Source of the DNA: Halococcus sediminicola
GTDB taxonomy: Archaea > Halobacteriota > Halobacteria > Halobacteriales > Halococcaceae
Reading direction: 5' to 3'
Length of the DNA stretch: 64,000 nucleotides
Assembly: GCF_000755245.1 (NCBI RefSeq)
Contig: NZ_BBMP01000005.1
Coordinates: 62,001-126,000 of the forward strand
Made by a program: the position numbers and the translations under genes. Numbering within the stretch: the stretch's first letter is position 1; the number at the start of each line of letters is the position of its first letter. This document shows, in pieces, positions 1-64,000 of this stretch. The notes beneath the pieces were generated by a model. That model ran no database searches. It was not told the DNA's origin and saw nothing but the letters and a program-made list of their open reading frames with translations.

Positions 1-297
1 CGAGTGCTGCTGCGCCTCGAGTGATCTGCGCAAGGTTTGGATGTTAGAGGAGGACGGTTGTTTCTGCGGTAGGGTTTGGCAGAACTTTTCGATGCTCGGT
101 TTCGCTTAGTCTGGAAGTATTCGCTGATCGCCGCCTACTCATCGATCCTGAACGTCAAAAGGTTACGCTAGCCCCTAGCTCCGCGGCGGGTCAGGAGCCT
201 TCTCACCAACGCGGGGTCCACTGATACACCGCCTGATGCGACCTCTTGATGCCGATGCTTTCAAGCGCGGCGGCCGTTTCTCGGTACGAGATTCCCG
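1..297. other. No gene recognised at window start
   Basis: I see no convincing reading frame or RNA gene here. Similarity to the second zinc-ribbon/dodecin module near 55.4 kb begins at about 298, so this stretch is unique flank. It may hold the end of a gene lying outside the window, but no family signature is readable. Confidence 0.4.
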
Positions 298-344
298 CTG
301 AATGGATCCGCAGAACGTTCATACAGAAAGAAGCCAAGGAGAGT

Positions 345-452
345 ATGGCAACAGCCACCTGTGGTGAGTGTGGCAATGAAACAGAATACGACGAGACAGA
401 CTCTTCAGACCAGATTCCGTGTACACACTGTAATAATATGATCGAAGTATAA
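345..452 (+). CDS. Tiny zinc-ribbon protein (35 aa), copy 1
   Basis: The 35-residue protein starts at ATG 345 and has two CxxC knuckles: CGEC at residues 5-8 and CTHC at 27-30, followed by NNMIEV. This is the layout of a stand-alone rubredoxin-like zinc ribbon, and little else fits in the chain. An upstream in-frame ATG at 246 would add 33 residues. I prefer 345 because the paralogue at 55434-55541 conserves the protein from this Met, and the shared block starts only ~45 bp upstream. Single-domain zinc microproteins are common in haloarchaea and are linked to regulation or stress, but the role here is unknown. It is convergent with the dodecin gene, which is duplicated with it. Confidence 0.75.
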   Translation: MATATCGECGNETEYDETDSSDQIPCTHCNNMIEV

Positions 453-484
453 CTCTACAGGGCGCTCTCACCGCTACTAGAGCG

Positions 485-706
485 CTATTGTTCGACTTCG
501 AAAGAGACCTCGACCTCAGCCTGGTATTCGTGGCCATCTTCAGTGGCCACCTCGACACTCAGTCCTTCAACCTCGATCCAGTGAACGTTGTCGAGAGTAT
601 CGGTTGCCCGTTGAGCAGCGCTATCAACCGCATCTTCGAAGCTTTCCGGGCTGGTTCCGATCAAATTGACTTTCTTGTACGTCATGCCGGCTTCAATAGG
701 GGACAT
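485..706 (-). CDS. Dodecin (flavin-binding), copy 1
   Basis: A protein of about 73 aa with the dodecin pattern: MTYKKVNLIGTSPESFEDAV, a helix with AAQRATDTLDNVHWIEVEG, then a beta strand rich in EVE. Dodecins form hollow dodecamers that bind riboflavin, lumichrome or FAD and buffer free flavins; halobacterial dodecin is the best-studied case. The conserved Trp in NVHWIEVEG is the residue that stacks on flavin in that family. The start could be Met at 706 (MSPIEAG) or at 685 (MTYKKV); the paralogue shares both. It differs from copy 2 by a few C-terminal residues (SFEVEQ here, SFEVEE there). Confidence 0.88.
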   Translation of the reverse strand: MSPIEAGMTYKKVNLIGTSPESFEDAVDSAAQRATDTLDNVHWIEVEGLSVEVATEDGHEYQAEVEVSFEVEQ

Positions 707-758
707 TGAATCAAAAAAGTGTCCATCTTTCAACTGGATAGCACGAGAACAATAGCGA

Positions 759-2237
759 CTAAGATCGTGAGAAATACTGAAGATCGCTATCTTCGTCTAT
801 CGCTCCATCGCCATCACCGTCGATGCCATCACCATCACTATCATCGTCGTCATCTTCGTCCTCATCGTCTTCATCTATGTGACCATCACCATCATCGTCT
901 ATGTCGTTGCCATCATCGTCGTCACCTGGCCCCTGGTAGGCGTCGTCGGTATCATCAGTTTCTTCGACGTCATAGATCGAGTCGCCCTTTAGTGGGATGT
1001 CGAAGTAGTTCTCCGCGTTGACTGCGCTCAACGTCGGATCGGAGGCAATCAAGGCAAGGGATTCAAGGAACCCTATCCTCGAAGCTTCGACTTTCAATCC
1101 ATAGGCACGTGATCCGTATGATGATGAGTTTCCAGACACTTCATACAGGATTCCTGCAGCATTGGTTTGCGGACAAAGCGTGTCCAAATACGATCCCCAC
1201 AGTGTCGAGTATCCGTATCGAGTCACGCTATCGAAAACCTCCCATGGCCCGGTAGTATTCGCGAGTCGCTCAGCGACAAGCAGGTTCAAGCGAAGTGAAC
1301 GACGGCTTGTGGATTCATCCAAGAAGGGATTGACATAGTCAGCAATCGGCTTCGATGCTTCGTACCCTGGTGCCTGCTTTTTGAATGCAGGTCCAAACGG
1401 TGCCATGACGCTCATAATAGACGGTTCAGGTGGCTCCGTATCTGGAACTGCAGGTATTCCCTGATGATGATGCGTGATAGCAAAATCTGGATCTGCTCGT
1501 AAGAACGATTTAGTTACAGCCGCCACCTCGGGAGATAGCCGAAGACCACTCGCCGAAAGCGTGTGGCCTTCGTAGGGAAGATTTAGCTGCCAGAGGTCTT
1601 CGTCTTCTTCCCACCACTCTGCTTTACTATCCGAATTAGGCTCGAAGTCAGGGCGGATATTGAAATCACGGTTCAAATCGTAGCCGTTTGAGGCATCCGA
1701 CGGAGTATAATGATAATAGGGTTCGTGCAGTGAATCACTGGAAGACCATGGCTGAGTGTTTGTTCGGCGAGTTATCCGCTCTTTTTCTCCATCCCCATCT
1801 ACATCCTGTCCGAACATCGCTCCATCTGGATTGACTCGTGGAACAATCGTCAGAGAGATGTTCTCTAGTATGCGTTCGATTTCGTCGGATGCTGAAACAC
1901 TCAGATGTTGAAGCATTTGGAGAACGGCTTCAGTTCCCGCCGGTTCATCGCCATGAATCTGTGTGATGAGGTGAACGTTCGTTTTTCCCTCTCCAATGTT
2001 CACCTCCCACAGTGGATCGTTCAGTTCTGCAGATTGACCGATCTGTTGCAGTGTAATGAGATCACTCTCTTGATTGAGAAGTTTCAAACGACGTGTCAAC
2101 TGAGCGTTTGTGAGGTATGCATTTGGATCGTAAGCCGCTCGTGGATCCCTCTCCGTTTGTGCATTTGCCACTCCTTGCGGAATACTACCGATGACTGCTG
2201 TCGCCCCCACTGCTTTTAAATAGGTTCTTCGGTCCAC
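759..2237 (-). CDS. Secreted M14 zinc carboxypeptidase with Asp-rich tail
   Basis: 492 aa. The N-terminus MDRRTYLKAVGATAVIG is a twin-arginine signal with AxA-type processing near residue 26, so the enzyme is exported folded. The M14 metallocarboxypeptidase core shows the zinc ligands HGDE (H95, E98) and a His in ITHHHQG (256-258), the substrate-binding NPDG (136-139) and DLNRDF, and the catalytic Glu in ILYEVSGN (E366). Residues ~428-485 form an Asp/Gly repeat (DGDGDG, DDDD) resembling thrombospondin type-3 or EF-like calcium-binding repeats. This may act as an acidic stalk or spacer at the salt-loaded cell surface. It stands alone, with no linked transporter. Function as an extracellular peptidase is inferred from the family. 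Confidence 0.88.
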   Translation of the reverse strand: MDRRTYLKAVGATAVIGSIPQGVANAQTERDPRAAYDPNAYLTNAQLTRRLKLLNQESDLITLQQIGQSAELNDPLWEVNIGEGKTNVHLITQIHGDEPAGTEAVLQMLQHLSVSASDEIERILENISLTIVPRVNPDGAMFGQDVDGDGEKERITRRTNTQPWSSSDSLHEPYYHYTPSDASNGYDLNRDFNIRPDFEPNSDSKAEWWEEDEDLWQLNLPYEGHTLSASGLRLSPEVAAVTKSFLRADPDFAITHHHQGIPAVPDTEPPEPSIMSVMAPFGPAFKKQAPGYEASKPIADYVNPFLDESTSRRSLRLNLLVAERLANTTGPWEVFDSVTRYGYSTLWGSYLDTLCPQTNAAGILYEVSGNSSSYGSRAYGLKVEASRIGFLESLALIASDPTLSAVNAENYFDIPLKGDSIYDVEETDDTDDAYQGPGDDDDGNDIDDDGDGHIDEDDEDEDDDDDSDGDGIDGDGDGAIDEDSDLQYFSRS

Positions 2238-2442
2238 AGCTTGTGAACCGATGGCACTGTCTTAAATCTACTTGAGTTGATATTGTGTTTTGATTCTCAG
2301 CGATATTTTACATAGAGTTTGCTGAACCACCCGCTGCTGGGAGCGCGGTTGGCTATCGCTGACGAGGCAGATCTCACGTGTCGTTTCGATTTCGATGCTC
2401 ATTAGCTATGTCGAATATCTCCTTCGCTTCTCGTGCACCCGT

Positions 2443-2622
2443 GAGCAGTCTATTTTTGCGCCTTGTGTACATTTGACCTTCCAGGAATCACGAGACGTTA
2501 CCTCAGGTCTAGCGAGAGCACACCACCGTTTCCGGTGCTACCGCTGTGTAGTCAGGCGGATTCAGAGTCAGGGTCTCCTCCGCTCGTTTCTCACCGCTTT
2601 GTCAGCGTGGTTCGCTGTTGAC
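2443..2622. repeat. ~180-bp non-coding direct repeat, left copy
   Basis: This stretch matches 27549-27730 in the same orientation. The core 2511-2546 is identical over 36 bases, followed after one mismatch by a second identical block (2548-2573), with divergent but alignable flanks ending in GCTGTTGAC. The reading frames do not keep register between copies, so the conservation is not protein coding. A small perfect hairpin, CACCG-TTTC-CGGTG, lies at 2524-2537. The two copies bracket the nuclease island. It could be an att-like or recombination repeat, a MITE relic or a small-RNA gene. Confidence 0.7.
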
Positions 2623-2632
2623 CACGAGTAGT

Positions 2633-3181
2633 TCACGGAAGCTGCTCGGTGACTTCGATAAGCTTCTCTTCGGTTTGCCACCGATAGAGCCGGCCTTCCT
2701 CCTCGAACAGGCCAAAGACGCCGTCCTGCATCCAGCCAAACGGGTGCTCTGCGTCCTCGTAGACCCGTTTGAGGACGTGGCTCTTCGAGAAATATTCGAC
2801 TGTACCGACGAGCAGGCCCTGCTCGACAAGAAAGTCACTGGGATTCTTCTCGGCGACACCGACGAGAGACGTAACGAGATCGGCGATGAGACAGAACTTC
2901 TGGATACTGTTGTCCCACTCCCCACGGATATCCACCATCCGGAACGCGTAGGCGTCCTGACGACGGTTGAGGCGGTCGACCACCAGATTTAGTCGTCGAA
3001 TCGGCTCCTGGTCGTAGTTCCCGAGGATGAAGTACGACCGATCGTTCTCGTAGATCGGCGTGAGTTTACTCAGCGTGTGCAGAATCTCCTCGTTGTCTGC
3101 CAGCGAGAGCTCTTCCTGATCGATCTGTTCTTTGGCGCTCGTGAGGATCTGGTCGGGAACTGGCGACTCCTCATCGGACAT
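2633..3181 (-). CDS. Conserved-looking acidic protein, paired with divergent regulator
   Basis: 182 aa, starting at ATG 3181. I do not recognise a domain. The protein is soluble and mixed alpha/beta, with an early segment SYFILGNYDQEPIRRLN, a central FCLIADLVTSLVGVAEKNPSDFLVEQG that reads like packed helices, and an aromatic C-terminal part (FGWMQDGVFGLFEEEGRLY). It is transcribed away from the winged-helix gene at 3310, with a palindromic operator in the shared 128-bp gap. Such a divergent pair is typical of a gene controlled by its neighbour, possibly a toxin-antitoxin-like or plasmid-maintenance pair, but nothing in the sequence proves that. Confidence 0.7.
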   Translation of the reverse strand: MSDEESPVPDQILTSAKEQIDQEELSLADNEEILHTLSKLTPIYENDRSYFILGNYDQEPIRRLNLVVDRLNRRQDAYAFRMVDIRGEWDNSIQKFCLIADLVTSLVGVAEKNPSDFLVEQGLLVGTVEYFSKSHVLKRVYEDAEHPFGWMQDGVFGLFEEEGRLYRWQTEEKLIEVTEQLP

Positions 3182-3210
3182 ACCACATTTGCCCTACGCG
3201 GAGGAATATG

Positions 3211-3225
3211 GTTTACCACGTAAAC
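3211..3225. promoter_or_regulatory. Palindromic operator between divergent genes
   Basis: GTTTACCACGTAAAC is a perfect inverted repeat: two 6-bp arms around CAC. The right arm continues as GTAAACTACT (3220-3229), and this 10-mer recurs exactly at 3274-3283, 27 bp before the winged-helix start. The site lies in the gap between the divergent genes 2633-3181 and 3310-3717. It is a natural binding site for the dimeric winged-helix protein encoded next door, giving autoregulation and control of the partner. This is inference from position and symmetry. Confidence 0.6.
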
Positions 3226-3309
3226 TACTAAGTCAACCACGCCATATTTTACTCTACAGTAATTCACTCAGGGGTAAACTACTTCCTGCGCCAGCGTGTA
3301 GACGTTCGT

Positions 3310-3717
3310 ATGAGCACCGATGTGGGGACTACTGAGGAGAGGGAAGCAAGTGAACTCCTCCACTTCGTCACTCAGCAGACACGATTCACGCTGCTAAACA
3401 ATATTCTCCAGCATCCCCATCAGCTGCCGTCGATGTACGAACTCGAGCAGTTGAACCCGAGCATCAGCGAGGCCACAGTCTACAAGCACATCCAAAAACT
3501 GATCGATGCTGGTATCGTCGAGGAGGCTGCGCTTCCTGATGATGAGCGTCGGCAGGGATATCCCTGGAAGTTCTACGGCGTGAGTGATGCAGGGTGGAAG
3601 TTCCTCGACGAACACAACCTGCTGAAGTCTGAGGAAACGCTCCAACGCATCTACGAGACGACCTCCGACAAGCCAGAGAAGATGCTCAAATACGAGAGCG
3701 CGCCGCGACCGAAGTGA
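3310..3717 (+). CDS. Winged-helix DNA-binding regulator
   Basis: 135 aa. Residues ~18-100 form a winged helix: FVTQQTRFTLLNNILQHP, a recognition helix in SISEATVYKHIQKLIDAGIV, then a wing region with basic residues around ERRQGYPWKFYGVSDAG. The layout resembles PadR/ArsR-like haloarchaeal regulators in which KHIQKLIDAGIV precedes the wing. The C-terminal ~35 residues are a charged tail. The gene is divergent from the 182-aa unknown gene, and a perfect palindrome lies in between, so it probably represses both promoters. Confidence 0.8.
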   Translation: MSTDVGTTEEREASELLHFVTQQTRFTLLNNILQHPHQLPSMYELEQLNPSISEATVYKHIQKLIDAGIVEEAALPDDERRQGYPWKFYGVSDAGWKFLDEHNLLKSEETLQRIYETTSDKPEKMLKYESAPRPK

Positions 3718-4073
3718 CTTCCGCCCAATAGATTTGGGAAGGCCGCTCGGAAAGATCGAACGCGGGCAACGGCAGCGTATACGGTGTGCGCCGCTCGTGC
3801 TCGCGTTTACCGACGACAGGGCTCCGCTCCAGCAGACGAGTCGCGATTCGTCGCGGATCACATACGCCGATGCTCGGTTCCAGAAGGGGCCGGTAGATGC
3901 TCGCGATGGGACTGACTAGGTCAGTACTGCCCGAATCACGAATCTCGTGACTCAAGACTGTGGCACGTCAATCACGTCAGTGAGGGTACGCCTCTGCTTT
4001 TCTCGGCCGACCAGAAGATACAATTGATGATACGACACCACCGTAGGTGATTTCCGTTCGTTGGCAGCGACAG
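3718..4073. other. 356-bp stretch without a convincing gene
   Basis: Short overlapping frames exist on both strands, but none shows a family pattern. The stretch separates the winged-helix gene from the convergent end of the FAD oxidoreductase gene. GC-rich composition and leftover open frames suggest decayed coding sequence, but I cannot name it. Confidence 0.4.
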
Positions 4074-5180
4074 TCACTCGATATCCATTCCTGCAATGAT
4101 GTCGAACGTTTCACTCCCGTCGAATCGTGTCGGATCAAATCGACTGACGCCATCGCCACCGAGAATCTGCTCTGCGATATGTTCGCCAAGCGCCGGAGCG
4201 CGCATGAATCCATGACCATGAAACCCGGTCGCAACGAACACTCCAGACCGAATCTCGCCGAACAATGGATCTCCATCGGGTGTTGCAGTGCAGAGCCCCG
4301 CCCACGTATCACGCACCTCTAATTTGTCCGGAATTCGGTCATCGAGATGACCGCGCATTTTCTCGACGAACTCCTCGTCGGCTGCCCGATTCCATTCGTC
4401 GGGGTTGCTCTCGACCCGCTCGGTCCCATCGCCGATGAGCAGACCGTCTTCGTAGGGTCGGAAGTAGTAGCTGTCAGTAGCGTCGTAGCACATCGGCACG
4501 CTCTCGGTCGTCGGTGTCGCCTCCGTCACGAGAGCCTGCACTCGATACGGCTTCATCGGGATTGACACGTTGCCTGTAGCGAGAATGCGTTTTGTATGTG
4601 CACCCCCAGCGACCAAGACCGCGTCGAACAATTGCTCACCCCCGTCCGAAACGATTCCCGGTGGATCAGTAGTGAGTTCAACTGGGGTTTCGGTCTGCAC
4701 CGAGGCACCATTCTGACGGGCTCGGTCGACCATCACTTCGACGTACTCCGTCGTGTTCGCATAGCCAGCACCATGCGTCATCGCCGCTACGTTGATGTCG
4801 TTCGTCTTTAGCCCCGGAAATCGCTCGCCGAGTTCAGTGGGCTCGACAAGCGTGACGTCTCTGCCCAAATCACGCATCCGTTTTGCTTGTCGTCGAATCG
4901 CGCTCGCTCGTTTTTCATCGTCGGTATGGGCGAACCAGACGTAGGGCCACTCGGTGAACACATTCGAAAGTTCCCGAAACCGTTCCAGCGAGCGACTCCC
5001 GATCGTTGCGTCGGTCCGATCAGCAAATGCATCGTAGCAGACCCCTGCTGCTCTTCCACTACTTCCGGCTGCGAGGTCACCCTTTTCGTACAAGGTTACG
5101 TGAAAGCCTTTGGCAGCGAGATCAGCCGCGGCGGTAGCACCGATTGCTCCACCACCGACCACCGCTATTTCCGAATGCAT
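4074..5180 (-). CDS. FAD-dependent oxidoreductase, DAO (glycine/D-amino-acid oxidase) family
   Basis: 368 aa from the ATG at 5180. I reject a longer in-frame start at 5285, because the Rossmann fold begins directly after Met5180 and a TATA-like element lies 20-30 bp upstream. The N-terminus carries the ADP-binding GxGxxG (GGGAIG at 9-14), followed by the acid at the end of strand 2 (LYEKGDLAAG). The C-terminal GLCTATPDGDPLFGEI and ATGFHGHGFMRAPALGEHIA are the DAO signatures that close over FAD. Members oxidise amines such as glycine, sarcosine, D-amino acids or opines. The substrate cannot be read from sequence. The gene is monocistronic. Confidence 0.87.
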   Translation of the reverse strand: MHSEIAVVGGGAIGATAAADLAAKGFHVTLYEKGDLAAGSSGRAAGVCYDAFADRTDATIGSRSLERFRELSNVFTEWPYVWFAHTDDEKRASAIRRQAKRMRDLGRDVTLVEPTELGERFPGLKTNDINVAAMTHGAGYANTTEYVEVMVDRARQNGASVQTETPVELTTDPPGIVSDGGEQLFDAVLVAGGAHTKRILATGNVSIPMKPYRVQALVTEATPTTESVPMCYDATDSYYFRPYEDGLLIGDGTERVESNPDEWNRAADEEFVEKMRGHLDDRIPDKLEVRDTWAGLCTATPDGDPLFGEIRSGVFVATGFHGHGFMRAPALGEHIAEQILGGDGVSRFDPTRFDGSETFDIIAGMDIE

Positions 5181-5200
5181 TGTTGGTCGTTTCGAGACCC

Positions 5201-5210
5201 CACTATAAGT
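5201..5210 (-). promoter_or_regulatory. TATA-like element of the FAD oxidoreductase gene
   Basis: Read on the minus strand, ACTTATAGTG ends 20 bp upstream of the ATG at 5180. Spacing of 22-28 bp from TATA centre to start codon is typical of leaderless haloarchaeal transcripts. This supports 5180 as the start. Confidence 0.4.
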
Positions 5211-5595
5211 GACCTTAGACGCCGAAGGCATAGATAGTGAGTCGGAGTCTACAACGCTCGCCGATCCGTCAGATGATATATACACATCAGAAGTGCAGTG
5301 ACCTGGGCTTGGTCGCTCGACAAGAAGGATTCAACAACTTCGTGATGTGTATCCGATTCTTTCCCAGTAGAGCATATGACTGCTCTTTTCGAAAACCTGG
5401 ATCGCAAAGTTTGGGATATGGTCAGCAAGATCTCGGTCGATTGATGGTTCGATTCTCATGGAAAGAGGTGACTTAGATCAATAACATCTGGTTGATGGGA
5501 AAAGTATTTGCCGTGAATAGCGATGAAAGCGGTCTTCAGGGGTCCCAATGATCACGTGAACGGTAGTTTCGGGGTAGAAATCCCATTCTACGATC
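5211..5595. other. Intergenic stretch, no gene seen
   Basis: This lies upstream of the FAD oxidoreductase and downstream of the 344-aa protein at 5596-6630. It is more AT-rich than its neighbours. Only short frames without recognisable pattern are present. Confidence 0.4.
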
Positions 5596-6630
5596 TCAGT
5601 GCACGCGTGGAGATTCGAAGTGACTGTCCTGTACGACCTCGATCTCGACCGGCTCGTCACGATCGCCGAAGGGAAGCATCTCCGTGATCCGGCCGGTGAG
5701 ACTCGCACGCTGTGCTTGCTTTTCAGCGTCGAGTTCCAGGATAGCGAACATCGCCAACTCCTCAAGGTCGTTTTCTTTGGCGAGTTCCAGCAGTCGCCGC
5801 TCGTCTTGCGAGTTTTCAGTATGCAGGAACTGGTATAGTTCGACGATACCGATCACGTTGAGCATCCAAGGGTGAACTCCAGCAGCTTTGGTTGAGAGGT
5901 AGGGAATGACGCCCTGAAGGCCCGAAACGGCAGTTGATTCCCACGGGGTACTCGTGACGGTTGCAATATCGCCAAATAGCCTCTTGGCTTCGGCACGGCT
6001 CTCCTCAGGAACAGCCAAAATGAGCATCCCCGAGGAACTCGCAAGGGCAGTCATCTGTTCCCAGGTATGGCTGTCCGTAAGACCGCGATTCGATTCGACT
6101 TCGACGATTGCATTCGGAAGAGAGATGTCCGGGATGTGCCCCGCCACGAGATCCGGACGACCTCCCTCCCAGCCGATGTGGTCGACCAGCTCGTTGACCC
6201 CGCCGGTGAGTCGCTTGAATCCGTCTGCTGCCTGTTCGACCATCTGATGATGAGTTCCACGATAGGGGCGAGGATCCCCAACGAGTTCGATAGCACCTAA
6301 ACCACTCACGATGGATCGAAGTCTCCCTGACCGGTCGTCCCTGCGTTCGTCTTCATCGATCCGCTCGTTCTCTAGCTCTATCAAGAATACTTCCGTCTGT
6401 CTTCGTGGATGCTTTCTGTTCGTGTTGAGGGTACCACTTTTCGGGATCCCACTCTTGTTCTCGGTCTCGAATCGTCTATTCGAGGCGTCGGTAGTCTCCC
6501 GACGTTGAATTTCTTCCATTCGCCCAAGAATTTGCTCGTCGCGTCGGTTGCGAAGCTGCTTTTGCATCACTGCTAGCGCGACGCTACTCCCGGTGGAGAT
6601 ACTGACGGCAATTAGAGCGGGAGTTACCAT
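5596..6630 (-). CDS. Membrane-anchored protein with possible PD-(D/E)XK-like core
   Basis: 344 aa. The first ~22 residues (ALIAVSISTGSSVALAVM) are a single hydrophobic segment, followed by a basic, coiled-coil-prone stretch to ~100. The middle, residues ~160-190, reads GGRPDLVAGHIPDISLPNAI then VEVES. The order PD...(13-17 residues)...E-x-E at the end of a beta strand, followed by a helix (HTWEQMTALASSSG) and a strand (MLILAVPEE), resembles the restriction-endonuclease-like fold. The canonical Lys is absent, so activity is doubtful. It sits at the left end of the nuclease island, divergent from the HNH gene at 6733. The family assignment is tentative. Confidence 0.6.
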   Translation of the reverse strand: MVTPALIAVSISTGSSVALAVMQKQLRNRRDEQILGRMEEIQRRETTDASNRRFETENKSGIPKSGTLNTNRKHPRRQTEVFLIELENERIDEDERRDDRSGRLRSIVSGLGAIELVGDPRPYRGTHHQMVEQAADGFKRLTGGVNELVDHIGWEGGRPDLVAGHIPDISLPNAIVEVESNRGLTDSHTWEQMTALASSSGMLILAVPEESRAEAKRLFGDIATVTSTPWESTAVSGLQGVIPYLSTKAAGVHPWMLNVIGIVELYQFLHTENSQDERRLLELAKENDLEELAMFAILELDAEKQAQRASLTGRITEMLPFGDRDEPVEIEVVQDSHFESPRVH

Positions 6631-6732
6631 AGTTCTCCTATTCGTTTCTCTTAACGATATCTCTTTCTGCGTGCTAAAGGGTGGCCCTCCCCTACTTTCA
6701 TTGAGGTACGCTGAGTTCTCTCGGAGAAGAAA

Positions 6733-7725
6733 ATGCCCCCAGATAGACTCCGTAGTATCGTTCCGATGTTCGGTGGGGCGACCAACTATGTCGACACACT
6801 CACTGAGATACTAGAGTTCGTCGGGACTCAGCAGCCGACAACGAAGGCGTTCGTTGATTGGCATCGCAGCCGATTCCAGAATGTATCGAGTGAGAAGTCG
6901 ATTCGCCGTCGAATCGATTATCTCGAAGACGTTGGCTTCCTTGATGTCACCAGCGGTCGGTGGACGCTCGGTGAGGAGGGTCAGGCATACGCCACTACCC
7001 GTTCGACGGACAGGCTGCTCGAAACTATGTGTCGGCGCAACGTCGGTCTTCGAAGTCTCCTGTACGCCCTCAGAGCGGGTTCAATGACGATCGAAGACAT
7101 CGGTCAACAGCAGCTGCGAACTCACTCGGTTCTGGGATGGAATCCATCACAACTGGACATGCCGAAACAGCGTGCCAACTGGCTGCGTAGCTTCGGTCTT
7201 GTACAGCGAGATGACGATAACTACACGCTCACTGACGAAGGATGGCAATTCACCGAATCAGCTATCGAACAGTGGTCCAACGACTCGACAGTAGCTACGG
7301 AAGACGAGTCGCCGATAGCGGCCAGCACATATGAGACGACCGTCCAGGCTCGGTCAGTCGATCCCGAGTTTCGAGCCACAATTCTCGAACGATATGGTGC
7401 TACGTGCCCCGTTTCAGGCGTCGACTATCCCGCACTGCTGGACGTAGCTCACGTTCTCTCGTGGAGTGAGTATCCCGATTGCAGAGCGGACCCGACAAAC
7501 GTGCTTCCGCTCAGTAAGACACACCATGCTGCATTCGATCGAGAACTCTTTACCATCGATCAGGACTATCGCCTCCAAGTGAATCCCGAATTCGATACTG
7601 AGAGCGAAATCTTACGGACCACTATCGTCGATAACGATGGAGCGCCAGTACCGTTCCGAAATCAGAAACCGGATGCAGAGTACCTCAATCGCCACAACGA
7701 GACGCTGGATTGGGTCACTACGTGA
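6733..7725 (+). CDS. HNH endonuclease with N-terminal winged helices
   Basis: 330 aa. Two helical, winged-helix-like segments (residues ~20-85 and ~95-175, each ending in a wing such as RWTLGEEG or YTLTDEGW) precede an HNH domain at ~205-290. The HNH signature reads CPVSGVDYPALLDVAHVLSW, then N256 in DPTNVLPL and H264-H265 in KTHHAAFDRELF, giving the ββα-metal His-Asn-His set. This is the HNH_2 type seen in haloarchaeal restriction-like nucleases. The N-terminal modules could recognise a DNA sequence or a modified base. It is followed by an EEP-family gene 120 bp downstream on the same strand. Confidence 0.85.
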   Translation: MPPDRLRSIVPMFGGATNYVDTLTEILEFVGTQQPTTKAFVDWHRSRFQNVSSEKSIRRRIDYLEDVGFLDVTSGRWTLGEEGQAYATTRSTDRLLETMCRRNVGLRSLLYALRAGSMTIEDIGQQQLRTHSVLGWNPSQLDMPKQRANWLRSFGLVQRDDDNYTLTDEGWQFTESAIEQWSNDSTVATEDESPIAASTYETTVQARSVDPEFRATILERYGATCPVSGVDYPALLDVAHVLSWSEYPDCRADPTNVLPLSKTHHAAFDRELFTIDQDYRLQVNPEFDTESEILRTTIVDNDGAPVPFRNQKPDAEYLNRHNETLDWVTT

Positions 7726-7845
7726 TCGATTACATCCTGTACAAGTACGAGTCGACCGTCGATCATTCAATTCGCTCTGTCTCGGTAGCTGTGTGACCCT
7801 AACCCATATTACCCATCCACTGCATCTCCAAGAAGGTCTCACACA

Positions 7846-8943
7846 GTGGTCGACGCTATCACCGTTATGACTTGGAATCTGCACGGAGAGAACAATCCTT
7901 CCAGAGAAACGATAGCAGAGCAGATAGAATTCCTGGAAGAACATCACCACGAGAACAGATCCTCTAAAGAGGATGAACCTCCCTCTGGGGACACGGACCT
8001 CTTTCTTCTCCAAGCTGTCGACTATAGCAAGAAAGACGAAACCAAAGACTTCAGTCACTTCCAGCAGATCAAGAAGCACTTTGAGGATCGCGGCTTCCAC
8101 ACGGCAGACAACCGTGATTGGAACCGTCAGCTCCACGACCTCGACGTCCAGCCCTACCACAACATTACGAGTCCGTTCAAACGATGCAAAATCACCGCTA
8201 GTCGCTGGCCACTCGATAGAAAAGAGTTAGATCTGAGAAACAATGGAAATGGGAAACCACGGGGCCTCAATTATTTCTACAGCAGCTTCCTCACTGGTCC
8301 GTTCGTCTCCGACATCCATCTCCCGGACGAAGACACTACCGACAAGGAGGGACTCGAAGTCTGGAATACGAGCATCATCCACGGTGCAGGCTGGAAAGAA
8401 GAGAAAATCAAAGCACTCGAAACAGTCTACAGCAGAATCTATCTCCAGAATCGAAAGACGGACAAGAAAATCATTCTCGGTGGCGACTTCAACGCACCTT
8501 GGAAAGAAACCAACGAACAGGGAAACGTTCAGATACACCCCCACAGTCCAGATTCAAAGCATCTCGACAAACCCTTCTACGGAGATCCATACCGCTATCA
8601 GGATGGAGAGGGAGGTACCCAACAGTTTTCATTTAACCAGCGCTGGCGGAACGCAGAGAGCTACATCTTCGATGTAGAGAAAAGTGACTGGGACATGAGG
8701 GATGCCTACTGGCATGCTGATGATAGCCTCAGCCTACCCAGCACCGACGACCACACTCACGTCGTCAATAATGGAAATCCACCTAACAAGCGATTAGACC
8801 ACATCCTCGCTGACGACCACTTCACCGTCAGTAGCTGCGAAATCCAGAACGGTGTCGGCGACGACATCGAGGCGAACGGATTCGAGAATGGCGTCACGCC
8901 GAGCGACCACGCACCGGTCAAAGCCACGTTACAGATCGAGTGA
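7846..8943 (+). CDS. Endonuclease/exonuclease/phosphatase (EEP) fold protein, catalytic Glu missing
   Basis: 365 aa from GTG 7846 (an ATG at 7867 is an alternative, but it would truncate strand 1). EEP motifs are clear: MTWNLHG, ILGGDFNAPW, RLDHILADD and TPSDHAPVKATL, which provide the Asn, Asp-x-Asn, Asp and Ser-Asp-His of the DNase I-like fold. The second motif, usually LQE(V/N), reads FLLQAVDYS, so the metal-binding Glu is Ala. The enzyme may be inactive, use another acid, or act on an unusual phosphodiester. It contains long His/Lys/Asp insertions between motifs. Context in a nuclease island suggests a nucleic-acid role. Confidence 0.83.
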   Translation: MVDAITVMTWNLHGENNPSRETIAEQIEFLEEHHHENRSSKEDEPPSGDTDLFLLQAVDYSKKDETKDFSHFQQIKKHFEDRGFHTADNRDWNRQLHDLDVQPYHNITSPFKRCKITASRWPLDRKELDLRNNGNGKPRGLNYFYSSFLTGPFVSDIHLPDEDTTDKEGLEVWNTSIIHGAGWKEEKIKALETVYSRIYLQNRKTDKKIILGGDFNAPWKETNEQGNVQIHPHSPDSKHLDKPFYGDPYRYQDGEGGTQQFSFNQRWRNAESYIFDVEKSDWDMRDAYWHADDSLSLPSTDDHTHVVNNGNPPNKRLDHILADDHFTVSSCEIQNGVGDDIEANGFENGVTPSDHAPVKATLQIE

Positions 8944-8969
8944 ACTCTCGGCTGGAGACGCGTCGGGTA

Positions 8970-9362
8970 TTATCCTTCGATGACGGTAACAGAGACACGA
9001 CGGGTCCGCGGGCCGTCACACTCGACGAATAGCACCGACTGCCAGCGTCCGAGATCCAACTCTCCATCAACGATGGGTACCGTCACGCTCTCGCCGAGTA
9101 TCATCGCTTGAAGGTGCGCGGCAGCGTTGTCGTCGATAACGTCGTGCTCGTAATCTTCGTCGGCTGGAACGAGGTTATCGACTGCTTGGATGATATCGTT
9201 CAGTAGCCGATGTTCGTTTTCGTTGAGGATCACTCCTGCAGTCGTGTGCGAGACGAAGACCAGACACGCTCCATGAGAGACATCTGCGGGGACTGCTTCG
9301 GCAACTTCGCTAGTGATATCCACGATATCGATGCGCTCGGTGGTCGACACTTCGATGGTCAT
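8970..9362 (-). CDS. yjbQ: YjbQ/UPF0047 family protein
   Basis: 130 aa, full length for the family. Signatures include GACLVFVSHTTAGVILNEN (His-Thr-Thr near the subunit interface), an EDYEHDVIDDNAAAHLQAMI segment and the C-terminal LDLGRWQSVLFVECDGPR. YjbQ proteins form trimers, have weak thiamine-phosphate synthase activity in E. coli, and are widespread in archaea without a settled role. The gene is convergent with the EEP gene, 26 bp away. It is a housekeeping-type gene within an otherwise nuclease-rich stretch. Confidence 0.92.
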   Translation of the reverse strand: MTIEVSTTERIDIVDITSEVAEAVPADVSHGACLVFVSHTTAGVILNENEHRLLNDIIQAVDNLVPADEDYEHDVIDDNAAAHLQAMILGESVTVPIVDGELDLGRWQSVLFVECDGPRTRRVSVTVIEG

Positions 9363-9520
9363 ACGATAGGTGCTTGGCGGGGGCGCTAAGCCTTTCTGGG
9401 CCGCCTCTCCATCTCATGAGATCTCAATCTCTGCACCCCAGTTTTCAATCGCTCTATCGGTGAGTCGTCAACTATCCTATCTAATAGCAAGTGACTCGTG
9501 ACCCTCTTTTCTCCTCTACG

Positions 9521-10315
9521 CTATTGAGTGGCTTCGGTGAGGTTTGGAATCTCCTCTGCTAATGCTTCTATCTCTGAATACCCGACATGACCTTGCCCAA
9601 AGAACGGTGCGTCAATCAGGAGAACTGACCGTCCACCATCGAAATGACACCTTGTTATCTCGAACTCATTTCGTTTGTTCGCGGGTCGCGTGCCAACTAA
9701 GTCACAATCGAGACGCTTCTGCATCGGCTTGACGAACTCGTCGGTGTCAGCGTAGCTAATGATGACCTCTACCTTCGGGTTTTCTTTGAGTTTGGTGAAA
9801 TAGAGATCTATCCGGTTTGGGAGTACTTCTGCCTCGTAATCCTCGAGGGAATCCCAAACCCGCTGGTATGGTTCGAATGTTTCAGGTTTATCAGGATGAC
9901 ATCTGAGAGGGAAAGCTTCCCCACTGAAATGATTGCTATCTTGGCGCCCAAACCGTTGCTCTGCGAATAGGTAGGACGCCGTCTTGCTTTTCCCTGTCTT
10001 TGAGTTCCGTCCTTTAGGTGAGGTTCCTTCGAGGGCCAAAAGAAATGCGGCCTGATAATGTCGAGTGGTCGATGTACGAGTACCTTTTTCGACAGAGCGA
10101 CCATAGGCCATCTCCCATACGTCTACGAAATCCTCTGCGTGATCGAATCCGCGTCGAACGCGGTAGTAGTCCGATAGGTCTTCCAAATATTGACATCGCT
10201 TGATCGAATCGTACTCCTCCCGTCCAATGAACCAATAGCGGCCATTGAGGTTTCCGTATCCGAGCCAGTTGTAGAGATTGTCCCTGACGAGAGATTCGGG
10301 TAGTCGTTCACCCAT
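9521..10315 (-). CDS. Unknown protein, possible glycosylase-like fold
   Basis: 264 aa from the ATG at 10315. The longer frame to 10387 adds a hydrophobic/basic stretch upstream of the compact domain. I do not recognise a family with certainty. Residues just after the start, NLNGRYWFIGREEYDS, could be the first strand and loop of a Rossmann-like or uracil-DNA-glycosylase-like sheet. Later NHFSGEAFPL, VEVIISYADTDEF and VLLIDAPFFGQGHVG look like further strand-loop elements. No definite catalytic residue can be named. It lies between YjbQ and an HhH-like gene inside the defence island. Confidence 0.6.
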   Translation of the reverse strand: MGERLPESLVRDNLYNWLGYGNLNGRYWFIGREEYDSIKRCQYLEDLSDYYRVRRGFDHAEDFVDVWEMAYGRSVEKGTRTSTTRHYQAAFLLALEGTSPKGRNSKTGKSKTASYLFAEQRFGRQDSNHFSGEAFPLRCHPDKPETFEPYQRVWDSLEDYEAEVLPNRIDLYFTKLKENPKVEVIISYADTDEFVKPMQKRLDCDLVGTRPANKRNEFEITRCHFDGGRSVLLIDAPFFGQGHVGYSEIEALAEEIPNLTEATQ

Positions 10316-10568
10316 TGTTTGCCGTAGTAGGCAATCTTGCTTATAAATTATGAGGCGAGGAAGAAATCCTCTCAGCTTGGGATCCAAGTGGAAAATTCCT
10401 ACAGTCGAAATACTCGGTTGATTCCCTATGAAGACATCTTCTCTCTGGATTAACCTTTCGACTCCTGGAAAACCTGCTAAAAGGTGTAAAACTCTTTAAA
10501 AGCGTCAAGAGCTCTTGTTCGGCGGAGCTGTCACCGCATTCAGAGCCATTCGACCGTCTTGACGACGC

Positions 10569-11147
10569 TCATACTGTGTGCTTATCAAGCGCCCATAGCG
10601 CCATATCCACCTCTCGCGGTGTGAAGTCACGTTCATCAGCAATGGCCCACACCTCGTTTAGGTAGAAGTCATAGGTCCGGGGCCGCTTCTGATAATTGCG
10701 GAAATGTTCCAGAAATTCAGCAAAGGTGGCGTAGCTGTCGGTGGCAGCGAGGTCGGGCCGCACTGCGATGAGAGCGCGAAGCGCCCGATAATCGATAATG
10801 GCGTAGGTTTCCGGGTCGGCCACCGTCAGTACAGTGGAGGCGATCGGAACCCGAACGCCATCTAAGCGAGACAACGTCTCGACCGCCACAACGGGGTCGT
10901 GGGCTTGCAGGGCTGTTCGGGTGAGCCGTGTAACCGACTCTTCATCGTTTCGGTGGACAAGGCGGTCATTCCGCCGGTTTCGATTTTTCCACCTGCCGAT
11001 CCGAAGCAACTCGTTACGCGAGACTTCGCCGCGAGACTGAATCGCCATCGAGATGGAGCCAAATCGCGCGTCACCGTCCTTTTCCCATTCGCCGTCGGGT
11101 GTCAGGTACTCAATGGGCGTGGCCGTCCATTCTTTCTCGGAATTCAA
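10569..11147 (-). CDS. Helical protein with HhH-GPD-like segment
   Basis: 192 aa. An N-terminal module (TPDGEWEKDGDARFG, then NELLRIGRWKN) is followed by a helical core with DGVRVPIASTVLTVADPETY and AIIDYRALRAL. This resembles the helix-hairpin-helix region of HhH-GPD DNA repair proteins (LPGVGxxTAxxIL...DPExYxxID). The catalytic Lys or Asp of glycosylases is not obvious, so function is open. Its 5' end overlaps, antisense, the first codons of the SRA-HNH gene. Two alternatives follow: this gene starts internally (Met at 11048), or the neighbour lost its original start. Confidence 0.65.
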   Translation of the reverse strand: MNSEKEWTATPIEYLTPDGEWEKDGDARFGSISMAIQSRGEVSRNELLRIGRWKNRNRRNDRLVHRNDEESVTRLTRTALQAHDPVVAVETLSRLDGVRVPIASTVLTVADPETYAIIDYRALRALIAVRPDLAATDSYATFAEFLEHFRNYQKRPRTYDFYLNEVWAIADERDFTPREVDMALWALDKHTV

Positions 11148-11919
11148 GGGTCAGCGTCAGCACGGAATCTCAACACCAGTTGATCTCCCTGTTATACTCA
11201 TTTTCACAGATGTTGAAAGCAAGGAGTATGGCTACAGCGACCAGTTCTTCGACAATGGAATCTTCGTCTACTCTGGAGAGGGTCAGCAAGGAGACATGGC
11301 TATGGAAGGGGGGAATGAACGGATACTCAATCACAAAGACCGCGGTGATGTACTTCATGTCTTTGAGAAAGTGGGAGACATCAGCGGTGCAGACGTATTC
11401 TCGTATGATGGCCAATGCGAGTATGTAGACCACTTCTGGGAACAAGCCCCTGATGTGAATGGAAACTTGAGGCGAGCTGTCCGGTTCAAGCTAGCTCCTC
11501 TTGGTGGGATCGAAGCTGATATCACCGAAGCAGAGGCTGCATCGCTCTCCGAAGACGATCTCTTTCGGAGAGCAAAGCAAGCTCTTTCCACAAAGGACAC
11601 TACCGAAACCACAACATACGGTAGTTCGAACGAGAAATCGTATTTTCGGAGCCAGTTGGTACGAGACTTCGCGTTATCAGTTGCTAATGGTGTTTGCCAG
11701 GCCTGTGAAAAGAATGCGCCCTTTAGAACTAATATGGGGAAGCCATTTCTAGAAGTTCACCATATTCATCGCCGAAGCGACGGCGGTCTTGACGATCCAG
11801 AGAACATTATTGCAGTTTGTCCTAACTGTCATCGAGAGACACACTATGGAGAAGCTGGTGATGGAATCAACAGTGGGCTTATTCAGAAAGCAGAAGACCG
11901 CAACCGTCGATTTTCGTGA
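11113..11919 (+). CDS. SRA-like + HNH restriction endonuclease
   Basis: About 268 aa from ATG 11113 (an earlier ATG at 11053 is also open). Counting from 11053, residues 32-150 form an SRA/YDG-like module: GQRQHGIS, GYSDQF, YSGEGQQGDM, GNERILNHKDRG, LHVFEKVG. This fold flips and reads modified cytosine. Residues ~200-270 are an HNH domain with CQAC (215-218), EVHHIHRRSDGGL (H236-H237), N251 and CPNCH (256-260). Such proteins cleave DNA carrying modified bases (McrA-like type IV restriction). Homologues usually have extra residues before GQRQxGIS. Here the N-terminus is short and overlaps an antisense gene, so a 5' rearrangement is possible. Confidence 0.85.
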   Translation: MGVAVHSFSEFKGQRQHGISTPVDLPVILIFTDVESKEYGYSDQFFDNGIFVYSGEGQQGDMAMEGGNERILNHKDRGDVLHVFEKVGDISGADVFSYDGQCEYVDHFWEQAPDVNGNLRRAVRFKLAPLGGIEADITEAEAASLSEDDLFRRAKQALSTKDTTETTTYGSSNEKSYFRSQLVRDFALSVANGVCQACEKNAPFRTNMGKPFLEVHHIHRRSDGGLDDPENIIAVCPNCHRETHYGEAGDGINSGLIQKAEDRNRRFS

Positions 11920-11990
11920 CTTCCCATCTGCAATTGCTGCCGTCTATTTGTGCGCAATTTTTATGATATCTTAGGATCATTCCATATAGA

Positions 11991-14768
11991 ATGGTCAGCC
12001 TCCTCCCCGAATATCCCTTCTTCATCGACTACCGGGATGAAATGCTATCGAGACTCTCTTCGATTGAACAGTTGGCTGTATTGGACGATGAAATCGCCAA
12101 TAAGGCGGTTCTTAGTCGGTACCAGGGACCGGTCGATTCGTTCGAATGGCGATATTTAGAAAGTCATTATGATGACTTGTTCGTCAAATTCCTCCTCGAC
12201 CGGATCACGGGGATTGTCGATACAACACCGGTTGAGACACACAAACGAGATTTCCACCAATTTCGCCATGGTATTGCAAGGCTCAACCGACATCTCCCGA
12301 CACAACGGTCTGTTACTACCACAACGTTAGCGAAGCCAGCCGAACGGATACTCCTCAAGCGCCTTCGACAATCCGGCTTCAATCCGGACGACCTCTCGCT
12401 ATCGTATATCGAGCGAGGTGGTGGACTGTATCTCCTTGAGCTATTCGTCTCCGCTGCACAGCAGCAGGCACTACACAGAGGGCCATTGCTGACGACACTC
12501 CTCAACGAAGCTAGTACCCTCGGAGAGGGGAATCAAGATTCAGTTTCAGAGCTACTCAACTACCCGGTGTTGATGGTCACTCCGTGGAAAAACCAACGTG
12601 ACGGACTCAACCGGTGGCTAGAGAACGATCAAAAAGGTATTCTTGAGATGGCAACTGCGACCGGCAAAACCGTCGCTGGTATCGCAGCAATAGCATACCT
12701 CTGTGGCGACCTTCCCGAACATCCCGACCAAGAGCCCGCTACTAACGACGCCAAAATCCTCGTTGTCGCTCATTCGAACGCGATCCTCAAACAGTGGGAG
12801 CGCGAAATCCAGGAAAAACTCGGGCTGCCGATGCCCGAGCGCACCGACGCGGATCTCCCCGACAAGCTCCATTTCGCCACTGGCAAGGTCGAGTTCTATA
12901 CGGCTCAGTCACTGCTGCCCCGCTATGATCGCGATCTCGAAGACGAGTACGATCTTGTGATCTACGATGAAGTCCATCACTACTCGAATGTCAAAGGATT
13001 CGGCAAGGCCATCACTCGGCCCAACTACAAAGCTGCAATCGGGCTCTCGGCAACAATCGGCGATGAGGACGGACCGAAGCGCCGTCAGTTGGAGCAGGTC
13101 CTCGCTCCAGTTGTCTACACGTATGGATTACAGGAGGCGTTGGCCGATAGTATCATTCCGGAGTTTGAATGGACCGTCCATCCCACGGCACTCGATCCAC
13201 ACGAACGGAGCGAATGGCAAAAGACGACCGACTCTATTACGAACACCTTCCGAGCGATCAAAGCGAGCCCTGAAACACGGCGCGCCCTTGAACGACTGAG
13301 TGTTCCCTTTACCGAGATGCGAGACCTGGGTGACTTCATCCAGGCGTTTCAGGCTGCAGGCATTGAACGAAACGGGAACGTTCCCGACTCCTGGGAACGA
13401 TTGCAAGCGGCGATCCAGAGTCGTAACTGGATCCGCCACCGGTCCCGCCCGAAGCTCGACGATGCCATCCGACTCGCCAAAGATTACCTGATCGATTCGG
13501 ATCAGCAGGTGAAGCTCGTCATCTTCTCGATGGATATTGCCTCGGCAAACAGGATTGCTGAGGAGCTTCGTGAGATCTCTGATAACGTCTTCTTAGCCCA
13601 CAGTAAACTCGCGAGTTCGTCGAAGAAGAATACAAAGCTCGTCCAGCAGAATATCGATGGCTTCGCGAAAGCACAGAACGGTGTGCTCGTGTCCCCGCGA
13701 TTGCTTGATGAGGGTATCGATGTTCCCGACGCTGAGGTAGGTATCAACGTCGCAGGAACGAAAACACAGCTTCAGCTTGTCCAACGGATGGGTCGGATTC
13801 TTCGCAAACATGGCGATAAGAAGCCCCATTTCCATCACTACATCTCGGTTCCCGACGAAGAATATCTCGAGGGGCTCGACTCAAAGGAGTACGCACAGGA
13901 ACTCAACTGGGTTCGTGAGTTAGGGACCAAGATCGGCCAACAGCCAATCATCGATGACGCGACGGTCAATCCGGACGTTATCCATCATGCAGAACAACGT
14001 GGTAACGAACTCTGGGCACAGGACCTTCTCAACGATATTGGCGTTGAAACGGTTCAAGGAACCATCCATCTCGATCAGGTTCTTGAGGATCTAACTGGGC
14101 CAGCTGCTGGAACGATTAGAAGCCACCTTGAGATAGACGATAATGAGCTAAGTAGGGACACCTGGCAAGCTACGATGGAGGAACTCCGTGAACAGGATTT
14201 ACTACCGGTTCCAGTATTGCAGCGGGTCTGGTGGCTGTTCCCGCTATATCGGGAACGGCCATCGGAGCTGGACGAGCTGTTGGTTGAGGTCGTTCGTGTA
14301 AAGGGAGATGATAGGAAGACTTCGACAGCCACTACGAGTGAGCAAGAATCAGCGATCGAGGATGAAAAAGACGTTGAAGCTGACCAAGATCTCAATGAGA
14401 GTGAGCCTCTGGAATCCGCTCAACAATCGGGACCACCAGATGTCGGCCAGCAGGATACAATACGCGCTAACGGTAGTAATGGAAAGTCCGATGACAAGTG
14501 TGTAAGCCATGGACAGTCTAAGAAATGCGATGATCCGGAGGGGAAAGGAGAGATCAACGCAGAGCCGAAATCACCTCAGCAACCAATATCCATCACCGAT
14601 ACCTCTAGGAGCAGTAATCGATATTCCGACAAGACTCGGAGAAGAGAAACTCCCGCTATTGAGAACAAGGACTCAAATTTGCAGGGAACTGCTAGATTGA
14701 GCGAGTTTGAGTGGCAACAATCGGAAGGTCTACTAGCGAAGTTGTGGAAACGAATTCGTGGCCGCTGA
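11991..14768 (+). CDS. SF2 (DEAD/DEAH-type) helicase
   Basis: 925 aa. Helicase motifs appear in order: Q-like ENDQKGILEM, Walker A TATGKT (~220), DEVHH Walker B (~325), GLSAT motif III (~350), then in the second RecA domain VLVSPRLLDEGIDVP and QRMGRILRKHGD motif VI (~597). The first ~190 residues are a specific helical N-terminal domain. The last ~170 (from ~750) are a Ser/Glu/Lys-rich, low-complexity tail, probably disordered. The type resembles the RAD25/type III restriction-like translocases. It lies 72 bp after the SRA-HNH gene and 119 bp before the AddB-like gene, all on one strand, so it may power either neighbour. Confidence 0.9.
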   Translation: MVSLLPEYPFFIDYRDEMLSRLSSIEQLAVLDDEIANKAVLSRYQGPVDSFEWRYLESHYDDLFVKFLLDRITGIVDTTPVETHKRDFHQFRHGIARLNRHLPTQRSVTTTTLAKPAERILLKRLRQSGFNPDDLSLSYIERGGGLYLLELFVSAAQQQALHRGPLLTTLLNEASTLGEGNQDSVSELLNYPVLMVTPWKNQRDGLNRWLENDQKGILEMATATGKTVAGIAAIAYLCGDLPEHPDQEPATNDAKILVVAHSNAILKQWEREIQEKLGLPMPERTDADLPDKLHFATGKVEFYTAQSLLPRYDRDLEDEYDLVIYDEVHHYSNVKGFGKAITRPNYKAAIGLSATIGDEDGPKRRQLEQVLAPVVYTYGLQEALADSIIPEFEWTVHPTALDPHERSEWQKTTDSITNTFRAIKASPETRRALERLSVPFTEMRDLGDFIQAFQAAGIERNGNVPDSWERLQAAIQSRNWIRHRSRPKLDDAIRLAKDYLIDSDQQVKLVIFSMDIASANRIAEELREISDNVFLAHSKLASSSKKNTKLVQQNIDGFAKAQNGVLVSPRLLDEGIDVPDAEVGINVAGTKTQLQLVQRMGRILRKHGDKKPHFHHYISVPDEEYLEGLDSKEYAQELNWVRELGTKIGQQPIIDDATVNPDVIHHAEQRGNELWAQDLLNDIGVETVQGTIHLDQVLEDLTGPAAGTIRSHLEIDDNELSRDTWQATMEELREQDLLPVPVLQRVWWLFPLYRERPSELDELLVEVVRVKGDDRKTSTATTSEQESAIEDEKDVEADQDLNESEPLESAQQSGPPDVGQQDTIRANGSNGKSDDKCVSHGQSKKCDDPEGKGEINAEPKSPQQPISITDTSRSSNRYSDKTRRRETPAIENKDSNLQGTARLSEFEWQQSEGLLAKLWKRIRGR

Positions 14769-14842
14769 GTTGTTTCGTTGGCGATTTCATCCGGTACCAG
14801 TAGCATACCCTCTCTGTAAGCGGTTGTGTGATATTTGGTACT

Positions 14843-14852
14843 CCCCCCCCCC
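14843..14852 (+). repeat. Run of ten cytosines upstream of the AddB-like gene
   Basis: A C10 homopolymer lies 36 bp before the ATG at 14888, between the SF2 helicase and the AddB-like gene. Tracts of this length are prone to slipped-strand length changes. The position is right for phase-variable promoter or leader spacing, but this is only inference. Confidence 0.6.
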
Positions 14853-14887
14853 TACATTCAAGCAGCAGGCTCTCACTATTGAGCAGT

Positions 14888-17020
14888 ATGCCCTCCGTGA
14901 GCGAATACGACATTGCTCTCTCTGGCAAGCTATACGAATATCCGTTTCTCTCCACCGATATTGGTGATCAGATTGCACCGTTGTATGCAAATCTTGCTGA
15001 AGAATACGGGATTGACAATGTCCTCGTCGTAAAGCGGTTTCCGACTGAGACAGACGATATCGCTGAGTCCCTTGGGAATGCAATCGAAGGTATTGAGCGA
15101 CCGAACGTCGTAGGACTGTCGGCTCACGCAATCCATACTTTAGAAGAACTCCCGAATCCGCCTCGCCAACTCGATATCACTGAATCATCGCTACTACTAT
15201 CTTCGTTTATCAAGCGTCGGAACTGGACTACCGAATACCTTGAGCGAGCATCTGAGAGAGACTCGTTTGAGTTCGACGTCGAGAGACTCGTCCAAGAAGC
15301 GACGTGGCAGGGCAATGTGATTAATACAGACGACCCTGTACTCGCGGAACTCGCGAAGGTCAACGATACCTATCACGAGTGGCTCGCTGATGCGGATCTC
15401 TTGCCGTCACCAGGGACATTCAGCTACCTGCTAGATGCACTTGCCGATACCGACCTCCAGAATCGAGTCCAGGAAACATATGACGCAGTTTTGGCACTAG
15501 AATTCGAGGAATTCACAGCAATTGATCGTGCGTACCTGGCCCGTATCACTCATGATTGCGAATTGATTTGCGTTGCCGAGCGCGACAGCGCCATTCAGCG
15601 GACGTGGAACGAGCCTGGTCGAATCTCCGATTATACGCCGGATCTGCATACCACTACTGAGCAGGGAACGACCCCACGAACGACTCCGGCGGCGATTGCT
15701 GACTTCTTGGCGACTGGTGATACTGCTGGAGAGCCCGACGATGGATTAGCGACAGTCATCGAAGCCACGACGTTCGAAGAGCAAGTCGGGACTGTCGGTG
15801 AAGAAATCGAGCGTCTCCACCGAGTCGAGGATATTCCCTACGACGAAATGGCGGTCGTCCTGCGCGATTCGAATTCGCGAATCCCGGAAACCCTTCGCTT
15901 GTTACGGACGACTGGCATTCCAGTTCGATCGGCGACTGTCAGTGGACTCGAGCAAGATCCTGCAGCGCGTGAATTGTATGCACTCACGAGCTGGTGTCTT
16001 GAGACGGTCGGCACAACAGTCGGAGAGGGAGATGTCGGGTGGTCCACGGACCGGGCCCGAACTGTGCTCAGTGCACGCGTCCCCGATCTCTCTAACGAGA
16101 CGCTGGCCGAGATTGCTGAATGCGGTCGTAATGAGAGCCTCACCGCAGCCCTCGACATGTGGCTGCTACGGTCGAATCTGAAACACCGGACCGCTGCCAA
16201 CGAAGACCCCTTCCAAGCGAAATCCCAGTTCGAACACGTCGATACCGTCCGGTCGCTGGCGCAAACACTGGATGACTCGGACCTTCTCGATGCAACGTGG
16301 GAATCTCTCGGTAGGGGCCTCGAGCGGGAGATGCAACGAGCAACGAGCGACAAGATCGCTACCGAACTCGAGCTCCCAGAGGGTGGAGTCCTCGTCGATG
16401 CAGCTCGTGTACTGAAAAACACCAGCAAGGAGGCAGTCTTCCTTTTGAGCGTCGTCGACCAAGAATACCCCGCCGATCCACAGCTCAACTCGCTGTTTCC
16501 ACCCCCAGTGATCGAACAGTTGGAAGAGTATCCTGCCTTCACGACCCCTGATTCGAGCGACGTTCGGCGTACCTTCGAATACGCCAGAGAGGAGATTACA
16601 CGGCCGCTGCATGCCTATTATGCAGCACTGAGTCGCCGAATGCTCGCGATCGGGGCACGAGCGGCGACGACAAATCTGTATTTCGGTACCTATCGAGAGG
16701 ACCGTACCGGGAGTGGCCGCAACCACCAGCAGTCACGATTTCTCGACGCAGTAGAAGACACGTTCGGCGAACTCGACCGTCTCGATCACGACGACATCCA
16801 CACCCACGGTCGGGCAGTGCGATTTTCGTTGAACCGTGTCGACGATGCGTTCGAAAACGTTCGTCGAGCGGGCTTAGTCCGAGACCCTGTCGATCTCGAC
16901 GCTCTCGAAGCGGATTTCGCTGGAGTCCAGGAACTGCTCCAAGCCGATCCGCCGGAGGATCTATCGGATGCGATCGAAGCACGGGTCGATTTCGCCGAGG
17001 GGGTAGTTCGTCGTGAGTGA
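14888..17020 (+). CDS. AddB-like inactivated UvrD-type helicase subunit
   Basis: 710 aa from ATG 14888 (MPSVSEYD). I reject an in-frame upstream start at 14828 that would read through the C10 tract. The chain follows the UvrD/AddB plan but lacks a Walker A. The place of Walker B is held by LEFEEFTAIDRAYLARITHD, the degenerate form typical of AddB-like partners. Mid-protein IPYDEMAVVLRDSNSRIPE corresponds to the AddB segment before the second RecA-like domain. KEAVFLLSVVDQEYPADPQLNSL matches the VFxxGxxExxFP region of AddB. It has no recognisable nuclease domain of its own. The ORF overlaps the next gene by 8 bp, so translation is coupled. It is likely a structural/recognition subunit of an AddAB-like complex. 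Confidence 0.8.
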   Translation: MPSVSEYDIALSGKLYEYPFLSTDIGDQIAPLYANLAEEYGIDNVLVVKRFPTETDDIAESLGNAIEGIERPNVVGLSAHAIHTLEELPNPPRQLDITESSLLLSSFIKRRNWTTEYLERASERDSFEFDVERLVQEATWQGNVINTDDPVLAELAKVNDTYHEWLADADLLPSPGTFSYLLDALADTDLQNRVQETYDAVLALEFEEFTAIDRAYLARITHDCELICVAERDSAIQRTWNEPGRISDYTPDLHTTTEQGTTPRTTPAAIADFLATGDTAGEPDDGLATVIEATTFEEQVGTVGEEIERLHRVEDIPYDEMAVVLRDSNSRIPETLRLLRTTGIPVRSATVSGLEQDPAARELYALTSWCLETVGTTVGEGDVGWSTDRARTVLSARVPDLSNETLAEIAECGRNESLTAALDMWLLRSNLKHRTAANEDPFQAKSQFEHVDTVRSLAQTLDDSDLLDATWESLGRGLEREMQRATSDKIATELELPEGGVLVDAARVLKNTSKEAVFLLSVVDQEYPADPQLNSLFPPPVIEQLEEYPAFTTPDSSDVRRTFEYAREEITRPLHAYYAALSRRMLAIGARAATTNLYFGTYREDRTGSGRNHQQSRFLDAVEDTFGELDRLDHDDIHTHGRAVRFSLNRVDDAFENVRRAGLVRDPVDLDALEADFAGVQELLQADPPEDLSDAIEARVDFAEGVVRRE

Positions 17021-17924
17021 CGATCGACAGCCCGTTTCGCCGTCGAGTCTAGCAGTGTACGCCACCTGTCCGCGCCAGTTCGAATACGATAAACGGTGGC
17101 AAGTCGAGACACCCGAAGCCTCCCGCCGCTATCTCGATCGAGGGCTCGTCTATCACGGAGTAATCGAAGACACCTGTGAGCAGTTCAGAGACGAGGAAGC
17201 AACTAACGAGGAGATCCGGCGCTTCGCGTTCGAGCGCCTCGATCAGCGATGGGTGACCGAGACTGATCGAGCGCAGTACGCATCCGATGCTCAGTATCAC
17301 TACGATCGCGATCTCACGAGTGCCGCGCTCGAATCGTTTTTCGACACCGATGGACTAGACCACGTTCGCAATTCAGTCGTGACTGAAGAATGGCTCACCT
17401 GCGAGCACAATGGGGTCCAGTTGCGCGGTCGTGCTGATAACATCGTTCGCACCGATGACGGGATTCGCGTCGTCGATTACAAAGGCTCACTCAACGGGAT
17501 CGTCAGCTGGTACTCGGCCGATCAGATCAGTCAGCATCGAGCGGGCGAGGAGTACGCTGCAGGAATCCTCAAAAGCGTCTTTCAGGCGGCGACGTACATC
17601 GAGGGCGCAAAACAACTCGAGATGTACGACCCAGACATGGATGTCGAATTTTCGTTCTACGCGTTATTGAAGGATAAAACCCGGACGCCGCACACGGAGG
17701 GTATTCGAGTCACTGTCTCCGGCGGCGAGCGCGAGGTCACCGACATCTACGAGGACAATCGGGAGGACATCTGGGAGATAATCGCCAACTGCTACAGGGG
17801 AATCATCGGAGAGCACTACGAGCCCGAGCGCTGGGAGCAGATCCGTGAGCACGCGTGTGGGGACTGTGATTACCAGTCGATGTGTGGCGACTACCTCAGT
17901 GGGGAGGTGCGTATCGATGGCTAA
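17013..17924 (+). CDS. Cas4/RecB-like PD-(D/E)XK exonuclease with Fe-S cysteines
   Basis: 303 aa, GTG start at 17013. It begins PVSPSSLAVYATCPRQFEYD, the standard start of Cas4/AddB-type nuclease domains. Active-site residues are H49, D142 (RGRADNIV) and D155-x-K157 (IRVVDYKGS), followed by Q191 in VFQAATYIEG. C19 plus C282, C285 and C291 (CGDCDYQSMC) are the four ligands of a 4Fe-4S cluster. It overlaps both flanking genes by 8 bp, so the three are translationally coupled. The domain is one normally fused to the C-terminus of AddB. Here it is a separate polypeptide, suggesting a split AddB: helicase-like part upstream, nuclease here. No cas1/cas2 is nearby, so a CRISPR adaptation role is unlikely. 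Confidence 0.88.
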   Translation: MSDDRQPVSPSSLAVYATCPRQFEYDKRWQVETPEASRRYLDRGLVYHGVIEDTCEQFRDEEATNEEIRRFAFERLDQRWVTETDRAQYASDAQYHYDRDLTSAALESFFDTDGLDHVRNSVVTEEWLTCEHNGVQLRGRADNIVRTDDGIRVVDYKGSLNGIVSWYSADQISQHRAGEEYAAGILKSVFQAATYIEGAKQLEMYDPDMDVEFSFYALLKDKTRTPHTEGIRVTVSGGEREVTDIYEDNREDIWEIIANCYRGIIGEHYEPERWEQIREHACGDCDYQSMCGDYLSGEVRIDG

Positions 17925-20900
17925 CGAGGACCCACCCATGAACGAGAGCGCTCAGGATCCGGCTCCCAACGGCGACGCTGAAGGCATGCCGGACCCGCGG
18001 CCAGACCAGGAAGCGATCATCGAATCCGACGAGTATCCGATGCGCGTGCTCGCCGGTGCCGGGACCGGGAAGACGTTCACGATGGTGCGGAAAATCGAGC
18101 AGTTGCTCGAAGGGGACACTGCACCGGATCGAATCCTCGCGCTGACGTTCACGAACAAAGCTGCCGACTCGATGCGCGAGAAGCTCGTCGATCGAGTGGG
18201 GCCCCAAGGCCACGATATCGAGGCCTACACCTATCACGCAGTCTGCCACGAACTGCTGCAGGATTTCGCGTATCACGCCGATCTCGATCCGCGCTACTCG
18301 ATCGCAACGGACGCGGATCGACTGGCGATCGTCTACGACGTACTCGATGACGTGCCCTATCGGTTCACGAACCCGGATGTCTACGAAGGGGTCGCATTCG
18401 CCGACGGAGCGACCGACCGGCTCCTGAAATTCGTCCAAGTGATGAAGCGGGCCGGCATCATGCCTGCCGATCTTCGGGAGTACCTCGTCGAACCGGCCCG
18501 TCTGATCGAGCTCGAAGGCCTCGTCGAACGCATCGAGACTGCCGTCGAAGAGCATCTTCGGGTCGGTTGGCAGACGATGACCGACGAGCGAATCGAAGAG
18601 CTACAGAGCCGACTAGAGACCTTCCAAGACGAACTGCAGGCCGAACACGACGCGTTGGCCGACGACGGTATCGAAGCCGATATCGCCGGCTATCTCGACG
18701 TGATGGACGGAGCATGCGATGCGCTAATGGAGTTTTTCGAGCGGCGATCGTCGGAGATCGTCGATGGCGATCTCACAGCAGCCCTGAAGCTTCCGGCCCA
18801 TCTGTTCGGATCGTACAGTAACGCGCCATCGGGTATGCCCTCGATATCGTACGAATTCCCCAAGAAACTCCGAACGTTCGTCGAGAGCTGTCAGACCGTC
18901 TCGGACCTCGTCGAGGGATACGAAGCCTACGAAAAACGGCTTCATGAGGAGGATCTCCTCGATTTCAACGACCTCGTGTTGCGAACCGTCGAGTTGCTCG
19001 AGGACGATTCGGTTAACGACTGGATCACCGGACAGTACGACTACGTTTTCTGTGACGAGTATCAGGATACCGACGCCGTCCAGTTCGAGCTAGTCCAGCG
19101 AATGGTTCGTGACGACCAACTATTCGTGGTTGGCGATGATGATCAGGCGATCTACGAATGGCGTGGCGCGGACGTCGACAATATCGGGCCACGCCTCGAT
19201 GCAGCATTCCCCTCGTTGACCGACCGGACGCTCGAAGAGAACTTCCGCTCGCGCCAGCCCATTCTCGATCTCGCGAACAACGCACTCGACGAACTCGACG
19301 AGCGTGGCAGTGACAAGGAACTCACGGCGGTCGAAGACAAGGCCGACGCCACTGAGGGAGTGATCACGATGGAGGGGGCCGAGGAGTCGGACGACCAGGC
19401 TGAGCAGATCGTGAACGCGATCACGCGGCTGCTGAGCGGCGATGGGTCACAGATCGACGAGGAGTACTCGCCGGGCGACATCGCGATTCTCGTCCGGAAG
19501 AACCGGCATGCGCGACCGATTATCGACGGCCTTTCCGAGCGCGGCATTCCGTACGAACTCGGTGGCGATCTCGCTGCAGAGTCAGTCGGTGTCGAAACCG
19601 TCGTTGCTGGCCTGAAGGTGCTTGCCGATCCGAACGATGAGGTTAGTCTCAACCGACTCCTACGAATGCGCTACCGGCTGCACGAATCCGATCTGCGGCG
19701 GCTCAATATCAGGCGTCCAAGCGGTGGCGGCGGCACACTTCAGGAGCGACTCCTCGAACTGCCGCTGGAGACGTTCGAGGAGCCCGAACGAATCGAACAG
19801 GCTCGAGAGGATCTGCAGGAACTGTGGTCGCTCCGATCGACATACTCGCTCTCGCAACTCTATCGGGAGCTGAAATCGACGCTGAATCTCGAGTGGTTCC
19901 TCTCGGAACAAGAGCGGCGTGATCTCAAGGCTATCGACGAGATTATCGATTCGTTCGACGAGAGCACGATCGAGCCCGAGCTATCGACCGACTTCATCGA
20001 GTTTCTCACTCGCCACGGATCGATTACGGAAGGATCCAGCCGGAGCATGGAACAGCAGCCCGAGACCGACGCGACTGCCGTCTCGATCATGACGATCCAC
20101 AAGAGCAAGGGTCTCGAATTTCCTGTCGCCGTTCTCCCCCGCCTCGAAGCCGACCAGTGGGAGCCAAGCACCCGGACGTACGACGACATCGAACACGCCC
20201 TCACGGAGGGCGATCCTGCAACGGTGGATTTCGCTCGTCCCGACGAACGCGAGGCACGCCGGCTGCTCCACGTTGGGATCACGCGGGCCGAGGACTGGTC
20301 GATTCTCGTTGGTCGTCACGAGGAAGCCGACGAAACCGACGAGGATGACGGGATTTCGGCCGAAATGGTCGACGAGATACTCGGAACTACCGTCCCCTGG
20401 AGTGCTGCAGGCGTCTCGTTTCCGATCTGGGAGACGATTCAGTCGAGCCTACCGTCGACGGCGATCGATGGGACGGATACTCTCGCAACACCGATCGAAA
20501 CGACCGAGCGAGTAGCAGCGATCGACGACGGTCGTTCTCTCTCGCGCTCGGAGGCCCAAGAGCGGATATTCGAACTCGCACGAGCAATGCTATCTGGTGA
20601 TCTGGTTTCGACCGGCCGAGAAGACAGTCCAATAGACCCCTCTGTCCTCGGCGAGCCACGTGGTCAGCGCCTTCAGCGACGACACAGCTACACCTCCCTG
20701 GATACACTCACCACTTGCACCCGGCAGCACTACCTCGATCATGTCATCAGAGCGTATAGTGATCCGAGTGCAGCGATCTCGTCAAAGGGTTCTGCTAAGA
20801 GAGGTTCTACTGGTGGGCCGGAAACACCGAGCGTCCGAGTCGTAGGGCTCCTCTTTCATGCTGTTGCGGAGCGAGCGGCCAAACGTGGCTACGAGACGCC

Positions 20901-21432
20901 GGAGCGGTGGAAACAGGCCGCCGAGTCGATCGCCGCTGCTCGGGGGCAACGTGGCGCTCTCGATCGTGTTATCGACTGTATCGACCGCTACTTCACGATG
21001 GTCGTCAGTGAGTGGTCCATTCGTGGTGCGGAGGTCGATTTCGATCTCACAATCGAGGGCAACACCGTGGTCGGACAGATCGATGCGTTGTATCACACGA
21101 CCGACGGCGAGAAAGTCGTGATCGACTACAAAGCAACCGATCGTGACCGATCGATCGATTCGGATCTCCAGTTGCCGATCTATCTCCTTGCTGCTCGCGA
21201 CCTCTTTGGGGAATCGATCGCCACCGCCGGCTATGCGTACGTGGGTCGTTACGGCCCGAAGGTCGTGACGCGAACGTTTGCCCGGGAGGAGTTACAGGCT
21301 GCTCGCGAAGAGCTTCGAGAGCGCCTTCAGGCAGCCGAGCATAGCTCCTACGGTGACTACCAAGCTGGAGACCATTGCCAATACTGTGCTCACCAAAATC
21401 TCGCTTGTAGTGACGCTATCGAGCTGGATTAA
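17917..21432 (+). CDS. AddA/RecB-like UvrD helicase-nuclease
   Basis: 1171 aa from the ATG at 17917 (an upstream frame to 17845 lies inside the preceding gene). SF1A helicase motifs are complete: AGAGTGKTFTM, ALTFTNKAADSM, FCDEYQDTDAVQ, VVGDDDQAIYEWRGAD, LEENFRSRQPIL, IMTIHKSKGLEFPVAVLP and LLHVGITRAED. The C-terminal ~250 residues are a RecB-type PD-(D/E)XK nuclease with VGQIDALYH, VVIDYKATD and LQLPIY. A 4Fe-4S set is formed by CTRQHYLDH and HCQYCAHQNLAC. With the two coupled upstream genes this makes an AddAB/RecBCD-like end-processing machine. Archaea usually resect ends with HerA-NurA/Mre11-Rad50, so an AddAB-like set is accessory here and fits DNA degradation or anti-phage defence. Confidence 0.92.
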   Translation: MANEDPPMNESAQDPAPNGDAEGMPDPRPDQEAIIESDEYPMRVLAGAGTGKTFTMVRKIEQLLEGDTAPDRILALTFTNKAADSMREKLVDRVGPQGHDIEAYTYHAVCHELLQDFAYHADLDPRYSIATDADRLAIVYDVLDDVPYRFTNPDVYEGVAFADGATDRLLKFVQVMKRAGIMPADLREYLVEPARLIELEGLVERIETAVEEHLRVGWQTMTDERIEELQSRLETFQDELQAEHDALADDGIEADIAGYLDVMDGACDALMEFFERRSSEIVDGDLTAALKLPAHLFGSYSNAPSGMPSISYEFPKKLRTFVESCQTVSDLVEGYEAYEKRLHEEDLLDFNDLVLRTVELLEDDSVNDWITGQYDYVFCDEYQDTDAVQFELVQRMVRDDQLFVVGDDDQAIYEWRGADVDNIGPRLDAAFPSLTDRTLEENFRSRQPILDLANNALDELDERGSDKELTAVEDKADATEGVITMEGAEESDDQAEQIVNAITRLLSGDGSQIDEEYSPGDIAILVRKNRHARPIIDGLSERGIPYELGGDLAAESVGVETVVAGLKVLADPNDEVSLNRLLRMRYRLHESDLRRLNIRRPSGGGGTLQERLLELPLETFEEPERIEQAREDLQELWSLRSTYSLSQLYRELKSTLNLEWFLSEQERRDLKAIDEIIDSFDESTIEPELSTDFIEFLTRHGSITEGSSRSMEQQPETDATAVSIMTIHKSKGLEFPVAVLPRLEADQWEPSTRTYDDIEHALTEGDPATVDFARPDEREARRLLHVGITRAEDWSILVGRHEEADETDEDDGISAEMVDEILGTTVPWSAAGVSFPIWETIQSSLPSTAIDGTDTLATPIETTERVAAIDDGRSLSRSEAQERIFELARAMLSGDLVSTGREDSPIDPSVLGEPRGQRLQRRHSYTSLDTLTTCTRQHYLDHVIRAYSDPSAAISSKGSAKRGSTGGPETPSVRVVGLLFHAVAERAAKRGYETPERWKQAAESIAAARGQRGALDRVIDCIDRYFTMVVSEWSIRGAEVDFDLTIEGNTVVGQIDALYHTTDGEKVVIDYKATDRDRSIDSDLQLPIYLLAARDLFGESIATAGYAYVGRYGPKVVTRTFAREELQAAREELRERLQAAEHSSYGDYQAGDHCQYCAHQNLACSDAIELD

Positions 21433-21455
21433 AAGATCGTCGGAGAGAACGACGA

Positions 21456-22475
21456 CTACTGATCGTGGGCTTCGATAATCGCATTGTCGCGCTTGATGAG
21501 GGGTTCGACTTTCGGGCTCCGACAGTCGACTTCGAGTTTTTCATCGTGCCACGCCATTCCTCCCTTTCCTTTCCAGACGCCGTACAACGTCACTTTGGGC
21601 AGCGTGAGGACACCGAAGAGAATACTCAGAAGATAGAGGGTGTCCTGTATCTCTTGCCAGGATCCAGTCAATTTTCGTGGCAGTCCTTCCGGGAACTCAA
21701 CCCGCTGGGCATGGATGCGATGTGAGCGAGCACGCTCGATGAAGTCGCGGTCGTTGCTAAATAGCAAGACTTCCTTGCGGGTTTCGCGTTCGTATTCGTC
21801 GTAGCCTTCGATGATCTCCTCATCGCCCGTGTCCGTCGTGAACTCATCACCGTACTGTTGGTCGCGCAGCTGGCGATAGCAGAGTTCGCCCAGTCGACCT
21901 TCGCGACTCGCCCCCGCAGGTTGGTTCCAGAGTGCTTCGAATTCGGGGCCGAACGCTTCAACAAGCGATTGGGTGTCTTTTCGCTTGCCGCCCCAATCTA
22001 GCTCATCGCGGATGCCAGTGGCGAGCGCAAACCCGTTGATAACTGGCTCGTCAGTGGAACGTAAGCCAAGCATATGTGCTGGTCGCCAGGGCATGATATT
22101 GGTATCGAACCCTGCTAAGACAGGGTCAGCACCCGCGTTGAGGTCTGGGTTCCCATAGCGATCGAGAAAGTCCGCGATCTCCGAGTCGTTCCCTGGCGAC
22201 AGTAGTCCCCCGGCGAGAAAGGCACTGAGATACGATCGTGGACTCGGTAGTTCGTTGACCGCTGGTGCGCCATAGGAGCTATTGACGGCACTGCGGGCAT
22301 CGGAATACGTCTGAAAGTCCTTCGACAGGCGAACAGTACTCGACTGTGGGCCACCGAGTTCGATTCTGAACAGCTCGCCAACGTCACTCCCGGGATGACT
22401 GACTGGGATAGTCGTCTCACCACTATCGTATAGCGCGTTCAGCAAAACCGTCAGTCGAGAACGTGCGAGTTGCAT
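21456..22475 (-). CDS. PIN-like nuclease, partner of CARF protein
   Basis: 339 aa. Residues ~118-260 show a PIN-type pattern: LAGFDTNIMPW (D124, N126), an acidic residue in GIRDELDW (E158), an acidic helix YDEYERET, then LLFSNDRDFIERA (D242, D244) at the end of a strand. This is the D...E...(N/T)D.DF set of metal-dependent PIN RNases, with a larger spacing than VapC. The ~115-residue N-terminal part is specific and unassigned. Near the C-terminus, LYLLSILFGVLTLPKVTLYGVW is hydrophobic enough to be a membrane or buried segment. Its ATG abuts the stop codon of the upstream CARF gene with no gap, and it ends 23 bp from the AddA-like stop on the other strand. It is probably the effector half of a CARF-controlled pair. 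Confidence 0.68.
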   Translation of the reverse strand: MQLARSRLTVLLNALYDSGETTIPVSHPGSDVGELFRIELGGPQSSTVRLSKDFQTYSDARSAVNSSYGAPAVNELPSPRSYLSAFLAGGLLSPGNDSEIADFLDRYGNPDLNAGADPVLAGFDTNIMPWRPAHMLGLRSTDEPVINGFALATGIRDELDWGGKRKDTQSLVEAFGPEFEALWNQPAGASREGRLGELCYRQLRDQQYGDEFTTDTGDEEIIEGYDEYERETRKEVLLFSNDRDFIERARSHRIHAQRVEFPEGLPRKLTGSWQEIQDTLYLLSILFGVLTLPKVTLYGVWKGKGGMAWHDEKLEVDCRSPKVEPLIKRDNAIIEAHDQ

Positions 22476-22955
22476 TCAGTAGACCTCCTTGAAATCGATA
22501 AGCTCGCTCTCAGTTCGTGGAATTTCGGGATAGGATCGGCCATGATAGTCGGAAGATTTGAGATGGAAATAGTAGACGCGATCGGCGTCATGAATCATTC
22601 CAACGGCAAATGCGATCGCCGACATGAACTTCCGCCCGGGAGTGAAATCGATCGCCACCTCTCCCTCGGTGTCGTCCGTGTCGTCGATTGCATCCTTAGC
22701 ATGTGCCTGAATTTTGTCGAACTCGAGTTCGTTGTCGATCGAGGTTAGTCTGATCTCCGGTTCGTCCCCACCATATGCAGTGATGATCTCCGTCGCGATA
22801 TCGAGCGCCTGATCCACTTGTTCGGAGACGCCAGGATTTTCGAGGATATGCAGACGGTCGGGGATGAATCCCTGCTCACAGGCAGCGTTGATCGGATTGA
22901 CAATTGCCTTGAGTGTAGTACTTCCATTCGTGACCCACACGTTCACCATGAGCAT
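22476..22955 (-). CDS. Stand-alone CARF-domain sensor protein
   Basis: 159 aa. It is a small Rossmann-like domain: strand 1 and loop VNVWVTNGSTTLKAIVNPIN (4-23), alternating helices and strands, then the characteristic VAIDFTPGRKFMSAIAFAVG (100-119) followed by RVYYFHL. The pair of a Thr/Asn-rich loop after strand 1 and the D-x-T-(P/G)-G-x-K-x-M-S motif is the ligand pocket signature of CARF domains. CARF domains bind cyclic oligoadenylates made by type III CRISPR complexes or, in other systems, other nucleotides. No effector domain is fused; the adjacent PIN-like gene supplies it. No type III CRISPR gene is in this window, so the activating ligand would have to come from elsewhere or be different. 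Confidence 0.78.
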   Translation of the reverse strand: MLMVNVWVTNGSTTLKAIVNPINAACEQGFIPDRLHILENPGVSEQVDQALDIATEIITAYGGDEPEIRLTSIDNELEFDKIQAHAKDAIDDTDDTEGEVAIDFTPGRKFMSAIAFAVGMIHDADRVYYFHLKSSDYHGRSYPEIPRTESELIDFKEVY

Positions 22956-22990
22956 GATTCTACGTCCTGTTACTTGGCATTTTGGTAGTT

Positions 22991-23001
22991 TAGATTAAAT
23001 T
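22991..23001 (-). promoter_or_regulatory. TATA-like element upstream of the CARF-PIN operon
   Basis: On the minus strand AATTTAATCTA ends 35 bp before the CARF start at 22955, in the 115-bp gap after the NucS-like gene. It would allow the CARF-PIN pair its own promoter. The assignment rests only on AT-richness and spacing. Confidence 0.3.
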
Positions 23002-23070
23002 TGATGTTATCAGTACCAACGATCTACGAGAATCAAAGAAGGAGCCTCTGTACCACCGCCTACTCTGGGT

Positions 23071-24171
23071 TTAAGGGGCAGCAACGTCGAAAACCTCATA
23101 GAGCCGATCAAGTGTTTGCTGATCTTGCAATCTTGTAACCGTGTTCTGGTTGGCGTATAGTCCCTTTTCCCAGAACGCATTTTCTACGTCAAGCGTTTTC
23201 TCCCACTCAACGCCGATCAGATACTCCCGAAGATCGGGGTCCTCTTCGTCTCGGCTTAAATCGCCTTTGAGGGGCGCTTCAGTGATTGGAATCTCATCTT
23301 CTTCACCTTCAACACTGACCATAAATTCCGGTGCCGGCGTCTTTTCTTGAGTGACAATCCCCACTCCGATATATCCTTCTCCAGGATTATAGACAAAGAT
23401 GCGTTTGCCTTCCGCCACTTTCTCCATCGTTCGATGATACCACTCGCCGTGGCCACCGGTAATGAATCCGTATTCACGAGCATCTTCCCATTTCCGGTAC
23501 TCGTTCTGTCCGAAATTTGCGTAGAAATCGTATCCATTCCAGGGTTCTTGGATGGCCTCTTCCTCTGTTTCTTCTGATTCGTAGGGATCCTTTAGCCAGG
23601 TGCGGGCAATGTACTCCCGGCCCTCTTCCATGTAGTAGTTGAATCGAATCGCGTTTATCGGAACCTCAAATTCTTCGGAAAGATACTCGATAATGCGCTC
23701 CGTAGAGCTGTCTAATTCGGAAGAAACAATCGTCAACTTATGCTGGTTGTTCACTTCTTCAGGTCCGGTTGGCGCGTCGTCTCGAGCGGGATAGAAAGCA
23801 GAGCCGAATCCCGCTTCGAACGTATTGGTGTGTTCGTCAGATGCTTCATAAAGATCCTTTACAGCCTGATAGTCAAGGCGTCTAACCCATGACGCATAGT
23901 CAAGAATCTGCGCAGTAACATCTCGTGGTGAGCGATCTCGCTTCAGTTCAACAACGTGAAGATCACCGCCTTCATCTATCGCTAAAATATCGAGGCGTTT
24001 CCCGCTTGGTGTCGTTATCTGTCGGTCGATAACGAGGAGCGGCTGGCCGAGGACATTTGGATCTTGGAGGAGGAACCGTTCTAAACGGTCTTCACTGTCC
24101 AGATTCGTAGAAGAGACACGATGAAAGGTATCGTCGCCCCCGATTCTCCAGAGCCCTAGATCGATTGGCAT
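23071..24171 (-). CDS. NucS-like PD-(D/E)XK endonuclease with EVE/PUA-like C-terminal domain
   Basis: 366 aa from ATG 24171; a longer frame to 24321 crosses the divergent promoter and the start of the neighbour, so I reject it. Residues 25-110 carry the NucS/DUF91 nuclease signature: LERFLLQDPNVLG, KRLDILAIDEGGDLHVVELK (D61, E75, K77) and RDVTAQILDYASWV (Q88). Residues ~215-290, with ANFGQNEYRKWEDAREYGF, FITGGHGEW and FVYNPGEGYIGVGIV, look like an EVE/PUA-superfamily domain that binds modified bases. That makes a modification-sensing restriction enzyme plausible. It is divergent from the SRA-EVE-HNH gene (83-bp shared promoter region) and upstream of the CARF-PIN pair on the same strand. Confidence 0.82.
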   Translation of the reverse strand: MPIDLGLWRIGGDDTFHRVSSTNLDSEDRLERFLLQDPNVLGQPLLVIDRQITTPSGKRLDILAIDEGGDLHVVELKRDRSPRDVTAQILDYASWVRRLDYQAVKDLYEASDEHTNTFEAGFGSAFYPARDDAPTGPEEVNNQHKLTIVSSELDSSTERIIEYLSEEFEVPINAIRFNYYMEEGREYIARTWLKDPYESEETEEEAIQEPWNGYDFYANFGQNEYRKWEDAREYGFITGGHGEWYHRTMEKVAEGKRIFVYNPGEGYIGVGIVTQEKTPAPEFMVSVEGEEDEIPITEAPLKGDLSRDEEDPDLREYLIGVEWEKTLDVENAFWEKGLYANQNTVTRLQDQQTLDRLYEVFDVAAP

Positions 24172-24254
24172 TGGTACTCTCCATTTATCGCTTACATAAA
24201 TTATGCTCGCTGTTTTTGGTGGGTTATATTGCAACCTGCTTCTGATCGAGAAGT

Positions 24255-25694
24255 ATGAATACTCACCCACCAGAGAATCTCTCCCAAGGTGATCAGCTCG
24301 ATCAGGCCGATATTGAGGCACTCTTTGATACGGGCTTTGGCTATCAGATCTCGGGGATCAACCCTCGCCGTGACGATAGTGACCGACGATATGTACTCGT
24401 TTTCGCCAACGAAGACGGTCCGTATAGCGATACCGTACAAGCTGGTCAATTCGAGTATATTGGAGAAGGACTGAACGGCGATCAATCCAGTTCATCCCCA
24501 GGGAACGCAGTGTTGATCGATGCTGTGTTGAATCCGGTGCCGATCTACTTTTTCTACAAGGGTACAGGCGAACCCCACTGGGAATATCAGGGTCAAGTAG
24601 AGGTGGTAGGACACGATTATACTGAGCGAGATGGCCGCAACGTCTTCGTGTTTCAAATGGCGCATAAAGCGTCTGCGGAGCACGTTAGTGAGAGCGAATC
24701 GAGACCAGGACTCTATCTCGTGCCGATCAGTGATGAGTGGTACAGCGAATTCGAGCGAACAGTCGTCTCGCCGTATACTTTCGACAGTGCTGATGTAACT
24801 GCCCTACCCGACGAAGTAACGCAACCCGATAGAGTACGCATCTGGGGAACCACTGAGACTGATTCGTCGAAAAAGCAGCGTGCCATCGACCAACTGGAAA
24901 CCGGTGACATCATGCTTTTCTACTATAGCGGTAAATTCATCGCGGCTGGTCGCGCTGGTATGGTTCTCACAAGTCGCTCTCTTGGAACTTCGATATGGGC
25001 AAATCCATCCAGCAAACACATCTTCACCCTCACAGAGTACACCGACAATCCGTTGTCAATCGAACGAATCTGGCCAGCATTAGGTTACGAAGGCCGCCAG
25101 GTCGTGCAAGGGTTCACACGAGCAAGTACCGAACGGGTTCACCGACTCATCGCTGAGCTGGGAGCTGTCGAAGCTGTGCTCAATCCATCTCCAACAGTAG
25201 TGACTAACGCGGATCCCATCGCAGTTGACCGCGAGAAAGAACGGGTAGCGACTGCTCTCGAAACGAGTCCAACTCTCATCGAAGAGACAATCGAGTATAC
25301 CGAGCATCGGCGACGAGCACGAGACACTGCGTTCGCTACCATCGTGAAGGATGCATACAGCAATACCTGTGCCGTCTGTGGGAGTCAACGCGAATCACCC
25401 GATGGAATCCCCGAAGTTGAAGCCGCTCACATCTATCCAAAACGGGAGGGTGGGAGCGATGATCCACGTAATGGACTCGCTCTCTGTCGATTGCATCACT
25501 GGGCATTCGACGCCGGCTGGTTCGGATTCTCTGATGACTGTGGGATTGTTGTTCGGGAGGCTCCTTCGAGGACTGGCTACGAAGAATTTCAGACGCTCGA
25601 GGGCACGGAACTGCAGGTGCCGGAAAACGAGTACAAGCCACACCCGCTTTTTTTGAGTGCCCATCGTGATCTAACGGGCTTCGAGAGTAGCTGA
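24255..25694 (+). CDS. SRA-like + EVE-like + HNH modification-dependent endonuclease
   Basis: 479 aa with three modules. Residues ~20-140 are SRA-like (GYQISGINPRRDDSDRRYVL, then FEYIGEGLNGDQ and IYFFYKGTG). Residues ~190-300 are PUA/EVE-like (VRIWGTTETDSSKKQRAIDQ, LETGDIMLFYYSGKFIAAGR). Residues ~355-425 are HNH with CAVC (372-375), EAAHIYPKREGG (H392), N406 and CRLHHWAFD. Two separate base-reading modules on one HNH blade is the architecture of type IV restriction enzymes that cut DNA with modified bases. It is the second SRA-HNH protein in this island and is not closely similar to the one at 11113. It is divergent from the NucS-like gene. Confidence 0.87.
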   Translation: MNTHPPENLSQGDQLDQADIEALFDTGFGYQISGINPRRDDSDRRYVLVFANEDGPYSDTVQAGQFEYIGEGLNGDQSSSSPGNAVLIDAVLNPVPIYFFYKGTGEPHWEYQGQVEVVGHDYTERDGRNVFVFQMAHKASAEHVSESESRPGLYLVPISDEWYSEFERTVVSPYTFDSADVTALPDEVTQPDRVRIWGTTETDSSKKQRAIDQLETGDIMLFYYSGKFIAAGRAGMVLTSRSLGTSIWANPSSKHIFTLTEYTDNPLSIERIWPALGYEGRQVVQGFTRASTERVHRLIAELGAVEAVLNPSPTVVTNADPIAVDREKERVATALETSPTLIEETIEYTEHRRRARDTAFATIVKDAYSNTCAVCGSQRESPDGIPEVEAAHIYPKREGGSDDPRNGLALCRLHHWAFDAGWFGFSDDCGIVVREAPSRTGYEEFQTLEGTELQVPENEYKPHPLFLSAHRDLTGFESS

Positions 25695-26058
25695 GGGATG
25701 AAAAGCGGGCCAAAATGGAACGATAGTCTGGACTATGTTTGTGCACCTTTCAGCATATTCGAATTGCGCAAGCAGCGAACACTCATGTGCAAGATAGTGA
25801 GCACCACTCAAATTAGTCTCGACCGCTGTACGCTGATGAGTCGCTGAGTCTCGTATCTCAGCACAAGCAAACAGCACATGGTCTCAGAACATCTGACGAT
25901 GGTTGGAAAGTCGACGCATATCCTGCTCTCTACTCCATGTCCATCGAGTACCGCCTTACCGATCTCTGCGAATACTGTGATAGTCTGCCACTCAGTGCCT
26001 CTAACGGCGCTTGCAGGCAGATGTAACTGGCGCGGTATCAGCATGCTTCCTATACCAG
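25695..26058. other. 364-bp stretch without a recognisable gene
   Basis: This lies between the convergent ends of the SRA-EVE-HNH gene and the DUF4268-like gene. Short frames exist on both strands, but none has a family pattern. It could hold decayed sequence. Confidence 0.4.
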
Positions 26059-27021
26059 TCAGAACTGTTGAATTCGCTGTCGAAACACATTATGAAATCG
26101 GTCACCATATTCCAGTAGCCAATCGAGATACTCCTCCCACTTCTCGCGGTTTTCGAGGTCAGCATGCCGTGTGATTCTGAGATTGCTCCGCATATTTCCG
26201 CCTCGTGTTTCTCGAGGTTCCTCCCACTCAACTTCGCATTCAAGCTCCCGTTCGATAGCGTCCTCTTCGTCTTTCAACTCCCAAAACGCCTCTTCGTTGT
26301 CTTCGATGATGAGATCCAGACATAATATGTCCTCTTCGAAGAGATTAACAAATGAGATATGGAATCCACCCTTCCCGATCGGGTTGCTGTAGTAGTGGCG
26401 TGCCTTTGGTGTGCGAGATCGGAGTCGGGTCGATGAGTGCTCGATTCGGTCACGGAATTGGGTCCAAAATTCCTCTTGTAGCTGCTTGACGTCCGATATT
26501 TCGCCATCCGACCGCTGGGCCTTCTCCTTCCACTCGCTTGGATCTTCGACGGGATTCAACCGGATCGCTGGTGGAGAGTCACTAATCTTCCAGACTTCCA
26601 ACCGAACGGCGAACAAGTCAATGCCTTCTCGACTGTTTTGATTCAACCACTGGAACGCATCGCGGTGCTCGTCGCTGAATTCGGGCGCGATCCAGACGAT
26701 AATATCGGCATCCACGCCGGCCGCATACGCGATAGATTTTCCGAGATGATCGTGGTCAGACTGCTCCAACTGGTTTTCGATAACGACCTGTCGACTATCA
26801 TCAACGACCTCAGCAAGAATATCGAGATTGTATCGTCCAACACTCCGCTCTGTCTCGATCACTTCCAAATCCAGACCGAGTACGTCCTCTAAGTAGGATC
26901 CTTCCTCGTCTCGAATCGAGTTCGCTAACCACGGAGTGAAGTTATGAGCTTCATGTTTCCAGTACTCCCGTACGTTTTGAGGCACAAGTTCGTGAAAGAC
27001 AGGTCCGTCGGGTTCTGCCAT
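26059..27021 (-). CDS. DUF4268-type protein with PD-(D/E)XK-like nuclease core
   Basis: 320 aa from ATG 27021 (an ATG three codons upstream, at 27030, is also possible). Residues ~45-130, with GRYNLDILAEVVDDSRQVVI, ENQLEQSDHDHLGKSIAYAA and DADIIVWIAPEF, are a restriction-endonuclease-like core. The active-site set reads D...E-N-Q, the Lys being replaced by Gln as in several PD-(D/E)XK subfamilies. The C-terminal ~150 residues, with FWTQFRDRIEHS, FHISFVNLFEEDILCLDL and WLLEYGDRFHNVFRQRI, match the DUF4268 domain. Such proteins are frequent in defence islands and sometimes accompany restriction-modification loci. No methyltransferase is nearby. Confidence 0.8.
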   Translation of the reverse strand: MAEPDGPVFHELVPQNVREYWKHEAHNFTPWLANSIRDEEGSYLEDVLGLDLEVIETERSVGRYNLDILAEVVDDSRQVVIENQLEQSDHDHLGKSIAYAAGVDADIIVWIAPEFSDEHRDAFQWLNQNSREGIDLFAVRLEVWKISDSPPAIRLNPVEDPSEWKEKAQRSDGEISDVKQLQEEFWTQFRDRIEHSSTRLRSRTPKARHYYSNPIGKGGFHISFVNLFEEDILCLDLIIEDNEEAFWELKDEEDAIERELECEVEWEEPRETRGGNMRSNLRITRHADLENREKWEEYLDWLLEYGDRFHNVFRQRIQQF

Positions 27022-27341
27022 GACTGACAACTCCCTCTACGAATACTAAAGCGTTGTACGGTTTCATTGACGTGTATCCAGTAAGCCGTATCGTCGGCGA
27101 CAACGATGGCTGTGGACTTGCTCGTACCGTCACTGCCTCCACCAATCGGTGACCGTTTCTCATGTTCGCAGTGCTACAGCACGATCCACCATTTCAGCGC
27201 GACCGATACGTAGTCACTCTGTGCTATTGGGAATTGTAAGCAGGAATTGTGAGGGAAGGAATGCCCTCCTCCCTCACGGTGTCTTGCGGGTTTGGATGCT
27301 AAATCGCTGGGCTTTCAGTTGCCGGCAGACAAAATCGGTGA
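27022..27341. other. 320-bp stretch without a recognisable gene
   Basis: This lies upstream of both the DUF4268-like gene (minus) and the 69-aa gene (plus). I see no family signature. It would hold both divergent promoters. Confidence 0.4.
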
Positions 27342-27551
27342 GTGGTGAACGTCGAGCACCGCGAGAACGACTGGCTCGTTTCGCTGTCATGGGAAGAGCG
27401 CGCCGATATCTACGCCGCCGGCGAGGATTCTTCCGAGCGTGCTCTCGCCGTGGTTGCCGACCGGGCTGCTGTCGATATCGACGAGCTGCACTCGCCGGTC
27501 ATACGGACCAATGGCGATGGGATGGAGGTCGTGGTTCGGCGACGTAGATGA
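27342..27551 (+). CDS. Small acidic protein of unknown function (69 aa)
   Basis: GTG start at 27342. The sequence ENDWLVSLSWEERADIYAAG, with a following AVVADRAAVDIDELHSPVIR, forms a compact, haloarchaeal-looking small protein. Codon use is GC3-rich, as in genuine genes. I do not recognise its family. Its stop lies at the start of the right copy of the ~180-bp repeat. Confidence 0.55.
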   Translation: MVNVEHRENDWLVSLSWEERADIYAAGEDSSERALAVVADRAAVDIDELHSPVIRTNGDGMEVVVRRRR

Positions 27552-27730
27552 GCAATCCATTTTCGCGCCTTGTGTAACATTTGGTCTTCGGGAAACAACA
27601 ATACGTTACCTAAGGCATAGCGAGAGCACACCACCGTTTCCGGTGCTACCGCTGCGTAGTCAGGCGGATTCAGAGTCAGGGCCTCCGTCACCCGTTTCTC
27701 GCGACTCTGTCAGCGTGATTCGCTGTTGAC
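27549..27730. repeat. ~180-bp non-coding direct repeat, right copy
   Basis: This is the direct partner of 2443-2622. The identical core runs 27619-27654 and, after one mismatch, continues from 27656. The hairpin CACCG-TTTC-CGGTG is at 27632-27645. It is immediately downstream of the 69-aa gene and 0.5 kb upstream of the integrase pseudogene. The interval between the two copies (about 25 kb) contains the entire nuclease island. Confidence 0.7.
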
Positions 27731-28262
27731 AGAGCTATCTTCGATTCCGAACCATACTGGCGAGTCCGCTAAAGGCCACTCGCAGGGGGACGGGCAGTGA
27801 AGGAGGTCACGCAACGTGTGGCGAACGAAGCTCCGAGGTCGGTGGCGCGTGCTTTCTATGGATATTGGATGGCGAGTCGATCATTGTCCGGCCTCCTCAG
27901 GAGGGGATTCGTCGAGACTCTCGATATTGAGGAGCGTTGGCGCGTGCGACTGGGTGGCGACGTCTGAAGTTATGGCGAGGCGCGCTTCGACTAGCCATTC
28001 GTAATATCCCTGGTGAAATAGTCGATCTCTCGGTGGTCGCACTCAGTCCAGTACCAGCAGGTAACGGAGACGAGTCGTTTCTCGGCAGGACGGTAGGTAT
28101 AGACGAACTGAATTGAGTGAATTGGAATTGGTAGAAATAATACAATTTCTTACTTCTTGTGTTTAGTCCAATAAGGGCACGTAAATTTATTCACCTCCCC
28201 GCCCTCCCCTACAACGAACACGATGCCACGACCCAGAACCACGGTTACTCGCCGCGAGAACA
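27731..28262. other. 532-bp region with decayed sequence
   Basis: No intact gene is seen. On the minus strand, around 28004-28143, an open segment without a start codon reads YTYRPAEKRLVSVTCWYW, then TECDHREIDYF. This looks like the end of a real but broken protein that I cannot name. An AT-rich stretch at ~28140-28195 precedes the integrase and probably holds its promoter. Confidence 0.4.
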
Positions 28263-29469
28263 GTGTTCGAGCCAGCGAACGTTCCGGAGGCGCATAGCGT
28301 GGTACAGATCGATGCAGTCATCGAGGACTTCCTGACGGACAAAGGCAAAGGTCAGGGTGGCGAGAGCGGTAACTATCGTCAGGACGCAGGCCGAGAGCTC
28401 GATCGGTTCGTCGGCTTCCTCACCGGCCACGAAGATAGCCCGACGTCGTTCGATGAGTTGGGTTCGAGCCACCTGCGCGAGTACGCCCGTCACCTCACCC
28501 GCCAGGGATGGACTGCGGGCACAGTACGCACCTACTACGCGTACGTCTCGGCGTTCTGTGGCTGGGCCGTCCGCGAAGGCCATCTCGCTGAAAACGTCGC
28601 TCAGCGGCGCAACGCCACCGAACCCATTCCCGACGACGGAGGTCACAAGAGCGGCGACCAACAGGCGTGGTCCGCTGAAGATCGCCAGCAACTCACCAGC
28701 TTCGTCGACGAGCAGGCCAGCACTGCAATCGACAACGTCAGCGAAAACCGTGAGGCGGCAATCAAAACCTGCCGCGACCGTGCGCTGGTCTATCTCCTCT
28801 CGTACTCTAGCGTGCGTGGTGCGGAGATTCTTCATGATCGGAGCGACGAGCGCCGTCAAGGGACTTCGGTGGGATGACGTCCACCTCGAAGACCGCTATG
28901 CGACGGTCTTCGCCAAAAAGCAGCGCCTCGACGATCGAGGTCTTCCTAGCCCGATGATCCATCCGCTACAGATGTACCGGAAAATCCTCGACGCACCGAG
29001 TGAGAGCTGGCCGGTGTTTCCCTCGTTTCATCGCCCGACACTCTCTCAACGAGTGAAGGACGAGTTGGACAGTCGTGGATATACCGCCATGGAGATCGAG
29101 GAGATATGTGTCGACCATTCGTTAATCGAGGTCTGTGTTGAGTACGACATCGAACCGCCATCGATAACGACCGACGCTGGCCGGCACGTTCTCAAACAGC
29201 TCTGCGAGGAGGCGGGTATCGAACTCGATGACGACGAAGAGTATCTCATGCCCCATGGTGCTCGGCGCGGTGCCGGCGAGGTCCTTGTCCGTACGTCAGG
29301 TCATGCAGCTGCCGCTCGTGCCCTCGACAACTCTGAAGAGGTCGTTCGCGAGCACTACTCGCATATCGAAGCCGGTGACCTTGCCGACCAGATGACCAAC
29401 GCTTTCGAGGAAGCCGATCAGCAGGGCAGCTTCAGTAATGAATGGGGTGGGCATAGGTTACCCTTCTAA
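28263..29469 (+). pseudogene. Tyrosine recombinase (XerC/D-type integrase), frameshifted
   Basis: The N-terminal SAM-like core-binding domain (DAVIEDFLTDKGKG, DELGSSHLREYARHLTRQGW, TVRTYYAYVSAFCGWAVREG) and the first catalytic Arg (SSVRGAEIL) are in one frame, which stops at 28877. The rest is in another frame ending at 29469: GLRWDDVHLED, HGARRGAGEV (H-x-x-R), GHAAAARALDN and the nucleophile REHYSHIEAG. One extra base near 28862 (after CAAGGG, before CTTCGGTGG) accounts for the break; removing it restores DERRQG-LRWDD. All catalytic residues otherwise remain, so the break is recent, a sequencing error, or a programmed shift. A truncated paralogue lies at 42380-42575. Confidence 0.85.
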
Positions 29470-29598
29470 TCAAGCCATCAGTCATGAGTAGAAATAGCCC
29501 TGTCGCCGCTATACATGAAGCACGAAATATACCCTCTACCCAGAATACTGCTTCTTGCGGTACACTCCCGAAAAATCTACAGTCTGTACCAAAGACAG

Positions 29599-30153
29599 CT
29601 ACTCCGAATGCTGTTCTTCCTGTGGAAGATCAAGCTCACGATCCCATGCTTTCCATGTGTGGACAACTGGAGAGATAGTGAAGTCAGCAACTGCGGGCTG
29701 GCTCTCAAGTAGTTTCCAGAGGTATGTCTTGAGATTCCCAAGTGTACTATGCCAACCACGGACAAACAGATCGTGATCGCCCATAATAGAGTCAACTGAG
29801 TAGAGTAACTCGGCTTCGATCAACGTTCTGATGAATTCGTTGCGCTGCTGTGAATCGACGCCTCTGTTGAGAGAGATCCGCACGTCTGCATAAGCCAAGT
29901 TAGCTTCCTGAAGCACAACTACTGCGAGGACTTCAAGTATACCGGACTCCGTCAGGTTTTCTCGGCGACGTCGGACTGCAGTACGAGACAGTCCGACACG
30001 GTCGGCGAGTTCTGTATCAGACATTCGTCCGTTCTCGTTGAGTGCTTCGAAGATTTGGTAGTCCAACTCGTCAAGGTGTTCTTCCAAAATTCGCTGTGGC
30101 GAGTGTTTGTCGGATGCTGCTGACTCCGATCCGGTTAGTGCTGGTCCACTCAT
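29599..30153 (-). CDS. Lrp/AsnC-family transcriptional regulator
   Basis: 184 aa from ATG 30153. A longer frame to 30195 adds 14 non-conserved residues. Residues ~25-75 are the AsnC-type HTH (LDELDYQIFEALNENGRMSD, then ELADRVGLSRTAVRRRRENL and TESGIL). The remainder is a RAM-like αβ ligand domain ending FTISPVVHTWKAWDRE. It lies immediately 3' of the DUF917/HyuA/ABC unit on the same strand, 80 bp upstream of nothing but non-coding sequence. It is the obvious candidate regulator of that operon, responding to an amino-acid-like compound. The function is family-level inference. Confidence 0.87.
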   Translation of the reverse strand: MSGPALTGSESAASDKHSPQRILEEHLDELDYQIFEALNENGRMSDTELADRVGLSRTAVRRRRENLTESGILEVLAVVVLQEANLAYADVRISLNRGVDSQQRNEFIRTLIEAELLYSVDSIMGDHDLFVRGWHSTLGNLKTYLWKLLESQPAVADFTISPVVHTWKAWDRELDLPQEEQHSE

Positions 30154-30232
30154 AGGTATGTTCTTGTGATGTATTGGCAAATACTGATACCGCAACCGGC
30201 TAATCGTCGGGTCATTGTTATCGGTATATTAC

Positions 30233-31336
30233 TCATTTCTTTGAAAGTGGGGAATACTCGATATTGTAACCGAATGGTTCGGGACCCACCACGTCTAAAG
30301 CAGCACCAGTGGTGAGTAGTTCTGGTGCCGGCACACCCAAAACCGTTACTCGCTGTCCATAGCGGAGCGCATCAGTTGTAATTGGTTTTCCCGTGTTTTT
30401 ATCAACGAGACAGATCAAATCTGGAACGGACACAAGGACTTCATCATCTGTTTTGCGAGCAACGAGGAACTCGTTTTGGAACTCGATAGTCAGCGTCGCG
30501 TCATCATCGAGTCCTGCGAGTTCCACCGTCCCTCGGGCGAAGCCAGCCTCATTTCGTCTGAGGACGTCGACGATCTTGCCCGTGAACAAATGCTGGCCAC
30601 CGACCACATTGCAGATTACTTCTACTGGATCACGTCCACTGCTCTGCGCCTCAAGGACGTTCTGTCCGAGAGTATTGATAAGCGATAGCGTTCGTTGAAT
30701 ACTATACTTTGTGACGAAATCTCCGTCCATCAGTGGGAAAGCGTAGCCAGCTCGACCGCCCATATCGACAGCAGCCGAACGTGCAAACTTCTCTAACCGC
30801 TTTGCAGTGTCAATATCTTGATAGCTGATGACGTTGCCGTGTTCGTCGGAGATAGCAGCGTAGTTCACCGGATGGCCGTAGATAAAGAACGTGTCCATTT
30901 GGAGTTCCGGAAATGCTCGGCCCATTCCATCGGCGTCGAGAACTGGTAAGTCAGTCATCGCAGCCACGCACAGCGGTACGATGCTATTGACCCCACCAAT
31001 CTCACCTGGTATCAGCGCCTCGACTTCTCGCCCTGAAAATTGCTCAATTGCTTCAAGAGCCCGCAGCTCCTCGCCACCGTTCGGTAACTTCTCGACACCG
31101 ATCGTCGGAGCGCCCATTCCACCGACACTGGCGACCGTCGCACCGCTCTCTAAGTCGTTCGGTTGAATCACCTCAACCGAATCAGGATAGGCCTCGTCTT
31201 CCAGCAGTGTTTGGATACGCAGCTTCCCGACACGGGGATGACCCCCACCGCCTGTTCCAAGGATTCCTGCGCCGATGCCGAGTGCTTCTAGTTCGTCTAC
31301 CGATACTCGTTCAAGGGTAGGAACGTCAAATATCAT
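30233..31336 (-). CDS. DUF917 family protein (S-methyl-thiohydantoin desulfurase-like), copy A
   Basis: 367 aa. The family start LGIGAGILGTGGGGHPRVGK and the internal GEIGGVNSIVPLCVAAMTDL, VLDADGMGRAFPELQMDTFF and GVPAPELLTT blocks are typical of DUF917 (Pfam PF06032, now described as an S-methyl thiohydantoin desulfurase domain). DUF917 genes habitually pair with HyuA-type hydantoinase/oxoprolinases and nucleobase or peptide transporters, suggesting ring-opening metabolism of hydantoin-like compounds. It overlaps the next DUF917 gene by 4 bp (ATGA-type junction, 31333-31336). It is the most downstream member of the large minus-strand unit. Confidence 0.9.
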   Translation of the reverse strand: MIFDVPTLERVSVDELEALGIGAGILGTGGGGHPRVGKLRIQTLLEDEAYPDSVEVIQPNDLESGATVASVGGMGAPTIGVEKLPNGGEELRALEAIEQFSGREVEALIPGEIGGVNSIVPLCVAAMTDLPVLDADGMGRAFPELQMDTFFIYGHPVNYAAISDEHGNVISYQDIDTAKRLEKFARSAAVDMGGRAGYAFPLMDGDFVTKYSIQRTLSLINTLGQNVLEAQSSGRDPVEVICNVVGGQHLFTGKIVDVLRRNEAGFARGTVELAGLDDDATLTIEFQNEFLVARKTDDEVLVSVPDLICLVDKNTGKPITTDALRYGQRVTVLGVPAPELLTTGAALDVVGPEPFGYNIEYSPLSKK

Positions 31337-32412
31337 TGTTCAAGAGGTACGAACTGGGTGTCGATCCCAAAGGTCTTCGGCCCCCACACGCCGAGGGCGG
31401 CGTCAGTGCGCATGATTTCTGGCGTTGGGATGCCCAGTACTTCGACCCGGCCTCCGTACCGCAATGCCTCTGTGCGAATGGGATCACCGGTTTCGCGATC
31501 AAGGATGGTGATGAGGTCGGGAACGGTAGCAACCCACTTGTCGTCGATACGAGCTCCTAGATTCTCGTTCTGGAATTTAACCTCCATCGTTCGGTCGTCG
31601 TCGGAATCGAGTCCGTCGACCATCACTGATCCGACAACGAAACCACCCTCTGTTCGCCGCTTTACGTCGACAATTTTTCCTTCGAAGAGACTTTGCGGCG
31701 TGCCGTAAATCGAGTCGTGTGTCGCCTCTCGAATAGCGGCGACAGTCGACCCGTCCGCAGTCTGAACTGCACGACCAATCGATCGTGCGAGCGTCATCGT
31801 CCCTGGAATCGCAGTCTCTTTGACTTCGGTTCCCGACATGGGGTAATCCGTTACGTACGCCACCCCACCCATTCGAATCGTCACTCCTCGGGCAAGCCAT
31901 TCCAGTTGCTCATTGTCATTTGTATCGAGGAGACATGTGTTACCGTGCTCATCGCTGACCGCAGCGGGTGTTCCCGACACACCGTACACATTGAATGTTT
32001 CATGCTGGAGCTCTGGGAACGCCCGGCCCATCCCATCAGCATCAACGAGAGGAATGCCTTTCCGAGCGGCGACGGCGAACGGGAACGTGGAGTTGATCCC
32101 GCCACACTCCATTGGCATTATTGCGTCGGCGGCACGACCGAATTCGGCTTCGACGCGTTCAACCGACGAAATTGGTTCTGGACCCCCCGGTAATTTTTCG
32201 ACTGCGACGGTCGGGGCTCCCATCTGAGCGGAGACCAGCACGAAAGCGTCGTCGTCGAGTTCGCTAGGTTGTAGCATCTTAACATGTCCACACTCCTCTA
32301 TCGCTTGCCGCGCAACGAGCTTCCCGACATGGGGGTCGCCCCCGCCCCCAGTTCCGAGGACGGTCGCACCGAGTGCAATGTCCTCGAGTGCTGCAGGTCC
32401 GATCTTCATCAA
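31333..32412 (-). CDS. DUF917 family protein, copy B
   Basis: 359 aa. It has the same blocks as its neighbours: ALGATVLGTGGGGDPHVGKL (starting IALGAT...), MPMECGGINSTFPFAVAARK, LVDADGMGRAFPELQHETF and VLGIPTPEIMRT. It overlaps HyuA by 4 bp (32409-32412) and copy A by 4 bp, so all are translationally coupled. It is clearly divergent from copies A and C, not a recent tandem duplicate, so the three probably hold different roles, for example catalytic versus structural subunits. Cytoplasmic location is expected; no signal peptide is present. Confidence 0.9.
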   Translation of the reverse strand: MMKIGPAALEDIALGATVLGTGGGGDPHVGKLVARQAIEECGHVKMLQPSELDDDAFVLVSAQMGAPTVAVEKLPGGPEPISSVERVEAEFGRAADAIMPMECGGINSTFPFAVAARKGIPLVDADGMGRAFPELQHETFNVYGVSGTPAAVSDEHGNTCLLDTNDNEQLEWLARGVTIRMGGVAYVTDYPMSGTEVKETAIPGTMTLARSIGRAVQTADGSTVAAIREATHDSIYGTPQSLFEGKIVDVKRRTEGGFVVGSVMVDGLDSDDDRTMEVKFQNENLGARIDDKWVATVPDLITILDRETGDPIRTEALRYGGRVEVLGIPTPEIMRTDAALGVWGPKTFGIDTQFVPLEQ

Positions 32413-33959
32413 TGATCGAGGTCTCCTGCTGCTTTCACTTTGATTCGAACCGCGTTTCCGGGAAGGTATGACAGCGGTACCTCCTCAATGTCGATGATTT
32501 CTACAGAATCCTCCGCGCTCCCTGCTTCAATAGCATTCCCGATCGCTTCAGATTTGGCGTCGTCCATCGCCTCATCCCGGCTCTGGTCGTCGAGGCTATA
32601 GATACGATCGATCTCTCCGGAGACCTGTGCAATGGCAACCCCGACTGCATTCGCCACCTCGTAATGATCGGGTTTGTAGACTTGCGTTGCCCCTTCAAGA
32701 TCGTCTGGAACAAGAATGCTCCCACCACCAACGACGATTACAGGGACCGGTTCTGGGCTGGTCTTCATGCGGTCGACGGCTCGCTCAATCTTCGTTCGAA
32801 TGTACTCACGAGCAGCAGAGACGGTATCACCGTCGACATCTGGTGTGGTCTCTCCGATGTCAACTGTGCCTGCAGCAGCTTCCAGATCGGTTGCTGTGAG
32901 TTTCGACCCACCAAAACAGAGCGCCTCGTCAGTGAGCCGGTATCCGACCGACTCCGGCCCGACAGTTACAGACTCGTCGTCGCGTTGCTCCACAATCGAA
33001 CCCCCACCGATCCCCAATGCGATGAGGTCGGGCATACGGAAGTTCGTCTTGACGTCGCCAATTTCGACGGCTACACTAGATTCGCGCGGAAACCCGTCGG
33101 TAAGTGCACCGATATCCGTCGTTGTTCCGCCGACATCGACAATGATGCCGTTTTCGATCCCAGAGAGGTACGCAGCACCACGAACGGAGTTAGATGGCCC
33201 GGATGCGACGGTGAAGATTGGATACTCCAGAGCATAATCGACCGCCATTAACGTCCCATCGTTCTGTCCGAAGAATAGTTGGGCATCGATATCTCGTTCG
33301 TCCATCGCCTCGATGAACGCATTGGCCGCCTCTGCAGCAACACTCGTCAGCGCCGCATTCATTGCAGTCGCGTTTTCTCGTTCTAAGATACCCACGCTTC
33401 CAATCTCGCTCGATAGTGAGACCGGGACGTCAGGTCCCACTTCCTCACGGATGATCTTCAGAACCCGCTGTTCGTGGTCGTCACGAACTGGCGAGAACAC
33501 GCTGGCGACGGCGAAGGCATCGACGTGGTCGAATGACCGAACGCAGTCTCGAACCTGCTCTTCATCAAATTCGTTGAGCTGCCGGCCGTCAAACTCGTGG
33601 CCTCCATCAAGAATTGCCGTGTTGTTTCCGATTGCCGCGGCTAGGTCGTCCGGCCATTCCAGCAGTGGCCGAATGCTCTCTGTCGCCGGAGCGCCGAGTC
33701 GTATCATCCCGACCTCGTTGAGTCCGCGCCGTTCAGTAATAGCGTTCGTCGCATGTGTCGTACCCAACATTACGTAGGTGAGATCACCGACGGAGACACC
33801 ACTCTGATCGATGACTTCATCGACCGCGTCCAGTATCCCCGAGGAGATGTTCTCGGTGGTTGGTGTCTTTGTTTTCGCGATCGGATCGTCCTTCTCATCA
33901 AGGATGACCGCGTCTGTGTTCGTTCCGCCAACGTCAACTCCAAGTCTATGTCCGTTCAT
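32409..33959 (-). CDS. hyuA: HyuA-type hydantoinase/oxoprolinase
   Basis: 516 aa from ATG 33959 (the longer frame to 34091 crosses into the upstream gene and is rejected). The ATP-binding fold of the hydantoinase/5-oxoprolinase family is shown by HRLGVDVGGTNTDAVILDEK at the N-terminus, YVMLGTTHATNAITER, and the second phosphate loop IIVDVGGTTTDIGALTDG. The C-terminus has VPVIVVGGGSILVPDDLEGA. The family hydrolyses five-membered cyclic amides (hydantoins, 5-oxoproline, N-methylhydantoin), often with ATP. No HyuB partner is present; DUF917 proteins take that position here. It is embedded between DUF917 copies B and C with overlapping ends. Confidence 0.92.
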   Translation of the reverse strand: MNGHRLGVDVGGTNTDAVILDEKDDPIAKTKTPTTENISSGILDAVDEVIDQSGVSVGDLTYVMLGTTHATNAITERRGLNEVGMIRLGAPATESIRPLLEWPDDLAAAIGNNTAILDGGHEFDGRQLNEFDEEQVRDCVRSFDHVDAFAVASVFSPVRDDHEQRVLKIIREEVGPDVPVSLSSEIGSVGILERENATAMNAALTSVAAEAANAFIEAMDERDIDAQLFFGQNDGTLMAVDYALEYPIFTVASGPSNSVRGAAYLSGIENGIIVDVGGTTTDIGALTDGFPRESSVAVEIGDVKTNFRMPDLIALGIGGGSIVEQRDDESVTVGPESVGYRLTDEALCFGGSKLTATDLEAAAGTVDIGETTPDVDGDTVSAAREYIRTKIERAVDRMKTSPEPVPVIVVGGGSILVPDDLEGATQVYKPDHYEVANAVGVAIAQVSGEIDRIYSLDDQSRDEAMDDAKSEAIGNAIEAGSAEDSVEIIDIEEVPLSYLPGNAVRIKVKAAGDLDH

Positions 33960-35043
33960 GGTTATGAATGATTTCGATTGGTTCGTAGTCGATGTCGTAG
34001 TCGAACTGCTGAGGTCCGACAAGGTTGAGTCCCGCATCCGTCCGCCACTTCTCCGAGCACGGCATACCCGCGACCCGTACTCGTTGGCCATACATTAGTC
34101 CCTCCGTTGTCACCGGTTGTCCCGTCTCAGCGTCGAGGACGGTGATAAGATCGGGAGTACTCGCGACGATTCCGAGATCCGAATCTTGAGCGACCAGATT
34201 TTCGTTCTGAAACTCCAGTTGGAGCGTACGCCCGTCATATGGCCCGAAACCATCGATAGTAGCTGTCCCGATTGCGAACCCGCCTTCGGTGCGGCGTTCG
34301 ACGTCAATAACCTTCCCGCCGAATAGTTCGAACCCATCGGTTAGTTCAAGAAGTTCGGCGACGGGATCAGCACCTCGCGAAATAGCTGTTCGAAGCGTTT
34401 CGCCGATATTTCGAGCGAGCGACATCGAATCGAGGATCGCGTGCTCTTGCAGTTGAGCGCCCATGTGAGCATACGTTGCAATCATACACGCACCACCCAT
34501 CTCGATGCTTGTCGTCCGGGTGAACTGCTCGGCACGTCGATTGTTCTCCGTATCAATGAACACCGAGTTCCCTTTCTCGTCGGCGACGCTCGTTGGTGTC
34601 GCCGAGATACCACCAAGTGTTAACGTCACCATTTGCATTTCAGGAAACGCCCGGCCCATTCCGTCGGCATCCACGAGCGGGAGGTCAAGTGCCGCAGCGA
34701 CAGCGATTGGGACAGTGCTGTTGAGTCCTCCCGCTTCGATACTCATCGTGGCGAACGCTTCCTCTCCAAGATGTGTCTCGAGCGCCTCGAACGAGGCGAT
34801 ACTTTCAGTACCACGGGGAATTTTCTCGACCATTACTGTCGGTGCGCCGAGCATCGCACTTGGGACGATCAGTGCATCGGTCGGGACGTCTCGGGGATCG
34901 ATCAGGTCGACCGGGCCATGTTCCTCGATTGCCTGCTTTGCCATTAACTCTCCAACATATGGGTCACCGCCACCACCAGTGCCAAGAACCGCTGCTCCAG
35001 TAGCGTAGTCACCAAGCGTTTTTTCAGTTATTCGTTCAGTCAT
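33946..35043 (-). CDS. DUF917 family protein, copy C
   Basis: 365 aa from ATG 35043, overlapping the ATPase gene upstream by 8 bp and HyuA downstream by 14 bp. Family blocks include ATGAAVLGTGGGGDPYVGEL, MSIEAGGLNSTVPIAVAAAL, LVDADGMGRAFPEMQMVTL and VAGMPCSEKWRT. Three DUF917 paralogues plus one HyuA in one transcription unit is more than the usual one or two, and suggests a heteromeric enzyme or successive steps on related substrates. Confidence 0.9.
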   Translation of the reverse strand: MTERITEKTLGDYATGAAVLGTGGGGDPYVGELMAKQAIEEHGPVDLIDPRDVPTDALIVPSAMLGAPTVMVEKIPRGTESIASFEALETHLGEEAFATMSIEAGGLNSTVPIAVAAALDLPLVDADGMGRAFPEMQMVTLTLGGISATPTSVADEKGNSVFIDTENNRRAEQFTRTTSIEMGGACMIATYAHMGAQLQEHAILDSMSLARNIGETLRTAISRGADPVAELLELTDGFELFGGKVIDVERRTEGGFAIGTATIDGFGPYDGRTLQLEFQNENLVAQDSDLGIVASTPDLITVLDAETGQPVTTEGLMYGQRVRVAGMPCSEKWRTDAGLNLVGPQQFDYDIDYEPIEIIHNHERT

Positions 35044-36127
35044 CTGTAGTGTCCTCGGTTTGCTGATGTTCGAATCTCGTGCCTTCCATCGGTGACGGCG
35101 ATAACGCCACGTCTGGCACGTCGTCGAATTCCTCTCGGAACTCAGCATCATAGATGTGGCAACGAATACGTGGTCCCGACTCCACGCGCGTGAACGCCGG
35201 GTCGACCTCTGTGCACGACGATTGAGCGTAGGGGCAGCGAGTATGGAAGCGACAACCGGACGGAATATTTCGAGGACTAGGGATCTCTCCTTCTAGTGGC
35301 TCGTGCCGTGGCTTGTACGCTTCTTCTTCCTCGGACGTTACTGGAATTGCTGACAGTAGCGAGCGAGAGTACGGATGTCGTGGGTGATGGAACACCTCTG
35401 TTGTTTCACCTTTCTCTTGGATCTGCCCAAGATACATTACCGCGGTTTCATCGGCAAAATTTCTGACCAGTGAGAGATCGTGAGTAATGAACAGATACGT
35501 CAATCCAAGTTCGTCCTGCAGGTCTTCGAGCAGGCCGATAATCTTGGCCTGTACACTCACGTCGAGAGCACTCGTCGGTTCGTCAAGTAGGAGCAGTTCC
35601 GGCTCAATCGAGATAGCGCGTGCAATATTAATACGCTGTTTCTGCCCCCCAGACAGTTCGTGAGGATACTTATACAGATATTCGTCGTTGAGTTCGACTA
35701 AGTCGAGAAGTTCACTGATTCGGTCCTCACGTTCGGCGGTCGGCACACCACGTGCTTTCATCGGTACCCCCATTGACTTTCCGACAGTACGCCGAGGATT
35801 TAAGCTGGCTGTTGGGTCTTGGAACACCATCTGCATACGCGACCGAATTTGATCTAGTTGTTCGCCGGACGGATGTGTGATGTCGGTACCGTCGAAGTGT
35901 ATTGTCCCATCCGTCGGTTCGTGGAGACCAACGATCGTCTTTGCAACCGTGGATTTTCCGCTCCCAGACTCACCGATCAATGCCATTGTCTCACCCGATC
36001 GGATATCGAACGAGACACCGTCGACGGCTCTGACATAGTCGTTAGTTCGCTTTAGGATCCCTTCTTTCACTGGGAAATATTTCTTCAGGCGATCGACCTC
36101 TAGCAACGGAGCCGTCGACTCAGTCAT
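35036..36127 (-). CDS. dppF: Peptide-type ABC transporter ATPase (DppF/OppF)
   Basis: 363 aa from ATG 36127. The nucleotide-binding domain has Walker A GESGSGKST, the Q-loop MQMVFQDPTASLNPR, signature ELSGGQKQR, Walker B LLLLDEPTSALD and H-loop LFITHD. The C-terminal extension with SGCRFHTRCPYAQSSC is the Cys-rich tail of oligopeptide/dipeptide ATPases, often carrying an Fe-S cluster. It pairs with the ATPase at 36120. Overlaps of 8 bp on both sides show coupling to the transporter and the catabolic genes. The likely cargo is a hydantoin-like or peptide-like compound metabolised by HyuA/DUF917. Confidence 0.93.
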   Translation of the reverse strand: MTESTAPLLEVDRLKKYFPVKEGILKRTNDYVRAVDGVSFDIRSGETMALIGESGSGKSTVAKTIVGLHEPTDGTIHFDGTDITHPSGEQLDQIRSRMQMVFQDPTASLNPRRTVGKSMGVPMKARGVPTAEREDRISELLDLVELNDEYLYKYPHELSGGQKQRINIARAISIEPELLLLDEPTSALDVSVQAKIIGLLEDLQDELGLTYLFITHDLSLVRNFADETAVMYLGQIQEKGETTEVFHHPRHPYSRSLLSAIPVTSEEEEAYKPRHEPLEGEIPSPRNIPSGCRFHTRCPYAQSSCTEVDPAFTRVESGPRIRCHIYDAEFREEFDDVPDVALSPSPMEGTRFEHQQTEDTTDD

Positions 36128-37250
36128 CCGCTTCCTCCCGAGATGACTCGGCCGAGTCGAGTGTCCCCATCTGCTGACGCGTCTGTTCGAGTGATGGTTG
36201 TTCATACGATGCGCGTGCATTCTCGTCGTAGAGAACACACTCAACACCGGTCTGTTCGGAGAGCGCTGTCATCTCCGGACGCTGTTGTGCACATGCTTCG
36301 TGGGCGTAGGGACATCGCGGACGGAATCGGCACCCCGACGGTGGATCGAGGTACTCAGGGACCGAACCGTCAATCCCTTCTGCCATCGTTTCTCCTGTAA
36401 GGCGCGGAATAGACGCAATGAGTCCCTGTGTGTAGGGATGCTTAGGGTCGTCGAATAGCTGTTGTGTCGGTGCCGTTTCGACCGTCCGTCCACCGTACAT
36501 GATGTAGACACGGTCACTCACTTGCCGTGCGACGCCCAGATTATGGGTGATCATCAGGACACTCAGATCATGCTCCTCGATGAGATCCTCCAGCAATGTG
36601 AGTATCTGATCGTGGATTGTCACGTCCAATGCAGTCCCAATCTCGTCAGCAATGAGCAAATCTGGCTCGTTCAACAGTGCTTGCGCGATGAGAACACGCT
36701 GGCACATTCCTCCGGAGAGTTGAGTCGGGTACGAGTTCATTGCATCCTCGGGGGCGGGCATCTTCACTTGTTCCAACATTTCGATAGCCCGTTCACGTGC
36801 CTCGGTTCGTTTACCGCCGAGATGTTTCCGGCGGAAATATTCGACGACCCCGACATTACCACGTCCACCGAACTGCACGGTGTCGGTCAACTGTTCTCCG
36901 ATCGTAAATGTAGGGTTCAGGCTAGACATGGGGTCTTGAAAAATCAGGCTCATCCGTTGCCCCTTGATGCGGTCGAACGCCTTTGAGGAGAGTTCACGGA
37001 GGTGTTCTCCGTCGAACACGATGCTGCCGTCGATACGGGCAGGTGGCTCGTTCAATAATTGAAGGATTGCTTTCATCGTCACCGATTTCCCACAACCAGT
37101 CTCGCCAGCAACGGTGACGACCTCGCCTTTCCCAACCGAGAGATTCACTCCATCGACAACATCTGCGAAGCCGTCGAACGATTCGAAACCGACGCGAAGA
37201 TCCTTCACAGAAAGCAACGGATCCTCTGCGATTGGTTCGTCTAGTGTCAT
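36120..37250 (-). CDS. dppD: Peptide-type ABC transporter ATPase (DppD/OppD)
   Basis: 376 aa. Walker A GETGCGKSVTMK, Q-loop MSLIFQDPMSSLNPT, signature QLSGGMCQR, Walker B LLIADEIGTALD and H-loop LMITHNLGV are visible. In Walker B the usual DEP is DEI, a tolerated variant in DppD proteins, and the catalytic Glu is kept. The C-terminal SGCRFRPRCPYAHEACAQQ is the family's Cys-rich tail. It forms the heterodimer with DppF and overlaps the permease gene by 4 bp. Confidence 0.93.
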   Translation of the reverse strand: MTLDEPIAEDPLLSVKDLRVGFESFDGFADVVDGVNLSVGKGEVVTVAGETGCGKSVTMKAILQLLNEPPARIDGSIVFDGEHLRELSSKAFDRIKGQRMSLIFQDPMSSLNPTFTIGEQLTDTVQFGGRGNVGVVEYFRRKHLGGKRTEARERAIEMLEQVKMPAPEDAMNSYPTQLSGGMCQRVLIAQALLNEPDLLIADEIGTALDVTIHDQILTLLEDLIEEHDLSVLMITHNLGVARQVSDRVYIMYGGRTVETAPTQQLFDDPKHPYTQGLIASIPRLTGETMAEGIDGSVPEYLDPPSGCRFRPRCPYAHEACAQQRPEMTALSEQTGVECVLYDENARASYEQPSLEQTRQQMGTLDSAESSREEADD

Positions 37251-38146
37251 CGGTCAACCTCCACGTCAAATACGTCACGCAGGCCATCGCCCAGCATATT
37301 GAATCCCATCACTAATACGAAGATGGCAGCTCCTGGGAAAATCGGGTACCACCACGAATTCGGAAGATAGTCTGTTCCCTGACTCACCATTGTCCCTAGG
37401 CCAGGCTGTGGCGGCTGGACGCCAACCCCAATGAACGAGAGCCCCGCACCGATGAGGATGACAAACCCAGCGTCTAATGTTACCTTGACCAGAATTGGTG
37501 AGAGACAGTTCGGGAGTATCTCTCGGAACATGATGTGTGGACCACTTGCACCCGCCAGTTCAGCCGCTTGGACGTACTCTTCGTTACGCTCGCTTGCGAC
37601 GATGCTCTGGACAAGCCGGGTGTGCCATGTCCACCAGAGTGCCGCAACTGCTAACATTGCGTTCCACAGTGTCGGCTGAAGTGCTGACGTAATCGCCAGC
37701 GCCATCACCAGCGGTGGAAGTGCGAGCGCAGTATCCGTCATTCGCATGATGACCGTCTCGACCCAACCTCCATAGTAGCCAGCGACGAGTCCCAAAAACA
37801 CACCGAAAGGGACTCCGAAGCCGAGAACGACTACAGCCATGGTCAACGATAGGCGGTAGCCAAAGAGGACTCGAGAAAGGACGTCGCGACCGACGTTATC
37901 AGTCCCGAAAGGATGGTCGAGACTCGGAGAGGTCAGTGCATCCTGGAAATTGGTGTACGATCCAGCATGTTGCGGGTACGGTGCAATAACTGGTGCCAGT
38001 ACTGCAGCGATGACGACTGCGATGATGATTCCCAAACCGATGACGCTCATCGGTCTACTAGTGAATCGCTGCCAGCCACGTTTCCAGAGTTCCCAACGCT
38101 GCTCGGAGACGACGGTGTCTAAGAAACGGTTGTCAGCTGTACTCAT
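37247..38146 (-). CDS. dppC: ABC transporter permease (DppC/OppC)
   Basis: 299 aa from ATG 38146, just after the stop of dppB (38148-38150); a six-codon-longer start overlaps dppB. A cytoplasmic N-terminus (RWELWKRGWQRFTSRPMSVI) is followed by about six membrane segments. The EAA coupling loop EYVQAAELAGASGPHIMFRE and the P-loop-like DHPFGTDNVGRDVLSRVLFG are typical of DppC. It forms the channel with DppB. Confidence 0.92.
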   Translation of the reverse strand: MSTADNRFLDTVVSEQRWELWKRGWQRFTSRPMSVIGLGIIIAVVIAAVLAPVIAPYPQHAGSYTNFQDALTSPSLDHPFGTDNVGRDVLSRVLFGYRLSLTMAVVVLGFGVPFGVFLGLVAGYYGGWVETVIMRMTDTALALPPLVMALAITSALQPTLWNAMLAVAALWWTWHTRLVQSIVASERNEEYVQAAELAGASGPHIMFREILPNCLSPILVKVTLDAGFVILIGAGLSFIGVGVQPPQPGLGTMVSQGTDYLPNSWWYPIFPGAAIFVLVMGFNMLGDGLRDVFDVEVDR

Positions 38147-38147
38147 C

Positions 38148-39179
38148 TCAGGTTGCCTCCTCAATTCGGAGTCTGATCCGTGGATCGACTCGGCCTAGCA
38201 ACACGTCGATCAAGAGGTTCATACCGACGAACGCCACGCCAATAGTCATTGTCACCCCAACGACAGCGTTGAAATCGTTGTTCATGACAGCTGTGACGCC
38301 GTACCGAGCGAGGCCGGGCCACGAGAACACGAGCTCGATTAGGAATGCGTTTCCCAGCAGTGACGCATACAGTAGCCCGAGGACGGTCAATGTGGGGATA
38401 AACGCGTTCTTGAGCGTATACTTGTAGGTGACTAACCAGTCGGGGAGCCCATATCCTCGTTCGGCTTCGACGTAGTCTTGGTCCTGAACATCGATCATCG
38501 ACGACCGCGTCAATCGCATGATCTGGCCGACACCTGCCATTGAGAGCGCCAGTGCTGGAAGGAAGAGATGGTGCCATGCGTTGATGTGTGCCAGTAGGTT
38601 TCCCGAGAGCAGTGTATCTATCAATAAAAACCCAGTCGTCGAGGTGACCTCTGAAGCATATTCGTTGGATATCCGTCCTGTAATTGGAAACCACTGAAAG
38701 AGGTACCCAAAGACAACTTGGAATAGAATACCGATGAAAAATCCGGGGATACTGACGCTGAAGAACGCGAGAAATCGCGATCCATGGTCGACCACCCCAT
38801 CTTTGTTCTGTGCAGCGACCACACCGAGTGGGATTCCGATCACGATCGTGAACAGAATTGAGACGGTAATCAGTTCCAGCGTCGCGGGGAGGTACTGAAC
38901 GATATCCGTCGTCACTGCCCGTTTCGTCTCCAGACTCTGGCCCAAGTTGCCGGTCAGCAATCCACTCATGTACTGCACGTACTGCTCCCAAATCGGTTGG
39001 TTGAGGCCCATTTCCCGAGACAGCTCTGCAACCTGCTTTTCTGACGCTAGTGCTCCCAACGCCATTCGTGCAGGGTTCCCTGGTAATATTCGAGATATCA
39101 CGAAAATGATGATAGAAAGCCCGAGAAGGCTGACTACACCGCCAGCGAGCCGGCGGACGAGATACTGCCAGTACTTCAT
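38148..39179 (-). CDS. dppB: ABC transporter permease (DppB/OppB)
   Basis: 343 aa. The N-terminal membrane helix (RRLAGGVVSLLGLSIIIFVI) and the motif LPGNPARMALGA are typical of DppB. It has about six helices and the EAA loop DYVEAERGYGLPDWLVTYKY. A 366-aa frame on the same strand (38161-39261) is an out-of-frame shadow without membrane pattern. It overlaps the solute-binding-protein gene by 4 bp. Confidence 0.92.
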   Translation of the reverse strand: MKYWQYLVRRLAGGVVSLLGLSIIIFVISRILPGNPARMALGALASEKQVAELSREMGLNQPIWEQYVQYMSGLLTGNLGQSLETKRAVTTDIVQYLPATLELITVSILFTIVIGIPLGVVAAQNKDGVVDHGSRFLAFFSVSIPGFFIGILFQVVFGYLFQWFPITGRISNEYASEVTSTTGFLLIDTLLSGNLLAHINAWHHLFLPALALSMAGVGQIMRLTRSSMIDVQDQDYVEAERGYGLPDWLVTYKYTLKNAFIPTLTVLGLLYASLLGNAFLIELVFSWPGLARYGVTAVMNNDFNAVVGVTMTIGVAFVGMNLLIDVLLGRVDPRIRLRIEEAT

Positions 39180-40924
39180 TGATGATGGTAGTTATGGAAC
39201 CAGTAGTCGTAGCTCTGTGACGGCCTGTAGGTATACCCCTGAACGCTTTTGGCAAACCCATGTTTTTTGGCCTGAACGAAACCGAATATATCCGGGGCTA
39301 ACTCGACTAGTTTGTTCTGTAGTTTCCCGTAGATTTCAGCTCGTGCGTCTGCATCGACGGTCTGTCGAGCCTCTTCGATCATGGAATCCACCTTGTCATT
39401 TTCGAGGTGAGACATACTGATCCACGAGGACGCTGCCTCCGAGTGATACTGGTTGTAGAACACGGTATCCGGAGACGGGTACACCGGTCCGTAGAATACC
39501 TGATTCACGTGAGGTGTCTTTTTGACGCTCGTCGCTAACTCTGTTATCGTTCCCCACGTTTGTGGATTCAGTTCGACATCAATCCCAATCTCATTCATAT
39601 TTTCTTGGAAAAGTAGCCCCACTTTTTCTTCCATATTATTACTCTGAATATAGGCCTGGGAAATTTTGAGATCTCCCTCCTGATACCCAGCATCGGATAA
39701 AATCTGCCTCGCCCGTTTTGGGTCATAGGTCGGTTGCTTAATGTTGCTTTTGTGGGCATTAAACGAGGGAGCAAGCGGTCCGATTGCTTGCTTCGACCCA
39801 GGGGAAATCTCCGATCGGACGGTCTCGTAATTGAACCCATGCGAAATCGCTTTACGAACAGCGGGATCGTCAGTTGGCGATTTCTGCGTGTTCATTTTCA
39901 TATAAAATAGAGTTACCGTCGGGATCGTTTCTACTCTGACACCTTCCATCTTTTCCAAAGCCTGGAACGTCTCAGTGCTCTGGTACTGGCTTGTCATATC
40001 CAGCTCACCATTTTTCATTAGTGAACGAACAGTCGAATCTTCGGTGATAATATTGACCTCGACACCCTCGTAGGCGTTTTTGTCCCACCCATCCCAGTAA
40101 TCATCGTATTTTGCAAACGAGATTGAGGATTGACGTTCGAACGAATCGAGAGTGTACGGTCCGGATCCGGCGTCATTATTATTGAGATAGCTTTGACCGT
40201 AATCTCCTCGATCTTGGTAATCTCCATCTTTTTTGTTGTCGAGGATTGTCTTTTTGTCGACAATAAACAACAAAACGAGCGTTGCGAGAAACGGCGAATG
40301 AACCTGATCAAGCGTAAACTCGACAGTCCGTTCATCGGAGACAGTGACGCTTTCCTTACTGAGTATGTTACTCAATAGGGATGCGAAGCCCTTATTGATA
40401 TCCATGAAACGATCAAGGGTGAACTTCACGTCTTCTGCAGTTACCGACTCACCACTATGAAACGTTGCGCCTTTTCTGATCGTGAATGTGTAGGTCAGAT
40501 TGTCGTCAGAAACGGTCCATTCTGATGCGAGGTGTGGCTCAAGTTCCCCATCAGAATTTGGGAATACAAGGGGATCGTACATGTTCAACAGCGCCAATGT
40601 TTGAGTGTAATCGGTCCCTTTGGCTGGGTCGATAGTTCCGAACCGCTGTACGGAATTCATCCGAAGCGTCTTCGCGTCGTTCGACCCTGATACAGAACTA
40701 CTATTACCACTGCTATCGCTGCCGTTGCTATTATTGCTCCCTCCACCCGATGAGGACGACCCTTCTCCTGGACTACTTGCGCAACCAGCCAACCCGGCGG
40801 CTCCGGCGGTCCCCAACCCTGTGAGAAATTTGCGTCTCGTCTGGTCGTTCTGGACGAGCGCCGAGATCGGGCAGACGCGTTGGTTGAATCTCGACTGTTT
40901 CTGTTCTGTGTGCTCGTTAGCCAT
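39176..40924 (-). CDS. Extracellular solute-binding lipoprotein, family 5 (DppA/OppA)
   Basis: 582 aa from ATG 40924. Near residue 30, QTRRKFLTGLGTAGAAGLAG then C gives a twin-arginine signal with a lipobox (LAGC). A Ser/Gly/Asn linker follows, so it is a Tat-exported, lipid-anchored binding protein. The family 5 fold shows LRMNSVQRFGTIDPAKG, YTFTIRKGATFHSGESVTAE (with DVKFTLDRF) and the C-terminal IYGKLQNKLVELAPDIFGF. It is first in the long operon, which continues through permeases and ATPases into DUF917 and HyuA, so uptake and breakdown are co-transcribed. Regions around 39.6-40.3 kb are noticeably AT-rich. Confidence 0.92.
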   Translation of the reverse strand: MANEHTEQKQSRFNQRVCPISALVQNDQTRRKFLTGLGTAGAAGLAGCASSPGEGSSSSGGGSNNSNGSDSSGNSSSVSGSNDAKTLRMNSVQRFGTIDPAKGTDYTQTLALLNMYDPLVFPNSDGELEPHLASEWTVSDDNLTYTFTIRKGATFHSGESVTAEDVKFTLDRFMDINKGFASLLSNILSKESVTVSDERTVEFTLDQVHSPFLATLVLLFIVDKKTILDNKKDGDYQDRGDYGQSYLNNNDAGSGPYTLDSFERQSSISFAKYDDYWDGWDKNAYEGVEVNIITEDSTVRSLMKNGELDMTSQYQSTETFQALEKMEGVRVETIPTVTLFYMKMNTQKSPTDDPAVRKAISHGFNYETVRSEISPGSKQAIGPLAPSFNAHKSNIKQPTYDPKRARQILSDAGYQEGDLKISQAYIQSNNMEEKVGLLFQENMNEIGIDVELNPQTWGTITELATSVKKTPHVNQVFYGPVYPSPDTVFYNQYHSEAASSWISMSHLENDKVDSMIEEARQTVDADARAEIYGKLQNKLVELAPDIFGFVQAKKHGFAKSVQGYTYRPSQSYDYWFHNYHHQ

Positions 40925-41425
40925 GTTCTGTATTACCACACTACCGTATAGACACAAAAATGTTTCTATTCGGATAGAGACAGAGATTCCGATTCCATTT
41001 TAACGGTCACATTAGTCATTTTGTGTAGAGTAGCACCAACTGCTGCATTGAAGAGGGGGAGGGGACTGGAGGATAATCAAAGTATAGAGCAGTCGTATTC
41101 GGATAAGAATATAAATTACAAGTCAACGGCTACCTGTGACGGTAGCAATAGAAAAGTAATATTGACAACCTTTCCTCAGAGGTGATTTGTTTCTCCTAAC
41201 TTTGCCATTACCATGCGTCCGCGATCAATCGCAATCACCGTCAGTGGGCAGCGTCGGTATCGAAGTGACTGTAAAGTCGGTGAAGGTACAGTAGCAAGAG
41301 TGGCCGACGGTACAGGTATCGGCATCTTTACTAGGGGAGACGAGAACGCAGAGATTGATGTGGAGAACAAGTACGATGTCGTCTCTTGGTTGAACCACGC
41401 CAACGAGTAGTTTCATACTCGTCGG
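40925..41425. other. 501-bp divergent intergenic region
   Basis: This separates the solute-binding-protein operon (minus) from the HpcH/HpaI aldolase (plus) and must hold both promoters. The part near the operon is AT-rich. A 65-codon frame at 41213-41410 (plus), with GEGTVARVADGTGIGIFTRG, is open but has no recognisable family, and I do not call it. Confidence 0.45.
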
Positions 41426-42211
41426 ATGGGTGACTACGACATGGATCGTGAGTTCACAGCGGCACTCCGTGCTGGCGAATCAGTAGCGGGCAGTTGGATA
41501 TCAATCGGACATCCGCAAGTGGCTGAGATTACGTCGCTGCTCGGGTTCGACTTCGCCGTCGTCGATACCGAACATGCACCGACCAGTCTCGAAACCGTCG
41601 AAAATCTGGTACGGGCGGTCGAATCTGGTGGATCAGCAGCCATCGTCCGCGTTCCGTGGAACGACCCCGTCCGAATCAAGCGCACCCTTGAGGTGGGGTC
41701 TGCAGGACTTCTCATACCGATGGTAGAGACTGAAGACGAGGCGCGGGCAGCCGTCGAAGCGATGCGCTATCCACCAGACGGCATCCGAGGAATGGCGAGC
41801 TCGCGCGCATCAGAGTACGGGATTCGCTTCGAGGAGTACGTCGAAACGGCTAACGAGTCGCTGCTCACCATCCTTCAGATCGAAACAGAACGCGGCGTCA
41901 CGAACGCCGCCGACATTGCCACCGTCGAAGGCGTTGACGCGCTGTTGATCGGTCCCGCAGACCTTTCGGCATCGCTCGGCTCACTCGGCGACTGGGAGGA
42001 TGCGACAGTAACCGACGCCATCGACACCGTTCTCGACGAGAGCGATGTCCCCGTGGGAACGCTTGCGGTCACGAACGATGATATCGAGCGGTGGGTTGGG
42101 CAGGGATTCGACTTCGTCATCGTTGGCGTCGATACGAACTATCTCGCTCGAAGTGCGCGAGACGCAAAGGAAATATACGAGAATGCCATCGACCATCGGG
42201 ATCGAGAATAG
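41426..42211 (+). CDS. HpcH/HpaI-family class II aldolase
   Basis: 261 aa; an internal ATG at 41441 (MDREFTAAL) is an equally good start. Family motifs are FDFAVVDTEHAPTS (catalytic His), AIVRVPWNDPVRIKRTLEVG (Arg and turn), PPDGIRGMASSRASEYG, LQIETERGV (metal Glu) and DALLIGPADLSASLG (metal Asp). Members cleave 2-keto-3-deoxy or 4-hydroxy-2-oxo acids to pyruvate and an aldehyde, using a divalent metal. Located next to the HyuA/DUF917 operon, it may act on a downstream product, but no direct tie is shown. It is followed by mobile-element scrap. Confidence 0.9.
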   Translation: MGDYDMDREFTAALRAGESVAGSWISIGHPQVAEITSLLGFDFAVVDTEHAPTSLETVENLVRAVESGGSAAIVRVPWNDPVRIKRTLEVGSAGLLIPMVETEDEARAAVEAMRYPPDGIRGMASSRASEYGIRFEEYVETANESLLTILQIETERGVTNAADIATVEGVDALLIGPADLSASLGSLGDWEDATVTDAIDTVLDESDVPVGTLAVTNDDIERWVGQGFDFVIVGVDTNYLARSARDAKEIYENAIDHRDRE

Positions 42212-42324
42212 CTCAGTCTCGAAAGAGAGCAAGTACTACAGCGTTGCTGGATGGACGCTGGTGATTCAAGTTATGCTAGACCCTAACGTCGAGCAGCGAG
42301 TAAAATTCACCCGCAGTTGTCAGT

Positions 42325-42352
42325 GCCTGATTCGTCATCAGGCTAAGCCTGA
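42325..42352. repeat. Two competing hairpins in mobile-element debris
   Basis: GCCTGAT-tcgtc-ATCAGGC (42325-42343) and TCAGGC-taa-GCCTGA (42338-42352) share the central arm, so the strand can fold in two ways. Nested palindromes of this type occur at ends of IS200/IS605 elements, and integrase and IS110 fragments follow directly. It could also be a terminator for the aldolase gene. Confidence 0.45.
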
Positions 42353-42379
42353 CGGGTTCACACCGGATTTAAGTACTCG

Positions 42380-42575
42380 AAACGGGACAGATTCGACGAG
42401 TTGGATTCGGGCCACCTTCGCGAGTATGCCCGTCATCTCACTCACCAGGGCTGGACCGCGGGCACGGTGCGCACCTACTACACGTACATCTCAGCGTTCT
42501 GTGGCTGGGCCGTTCGTGAAGGACATCTCGCCGAAAATGTTGCCCAGCGGCACAATGCCACCGAGCTCATTATCG
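42380..42575 (+). pseudogene. Tyrosine integrase fragment (core-binding domain)
   Basis: The fragment reads DELDSGHLREYARHLTHQGW, then TVRTYYTYISAFCGWAVREG, in clear register with the integrase at 28263 (roughly its residues 65-120), with few differences. No start codon, no catalytic domain and no downstream continuation exist. It is a decayed partial copy. It ends abruptly against an IS110-type fragment on the opposite strand. Confidence 0.8.
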
Positions 42576-42664
42576 ACGCGAACCTCTCGCTGAGTCCCAC
42601 CGTCTTGATCAACGACTGCAACTTGCGATTCGCGTTTGTGGAGATCGATTCCGAGGTAGTTCAT
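42566..42664 (-). pseudogene. IS110-family transposase N-terminal fragment
   Basis: About 33 codons reading MNYLGIDLHKRESQVAVVDQ plus DGG and a charged strand. The YLGID(L/V)HK start with its Asp is the first motif of the DEDD transposases of IS110. The rest of the gene is absent; the frame runs straight into reversed integrase sequence. Confidence 0.65.
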
Positions 42665-42790
42665 GCGTGGCCTCTGGAGTGTCTGCGTGAAGCGGAACGT
42701 CGTCCCTACGGGCTTGCAGACCAGGTGACCGACGTCAGCCGATCTGCGCCCAATTCTCCGGTCTCTTCGCATGTGAGATCAGCCAATGCC

Positions 42791-42807
42791 CCGCGCTTCA
42801 AGCGCGG
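42791..42807. repeat. GC-rich palindrome CCGCGCTTCAAGCGCGG
   Basis: An 8-bp perfect stem with a single-base centre. Such a GC-rich hairpin after coding scrap resembles the right end of IS200/IS605 (TnpB) elements in haloarchaea, or a terminator. No tnpB frame remains next to it. Confidence 0.45.
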
Positions 42808-42927
42808 TCTAGTTGTCGACCTTTGCACTCCCTCTCGTACTTCACACTTGAGGGACTTGAGCAGGATTCTCATAGAGTCAGTGCTGTTCAGCGAAAACTA
42901 TTACTCCGTTGATTGGTGCTATTTTAT

Positions 42928-43782
42928 ATGCCAATTGTCAAGGAGTACAAGGACAACCCCGGTTACTATATTCACGCCCGACCACCTGACACCGGAAACA
43001 TCAACTACAAAATCAAGTCCGAGGCTTATTCGATAATCGAAAGCTGTGGTCTCCGTCATGAAGACGAGATCACCTGGGATATGATCCGTTCCATGAAATC
43101 ACTCGGTTTCATCTATACAGACAGTTCAGGCGTTCTTGACGTAGGTGAATTCGAACCTGATCCTGATCAACTCAAAGAAACCACTCTTTCTAGACAGAAG
43201 GCTAGAGAACTTCTCGCTACGATACAGAAGCATCGTGATCTCACTCAAGAAGAACTGGAAACAATTTGCTCAATTCTCGGTATTGAAGTTCCAGAATCGG
43301 ATCTTGAGGCTTTGGAAAGTAGGCTCAATACCGTGATTACATCCCTCGTGAAGACAGAGGAATTTCCCATCTCCTCTTTTATTATGGCTGTTGATCGCGA
43401 TTTTCTATCAGTACGTATGAGGTCTTCCGACAGACTGGATAGAAGCAAAGAAATAACTATACACATAGAGATAGTCCAAGATTATATTGCGCCTTCCACC
43501 CCAGATGGAGAATATGTCAATGATAGCGTTCCTCCTGATACTGCCTATATTATACCTACTTATGGGGGAGTCAGCCACAACATATCTGTTACTCCCAGAG
43601 AGGGTATCACTGATTGGATTGTAGCGTTTGGTCATGACATTTCTTGGTCGATAAGGTCAGAAGCCCTACGTCAGGTAGGTCAGCTAATCCCTCTTATTGT
43701 CGAAGAATTAGAGAATGCAGGGATGGAACCTGGTCGTCCTGAAGATCTCCCTGATCCAATGTTAAAAAGCAGTAGTGACTAA
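42928..43782 (+). CDS. Unknown protein (284 aa), AT-rich
   Basis: ATG 42928 chosen (MPIVKEYKDNPGYYIHARPP); an upstream start at 42913 adds five residues. I do not recognise a family. It reads as an N-terminal αβ part, an Asp/Glu/Leu-rich helical middle (residues ~95-150, with LTQEELETICSILGIEVPES) and a C-terminal β-rich part. Base composition is much more AT-rich than the rest of the window and codons end often in A/T, pointing to acquisition from a different donor. It is bounded by mobile-element scrap on the left. Confidence 0.7.
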   Translation: MPIVKEYKDNPGYYIHARPPDTGNINYKIKSEAYSIIESCGLRHEDEITWDMIRSMKSLGFIYTDSSGVLDVGEFEPDPDQLKETTLSRQKARELLATIQKHRDLTQEELETICSILGIEVPESDLEALESRLNTVITSLVKTEEFPISSFIMAVDRDFLSVRMRSSDRLDRSKEITIHIEIVQDYIAPSTPDGEYVNDSVPPDTAYIIPTYGGVSHNISVTPREGITDWIVAFGHDISWSIRSEALRQVGQLIPLIVEELENAGMEPGRPEDLPDPMLKSSSD

Positions 43783-43926
43783 AGCATATTCTTGGTTCGG
43801 TTTCATAGTTGCTCTAAGATTGTAAAAGTGGGTGGAAGTAGCAGTTTAAGTATGTCTTTTAAGCTATCCCACTGGCTGGAATATTAGTCGGTAGAACTAT
43901 TCATTTGCGCATTATGACTACGTACT

Positions 43927-45111
43927 ATGGATCAACACATACCTGCCTCTTTGTCCGATAATGCAGCCAACCTTCCTGAGTCAGGGATTCGAAAAATGTT
44001 CAATTTGGCAGAGGAGCAGGATGACGACCTCGTTCGACTTGAACTTGGGGAACCAGACTTCGATACTCCTGAGCATATTGTAGATGCAGCTTACGAGGCC
44101 GCTCAGAACGGGGCTACTCGATATACACATAGCGCCGGAATGCCGAAATTGCGAAAGGCTGTCGCAGAGATGACCCAAGAGAGTGGAAGAAAAACAGATT
44201 CGGCCTCAGAAGTATTGATCACGACGGGAGCCATTGAGGCCATTTATTTCGCTCTCCTTACTACAACAAATCCAGGAGAAGAGGTTATTGTTCCTACCCC
44301 CGCTTGGTCAAGCTACTATACACAAGCCAAAGCGTTAGGAATAAACTTGACCGAGGTGCCTATGCCAGAAGATGAAGGATTTGACATTTCTCCGGATCGC
44401 CTCTCAAACGCGATAACTGACGAGACTAGTTGTGTAATAATAAACACACCATGTAATCCTACCGGACAAGTGTATGGCGAAGAAGATCTCAAAGAAGTTG
44501 TTGAAATAGCAAATGAAAATGGATCTTACGTGATATTCGATATTGTTTACGAGAATCTTAGCTATACAGATAAGTCACCGAATATTTCAGCTATTGCTGA
44601 TGATGCTAATAACGTGCTATTGGCACACTCATTTTCAAAGACATATGCGATGACTGGATGGCGTGTTGGTTGGCTCATTGGACCCGAACCGATTATTGAT
44701 GCAGGAGCAAAATTACACCAGGCTACTACCTCTTGTGTCTCTAGTGTCTCTCAACATGCAGCACTTGCGGCTCTGAATGGTCCACAAACCCCGAGTACTG
44801 AGATGTATCAGGCGTTTCAGAGCCGTCGAGACTACTTCGTAAAACGAGTGGATTCAATACCAGAAATAACTTGTGCAAATCCACAAGGAACGTTCTATGC
44901 ATTTCCAAATGTTAGTGCGCTTGAGGGGTCCAGCTTCGAGATAGCTAAGCGGCTGCTCTTAGAGTATGGGGTAGTGACCGTCCCTGGAACCAGTTTCGGG
45001 GCCGCAGGCTCAGGCTATCTTCGGTTGAGTTTTGCTAATAGTATGGAACAACTCGAACTCGCACTGGACCGTCTAGAAGAAATGGTCTACGATGAGCTGA
45101 AAATTAGCTAA
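43927..45111 (+). CDS. PLP-dependent aminotransferase, class I/II (aspartate aminotransferase-like)
   Basis: 394 aa, full length. Signatures: LELGEPDFDTPEHIVDAAYE, TTGAIEAIYFALLTTTNPGE, INTPCNPTGQVYG (substrate Asn), FDIVYENLSY (PLP Asp and Tyr), LLAHSFSKTYAMTGWRVGW (Schiff-base Lys) and GYLRLSFANSMEQ (carboxylate Arg). It belongs to the fold-type I aminotransferases acting on aspartate, alanine or related amino acids. AT-rich like its neighbours. With the NhaC-like transporter and isoaspartyl peptidase/asparaginase downstream, it would form an Asn/Asp utilisation set, though a degenerate IS now separates them. Confidence 0.92.
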   Translation: MDQHIPASLSDNAANLPESGIRKMFNLAEEQDDDLVRLELGEPDFDTPEHIVDAAYEAAQNGATRYTHSAGMPKLRKAVAEMTQESGRKTDSASEVLITTGAIEAIYFALLTTTNPGEEVIVPTPAWSSYYTQAKALGINLTEVPMPEDEGFDISPDRLSNAITDETSCVIINTPCNPTGQVYGEEDLKEVVEIANENGSYVIFDIVYENLSYTDKSPNISAIADDANNVLLAHSFSKTYAMTGWRVGWLIGPEPIIDAGAKLHQATTSCVSSVSQHAALAALNGPQTPSTEMYQAFQSRRDYFVKRVDSIPEITCANPQGTFYAFPNVSALEGSSFEIAKRLLLEYGVVTVPGTSFGAAGSGYLRLSFANSMEQLELALDRLEEMVYDELKIS

Positions 45112-45117
45112 TACTAG

Positions 45118-46180
45118 AGAGCGTGTCATAGAATCCATCTCATGACGTGAACATCTCGCGGCCCGGATTGTCTCCTCGTTCATCGTTGCTGACTGCGACA
45201 ATCATTCGGAGACACAGTGCAACGAACACCTGCGGCCGTGCATGGACGCGGCCCCCAGGCACGGACGGGTTTAAGGCCGCAGTCATTGACCACATCATTC
45301 GTTCGTTCAACCGGTGTCCGGCGGTTGTACATCTCGTCTAAGATTGACCGTTTGAGCTGAACGGCCTCGCTGTGCTTTTCGATGCGGTCTTCGAGCCTGT
45401 ACTCAATATTAAGCGGATTGTCGGTGTTGCGGGGGGTCGTACGGGGCGATTGGCACGACCCCTGTCTTCCAGCAGGTGGTCGTGCCAGTCCAGCGTGTCG
45501 TACGCACTGTCGCCGATCATCCAGATCGGGTGTCTGACGACGAGTGCGTCAGCTGTGACGCGCATCGCCGTCTCCTGGAGCTTGTTTTGCTGGCGTGAGC
45601 TCCGGCTGTGATGAGAACCGTTGCTCCTTCCGAGACAATCGTACACCCGAAGCCGTAGTAGTGCTTTTCAGTGGTTGAGTTGTGGTTCCACGGAACTTCG
45701 TCGTTCCATGCAACCCCTTCGACGTTAGTCAAATCGATCCGGTACGAAGAGTCGGGCAGGTCAGAACGGCGGCCTACTCGACAAGGAGATCAAACGCATC
45801 GTCAACAACGTGTTTAAGGTTGGTGGGAAAGCAATCGACCGTGCCTCTCGGCAGCGGTTGATCGAAGCCACAGCTTAACCAAACCAGCGGCTTCTAGAGT
45901 GTTCGTGCAACAGGACGAGTGCCGAGACGTCCTCGTAGTAGTGGAGAAAGCCTCTGAAGAGTTTTAGTGGCTCATGAACTCATGTTCGCTCCTTTGCAGG
46001 GACGAACACATCGTACTCCAACAGAATCCGAAAGAGAGATACTCAAACAGCGGTACTGTCTCAGCCGCCGCGCCATTCAAGAAATCGTCGACAGAAGTGA
46101 TGTTTTGCAGGATTTGGACATTGTTGGGCACAATTCTCACGCTCTGCAACTTCGTACATAACGTTTTCTATGATACACTA
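45118..46180. mobile_element. Degenerate haloarchaeal insertion sequence (~1.06 kb)
   Basis: The left end AGAGCGTGTCATAGAA (45118-45133) is exactly the terminal repeat of the 151-bp element at 52670-52820. Near 46166-46180, TTCTATGATACACTA is an imperfect inverted match (about 12 of 14). Inside, on the minus strand, lie pieces of a DDE transposase. The size fits an IS of about 1.1 kb. It is inserted between the aminotransferase and the NhaC-family gene, and its right end overlaps the first open codons upstream of the latter. Confidence 0.65.
45147..45960 (-). pseudogene. DDE transposase (IS5/ISH-type), multiply broken
   Basis: Minus-strand pieces in order: FLHYYEDVSALVLLHE (near 45950), LTNVEGVAWNDEVPWNHNST and EKHYYGFGCTIVSEG, then ETAMRVTADALVVRHPIWMI and GDSAYDTLDWHDHLLEDRG (catalytic Asp region), then LDEMYNRRTPVERTNDVVND (Glu motif) and VFVALCLRMIVAVSN. 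At least three frameshifts and an altered stretch around 45770-45890 separate them; one extra G near 45245 breaks the last segment. The protein cannot be made. Confidence 0.75.
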
Positions 46181-46214
46181 CCTGGTCCAACAATTTACTA
46201 TGATTAGAGTTTCT

Positions 46215-47720
46215 ATGAATCACAATAGCTTTTTATGTATTGAATCAGATGTCCGCTATGTGGCTGAAACAAACAATCCGACTTCTTCACAGGAAGATCA
46301 GATTACTCTTGAATCTACCCCAGTGACGTTTGCAGGCGCTGTTACGATATTGGCCGTCACTCTCTTATTATTGATTGTTGGATCGTTAGTATTTGATGTT
46401 GATATAGCTATTCTCCTAATGTTAGCTTCGATGTTTACATCTACAGTCTACATATACTATTATGGTTTCTCTTGGCAAGAAATGTTAGAAAACGGTGCAA
46501 TACCTATGCTAAGTAGAGCAATGGGCGCGTTTCTCATCTTACTAATTGTAGGTATTCTTATCGGAACGTGGATGATATCAGGAACTATACCATATTTAAT
46601 GTATATCGGTCTTCAAGTGCTTAGTCCGTCTATATTTTTAGTTGCGACAGCAATAATACTTAGCGCAGGTGCCCTCGTAACGGGTACCTCATACGGCGCG
46701 GGAGCTACTTTTGGAGTGGCTCTCATGGGCGTTGCAGAAGGATTAGGCATTCCACTGGCTCCAACTGCTGGAGCAGTTGTCATGGGGGCATATTTTGGTG
46801 ACAAGTTGAGTCCAATATCGGATACTACCATTTTAGCCTCAGCTATTGCGGAGGATGATCTTATCGACCACATCCGATCTATGCTTTACACTACAATTCC
46901 AGGGTATATTTTGGGATTGGGTGTGTTCCTTGTGATAGGGCTTCAGATGGGTGGTGGGTCTGTTCAATCGGAAAATATTTCTGCTATTCTCCAAGCTTTG
47001 CAACAGACATTCAACCTGACACCGATTTTGCTAATACCACCACTACTCCTTCTTGGTCTTTCGTATTTGCGTTATCCCACAGTACCTGTTCTATGGGTGT
47101 CGATTTTTGCAGGGGTGCCGTTTGCACTCTTCCAAGGATATGGTATTGCTGAGATCGCCCAAGTGATGGCATCTGGGCCAGAAATATCAACTCAGGTGGA
47201 TGCATTGAACGAGTTGCTCACTCGCGGGGGTGTTGATTTCTTGGCCGGTGTAGTGAGCGTACTCTTCTTTGCTTACCTCTTTGCAGGTCAATTAGAATAC
47301 ACGCGTACGTTCGAGATAATCACATCTACCATTCGAGACAATTTCGTCGGGGACGATCCCGGAAAGCTTGTGTTTAGCACCTCTATAACAGGTCTACTCA
47401 CAGGTTTGGGCACTGGCAACTCTTACCTCTCGGAAATCGTTCCTGGTATAATGTATAAAGATAGCTATGATAATTTGGGCGTCAGTAGATCAGTCCTTTC
47501 TAGAACACTCGAAGATTCAGGGACTGTTTGGGTACCTCTGATTCCTTGGTCTGCAGCGGGGCTTTATTTCTCAAGTATACTTGGAGTTCCGACGCTCTCC
47601 TATGCCCCATGGGCTATTATGAACTACACTGGGTTTATGATTGCATGGATATATGCTTTTACTGATACATTTATATTCGACCAGGGTACGATGGATGGCA
47701 CGATTTCTACAGATGACTGA
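46215..47720 (+). CDS. NhaC-family Na+/H+ antiporter
   Basis: 501 aa from ATG 46215; a GTG at 46260 is equally likely, and the open codons back to 46170 lie in the IS end and are rejected. About 11-12 hydrophobic segments are visible, e.g. FAGAVTILAVTLLLLIVGSL and FLVATAIILSAGALVTGTSY. The NhaC signature region reads GAGATFGVALMGVAEGLGIP, MGAYFGDKLSPISDTT and, near the C-terminus, LGTGNSYLSEIVPG. NhaC proteins exchange Na+ (or amino-acid-like substrates in some subgroups) for protons. AT-rich composition matches the flanking aminotransferase and asparaginase. Confidence 0.88.
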   Translation: MNHNSFLCIESDVRYVAETNNPTSSQEDQITLESTPVTFAGAVTILAVTLLLLIVGSLVFDVDIAILLMLASMFTSTVYIYYYGFSWQEMLENGAIPMLSRAMGAFLILLIVGILIGTWMISGTIPYLMYIGLQVLSPSIFLVATAIILSAGALVTGTSYGAGATFGVALMGVAEGLGIPLAPTAGAVVMGAYFGDKLSPISDTTILASAIAEDDLIDHIRSMLYTTIPGYILGLGVFLVIGLQMGGGSVQSENISAILQALQQTFNLTPILLIPPLLLLGLSYLRYPTVPVLWVSIFAGVPFALFQGYGIAEIAQVMASGPEISTQVDALNELLTRGGVDFLAGVVSVLFFAYLFAGQLEYTRTFEIITSTIRDNFVGDDPGKLVFSTSITGLLTGLGTGNSYLSEIVPGIMYKDSYDNLGVSRSVLSRTLEDSGTVWVPLIPWSAAGLYFSSILGVPTLSYAPWAIMNYTGFMIAWIYAFTDTFIFDQGTMDGTISTDD

Positions 47721-47890
47721 GATAGCGCCACTGTCTCAAGATTAGCCGTTTAGGTCAAGTATTGTAGGATTACAGCGTTGAATTGATTGAATCCCGATAT
47801 CTGCAGGGTTTCAAGAATCACTCAGTATAAGAGATCCATGTGTGATCGAATTGGGAAAACTATTTGATTGTAATGCCCAACTAGTCCAAT

Positions 47891-48736
47891 ATGAAAACTA
47901 TTGTACACGGAGGCGTCACCAGTGAGACTTCTCAGCAACAATCAGTTCTGCAGAAGGCCTCAGAAGCAGGGACACAAGAAAATAATCCCACCGATGCCGT
48001 GATTTCCGCCATTCATATTTTAGAATCATGTGATCTCTTCAATGCTGGTACTGGAAGCGCTGTACAGTCTGATGGGATTATTCGGACAGATGCTGGACTA
48101 ATGACCGAGGATCTCGAAGTTGGTGCAGCGTGTTCAATGGCGAATATAGAGCATGCTATTGATGTCGCTAGAGTAGTGAAAGAAAAAACGCCTCACATAT
48201 TGATTTCGGGGAAGAATGCAGTCAATCTCGCATCTGACTTTGACATAAGTACTGATGAGGACCTCTGGACAAACGAATCACGTGAGAGGTGGGAAAGTCT
48301 TAACCATCCAGTAGCTGCCTCACCAAAGACACAATTAGAATGGCTACAAGAACACTTTGGTGGTTTTGACACTGTGGGTGCAGTAGCTACTGATGGCAAC
48401 AATACCGCTGCGGCGACCTCCACAGGCGGGCGGTGGCTAGCTCTGGCTGGCAGAGTTGGTGATGTTCCGCAGCCAGGATCCGGATTTTATTGTACGCCCG
48501 CTGGCGGTGTAAGTACTACTGGGGCTGGCGAAGATATTGCACGGACGAACCTCTCTCAACGTACTATTGGATATATATCTGACGGCTTTGATCCTCAGCA
48601 AGCTGTTGACCAAGCTATTGAGGAATTTGTCGAATTGACCGATTCTGTAGCCGGCATCATAGCTATCGATGCTGAAGGAAACACTGGTGTCACGGATAAT
48701 CGAAACGGGATGGTAAGTTCTATAACGAGCAGTTGA
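47891..48736 (+). CDS. Isoaspartyl peptidase / L-asparaginase (Ntn-hydrolase)
   Basis: 281 aa, slightly short for the family (usually 300-340). It begins KTIVHGGVTSETSQQ and carries FNAGTGSAVQSDGIIRTDAG. The autocleavage site is the Thr in FDTVGAVATDG, followed by AAATSTGG and LAGRVGDVPQPGSGFYC, the substrate-binding Arg and Asp. The proenzyme is expected to split at that Thr into α and β chains. The usual Gly before the catalytic Thr is Asp here, which may alter self-processing. It would release Asp from Asn or isoaspartyl dipeptides, feeding the aminotransferase upstream. Confidence 0.9.
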   Translation: MKTIVHGGVTSETSQQQSVLQKASEAGTQENNPTDAVISAIHILESCDLFNAGTGSAVQSDGIIRTDAGLMTEDLEVGAACSMANIEHAIDVARVVKEKTPHILISGKNAVNLASDFDISTDEDLWTNESRERWESLNHPVAASPKTQLEWLQEHFGGFDTVGAVATDGNNTAAATSTGGRWLALAGRVGDVPQPGSGFYCTPAGGVSTTGAGEDIARTNLSQRTIGYISDGFDPQQAVDQAIEEFVELTDSVAGIIAIDAEGNTGVTDNRNGMVSSITSS

Positions 48737-48959
48737 GCTTTCCAATAGGAGTAATGCCCTAATGAGGTACAGAGAGTACTGGATCTGCGAATTTACTCGT
48801 GCTTAGCTCTCTAATCCCAAGTGCACGTGTAAACATGACCATGGTGTAGCTGAGCTCGGTTTGGCATGAGTCGGTTAAACCATACTCCTTTACGAGAATC
48901 CGAATGGCCACCTTGCTGCGCCCGCAGACTTACGTCTGCCTACCACTAATCTGCAGGAT

Positions 48960-49469
48960 ATGACTTCCCGCCACTGGCTGTACTTCGGCGGCTTCGTTGT
49001 TACTACAGTACTGCTGGTCGGTGCCAGTCTATTGGGCATACTAGAAGGTCTGTCAGCGTTCTCTGCCGGGGTTCCCGCTAACGAAGAGTTCATTCTCCTT
49101 GAACTGCTTGGAGCGGCTGCTGAATGGGTTGTAGCCGTGCTTACCCTTGGAATAGTTGCACTGATGTTTCTTGCTGCGACAGTGGTGTCTGTCCTCCGAA
49201 GCGCGTCACTCCCCCGTAACGACCGGTTGGTCTCCATCGTCGAGCGAGTCGAACGCCGATACCCGCTTCTCCGTCACTTCGATATCGCTGAAAAGGTCAA
49301 GCCGACGAGGGAAGACCGCCAACAGCGACTCAGAGAGCAATACGTTCAGGGTGAGATCGGTGAAGCCGAGTTCGAACGTGAGATGGCGCAGGTGATGGAC
49401 GAAACGCCAGATGAGCCATCACAGTCGGAAACCAAGAGGAATGTCGAACTCGAGGACTACTCGCGGTAA
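48960..49469 (+). CDS. SHOCT-domain membrane protein
   Basis: 169 aa. Two transmembrane helices (residues ~7-27 and ~55-80: YFGGFVVTTVLLVGASLLGI, VVAVLTLGIVALMFLAATVV) are followed by a basic cytoplasmic segment and a SHOCT motif, LREQYVQGEIGEAEFEREM (~123-142). SHOCT modules are short C-terminal helical hairpins believed to mediate oligomerisation. GC content is again typical of the host, so the AT-rich block ends before this gene. Confidence 0.8.
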   Translation: MTSRHWLYFGGFVVTTVLLVGASLLGILEGLSAFSAGVPANEEFILLELLGAAAEWVVAVLTLGIVALMFLAATVVSVLRSASLPRNDRLVSIVERVERRYPLLRHFDIAEKVKPTREDRQQRLREQYVQGEIGEAEFEREMAQVMDETPDEPSQSETKRNVELEDYSR

Positions 49470-49674
49470 CCAATTCACTACGAAATGACTCTACACCGCG
49501 CTACAGTAGCGTGTAGCACCAGTACTCGCGTATTGCCTCTTTCAACCAGCTATACATGACGCATGGTCGGCCTTGTGAAAGAGATGAGTCAACGCAGTAG
49601 CGGAGGTACGACGAACCCGCTCTCATAGCAGTGTGCTCGACACTCTGGCAAGAGTTATGCATCGTGGGCTTGGC

Positions 49675-50667
49675 TTACGGAACTTGTAGGTCTTCGCCGA
49701 TTTCGAGCAGGTCTTGGTATCGCTTGCGGATGGTGACCGTCGAGATGTCGGCCACTTCGCCAACGGCTGGCTGAGTAACTTTCTCGTTCGTGAGCAATGC
49801 TCCAGCGTAAACCGCAGCAGCTGCAAGCCCCACGGGATTCTTCCCGCTCAGATAGCTCTCCTCAGTTTCGATCACCGTGGTGAGCAGGGCACGGCTCCGT
49901 TGGGTGGCCTCTTCGGACAGATCGAGCTCCGAAGCGAATCGGGGAAGGTAATCCAACGGGTCCGCAGGCTCGATTTCGAGCCCTAACTCGCGGGTAAGGT
50001 GGCGATACGCTCGTGTGATCCGGAGTCGCTCGATACGAGACACAGCAGCGACTTCGTCGAGCGATCGGGGGATCCCGGCCTGTCGCGCGGCAGCGTACAC
50101 CGCAACCGTGCTCATCCCCTCGATCGACCGACCACGCAGCAAGTCTTCGTCAAGGGCCCGGCGGTAAATCACGCCCGCGGTTTCTCGGGTCGGTTGCGGC
50201 ACGCCGAGAGCACTCGCCATCCGCTCGATTTCGCCGAGGGCGTACTTGAGGTTGCGCTCTTGGGCGTTGGCGGTCTGCAAGCGGGTGTGCCACGTCCGAA
50301 GCCGGTTCATCTTCTGGCGCTGCCGGCTCGACAGACGGTTTCCATAGGCATCCTGATTCCGCCAGCCGATCTCAGTGGAGACACCCTCGTCGTGGAGCAT
50401 CTTCGTCGTGGGTGAGCCGACGCGCGAGCGCTGGCCGCGTTCGCCGGCGGTGTAAGCCCGCCACTCGGGGCCGTGATCGATCTCGTTCTCATCGATGATG
50501 AAGCCACACTCAACACAGGCGGTCTCACCGTGTTTGTGATCGTGTGCGAGACGACCGTCGCACTCCGGGCAGACGGAGAGTGTCTGCCCGGCGCTGGTGC
50601 GTTCGGTCTCGGTTGCGTCCGTGCTGTCTTCGCTTGCCACGCGTTCGGTTTGTGTGGTGTCGACCAT
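49675..50667 (-). CDS. tfb: Transcription initiation factor IIB (TFB)
   Basis: 330 aa. The N-terminal zinc ribbon has CPECDGRLAHDHKHGETACV and CVECGFIIDENEID (two CxxC knuckles), then the B-finger/linker SRVGSPTTKMLHDEGVSTEI. Two cyclin-like repeats follow (~130-225 and ~230-325), including LGVPQPTRETAGVIYRRALD and KNPVGLAAAAVYAGALL. Haloarchaea keep many tfb genes with different promoter ranges. This copy on an accessory region may steer expression of a subset of genes. The starting ATG is at 50667. Confidence 0.95.
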   Translation of the reverse strand: MVDTTQTERVASEDSTDATETERTSAGQTLSVCPECDGRLAHDHKHGETACVECGFIIDENEIDHGPEWRAYTAGERGQRSRVGSPTTKMLHDEGVSTEIGWRNQDAYGNRLSSRQRQKMNRLRTWHTRLQTANAQERNLKYALGEIERMASALGVPQPTRETAGVIYRRALDEDLLRGRSIEGMSTVAVYAAARQAGIPRSLDEVAAVSRIERLRITRAYRHLTRELGLEIEPADPLDYLPRFASELDLSEEATQRSRALLTTVIETEESYLSGKNPVGLAAAAVYAGALLTNEKVTQPAVGEVADISTVTIRKRYQDLLEIGEDLQVP

Positions 50668-51182
50668 GGAGGGTTCCCGCGGAGATCGAGGCTACTGTTC
50701 AATGGTTTGTTCGCTCATTGGCATAAAATGTGGTGTGACATGGCCGGCGGTGGAGGTTTGGTATGTCTCGTTGTGAGCCCAGCACTTCTGGAACTGTGGA
50801 TTGTCGGTGCATCCGCTACGCAGTGGTGTCGCCGTTGCTTGGACAACCCCGACATCGAGACAGTGAGGAGAACCTCCACTCGAGCGTTTCTCACTCGCTG
50901 GTCGGTTAGGAGCACTACCGCGGTACCGGCCAGCCAGCGAAATCGGCGGATAACTGGCCTCAGAACCGCTCTCTGTTTGCTTCGAGCGAGCGTTCTCGTG
51001 CCATTTCCTCGTTGGAGTAGATGTGGGGGTCAGTCGTTCGAACTCATCGTCTTCGGCGGATTCATCTGATATCTCCGATAACCTGCAGCGAGCGCCCGAT
51101 ATTCTCCGTTTTTGAATTCGCCACACAAGCACTCGCTACCGGCGAAACAGCTAAGATGGATTGTTAACGTATATTCATTTGG
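50668..51182. other. 515-bp intergenic region upstream of tfb
   Basis: No recognisable gene. It contains the promoter of tfb (minus) and, further right, the promoter of the small membrane protein (plus) in an AT-rich stretch near 51160-51185. Overlapping frames on both strands lack family patterns. Confidence 0.45.
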
Positions 51183-51482
51183 GTGTTAAGTGTGTACGCA
51201 CCACATGGGACGGTCGAGAAAGAACGATCGGTCATCACCGAGAGTGATCGAGAGGGAACGAACCGTGTCGGCTCGGTCGAGCACCACCTCTGTGGCGTCG
51301 GGAGCCTGCTTTTGGCCGTCGGGTTCGCAGTGTTGTTCTACCCGCTTCTCGTGGAGCTTACCCTGCCGCTCGAAGTGCTCGCCACGACAGCACTCGTCTC
51401 GGCGGTCGTCCTCGTCTGGTCGGTCGGCTGGATCGGGTTCGAACTCCTCTGGGAGTGGCGTGCCGGGCGGTGGTCGCAATAA
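51183..51482 (+). CDS. Small two-helix membrane protein
   Basis: 99 aa. A charged N-terminal ~30 residues are followed by two hydrophobic helices, VGSLLLAVGFAVLFYPLLVE and VLATTALVSAVVLVWSVGWI, and a short tail WEWRAGRWSQ. It is probably an integral membrane protein of unknown role. It is convergent with the TetR gene, 35 bp away. Confidence 0.65.
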   Translation: MLSVYAPHGTVEKERSVITESDREGTNRVGSVEHHLCGVGSLLLAVGFAVLFYPLLVELTLPLEVLATTALVSAVVLVWSVGWIGFELLWEWRAGRWSQ

Positions 51483-51517
51483 TCACTGTCCGCCGTCCTC
51501 GACTGGAGACGGTCCGT

Positions 51518-52114
51518 CTATTCGGTGAGGAGATGTGATTCGACGAACCCTGTTACCGCTGCGCGGGTCTGGGCCGTGAGGTCCTCAGCCGTCGTCGCAC
51601 GCCGAAGCATCGCCCCGTTGATGCTCGACACGAGCAGTTCCGTGGTCGTCTCGACATCGACGTCTCGGAACGTTCCGTCGTCGACACCGGCCGCGAGGAC
51701 GGTTTCGAGCGTCTCGTAGATGAGATGGTCGGCGCGGGCGAACTGCTCGGAGTAGGCCGTATCCGAGAGCGCCCGCGAGCGCAACTCGAACAGTGCGACC
51801 TGTGACTCGCGTTGCTCGTCGTCTGGCGACGCCGGCAGGAACTCGTCGATGAGTGTCCACAACTGCTCGTCGGGACTGTTTTCGGTGTCGATTGCGTCCT
51901 CGATGGTGAACTCGTCGAGCATATGTTCTAGAAAAGCGATGAGAATCTCGTCTTTCGTGTCGTAGTGGTAGTACAGCAACGATTTGCTCTTCGGAAACTC
52001 GTTGGCGATCGCCTGAATCGTGAGATTGGCGTAACCGTGCTCGCAGAGCGCCTGATAGGTTGCTTCCATGATCTCCGACTGCGTACTGGGTTGGTCGGTC
52101 GTGTCCGCGTCCAT
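51518..52114 (-). CDS. TetR/AcrR-family transcriptional regulator
   Basis: 198 aa. Residues ~10-60 form the TetR HTH: SEIMEATYQALCEHGYANLT, IQAIANEFPKSKSLLYYHYD, TKDEILIAFLEHML. The C-terminal helical ligand domain ends with a helix typical of archaeal TetR proteins, FVESHLLTE. No partner transporter is adjacent; the nearest genes are the small membrane protein and the broken osmC/regulator fusion. The target is unknown, possibly the membrane protein. Confidence 0.9.
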   Translation of the reverse strand: MDADTTDQPSTQSEIMEATYQALCEHGYANLTIQAIANEFPKSKSLLYYHYDTKDEILIAFLEHMLDEFTIEDAIDTENSPDEQLWTLIDEFLPASPDDEQRESQVALFELRSRALSDTAYSEQFARADHLIYETLETVLAAGVDDGTFRDVDVETTTELLVSSINGAMLRRATTAEDLTAQTRAAVTGFVESHLLTE

Positions 52115-52160
52115 GTAGACTAACTATTCAGTCAACGATGAAAAGGCTGTCGCCCTCGCC

Positions 52161-52400
52161 TCACCACTCGTTGATGTACTGGTCGAACCACACGTCCAGT
52201 AGCCTGACGAGCACCACCGCGAACCCGGTTTCGCTGCTCCAGACCGCGGCTTCACGACGAACTCCTGGCAGTTCCTCATCACCGGGAACACTTATCAGGA
52301 CCGTATTGGCGTCGACGACGAGGACGCGACCGCTGCGCGAATCCCGCACATCAGCGATGCTCCCTGAGGCTAAGACTACAACCGAGACCGCTGTGGCTTG
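52161..52400 (-). pseudogene. C-terminal fragment of a TrmB-like regulator
   Basis: Read on the minus strand: VSVVVLASGSIADVRDSRSG, RVLVVDANTVLISVPGDEEL, REAAVWSSETGFAVVLVRLL, DVWFDQYINEW, stop. The order of a strand with D-x-R-x-G-R-V-L-x-V-D, a VLIS strand and an AVWS...W-F ending resembles the PLD-like effector domain of TrmB-type regulators. The HTH part is missing. The frame is open and continuous with an osmC remnant upstream, so two gene remains are fused in frame; no ATG lies in the frame, only GTG 52349. Confidence 0.55.
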
Positions 52401-52407
52401 ATTACCA

Positions 52408-52670
52408 TGGACGTTCCCGCGGATACTGACGTCCGCATGGAGGTCCTCCCGAAGCGCGTCGTGTACATGACAGAGAGCGTTCGCACGTTCAACGATTGCC
52501 CCAAGTGTTTCCTCATCAAGATCGCCTTCGACGGCTACTGCAAATCGAATGGCTTCGAGGTTATCATCAGCATCTCGATCGATCTCAGTATCAATCTCGA
52601 CACGGCCGAGGTCGCCAGCATTCCGTTGCTGTGCACCAACATGAAGCGCTACGGTATAGCAGGATGCGTA
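52408..52670 (-). pseudogene. osmC/ohr-family C-terminal fragment
   Basis: Minus-strand translation from 52670: YASCYTVALHVGAQQRNAGD, LGRVEIDTEIDRDADDNLEA, IRFAVAVEGDLDEETLGAIV, ERANALCHVHDALREDLHAD, VSIRGNV. These are the two catalytic cysteines of OsmC/Ohr peroxiredoxins in SCYTVAL and ALCHVHDAL. The N-terminal half, including the catalytic Arg region, is gone. The upstream edge is exactly the end of the 151-bp inverted-repeat element at 52670-52820. The stop codon is also lost, so the frame continues into the regulator fragment. Confidence 0.75.
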
Positions 52671-52820
52671 GAGCGTGTCATAGAAAGGTTGGCATAGTTT
52701 CGGGCCACCGTGCGAGAAGCTCGCTACCGCTAGTTCAGGATCACGACGATATCGTCCGCGCTTCAGACACTGTTTCTCAGTACGCTACTGAGCTGTATGA
52801 CGAATTCTATGACACGCTCT
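52670..52820. mobile_element. 151-bp MITE-like element with 16-bp terminal inverted repeats
   Basis: AGAGCGTGTCATAGAA at 52670-52685 and its perfect reverse complement TTCTATGACACGCTCT at 52805-52820. The interior has no transposase frame. The same end sequence bounds the degenerate IS at 45118, so this is probably a non-autonomous derivative moved by that IS type. It cuts the osmC remnant. A clear target duplication is not visible. Confidence 0.75.
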
Positions 52821-52831
52821 CCAGTCGTACT

Positions 52832-52850
52832 ACAGGCTACGATAGCCTGT
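52832..52850. repeat. Hairpin ACAGGCTA-CGA-TAGCCTGT
   Basis: A perfect 8-bp stem with a 3-base loop, 12 bp right of the MITE-like element. It could be a terminator-like or recombination hairpin. The surrounding 52821-53024 has no gene. Confidence 0.45.
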
Positions 52851-53024
52851 TGGCTAATTAGGTGTCCAAAAGGTACCCCTTTCTGACCTCCACCCAGAAC
52901 TCCCAGCTGCCAGAGCGTGGAGTCAGCAACCGTGCCATGGCACACCTCTTAACTGATTTCTACCATGATTTTCCAGAAGTGGGCCGACGTACTCGCGGGT
53001 GCGACCCCACTGCTACGAACAGTA

Positions 53025-53306
53025 TTAGGCTTCCATTTGATCGAGTGCTTGTTCGAGGTGATCCTGTCGGTTGGCGTTTCGTTGGAGGACTTCTGTTGAC
53101 CACTTTGACACCTCATATTCGAGCGCGTAGACGGTCTCGTTCGTCAAAATCACCATACTGGTTGCGTTTTCTGTCCGTTCCTCATGTCGCTCGTCGATCG
53201 AGGTTGTTCCGAGAATGATGAGCGCTTCGACTTCCTCGTGGGCCCGTATCCGGTTTCGTTCCGTACGATTGAGTGGTTTGGAAGGTAATATGCTAACTAT
53301 GTTCAT
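53025..53306 (-). CDS. Small protein of unknown function (93 aa)
   Basis: Charged, soluble protein: VEALIILGTTSIDERHEERT in the middle, MVILTNETVYALEYEVSKW, and a helical C-terminus ending DHLEQALDQMEA. The β-rich centre with a Glu-rich helix could be a small regulatory or PRC-barrel-like domain, but no family is certain. It is preceded by an AT-rich promoter region. Confidence 0.6.
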   Translation of the reverse strand: MNIVSILPSKPLNRTERNRIRAHEEVEALIILGTTSIDERHEERTENATSMVILTNETVYALEYEVSKWSTEVLQRNANRQDHLEQALDQMEA

Positions 53307-53436
53307 TAGCTAGCCAAAAACGTATTGAGCATTCTAACGGCTGACATTGCAAGTGACGGGCTCCAGTTGGGAGTTCTCATTGAATCGAGATTCAACCAAG
53401 ACTGATGGGACTGTCGATATTCCATAGTAGCCCAAT

Positions 53437-54114
53437 TCACGATTCATTTTGTTTTGCTTGGACTGCACCAACCAGTAGTGCGTCTTCGATGAGTGCGCCT
53501 GTCGCGCGCCGGAGCCGTTCGGACAGCGCTTGATGCGAAATGCCGAGTTCGTCGGCGAGCTCGCTCTGTTCGGTCTCACGAGGCACCTGATAGTAACCTT
53601 CAACGAGAGCGGTGCTAAGCGCTTCAAACTGTGGCTCTGTAAGCCCATAGAAGCCAGCAGGTTCGCCTTCCATCTCCCGGATAGCAGTCACCTCAAAGGT
53701 AAGACCCTCTTCATCGACGAAGTTAGTCGTCTTCGTCAGAGCGTCGCGATCAGGGTAGAGCACGCGGAGATACCAGCGTCCATCAGTTCCGTATGCGTCC
53801 GTGATCGTCGCACTGGAGTTCGTCAGCATCTGGAGAACGACTTGCACTTCAGAAACCCATTCCATGCGATACAAGTGTTCGTTGTCGAACGACGACAACA
53901 GCGTGAGATCTCGGATGCTAGGATCGTTCTCGAAGGCGGTTGTGATGGCTTCACGGTCGGCGTTGCGAATCCACACGAGCGGCATAGCTGCTTCGTCGCC
54001 GCTCTGCACGACGCGTTCGACTTCGAATTCAACATCCGGTAGTGAACTCAACGCCTCGTAGAGCGCGAACTCCTCGGCTGGGATCTCGCCTCGAACAACA
54101 CATGCACTGGACAT
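53437..54114 (-). CDS. HTH-10 (bacterio-opsin activator, Bat-type) regulator
   Basis: 225 aa. The C-terminal ~55 residues are the HTH-10 domain: FYGLTEPQFEALSTALVEGY, YQVPRETEQSELADELGISH, QALSERLRRATGALIEDAL. The N-terminal ~150 residues (VRGEIPAEEFALYEALSSLP and VEFEVERVVQ onward) are the Bat-associated domain found with HTH-10, which probably senses a cell state or ligand. This class is confined almost entirely to haloarchaea. No obvious target gene is adjacent. Confidence 0.9.
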   Translation of the reverse strand: MSSACVVRGEIPAEEFALYEALSSLPDVEFEVERVVQSGDEAAMPLVWIRNADREAITTAFENDPSIRDLTLLSSFDNEHLYRMEWVSEVQVVLQMLTNSSATITDAYGTDGRWYLRVLYPDRDALTKTTNFVDEEGLTFEVTAIREMEGEPAGFYGLTEPQFEALSTALVEGYYQVPRETEQSELADELGISHQALSERLRRATGALIEDALLVGAVQAKQNES

Positions 54115-54208
54115 GCAGAGTACTCGTGGTCAACAGGCAAAAGGGTTGATTAGATCTCCCACCTCACGATCGAATCGCGATAGTGACTATAACAGTACTT
54201 CTACGTGG

Positions 54209-54400
54209 TCACTCTGAATCTTGCTGTTTGAGGTAGATCGCGAACCCAATCATCGTGGGCGGCCACAGTCCCACAAACATTCCACGTTGCTGATTATCTC
54301 GGATGTAGTATTCGTACAATGCGAGTGCTACTGAACCAAGAGCAGCAAACGCGAGATACGGCGCACCTGACTCTTCCGGCATCGCTTCTGATTCGGACAT
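54209..54400 (-). CDS. Small membrane protein (63 aa)
   Basis: ATG 54400 chosen (MSESEAMPEES) over an upstream start at 54451 that adds a non-acidic stretch. Two hydrophobic segments, APYLAFAALGSVALALYEYY and GMFVGLWPPTMIGFAIYL, flank a short basic loop. It is probably a two-helix membrane protein; no family is recognised. Confidence 0.6.
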   Translation of the reverse strand: MSESEAMPEESGAPYLAFAALGSVALALYEYYIRDNQQRGMFVGLWPPTMIGFAIYLKQQDSE

Positions 54401-54719
54401 ACAGACTATATCGATCTGCTTCACACTTATGTCACTGGCTTGCAACAGCAAGTAATAGCACGATACAAGAGACAGCGATTGTCACAAAACTCGTGTGTAC
54501 AGTGCAGCCAGTGATAACGGGGTACACAAGAGGACTTTTACATAGAAACAGATCAGCGAAGAAACGCTACTTTCTTAGTGCACGGTTCGGTCTGCGTTCG
54601 GTGACTTACAGAAAATCGAAAGAGTAACAAAACATCTATATTTCTAGATGCTCGAAAGAAACTCTACGAAATCGTGCGACGCTTGTTGCCCAGTTCGATA
54701 TCAGCTCATTCCCGAATGG

Positions 54720-55310
54720 CTATTTGTTGAGAGTTGGGTCCTGAATTTCCTCAGCGTCCTCAGCAATCCGGACACGTGCGTCTGGGTGCTGGTCGGGGCC
54801 TTCAACGATTTCTCCACGATCTCTGAGTTCTTCTATACCAGCTTTAACCGCGTCAGGATCAGCCTGTCCGATTACGGCAACGATATCAATGAGTTTGCTC
54901 TCGGGGACGCCATACCCGGTTCCACGGGGGCCGAAGACTTCGAAGTCTTCGGCATCGTCACGCAGAAACCGAACGTATTCGCGAATATTCGTTGATCCCG
55001 AGAGCGCACCATGCCAGGATGCCGGATAGACACTTATCCGGTTGTTGCCGAGAGAGTAGATAGTATTGCTATCAACCCATGTTTCAATGTCAGTGGTCCG
55101 CGCATCTACTGTTTCATCAAATGCCCCGCTGTTGAAGCTCTCTTCTGCACCATTAGCTAACGCTTCCGAGTACTGTGCTACTGTCTCTCTACTCACCCCC
55201 ATTTCTCTATTTGGATGGTATATCTCAACTAACTCGACGAGTTCCTCAGCGAGAAGGTTCTGGCTTCTGCTCTCAGCCTCTGAGACGATTCTCTCGTTGA
55301 TTTTGGTCAT
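54720..55310 (-). CDS. Unknown protein with winged-helix-like C-terminus
   Basis: 196 aa from ATG 55310 (MTKINERIV); the longer frame to 55424 runs into the duplicated module's flank. The N-terminal half is helical and acidic (LVELVEIYHPNREMGVSRET), with a central part IYSLGNNRISVYPASWHGAL. The C-terminal ~60 residues (PESKLIDIVAVIGQADPDAV, KAGIEELRDRGEIVEGPDQH) resemble a helix-turn-helix with wing. No specific family is recognised. It is adjacent to the second zinc-ribbon/dodecin module. Confidence 0.65.
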   Translation of the reverse strand: MTKINERIVSEAESRSQNLLAEELVELVEIYHPNREMGVSRETVAQYSEALANGAEESFNSGAFDETVDARTTDIETWVDSNTIYSLGNNRISVYPASWHGALSGSTNIREYVRFLRDDAEDFEVFGPRGTGYGVPESKLIDIVAVIGQADPDAVKAGIEELRDRGEIVEGPDQHPDARVRIAEDAEEIQDPTLNK

Positions 55311-55433
55311 TACCTTGCGTATGGCTGCAACGCGAATAAGCAGTCGGGTAGTGGCTCTCATGACCGATAGCTGATCTGAAAATGTTGAACGGATCCGCAG
55401 AACGTTCATACAGAAGGAAGCCAAAAGGAGAGT

Positions 55434-55541
55434 ATGGCAACAGCCACCTGTGGTGAGTGCGGCAACGAAACAGAATACGACGAGACAGACTCTTCAGACC
55501 AGATTCCGTGTACACACTGTAACAATATGATCGAAGTATAA
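55434..55541 (+). CDS. Tiny zinc-ribbon protein (35 aa), copy 2
   Basis: Same 35-residue protein as the copy at 345, with CGEC (5-8) and CTHC (27-30); nucleotide changes such as GTG/GTG-T to GCG-C are silent. The start ATG 55434 is preceded by a purine-rich AAAAGGAGAGT, which differs slightly from copy 1 (AAGGAGAGT) and could serve as a Shine-Dalgarno. It is absent from longer predictions because of its size. Retention of both copies unchanged argues that the protein is used. Confidence 0.75.
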   Translation: MATATCGECGNETEYDETDSSDQIPCTHCNNMIEV

Positions 55542-55565
55542 CTCTACAGGGCGTTCTCACCGCTA

Positions 55566-55655
55566 CTAGTACGCTCGCAAGCGTCAACCGTTGAGTGAAA
55601 ATCGATCAACGTGACTGGTATTCGACTCAGCAATCGAGACTTGCTGGCGCACTAG
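55566..55655. mobile_element. 82-bp MITE-like insertion with CTAG duplication
   Basis: Copy 2 carries 86 bp that copy 1 lacks, at the point where copy 1 reads CTACTAGAGCGC. The insertion is bounded by CTAG at 55566-55569 and 55652-55655. Its ends are imperfect inverted repeats: TACGCTCGCAAG at the left and, as reverse complement, TGCGCCAGCAAG at the right. This is the signature of a small non-autonomous element with a 4-bp target duplication. Copy 1 is the empty site. Confidence 0.75.
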
Positions 55656-55659
55656 AGCG

Positions 55660-55881
55660 CTATTCTTCGACTTCGAAAGAGACCTTGACCTCGGCTTGGT
55701 ATTCGTGGCCATCTTCAGTGGCCACCTCGACACTCAGTCCTTCGACTTCGATCCAGTGAACGTTGTCGAGAGTATCGGTTGCCCGTTGAGCAGCGCTATC
55801 AACCGCATCTTCGAAGCTTTCCGGGCTAGTTCCGATCAAATTGACTTTCTTGTACGTCATGCCAGCTTCAATAGGGGACAA
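55660..55881 (-). CDS. Dodecin (flavin-binding), copy 2
   Basis: 73 aa, starting MSPIEAGMTYKKVNLIGTSP. It keeps the Trp of NVHWIEVEG that stacks on flavin in dodecins. It differs from copy 1 only near the C-terminus (EVKVSFEVEE). Two dodecin paralogues in one cell could mix into hetero-dodecamers or be expressed under different conditions. Its 3' end lies against the MITE-like insertion, so its terminator region differs from copy 1. Confidence 0.88.
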   Translation of the reverse strand: MSPIEAGMTYKKVNLIGTSPESFEDAVDSAAQRATDTLDNVHWIEVEGLSVEVATEDGHEYQAEVKVSFEVEE

Positions 55882-55977
55882 TCACTAATTAACAGGATGC
55901 TTGCACTACGATCCCTCTCATTCGGTGTAGATGGCTCGTCGAGGTCGGGCAGGTTAGCTTCACCGACGCCCGGTTCC

Positions 55978-56208
55978 TCAGGCGTCCGGTAGGTATCGGC
56001 GAGACCGCTTTTTGCTTATCTCTGTGACCACAGCGCTCTCACTCCGGAAAAGCTTCACGTCCTCTTCGACCGGCCGCACCCTCCACGCGAGCAACTCCTC
56101 GATGTATTCGCGGGCCTCTGCCAGCGTCTCGTTGTCCTGTTTGGGCAGGCCTTCGGCGAGGTACTTCGGCAACTGCCCCGGAGGGGCCGGTGGATCCTGT
56201 TCGGTCAT
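55978..56208 (-). CDS. Small unknown protein (76 aa)
   Basis: ATG 56208 chosen (MTEQDPPAPPGQLPKYLAEG); a longer frame to 56319 overlaps the divergent peptidase's promoter. A Pro-rich start is followed by a helix (DNETLAEAREYIEELLAWRV) and a basic tail (ISKKRSRRYLPDA). This pattern is found in small haloarchaeal proteins next to toxin-like genes, but no partner is seen here. No family is certain. Confidence 0.65.
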   Translation of the reverse strand: MTEQDPPAPPGQLPKYLAEGLPKQDNETLAEAREYIEELLAWRVRPVEEDVKLFRSESAVVTEISKKRSRRYLPDA

Positions 56209-56319
56209 AGCCACCTTATGTAGCATGCAAGGGTGCATAAACTCACCGAGCGTTACATAAGATAACATGAGGCCACTAGAGAGCGAACGTTGATTACCAA
56301 ACTGGTGGAATCTACTCAC

Positions 56320-58275
56320 ATGCCAGACACCACTGGAACGAACTACGGGGAGTGGCCCTCACCGATCACACCAGGGATGATTGCCTCAAGCGGTGTTCAC
56401 TTCGCCGATATCGCACTTGATGAGGGCACTGCCTGGTGGCTCGAACGACGCCCTGCCGAACAGGGGCGGGGAGTCATCGTTCGTCACGATGAAAACGGAT
56501 CGGTAGATATCACGCCCTCCGAATACAACGTTCGGACGCTTGTCCACGAGTACGGCGGTGGGGATTTCCTCGTTCATCACGGTACCATCTGGTTTGCCAA
56601 CTTCGAAGACCAACGACTCTACCGACAACAACCGGGTGACGACCCGGAGGCGATTACGCCCAAGCCCACAATCGATCAGGGTGACCGACACGCAGACATG
56701 GCTATTACCCCCGATGGCGAGCACCTCTACTGCGTCCGCGAGCGTCATACTGACGACGGCAGCGAACCGACGAACACGCTCGTTACGCTCCCCGCCGACG
56801 GCTCGGACGCACCCACTGTCGTGGCTGAAGGCCATGATTTCTACTCGTTCCCGCAGGTGAGTCCCGACGGCTCGCGGATCGCGTGGACGACATGGGATCA
56901 CCCGTCGATGCCGTGGGACGAAACTGAACTGCACGTTGCGAACATTACCGACGACGGCCAACTCATTGACAGCCAGCAGGTCCTCGGCGGTGACGGTGAA
57001 TCCGTCTTCCAGCCTGCCTGGAGTCCTGAGGGTGGGTTACACGCCGTCTCCGACCGTTCGGGCTGGTGGAACCTCTACCGAGTCGACGATGGTAATCCTA
57101 TTGCGCTCTATCCAACTGAGGCGGAGTTCGGTGTGCCACAGTGGGTTTTCGGTCTCTCGACATACGCATTTCTTGACGACGGCCGTATTGCCGTTCGTTT
57201 CGGAAAAGCTAGTGACTATCAACTTGGATTACTGGATACAGAGGGCGAACTAGAAACTCTAAATCTTCCGGGCAACCGTTTCCCAGCAGCGCACATCGAC
57301 ACAGAAGGCGAAGATATGCTGTTCATAGCTGAGAGTCCGACACAACCGAGAAGTATCGTCCGCTCGCACCGAGAGAACGGGCTATCCGTTCTCAGTCAAG
57401 CAGCCGAAGTCGATATCGATGAAGCGTACTTTCCCGAACCCGAGCACATCACCTTTCCCACCAGTCACGACGAACAAGCACATGCGTTGTATTACCCACC
57501 ACAGAACCCTGACGTAGACGAACCGATCGACGAACAACCGCCACTCGTGGTGTTGAGTCACGGCGGTCCGACAAGCGAGACACTCCCAACGCTTTCGATT
57601 AGTGGCGTTCCCTCGATCCAGTTTCTCACCACACGTGGGATCGCCGTCGCTGACGTCAACTATCGCGGGAGTACGGGCTACGGGCGGGACTACCGCGAAC
57701 GACTCACCAACAAATGGGGTGTGGTCGATACTATCGATTGCGTCAACGCGGCCGAATACCTCGCCGAGCAAGGCCGAGTCGACGGTGAGCGTCTAGCGAT
57801 AGAAGGCGGAAGCGCCGGTGGGTATGCCACGTTGTGTGGGCTGACCTTCCACAATACGTTTGATGCCGGAGTGAGCCACTACGGCGTGGCGGATGTCGAA
57901 GCTCTCGCTCGTGAGACGCACAAATTCGAATCACGGTATCTTGACAGTCTTATCGGTCCCTTACCTGAGGCTCAAGACACCTACCACGAGCGGTCACCTC
58001 TCTATCACGCTGATGAGATTCGCTGTCCGCTCCTCTTGCTGCAGGGTTCCGAGGACGCCGTTGTTCCACCTGCGCAAGCGAAGCAGATGGTTGATGCACT
58101 CACCGACAACGGCGTTCCTCATGCCTACCTCGAATTCGAGGGCGAACAACACGGATTCCGACGTGCGGAGTCGATTCAACGCGCCGCCGAGGCAGAACTA
58201 TCTTTCTACGGACAGGTCTTCGATTTCACTCCCGCAGACGACCTTCAATCAGTAGATCTCAACACCACGGAGTAG
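56320..58275 (+). CDS. S9 family prolyl-oligopeptidase-like serine peptidase
   Basis: 651 aa from ATG 56320 (ten codons after an upstream alternative). An N-terminal β-propeller (residues ~20-390, with repeats such as AITPDGEHLYCVRERH, VSPDGSRIAWTTWD, WSPEGGLHAVSDRSG) leads to an α/β-hydrolase domain. VLSHGGPTSETLPTLSIS forms the oxyanion region. The nucleophile is Ser in IEGGSAGGYATLCGL (~497), the Asp is in LLQGSEDAVVPPAQAK, and the His is in FEGEQHGFRRAES. It is cytoplasmic (no signal) and trims acylated or Pro-containing oligopeptides. It is probably monocistronic. Confidence 0.93.
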   Translation: MPDTTGTNYGEWPSPITPGMIASSGVHFADIALDEGTAWWLERRPAEQGRGVIVRHDENGSVDITPSEYNVRTLVHEYGGGDFLVHHGTIWFANFEDQRLYRQQPGDDPEAITPKPTIDQGDRHADMAITPDGEHLYCVRERHTDDGSEPTNTLVTLPADGSDAPTVVAEGHDFYSFPQVSPDGSRIAWTTWDHPSMPWDETELHVANITDDGQLIDSQQVLGGDGESVFQPAWSPEGGLHAVSDRSGWWNLYRVDDGNPIALYPTEAEFGVPQWVFGLSTYAFLDDGRIAVRFGKASDYQLGLLDTEGELETLNLPGNRFPAAHIDTEGEDMLFIAESPTQPRSIVRSHRENGLSVLSQAAEVDIDEAYFPEPEHITFPTSHDEQAHALYYPPQNPDVDEPIDEQPPLVVLSHGGPTSETLPTLSISGVPSIQFLTTRGIAVADVNYRGSTGYGRDYRERLTNKWGVVDTIDCVNAAEYLAEQGRVDGERLAIEGGSAGGYATLCGLTFHNTFDAGVSHYGVADVEALARETHKFESRYLDSLIGPLPEAQDTYHERSPLYHADEIRCPLLLLQGSEDAVVPPAQAKQMVDALTDNGVPHAYLEFEGEQHGFRRAESIQRAAEAELSFYGQVFDFTPADDLQSVDLNTTE

Positions 58276-58359
58276 ACGAGACGGCTGCAGTGAATCGCTA
58301 GACTGCAGCAGGATGGGTCGCTAAACCGAAAGCATTGAAGCGAGAGCTTTGCGTTATCC

Positions 58360-58470
58360 ATGACGAAGATCTCCCGCTTCATCGAGCAGTGTGTCCCGAC
58401 CGCTCAAAGAGTTTCTGGCGGTGGAATTCGTGAAGTCCCCATCACTTACCCGGTTGGCGGGCGAATCCCA
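58360..58470 (+). pseudogene. Possible transposase N-terminal remnant
   Basis: MTKISRFIEQCVPTAQRVSG followed by GGIREVPITY resembles the start of IS5-type haloarchaeal transposases (MSKISRF...AxxAVGG). It then runs in frame into the downstream 140-aa gene. No other transposase part remains. The resemblance is weak, so this is a tentative call. Confidence 0.35.
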
Positions 58471-58473
58471 ACT

Positions 58474-58896
58474 ATGCCTCCAGCAAATGCTTCCCAGCAA
58501 CAGCACGGAGACTTCCAACGTCATCCGCCCATTTTGTGTGATGCATGCGAGTCTGCTCTCCACTCCTCCGGAGACGGCACGATCTCATTTCTCCTTTTGG
58601 ATCAGCTCACACTTCCACTCATTGGCTGCGATAGCCATCTTGGGCAGTTCACCACCATTTGTGGGTTCACTACCGAAGATAGCGCTGAACTCCTGTCCCA
58701 CCGACCAGCCGGCGGTATCAGTTGTCCCAGCTGTCACCTCGCCCCGTACAACCTAAACCATCCCCTGATCCCAGTCCAGAACGGAGCAGTTGCCGTCCTT
58801 GCGTGTCCTGAGCACCAAGTAGATACCATTGAACGATTCCAGACAGGCCTTGAGCTACAGCAGAAGCTGACAACCTCCCTTGATACACTGCAATAA
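58474..58896 (+). CDS. Cys/His-rich unknown protein (140 aa)
   Basis: ATG 58474 (MPPANASQQQHGDF). Cysteine pairs CDAC, a single GCDSHLG, ISCPSCH and LACPEH suggest two treble-clef or zinc-finger-like sites. The segment FTTEDSAELLSHRPAGGISC links them. The C-terminus is a helix (TIERFQTGLELQQKLTTSLD). Probably a zinc-binding haloarchaeal protein of unknown role. An in-frame upstream ATG at 58360 exists but covers what looks like transposase scrap. Confidence 0.65.
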   Translation: MPPANASQQQHGDFQRHPPILCDACESALHSSGDGTISFLLLDQLTLPLIGCDSHLGQFTTICGFTTEDSAELLSHRPAGGISCPSCHLAPYNLNHPLIPVQNGAVAVLACPEHQVDTIERFQTGLELQQKLTTSLDTLQ

Positions 58897-59316
58897 GTGT
58901 CATCACCTTCCTGTCAGTAAAGACGGCGAATCGCAAGACGACGATCACCTGTAACCGCGATGAGGAGAAGATGAAATCAACGAACTTCTCCTGGACCATC
59001 GCTCTTAGGTAACGTCCGAGGGCGCACAACACCATCAAGTATTACACAAGGCCGACCGGTGACAAACAGTAATTTTGCCTGCGAAAATCCGATGAAGTAG
59101 GTTCAAACAGCGCGCGACGCAATCGCGAGATATGCAGTCCCATGCACGTAACCACGTGCCCACACTGGCCCGTGGACTCTCCGCGATATCGCTCGTGTTC
59201 ATGTTCAGGACAGTGCTCAGGACTCTCCCAGTCGGGACACTCCCACGCGCACCCGCCGGAATTATCGACACTACCCCATCCGTAAACGCCACTCCCTCTC
59301 TGGAGGTATTTATCGA
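58897..59316. other. 420-bp stretch without a confident gene
   Basis: A minus-strand frame (59042-59359) contains a Cys/His/Glu-rich run (CAWECPDWESPEHCPEHEHE) and overlaps the MFS start. It has no family match and could be a chance frame. No other signal was found. Confidence 0.4.
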
Positions 59317-60528
59317 GTGAGCAGCCGAATCTCGAACCGGTGGTGGGTCTATCTCGCACTCGGTCTCGGGAGTGTAAGCTACGGATGTCTGTTGTTCATC
59401 TGGTTCCTCCTGCCGGCGTTTTTCACACCCGTCATCGACGAGTTGGGTCTCACAGGGTGGCAGGCAGGAATACTCGCCGGAGCGATTCCACTGACATATA
59501 TTCCCCTCTCGCTGGTAAGTGGACTCGCGATAGATCGGGTCGGACCACGATGGGCAATGGGAGCTGGCTTGCTCATCTTCGGGTGTGCGGGGACTGCCAG
59601 AGGCTTCGCAACCGGATTCCCGTCGCTGCTCGCGATGACGCTGCTTGTGGGCGTGGGGGCAACCGGAATTACGTTCGGTCTTCCGAAACTGGTCGCGGCA
59701 CTATTCCCAGCCCAGCAAGTTGGGTCCGCGTCGACGGTCTACGTGCTCGGGTCGTACGCTGGTTCGGCCTCGGCGTTCGCAATCGGTCGGCCAATCTTGG
59801 GTCCCGCACTCGGCGGCTGGCGACATGTCTTCATCTGGAGTGGCCTCGTTGTCGTCGCATTTGCATTCGTGTGGTTTGTCGGGACAGCTCGTGTGACCTT
59901 CCAGCCGGTCAACGACGAGCGGACTTTCTCCATCGGCTCGTTTCGTCGGGATGCCGGCCGAGTGCTTTCGAATCGGAATATGATCTTGCTTGTGGTGGTC
60001 GGCATAGCGTACCTGATGGTCAGCCACGGGCTACAGGGCTGGCTCGTAACGATTTTCGAAACGCGCGGTATCCGGCCGGCGCCCGCTGGTCTGACGACAA
60101 CGGTTCTCGTTGCGGGCCAAGTGATAGGGGCGCTCTCGATTCCACCGCTTTCGGATCGATTTTCGATCCGCCGTTGGGCGGTCGTTTTGGCAGGTTTGCT
60201 CGTGTCCAGCGGGACAATGATGCTGCTAGCATTCGATTCCGAACTACTCCTCGCAGCCAGCGGGATCGTCGCCGTTGGGGTAGGTCTCGGTGGAGTAGGT
60301 CCCTTACTCAGAGCCATTCCGGTAGAACTAGCGGGAATTGGCCCCAGACTGACCGCGACAGCGGTGGGATTCATCTTCGCTGTTGGAGAAGTTGGCGGGT
60401 TTCTCGGGCCATTTCTGATTGGTTCACTCCGTGATGTCACCGACTCGTTCACACCTGGACTTGCGGTGGTAGCCACGGGCGGGATAGTAATCGCTGCTGC
60501 AGGATGGCAGATGACTGGCATTCAGTAG
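59317..60528 (+). CDS. MFS transporter
   Basis: 403 aa from GTG 59317 (SSRISNRWWVYLALG). Twelve hydrophobic segments are readable; the MFS loop 2-3 motif appears as GLAIDRVGPRWAMGAGLLIF, and a second-half counterpart as PPLSDRFSIRRWAVVLAG. It resembles the nitrate/cyanate-type (NarK/CynX-like) branch, with the Gly-rich TLLVGVGATGITFGLPKLVA helix. The cargo cannot be read. A 364-aa frame in another register covers the same span but is Arg-rich without membrane segments and is an artefact. Confidence 0.88.
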   Translation: MSSRISNRWWVYLALGLGSVSYGCLLFIWFLLPAFFTPVIDELGLTGWQAGILAGAIPLTYIPLSLVSGLAIDRVGPRWAMGAGLLIFGCAGTARGFATGFPSLLAMTLLVGVGATGITFGLPKLVAALFPAQQVGSASTVYVLGSYAGSASAFAIGRPILGPALGGWRHVFIWSGLVVVAFAFVWFVGTARVTFQPVNDERTFSIGSFRRDAGRVLSNRNMILLVVVGIAYLMVSHGLQGWLVTIFETRGIRPAPAGLTTTVLVAGQVIGALSIPPLSDRFSIRRWAVVLAGLLVSSGTMMLLAFDSELLLAASGIVAVGVGLGGVGPLLRAIPVELAGIGPRLTATAVGFIFAVGEVGGFLGPFLIGSLRDVTDSFTPGLAVVATGGIVIAAAGWQMTGIQ

Positions 60529-60705
60529 TGTATTGAGCAATACTGATAAGCGTCACATGACAGTTGTCAGATGGTATTGTGAAGCACGTTGTTGGTGGCA
60601 ACTGAGTTGCTTGAGCGAATACTCTAGACCGGAAGACGCAGTGAAACTGGTGGATCGATACTCTACTAATTCGGTCGTTCAAGAACGAAATCGCCCGGTT
60701 GCGCT

Positions 60706-60912
60706 CTACCAGCAATCTTCTTCATAAGAGTGGTTCTGTATAGTTAGGAGAAAGTTGTCCGAGCAGGGATGGCCGCAGACCTGAGAGTCAATCTCTTGCA
60801 GATCCGACGTCCGGAAATACTGATAGCTATTGTCGTTCCGGTCGGAGTCAACAAAGGTCGCGAGCGCGTTCTGTACGCGCTGGCGGTTTGTCAGCGACGT
60901 GGTGGTAATCAT
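60706..60912 (-). CDS. Possible fragment of an HTH protein (68 aa)
   Basis: The frame starts MITTTSLTNRQRVQNALATF and continues DSDRNDNSYQYFRTSDLQEI, resembling the first helices of haloarchaeal winged-helix proteins that begin RVxxALxxFV...YxxxSD. It then ends early without a recognition helix. It is likely a truncated gene remnant. The rest of 60529-61087 has no gene. Confidence 0.4.
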   Translation of the reverse strand: MITTTSLTNRQRVQNALATFVDSDRNDNSYQYFRTSDLQEIDSQVCGHPCSDNFLLTIQNHSYEEDCW

Positions 60913-61087
60913 GTACGTATACGGTCCTGTGGTTCACGCGCACCCTGACCGTGCAGGGCTTTCGCAGGTTCAATCTCTGGATCGGTTGTTTTGGTGGCGC
61001 GAGATCTTGTTGAAGTCATGCCGACCATGATGGCCACCCTTGTTGCAGTTTCCTCTAACACCCCAACCAGTCGCTTGACGGTTGAGG

Positions 61088-61393
61088 CTATTGGACGTTC
61101 TCGCCCGTGTTTTCGAGCCGCATACTGTCAAGCTGCTCGCTGATTTCGGTGGTCTTGGTGTCGAGTTCACCAACGAATCCACTCGTTTGATCGGTCGTCG
61201 TTGCGCCCTGACTCGTCGGTTCAATTAAGCCCTCTTCTTCGAGTACGCGCAATGAATAGCGTACCTTGTGATGCTCGTAGCCGGTTTCATTCGACATCCT
61301 CACAATCCCAATGGGCTCGTTTGCGATGACCAGCCGCAGTACTTGGAGATGGCGGACCAGCATGTCTACCTCTTTTTCCATCCGATCGATCAT
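61088..61393 (-). CDS. Winged-helix regulator (haloarchaeal, single domain)
   Basis: 101 aa if started at 61393 (MIDRMEKEVDML); 61381 and 61420 are alternatives. It reads as an HTH: VRHLQVLRLVIANEPIGIVR, MSNETGYEHHKVRYSLRVLE, EEGLIEPTSQGA, then a coiled-coil-like tail (ELDTKTTEISEQLDSMRLE). Small winged-helix proteins of this form are widely conserved in haloarchaea and probably bind DNA as dimers through the tail. The gene is 33 bp or more from the convergent-strand membrane gene and is likely autonomous. Confidence 0.82.
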   Translation of the reverse strand: MIDRMEKEVDMLVRHLQVLRLVIANEPIGIVRMSNETGYEHHKVRYSLRVLEEEGLIEPTSQGATTTDQTSGFVGELDTKTTEISEQLDSMRLENTGENVQ

Positions 61394-61453
61394 ATTGTGT
61401 GTTATCATGGAACGATGCATGTTAAGTGTTGTTCCCGAACTGACTCCTTCCTC

Positions 61454-62524
61454 TCACCTGGAGCAGTCCCAGTGGAATTCAAGACTCACTGAACCGTCGG
61501 CCGTAGGCTCCGTGTCGTCATCGGAAGCAACGACATGGTGTGGAGATGGAAATCGAACATCGTTCCCGTTCGCTACCAGTTTTATCTCATCACTTTCAGG
61601 GAGGATTCTCTTGGCTCTATGCACTGCCTCGACAATGTCCTGGGAATCTGCTGTGTTGGCCCTGCCGGCTTCGCTGTTGGTCCGTGCTGCCCTCGTTACT
61701 GGCTCAATATCGACATCCGCGCTCCGGTTCGAGAGGACGGCGTTGACAGCGACGCCAACCAAGATAATCAGCCCGCTAAAATAAAGCCACGTCAGCAGCA
61801 CGAGAACACCCGCAATCGCACTACTCTCTGGTGATTTGAACTGTGTATATAGCCGGAATACTGACTCGAACGTGGTCAGTCCAACGGCGGTCACGAACAC
61901 ACCAGGCAGGATTTCTTTCAGTGTCACGTCGGTGTCCGGGAAAATGTAATACATTGGGACGAACGTGACTGCTAACCCGATGATGAGGACTACCGGACGG
62001 ATGACGGTCGCAATCACTCCCGGATCGACGCTCGAGAGAATCGAATTGATTGCCAATCCTGCCACTAACGCAAGTCCAAATGTCAGAAACACCACTACCC
62101 CGTCGGTGAGCTGATCGGCGAAGGTATTCGCTGATCCCGTCTCGTAAATATCCGAAAACGCGGTGTCGAGCCCACGAAAAATCCGGAGGGTTCCCCATAG
62201 CAGCACTCCCAGCCCGAGGATCGAGAGTCCCGTGGATGTCCCGGCAGTTTCGAGTTGGCCGATGAGAATCCCACCAGTGCTTGGTGTGAGAACCCGTTTG
62301 GCAAACGAGATGAACGCCGTTTCGAGACTTCGGTCCCCCACAGTCGAGATGATCGTCAGCACTAATACCAACAGTGGCAGCATCGACACGAACGCGTGGT
62401 AGGCGATGCTGCCCGCCATGAACGTCACTTTCTCTGTGCGGAGTTCGTGCACGACTGCACGAAGAACGTCCATCGAACGGCCAAAACGGCTCATATCGAG
62501 TCGGTCAGCGAGTGACTGCATCAT
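61454..62524 (-). CDS. YihY/BrkB-family membrane protein
   Basis: 356 aa from ATG 62524 (a longer frame to 62569 is rejected). Six membrane segments follow a cytoplasmic N-terminus. The family marker TFMAGSIAYHAFVSMLPLLV is present, with further helices such as GVVVFLTFGLALVAGLAINS and GVLVLLTWLYFSGLIILVGV. The C-terminal ~80 residues are soluble and acidic. The family was once misnamed ribonuclease BN; the real function is unknown, with links to virulence and envelope integrity in bacteria. Confidence 0.9.
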   Translation of the reverse strand: MMQSLADRLDMSRFGRSMDVLRAVVHELRTEKVTFMAGSIAYHAFVSMLPLLVLVLTIISTVGDRSLETAFISFAKRVLTPSTGGILIGQLETAGTSTGLSILGLGVLLWGTLRIFRGLDTAFSDIYETGSANTFADQLTDGVVVFLTFGLALVAGLAINSILSSVDPGVIATVIRPVVLIIGLAVTFVPMYYIFPDTDVTLKEILPGVFVTAVGLTTFESVFRLYTQFKSPESSAIAGVLVLLTWLYFSGLIILVGVAVNAVLSNRSADVDIEPVTRAARTNSEAGRANTADSQDIVEAVHRAKRILPESDEIKLVANGNDVRFPSPHHVVASDDDTEPTADGSVSLEFHWDCSR

Positions 62525-62671
62525 GGTTCCCGGCTTGTAGAACAGCCACAATAATACGACCGATTTCAACAGTGTGTCCGGCTGCTTCCGTGAAGTCTTC
62601 GAATCGGGCGATTAGCTTTAGAGCCGTCCTCTAAAAGGGTCCGGGAACCCTTTGCTTTGTGTTCGATGCAG

Positions 62672-63727
62672 TCAGTCGTCCATCGATCCCGGTGACTCGA
62701 AGCTATCGTCTGACTCGGTCTCCGAATCCTCGGCGACGTCCGACGCACTACTCCGCGCACTCGACATCCAGTCGTCGATGTTTGCGGCGACGTAGTCCTT
62801 GCTGCCCCAACCGACGCCGATGCCGACCGCGAGCGCGAGTGCCACTCCAAGCGCACCGAAAAAGGCTGTAACGACCGTGGTGAACAGCGTCGTCAGCACG
62901 TCCGTGTCGAATCCTACCGTATCCAACGCGATCGTGATCGTGATGTAGTAGACGAACAGCTTCACTGCGAGTCCCGCGAGAGTGGTCAGCCGGCTTGCAT
63001 CGGTGCTGGCGACAATGCCTTCGAGGAGATCCGCAACGAAAACCCCCACAACCAGAACAAGCAGTCCACCGATCAACGCCGGGGCGAAGGCAGCGAACTC
63101 GTTCAACAGTTGCGAGAGCGCTGGAATTCCAAGGGTATCCGCCGCTGCCAGGAGCGCGAGGAAGTACACGACGTACTCAACGAGTTTCCCGACTGCGTTT
63201 CCAACCCCACCCGTGGAGGTGGTGACGCCTTCCAGGGGCGTGCCACGGGCGTAGCCATCGAGCCCGAACCCACTGACGATATTCGCGATAATATCGCCGA
63301 GGTTCCGCCCAATCACGAACCCGATCACCAGAATGATGACCGCTGAGAAGATAATAGGGAGGAACGCACCGATGTCCGAGAGCAGTTGCGAAAGGATTGC
63401 GATCCCGAGTACGTCTGCCGCAGCAAGGAACGCATAGAAGTAGACAATATACGCGATCAGCGTCCCAATCGAACTCGCCACGCCGGTATCACTTTCGAGT
63501 GGTGTTCCGCGAGTGTAGTTCGAGAGTCCAATCTTTTCGAGAATGCGAGTTACGACACCACCAAGAACTCGGCCGAGAATCCAGCCGATCAGTAGAATGA
63601 CGATTGCACCGATAACCGCTGGTATGAACCCGATGATGTTTGCGACGGTATCTTGCAAGAAATTCGGAACTTGGGCCTGCAAGGCGGTACGACTTATGAG
63701 CGCGGGTGGAGTTATCATCGATTTCAT
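62672..63727 (-). CDS. TM-helix-repeat (MscS-related) membrane protein
   Basis: 351 aa. Four copies of a transmembrane-helix repeat appear: IIGFIPAVIGAIVILLIGWI then LGRVLGGVVTRILEKIGLSN; further units at ~105-140, ~195-235 and ~265-305, each followed by an amphipathic segment and a TRGTPLE or ARGTPLEG-type turn. This is the conserved TM helix family (PF05552) found at the N-terminus of some MscS-like channels, here without the channel domain. The C-terminal tail (SSARSSASDVAEDSETE) is acidic and disordered. It probably forms an oligomeric membrane assembly in osmotic response. Confidence 0.88.
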   Translation of the reverse strand: MKSMITPPALISRTALQAQVPNFLQDTVANIIGFIPAVIGAIVILLIGWILGRVLGGVVTRILEKIGLSNYTRGTPLESDTGVASSIGTLIAYIVYFYAFLAAADVLGIAILSQLLSDIGAFLPIIFSAVIILVIGFVIGRNLGDIIANIVSGFGLDGYARGTPLEGVTTSTGGVGNAVGKLVEYVVYFLALLAAADTLGIPALSQLLNEFAAFAPALIGGLLVLVVGVFVADLLEGIVASTDASRLTTLAGLAVKLFVYYITITIALDTVGFDTDVLTTLFTTVVTAFFGALGVALALAVGIGVGWGSKDYVAANIDDWMSSARSSASDVAEDSETESDDSFESPGSMDD

Positions 63728-64000
63728 CTCCTCTCACATCCAATGGTTTTGAGAGCTATCCAGTGGATGCAACTCCGGGTTTGAACGCTTCTCTAATAAA
63801 ATAGTGTGGTAGTTTATAATTGAATGATAGGTGCGAGCACCGATTGTATTGTTCAACGATGGATTTGATACCGGTATTGTTCAATTCGAATCTGTCAACG
63901 ACTGTGTGATCCAGCCCCGTACTTGTTGTATTCTGTCGGCAGAGCTCGCAATTTCTGATAATACTGGATACGTGAAATCCTGTGAGTGATAGAGGTACTC
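63728..64000. other. AT-rich end of window, no gene seen
   Basis: Upstream of the TM-helix-repeat gene; AT-rich and without open frames of note. It should hold that gene's promoter. Confidence 0.45.

Follow-up and report, generated by a model that had tools for sequence, protein, structure and literature searches.

Three overlapping genes on the forward strand of the window, that is, the whole stretch of 64,000 nucleotides of Halococcus sediminicola DNA that was analysed, raise the question of whether they encode an AddB protein split in two, together with an AddA-like motor, and what such a set would do in a haloarchaeon. The first gene (14888-17020, +) encodes a protein of 710 aa, here called B, the second (17013-17924, +) a protein of 303 aa, called the nuclease, and the third (17917-21432, +) a protein of 1171 aa, called A. 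The first two genes share the 8 bp GTGAGTGA (17013-17020, +) and the last two the 8 bp ATGGCTAA (17917-17924, +), confirming in the sequence both the coordinates and the two successive overlaps described in an earlier note on this DNA. Translational coupling across the GTGAGTGA overlap (17013-17020) is likely. The full cysteine sets noted at that time are also in place, with C19, C282, C285 and C291 in the 303-aa protein and C934, C1154, C1157 and C1164 in the 1171-aa protein. RefSeq annotates the members as separate genes under generic labels, such as 'DNA helicase UvrD' and 'PD-(D/E)XK nuclease family protein'.

As judged from its sequence, the 1171-aa protein resembles AddA and AdnB and combines an intact SF1 motor with a predicted Fe-S nuclease. 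It matches the Pfam families UvrD-helicase (2e-59), UvrD_C and PDDEXK_1 (3e-22), and good profile matches include AdnB. The Walker A motif AGAGTGKT is located at residues 46-53 and DEYQDTD at 380-386, followed by a C-terminal PD-(D/E)XK nuclease with the predicted site H981, D1056, D1070, K1072 and Q1085. Walker A is kept in all 83 A proteins. The residues of the nuclease site (H, D, D-Y-K, Q, Y) are present, together with the four cysteines, in 80/80 copies, which are those of the 83 with a complete nuclease region.

Regarding the 710-aa protein, it has no match of its own in Pfam, NCBIfam or PADLOC, and a plain sequence search against the PDB gave a chance match only. A family profile of 41 relatives matches mycobacterial UvrD1 (9dci, E 1.1e-8), AddB (3u44_B, E 2.1e-8, profile positions 65-330) and also AdnA; the kinship to AddB and UvrD is thus visible with the family profile, a single sequence being insufficient. 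Some relatives also match ADDB_N and TIGR02773 weakly. The AlphaFold model (pLDDT 83.3, pTM 0.82) is a confident prediction with the UvrD fold, for which Foldseek gives the lowest E-value to UvrD (1.5e-23) and, among the matches listed, the top query-normalised TM to AddB, 0.57-0.62 over its entries (0.62 for 4cei_B), compared to 0.56-0.59 for AdnB, about 0.5-0.56 for UvrD and about 0.5 for RecB. The supposed helicase-like nature of this protein is therefore borne out, as AddB and UvrD are matched both by profile and by fold. The motor motifs are missing, with DEXQD found in 0/83 B relatives and an N-terminal Walker A equally in 0/83, one chance-like match lying at residue 338 of L076. Due to this absence, B is most likely a motor-dead subunit, an AddB/RecC-like pseudo-helicase without a nuclease domain.

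The 303-aa protein belongs to Pfam PDDEXK_1 (3e-23), with a predicted active site formed by H48, D142, D155, K157 and Q191, and its AlphaFold model is confidently predicted (pLDDT 90.8). The nearest folds found by Foldseek are those of AdnA (7sjr_A, the best match, 6e-6), RecE, AddB (4cej_B, 4e-5) and EXO5, with Cas4 well below, at only 4e-3. The TM values against AddB and AdnA are modest (0.48-0.55), which counts against the explanation preferred here, and the family profile matched no PDB chain at E<0.01. Identity with the Cas4 of CRISPR adaptation was considered and rejected, as TIGR00372 reaches 25 bits against a cut-off of 65 and Cas4 structures rank below AdnA and AddB. Consequently, the fold ranking makes a free-standing AddB/AdnA-type Fe-S PD-(D/E)XK nuclease, in other words, the nuclease domain of AddB/AdnA standing as a protein of its own, a better description than 'Cas4-like', the name given to it earlier.

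Relatives of the 710-aa protein occur in 140/391 Halobacteria genomes and 51/86 genera, counts and E-values referring throughout to the sampled genomes. The arrangement, previously regarded as rare, is then the standard form of a family present in about a third of the sampled Halobacteria genomes. All three genes are found complete, in one order and never fused, in 82/82 loci, a figure that holds for the loci read, since these were picked among the better matches. As order and orientation are the same in all of these related loci and the Fe-S cysteines are kept, the arrangement is not due to chance. A fused form of B and nuclease was sought in the long open frames of G179 and G091 and rejected, as these are upstream extensions with the trio intact; in L081 and L082, which bear such long extensions, B and nuclease are still two ORFs. 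Of the 'split AddB' proposed by the earlier note, the separate AddB-like helicase part and nuclease stand, but the direction of splitting does not, because the fused form is seen in 0/82 loci and the family tree is unrooted, so that the ancestor may equally well have been unfused.

Beyond the order to which the window belongs, a sample across the phylum gave a sole match, a single-chain UvrD-nuclease (G405), and a scan of wider genome contigs only an actinobacterial AdnA-type protein. The trio is missing from most of the window's own genus; the closest relatives (55%) sit in another family, and the nearest copy from the same genus has about 35% identity. This patchy occurrence within the genus and the closer relatives in other families indicate horizontal transfer. 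A phage origin was rejected, with no relative found in phage records or viral contigs. Among unusual copies, two are decayed or shortened: L101 (G081) has a B ORF of 311 aa, and in L100 (G011) the B ORFs are fragmented. A divergent version in 1/391 genomes (L102, 4583-14572; G039 C1:2262000-2281900) has no separate nuclease, and its B (254+426 aa) and A (491+721 aa) are each encoded by two ORFs with overlaps of 4-8 bp, where frameshifts are possible; downstream of these genes lie one for a ResIII/DEAD helicase and one for an SMC-like ATPase.

The family comprises two deep subfamilies, one in which both nucleases are predicted to be intact, the window included, and a sister in which an intact A nuclease is accompanied by a predicted dead small nuclease. 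The four cysteines of the small nuclease are complete in 82/83 copies, and its catalytic set HDDYKQY is intact in 53/83; in one further copy, L109, D replaces H. The degenerate copies (29-30 loci), which retain the cysteines, group together in the A tree, on one side of a single branch with SH-aLRT 100 (29 rows); it is this confinement of catalytic loss to one branch that defines the subfamilies, and separate trees of the three proteins each give the same split. Tree distances among the three proteins are correlated, with r of 0.90-0.98 overall and 0.97-0.99 within subfamilies. Both subfamilies coexist in three genomes: G046 (L059/L137), G150 (L070/L114) and G382 (L058/L105). The suggestion that the complex may carry two clusters and two nuclease sites agrees with the window trio, where both cysteine sets and both sites are intact by sequence.

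In Bacillus subtilis, AddB retains its Walker A motif, and the Fe-S cysteines of AddAB are located in AddB only, AddA being without them. The trio resembles AddAB of this bacterium (3u44, 4cei) in having an SF1 motor-nuclease, a helicase-like partner and a Fe-S nuclease; A possesses Walker A, DExQD and a C-terminal RecB-family nuclease like AddA, and its 710-aa partner has the AddB-type fold by profile and Foldseek. There are differences, however: the helicase and nuclease parts of AddB are one polypeptide and here two ORFs in 82/82 loci, B lacks the N-terminal Walker A, and Fe-S cysteines are present in both nucleases, A included, not only in the AddB counterpart. The AddB equivalog cut-off (NCBIfam TIGR02773) is reached in 0/194 Halobacteria genomes and by one control genome, and a literature search for haloarchaea with AddA and AddB together found none. 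AdnAB of actinobacteria and mycobacteria (6ppj, 7sjr) also has two nuclease domains, and it is in AdnA that the 303-aa protein finds its best fold match; however, each AdnAB subunit joins motor and nuclease in one chain, whereas the partner in the trio is without motor motifs and in two chains. RecBCD is comparable by its motor-dead RecC-like partner, and the sister subfamily parallels RecC in the degenerate second nuclease, but that nuclease is a separate protein with four cysteines kept, the window's own separate nuclease keeps its active site, and the trio has neither a RecD-type motor nor a conserved third motor gene. UvrD-Cas4 fusions share the architecture of A and similar defence contexts; they were described alone or with restriction-modification genes, not as a B-nuclease-A trio (PMC5704561).

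The surroundings of the genes are rich in defence functions, with genes for PIN and CARF proteins 3' of the trio on the opposite strand and, 5' of it, genes for an HNH protein and a PbeA-like helicase. CARF occurs in 6/82 and PIN in 5/82 other loci. In the window, CARF and PIN are adjacent separate genes (21456-22955, -) of the CARF_m1 type, convergent to the trio, and the same kind of pair is found near it in L042, L060, L063, L068 and L119. Upstream (11053-14768, +) lie the HNH endonuclease and the PbeA/dnd_restrict_1-like SF2 helicase, whose relatives are found in 9/194 genomes (own included), several in open frames of ~1600 aa. Membership in a Dnd/Pbe phosphorothioation system was rejected, as DndC was not found in the window's genome and a PbeA-like helicase is near 0/82 trio loci; elsewhere this helicase is apart from the trio, as in G020 (C2:67852 versus C2:249193). 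Further on (23071-25694), a PDC-S11 candidate defence protein with a NucS-like domain (-) divergently overlaps an HNH protein (+) that resembles phosphorothioate-DNA restriction enzymes. Other neighbours of the trio are a Lamassu-like SMC ATPase, a methyltransferase and PDC-S01 ATPases. A near-alike 463-aa ATPase gene lies ~130-170 bp downstream of A on the same strand in L114, L116, L117, L118, L120, L121 and L129, and L115 has a related gene of 497 aa. As the neighbour genes vary, this defence context could partly reflect residence on plasmids or islands.

In 14/82 loci (L060, L062, L065, L069, L104, L105, L114, L117, L118, L120, L122, L124, L128 and L129), Argonaute, an AgaP-like PLD gene and the trio follow each other in the same direction, the PLD gene ending 5 bp 5' of the B gene in 12/14; in most cases, a PDC-S01-type ATPase gene lies divergently upstream. 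The same pAgo-PLD pair constitutes the haloarchaeal APAP system, for which 'a helicase-encoding gene' adjoining some ago-agaP operons was mentioned; the experiments in the parts of that source consulted concern ago and agaP, and the trio is not described in them (PMC11442185). Operons of pAgo with UvrD-type proteins had been noted earlier (PMC6299218). No Piwi protein was found in the window's genome, so the pAgo and PLD pair of APAP is not present there. Moreover, the trio is full-length beside a shortened Argonaute ORF in L117 and L120, and only a PLD fragment remains beside it in L123, so it is probably not dependent on Argonaute.

Taken as a whole, we consider it quite probable that the trio forms a heterotrimeric helicase-nuclease for processing DNA ends, of the AddAB/AdnAB/RecBCD kind, most likely destroying linear foreign DNA, and probably a DNA-destruction module common to several defence systems. 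By analogy with AddAB/RecBCD, unwinding would be driven by the motor and cutting would be strand-specific. Starting from a DNA end, the 1171-aa subunit would act as the sole motor, moving 3'-5' on one strand and cutting it by its own C-terminal Fe-S nuclease, while the motor-dead 710-aa partner would grip and scan the other strand and hold the complex together. The 303-aa protein would then dock on this partner, supplying the nuclease domain that AddB has and B lacks, and cut the second strand, with both Fe-S clusters presumably loaded, giving two live nuclease sites in the window's subfamily and one in its sister. Defence nucleases encoded nearby would open the linear foreign DNA, and in Argonaute operons the trio may unwind or fragment DNA for Argonaute. 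The defence role is suggested by the genomic context and the patchy occurrence. A farther-reaching version, that the trio is a distinct haloarchaeal class of AddAB type, primitively unfused and serving Argonaute and other defence systems as a module for DNA destruction and guide supply, is offered tentatively, as we find it rather less probable than its opposite. If true, three chains (motor-nuclease, motor-dead scanner and free nuclease) would carry two Fe-S clusters, and one subfamily would have switched off one nuclease, paralleling the difference between AddAB and RecBCD.

Archaeal end resection is usually credited to Mre11-Rad50/HerA-NurA. The main rival to the defence reading is housekeeping repair, where the heterotrimer would resect chromosomal double-strand breaks for RadA, like bacterial AddAB/RecBCD, the defence neighbours being incidental. 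It would fit with the location of several loci on large chromosome-sized contigs (L070, L071 and L073, for example), with the three genomes holding both subfamilies and with the absence of any other PDDEXK_1 nuclease found in the window's genome. However, we judge it unlikely, as about two thirds of the Halobacteria genomes sampled lack the trio, among them most of those from the window's genus, decayed copies exist (L100) and defence neighbours are frequent, Argonaute operons among them. It is less probable still that the three proteins work apart and have only the operon in common, one as a helicase-nuclease of the UvrD-Cas4 fusion type, one as a Cas4-like nuclease acting alone and one as an accessory protein, for although stand-alone UvrD-Cas4 fusion proteins occur in archaea (L098) and an ancillary role in defence was proposed for such fusions (PMC5704561), 82/82 loci retain all three genes in one order, the tree distances are closely correlated within subfamilies, the 303-aa fold is nearer AddB/AdnA than Cas4, and the sister-subfamily nuclease, degenerate yet retained, fits a structural subunit and not a solo enzyme.

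Considering the trio as an end-processing helicase-nuclease, a widespread AddAB-like set of genes in Halobacteria has stayed hidden behind generic gene names. Its separate chains would permit the genetic removal of each subunit singly, and the two subfamilies provide a natural live and dead nuclease pair, which allows testing the purpose of the second nuclease and its Fe-S cluster. In addition, the Argonaute operons offer natural partners with which a functional link between pAgo and helicases of the AddAB/RecBCD type can be tested.

What the first reader, a model, noticed from the sequence alone, without database searches (positions are those of the whole stretch)
23071..25694. Divergent pair of nucleases that both carry EVE/PUA-like base readers
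A NucS-like D...ExK nuclease with an EVE-like C-terminal domain and an SRA-EVE-HNH enzyme share an 83-bp promoter region. Two different blades with similar base-reading modules hint at a joint system against modified DNA, and are next to the CARF-PIN operon. The EVE call on the NucS-like protein is by pattern only.
Basis: partly seen in the sequence, partly recalled or inferred. Interest (0 to 1): 0.52.

Follow-up and report, generated by a model that had tools for sequence, protein, structure and literature searches.

The report
Two neighbouring modified-DNA cutters, not partners
Two back-to-back genes in a salt-loving archaeon encode two different enzymes that probably cut foreign DNA carrying modified bases, but they look like two separate weapons stored side by side rather than one joint machine.

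Summary
P0001 (23071-24171, -, 366 aa) has a NucS-like D61..E75xK77 nuclease and a C-terminal EVE-type PUA fold: its AlphaFold model aligns residues 213-366 to the EVE domain of VcaM4I at Z 9.6. P0002 (24255-25694, +, 479 aa) is an SRA-like / EVE-YTH-like / HNH enzyme. The gap is 83 bp.

The joint-system idea is not supported. Of 391 Halobacteria genomes 12 hold P0001, and 2 of those 12 also hold a P0002 relative, about the 1.5 expected; only the window has them adjacent. P0001 is divergent from its upstream neighbour at 14 of 15 haloarchaeal loci, but the neighbour keeps changing. Its most recurrent neighbour is a DUF4268 nuclease, also in the window (26059-27030).

P0002 is the better lead. 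It has the chassis of HHPV4I, a characterised Gm6ATC-dependent enzyme, but the winged-helix reader is replaced by a domain whose nearest solved relative is the m6A-reading YTH domain of an archaeal McrB (E 7e-5). Eighteen relatives fall into three middle-module classes: linker (9), winged helix (3), YTH/EVE-like (6). I predict an m6A-dependent restriction enzyme (inferred). P0001 belongs to PADLOC candidate family PDC-S11.

The parts
23071..24171 (-). P0001: PD-(D/E)XK (NucS-C-like) nuclease with C-terminal EVE-type domain, 366 aa, ATG start at 24171
   Evidence: (PDC-S11, E 6.5e-133 over residues 1-363)
23632..24093 (-). P0001 nuclease domain, residues 27-180, D61/E75/K77
   Evidence: (2vld Z 7.9 over residues 26-180)
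23080..23547 (-). P0001 EVE/PUA-fold domain, residues 209-364
   Evidence: VcaM4I EVE Z 9.6, PH1033 9.2, MJECL36 8.7, YTHDF2 8.6
24172..24254 (.). 83-bp divergent intergenic region; by eye one TATA-like element for each gene about 28 bp before its start codon (TTATAT 24224-24229 on +; ATAATTTAT read on -, 24196-24204)
   Evidence: sequence; archaeal promoter spacing is recalled, not tested
24255..25694 (+). P0002: SRA-like / EVE-YTH-like / HNH endonuclease, 479 aa
24267..24668 (+). P0002 SRA-like domain, residues 5-138
   Evidence: 64% identical to HHPV4I over residues 1-138; weak ScoMcrA match at 47-90, E 0.013
24693..25190 (+). P0002 middle EVE/YTH-like reader, residues about 147-312; W197 and W248 invariant in five long-form relatives
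25302..25673 (+). P0002 HNH domain, residues 350-473 (H392, N406, H415; C372/C375/C411)
   Evidence: equivalents H296/N310/H319 are essential in HHPV4I (PMC10101028, section 7)
26059..27030 (-). P0005: DUF4268 nuclease, the gene family most often found near P0001-type nucleases
21456..22955 (-). CARF (22476-22955) and PIN (21456-22475) pair, downstream of P0001 with a 115-bp gap; independent neighbour

Best explanation
These are two independent modification-dependent (type IV-like) restriction nucleases stored side by side in a haloarchaeal defence island. P0001 is a stand-alone PD-(D/E)XK-EVE enzyme: the EVE domain would flip out and read a modified base (most likely a modified pyrimidine, as in VcaM4I) and direct the D/E/K nuclease to cut that DNA. 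P0002 is an HHPV4I-type SRA-like/HNH chassis in which the winged-helix reader is replaced by a YTH/EVE-like domain: that domain would read N6-methyladenine in a particular sequence context and the HNH domain would cut nearby. Shown: domain make-up, conservation of catalytic residues, lack of pair conservation, modular middle domain. Inferred: base specificities, DNA cleavage, antiviral role.
For: P0001: structure match to VcaM4I EVE and to NucS, invariant active site, full-length PDC-S11 match. Its neighbours in other genomes include type I RM, type III RM, BREX, AddAB-like genes, a wH-HNH gene and Mrr_cat genes. P0002: same ends as HHPV4I; the middle-domain profile finds the T. gammatolerans McrB YTH domain at E 7e-5, and at 3e-4 with a smaller alignment; three discrete middle-module classes between the same ends, interspersed in FastTree trees. 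Pair not conserved.
Against: No cleavage data. The YTH/EVE assignment of P0002 rests on sequence profiles only; the fold prediction failed. The McrB hits are weak in absolute terms, although the next, unrelated PDB hits start only at E 0.09. The host genome carries candidate m6A methyltransferases of its own, so a simple m6A reader would attack self DNA unless it is sequence selective. EVE and YTH are close for P0001 too (Z 9.6 vs 8.6; rows within 1 are ties), so its base is uncertain. The interspersion of reader states in the trees has only moderate support.
Confidence: 0.6

Rival explanations
1. P0001 and P0002 form one joint two-nuclease system regulated from a shared promoter region.
For: 83-bp divergent gap; both have PUA-superfamily readers; in H. 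jeotgali both families lie within 12.3 kb; P0001 relatives elsewhere often sit next to some other nuclease, e.g. wH-HNH in G033, HNH in Providencia, PDDEXK_4 in Klebsiella and Mrr_cat in G361.
Against: 2 of 12 P0001 genomes hold a P0002 relative, 1.5 expected; adjacent only in the window; divergence is general for P0001 (14 of 15); the two readers are barely related.
Confidence: 0.1
2. The real partner of P0001 is the DUF4268 nuclease (P0005, 26059-27030), and P0002 happens to lie between them.
For: P0001-type nucleases and DUF4268 lie within 15 kb in 8 cases, gaps 76-4567 bp, about 0.17 expected at random in the 17 genomes with both; 171 bp apart in Halomontanus; PADLOC files both under PDC-S11.
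Against: 5 of those 8 cases involve P0001-type proteins that match only weakly or in part (E above 1e-30), without a demonstrated EVE domain. For true P0001 orthologs it is 4 of 15 loci (window, G134, G352, Halomontanus). Of 12 further DUF4268 loci inspected (L155-L166) only L156 has a P0001-type gene. Random placement is a weak null, because defence genes cluster.
Confidence: 0.2
3. P0001 is a NucS/EndoMS mismatch-repair paralog, not a defence nuclease.
For: Nuclease core matches NucS (E 1.3e-5; Z 7.9).
Against: Only the nuclease part of NucS (126-207 of 251) is matched; NCBIfam score 33 against a cut-off of 216; the same genome has three NucS copies over the cut-off, one with a stop; patchy distribution, 12 of 391 genomes.
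Confidence: 0.05
4. P0002 reads a modified cytosine (5mC/5hmC) through its SRA-like or EVE-like domain rather than m6A.
For: 19 of 29 middle-domain relatives match Pfam EVE; VcaM4I EVE-HNH reads 5mC/5hmC (PMC7897488 abstract).
Against: The best solved relative of the middle domain is an m6A reader; in the closest characterised relative the SRA-like domain is dispensable and modified cytosine is not cut efficiently (PMC10101028 sections 7 and 12).
Confidence: 0.3
5. P0001 belongs to the CARF-PIN operon downstream of it.
For: Same strand, 115-bp gap.
Against: The PIN protein occurs on 12 plasmids, of which one also appears among the listed P0001 hits, about 70 kb away.
Confidence: 0.05

Closest known systems
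HHPV4I / HhiV4I (SRA/PUA-wH-HNH, Gm6ATC-dependent; PMC10101028, PMC11037411)
   Same: N-terminal SRA-like domain (64% identity) and HNH domain with H/N/H residues, collinear with P0002
   Different: P0002 has a 197-aa stretch with a YTH/EVE-like module where HHPV4I has a 99-aa stretch with a winged helix
T. gammatolerans McrB N-terminal YTH domain (6p0f/6p0g)
   Same: Closest solved relative of P0002's middle domain (E 7e-5)
   Different: Fused to a GTPase motor in McrB, to HNH here; pocket residues not verified
VcaM4I (EVE-HNH, reads 5mC/5hmC; PMC7897488)
   Same: Best structural match of P0001's C-terminal domain (Z 9.6); a modification reader fused to a nuclease
   Different: P0001 has a PD-(D/E)XK nuclease placed before the EVE domain
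PADLOC PDC-S11 candidate family
   Same: Full-length match of P0001 (E 6.5e-133) and, by other models, of P0005
   Different: Candidate only; no mechanism given in the sources I could read
EVE-PD(D/E)XK and EVE-HNH type IV enzymes (Bell et al. 2020, PMC7641849 section 9)
   Same: Same architectures predicted for modification-dependent restriction
   Different: That text (searched for NucS and DUF91) does not name this family
NucS/EndoMS
   Same: Nuclease core
   Different: P0001 lacks the N-terminal domain and has an EVE domain instead

Membership tests
NucS/EndoMS | D/E/K nuclease core | tested here: met
   alignment to 2vld; invariant
NucS/EndoMS | N-terminal DNA-binding domain and full-length model score | tested here: not met
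   only positions 126-207 of 251 aligned; 33 vs 216 bits
EVE-PD(D/E)XK type IV restriction enzyme (P0001) | PUA-superfamily EVE-type domain | tested here: met
   residues 213-366, VcaM4I Z 9.6; model quality moderate
EVE-PD(D/E)XK type IV restriction enzyme (P0001) | modification-dependent DNA cleavage | not testable with these tools
   needs biochemistry
PDC-S11 | full-length PADLOC model match | tested here: met
   E 6.5e-133, residues 1-363 of 366
HHPV4I-type PUA-wH-HNH (P0002) | SRA-like N-terminus and HNH C-terminus | tested here: met
HHPV4I-type PUA-wH-HNH (P0002) | winged-helix middle domain | tested here: not met
   no wH match to the window's middle module; YTH/EVE profile E 1.5e-59 (the window is itself a row of that profile)
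YTH-HNH m6A reader (P0002) | YTH-type domain by sequence profile | tested here: met
   (E 3e-4, 7e-5)
YTH-HNH m6A reader (P0002) | aromatic cage residues and fold | tested here: inconclusive
   W197 and W248 invariant in 5 rows, but no usable model and pocket not mapped
Phosphorothioate-dependent restriction enzyme (ScoMcrA type) | sulfur-binding domain | tested here: not met
   PT model matched only over its HNH part (155-279 of 284)
Joint P0001-P0002 system | conserved gene pair in other genomes | tested here: not met

The most novel reading that the evidence does not exclude
One SRA-like/HNH restriction chassis of haloarchaea accepts interchangeable readers at a single site (none, DpnI-like winged helix, or McrB-like YTH), so that P0002 is a naturally rewired m6A-dependent enzyme. 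P0001 is a portable EVE-guided nuclease that settles beside whatever DNA-modification-sensitive system is present and covers viruses whose modified bases escape that neighbour.
Probability: 0.3. Interest if true: 0.6.

Novelty: new variant of a known kind. Interest (0 to 1): 0.38.

Why it matters
If right, P0002 is an m6A-dependent restriction enzyme of a make-up (SRA-like, YTH-like, HNH) that I did not find described; the 2024 paper on wH fusions lists YTH-HNH enzymes as future work (PMC11037411, passages). Comparing the linker, wH and YTH versions of the same chassis would directly test whether the middle module sets base and sequence specificity. P0001 gives the candidate family PDC-S11 a concrete mechanism to test: EVE-guided cutting of modified DNA.

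Tried and rejected
Joint system: tested by co-occurrence and neighbourhood, rejected. CARF-PIN link: rejected. NucS repair role: unlikely. Phosphorothioate reader: not supported. AddAB-like module as common partner: seen in the genus of H. jeotgali (L067, L069/L090, L094) and as a different AddAB-like set in the window, so not general. G033's divergent HNH neighbour was first thought to be HHPV4I-like; it is a wH-wH-HNH protein.

What failed: the P0002 model (2-row alignment, pLDDT 37) was not searched. Viral contigs gave no P0001 relative and no extra middle-domain rows. The phage collection gave no P0001 match. No pocket residues could be mapped; the paper with the McrB-YTH residues is not held. 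Searching the P0001 EVE profile against PDB sequences gave nothing useful (best E 0.5); only structure comparison shows the fold. The sigma-70/terminator scan found nothing above chance and does not model archaeal promoters.

Rows left out: one search used 55 P0001-type places (53, two), 70 of 71 listed DUF4268 places and 25 of 62 listed P0002-like places. The 37 left out add no shared genome with the 12 P0001 ortholog genomes, by the genome list. The script stopped with an error at the 20th of 24 loci, so the five remaining bacterial loci are described from annotation only. For PADLOC naming, 40 of the 107 neighbour ORFs were scanned, none of them from L079 or from the bacterial loci L084-L086.

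Full report
What is there. The window lies in a haloarchaeal genome, probably Halococcus: the same-genus genome G235 has a contig of the same length (20,939 bases) and the same match as Halococcus thailandensis contig 123. Two genes stand back to back. P0001 runs from ATG 24171 down to 23071 (366 aa). P0002 runs from 24255 to 25694 (479 aa). The gap is 83 bp. By eye, each direction has a TATA-like element about 28 bp before its start codon; this is recalled promoter lore applied to the sequence and was not tested.

P0001. The N-terminal half is a PD-(D/E)XK nuclease. D61, E75 and K77 are invariant in 10 of 10 haloarchaeal rows and line up with D160, E174 and K176 of Pyrococcus abyssi NucS (the catalytic role of those NucS residues is recalled). 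The C-terminal half, about 209-364, is a PUA-superfamily domain. An AlphaFold model from nine sequences (mean pLDDT 64.6) aligns there to the EVE domain of VcaM4I (Z 9.6, 126 residues, 3.8 A), PH1033 (9.2), MJECL36 (8.7), then YTH domains (8.6 and below), and over 26-180 to NucS (7.9). The search tool warns that Z under 8 can mean only a common arrangement; the EVE rows stand above that and fill the domain. Foldseek alone gave NucS at 4e-4 and YTH/EVE domains from 4e-3. P0001 is not NucS: it lacks the N-terminal domain, scores 33 against 216 bits, and the same genome holds three NucS genes above the cut-off, one with a stop. It is a full-length member of the PADLOC candidate defence family PDC-S11 (E 6.5e-133). 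One paper notes PDC-S11 in 10 P. aeruginosa strains, 90% of them phage-resistant (PMC10855318, one passage). Relatives reach Cohnella, a Paenibacillaceae bacterium and Limimaricola (35-37% identity) and plasmids of Kocuria, Rhodococcus, Deinococcus, Priestia, Klebsiella and Providencia (41 of 93 plasmid records with a match cover at least 80% of the query).

P0002. Residues 1-138 are 64% and residues 289-476 51% identical to HHPV4I, the restriction enzyme of archaeal virus HHPV4. HHPV4I is an SRA-wH-HNH enzyme that needs Gm6ATC; its winged helix does the recognition and its SRA-like domain is dispensable (PMC10101028, abstract and sections 5, 7, 12). The essential HNH residues H296, N310 and H319 of HHPV4I correspond to H392, N406 and H415. 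The middle of P0002 is different. A profile of 29 relatives (the window, 20 stretches chosen from the hits, 8 from the earlier alignment) finds the N-terminal domain of Thermococcus gammatolerans McrB first, E 7e-5, then the same protein again, then unrelated chains from 0.09. A smaller profile gave 3e-4. That McrB domain is a YTH fold that targets 6mA DNA (PMC7680126, passage). Individually 19 of 29 members match Pfam EVE, best 7e-4, while the window's own domain matches nothing. I therefore call it EVE/YTH-like, leaning to YTH. Its structure model failed, so this rests on sequence.

One chassis, three readers. Among the loci I scanned, 28 ORFs carried both the SRA-like and the HNH part, 18 after removing duplicates. 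Their middle falls into three separate length and sequence classes: linkers of 19-36 aa (9), winged helices of 99-103 aa (3) and YTH/EVE-like modules of 185-197 aa (6, including the window). Five of the six YTH/EVE-like members are rows of the profile used, and the sixth has a close relative in it, so their E-values are not independent evidence; the length classes are. FastTree trees of the flanking parts mix the classes (for example a linker form groups with a wH form at 0.98-0.99 in the HNH and combined trees, 0.84 in the SRA tree), but several other supports are low. This is the most interesting point of the locus.

Is it a pair? In 391 Halobacteria genomes, P0001 orthologs (E <= 1e-40) occur in 12 and P0002 relatives of any make-up (E <= 1e-60) in 50. 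Two genomes hold both, the window and H. jeotgali; 1.5 would be expected. In H. jeotgali they are 12.3 kb apart on one strand, with P0002 interrupted. None of the four other intact long forms in that sample (G096, G125, G200, G068) has P0001 in the 18-20 kb fetched. Across 15 haloarchaeal P0001 loci the upstream neighbour (ORFs of 120 aa or more) is divergent in 14, the exception being Halomontanus, yet the neighbour is a type III methyltransferase (L061), a 670-aa methyltransferase-like protein (L066), a wH-HNH protein (L068), a Cas4-like protein (L144) and so on. Divergence is thus a habit of haloarchaeal P0001, not a sign of partnership. In nine bacterial loci the upstream gene is divergent only in Kocuria (for L084, L085, L086, L091; annotation for the rest).

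The recurrent neighbour. DUF4268 nucleases (P0005 family) occur in 61 of 391 genomes. P0001-type genes lie within 15 kb of one in 8 cases against about 0.17 expected at random in the 17 genomes with both. Only three of these (window, G134, G352) are true P0001 orthologs; Halomontanus adds a fourth. The random expectation ignores that defence genes cluster, so this is a lead, not proof of a system.

Mechanism. P0001: EVE reads a flipped modified base, probably a modified cytosine by analogy with VcaM4I (PMC7897488, abstract), and the nuclease cuts. P0002: the YTH/EVE-like module reads m6A, and the HNH cuts near it, as HHPV4I does. Against the latter, the host has candidate adenine methyltransferases, so P0002 must be selective for a motif the host does not methylate. 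All specificity statements are inference.

Known or new. Bell et al. already list EVE-PD(D/E)XK and EVE-HNH type IV enzymes (PMC7641849, section 9), so neither architecture is new in kind. YTH-HNH fusions are named as future work in PMC11037411 (passages). Searches for PDC-S11, EVE domains with restriction of modified DNA, DUF4268/DUF91, NucS with EVE and YTH-HNH listed no study of either protein in the held library, judged by titles and abstract starts; most subscription papers and bioRxiv are not in it.

Noticed in passing
window 11053-21432: HNH nuclease (11053-11919; PADLOC type IV model, E 1e-22), helicase with similarity to Dnd/Pbe restriction helicases (11991-14768), a 730-aa protein without family match (14828-17020), a PD-(D/E)XK nuclease (17013-17924) and a UvrD-nuclease fusion (17845-21432): a large, mostly unassigned defence cluster.
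   Followed up: partly
window 6733-7725: A tandem winged-helix HNH protein, 59% identical to the gene that lies divergently beside the P0001 ortholog in another haloarchaeon (L068, 123-bp gap).
   Followed up: partly
window 26059-27030 and L067, L089, L144, L149-L153, L156: DUF4268 nucleases repeatedly sit within a few kb of NucS-like nucleases with various C-termini.
   Followed up: partly
window 21456-22955: CARF and PIN encoded as two adjacent genes; PIN relatives are found on 12 haloarchaeal plasmids, where the match mostly spans two annotated genes, one called a CRISPR ring nuclease in three records.
   Followed up: partly
window 28263-29469: Integrase-like ORFs in overlapping frames near the edge of the defence region, possibly a decayed integrase.
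   Followed up: no
own genome G000 C9:8688, C5:46777, C23:20358: Three NucS/EndoMS genes above the model cut-off in one genome, one with an internal stop.
   Followed up: no
L036/L090 and L037: Halalkalicoccus copies of P0002 are interrupted by a stop (H. jeotgali and G215), suggesting decay.
   Followed up: no
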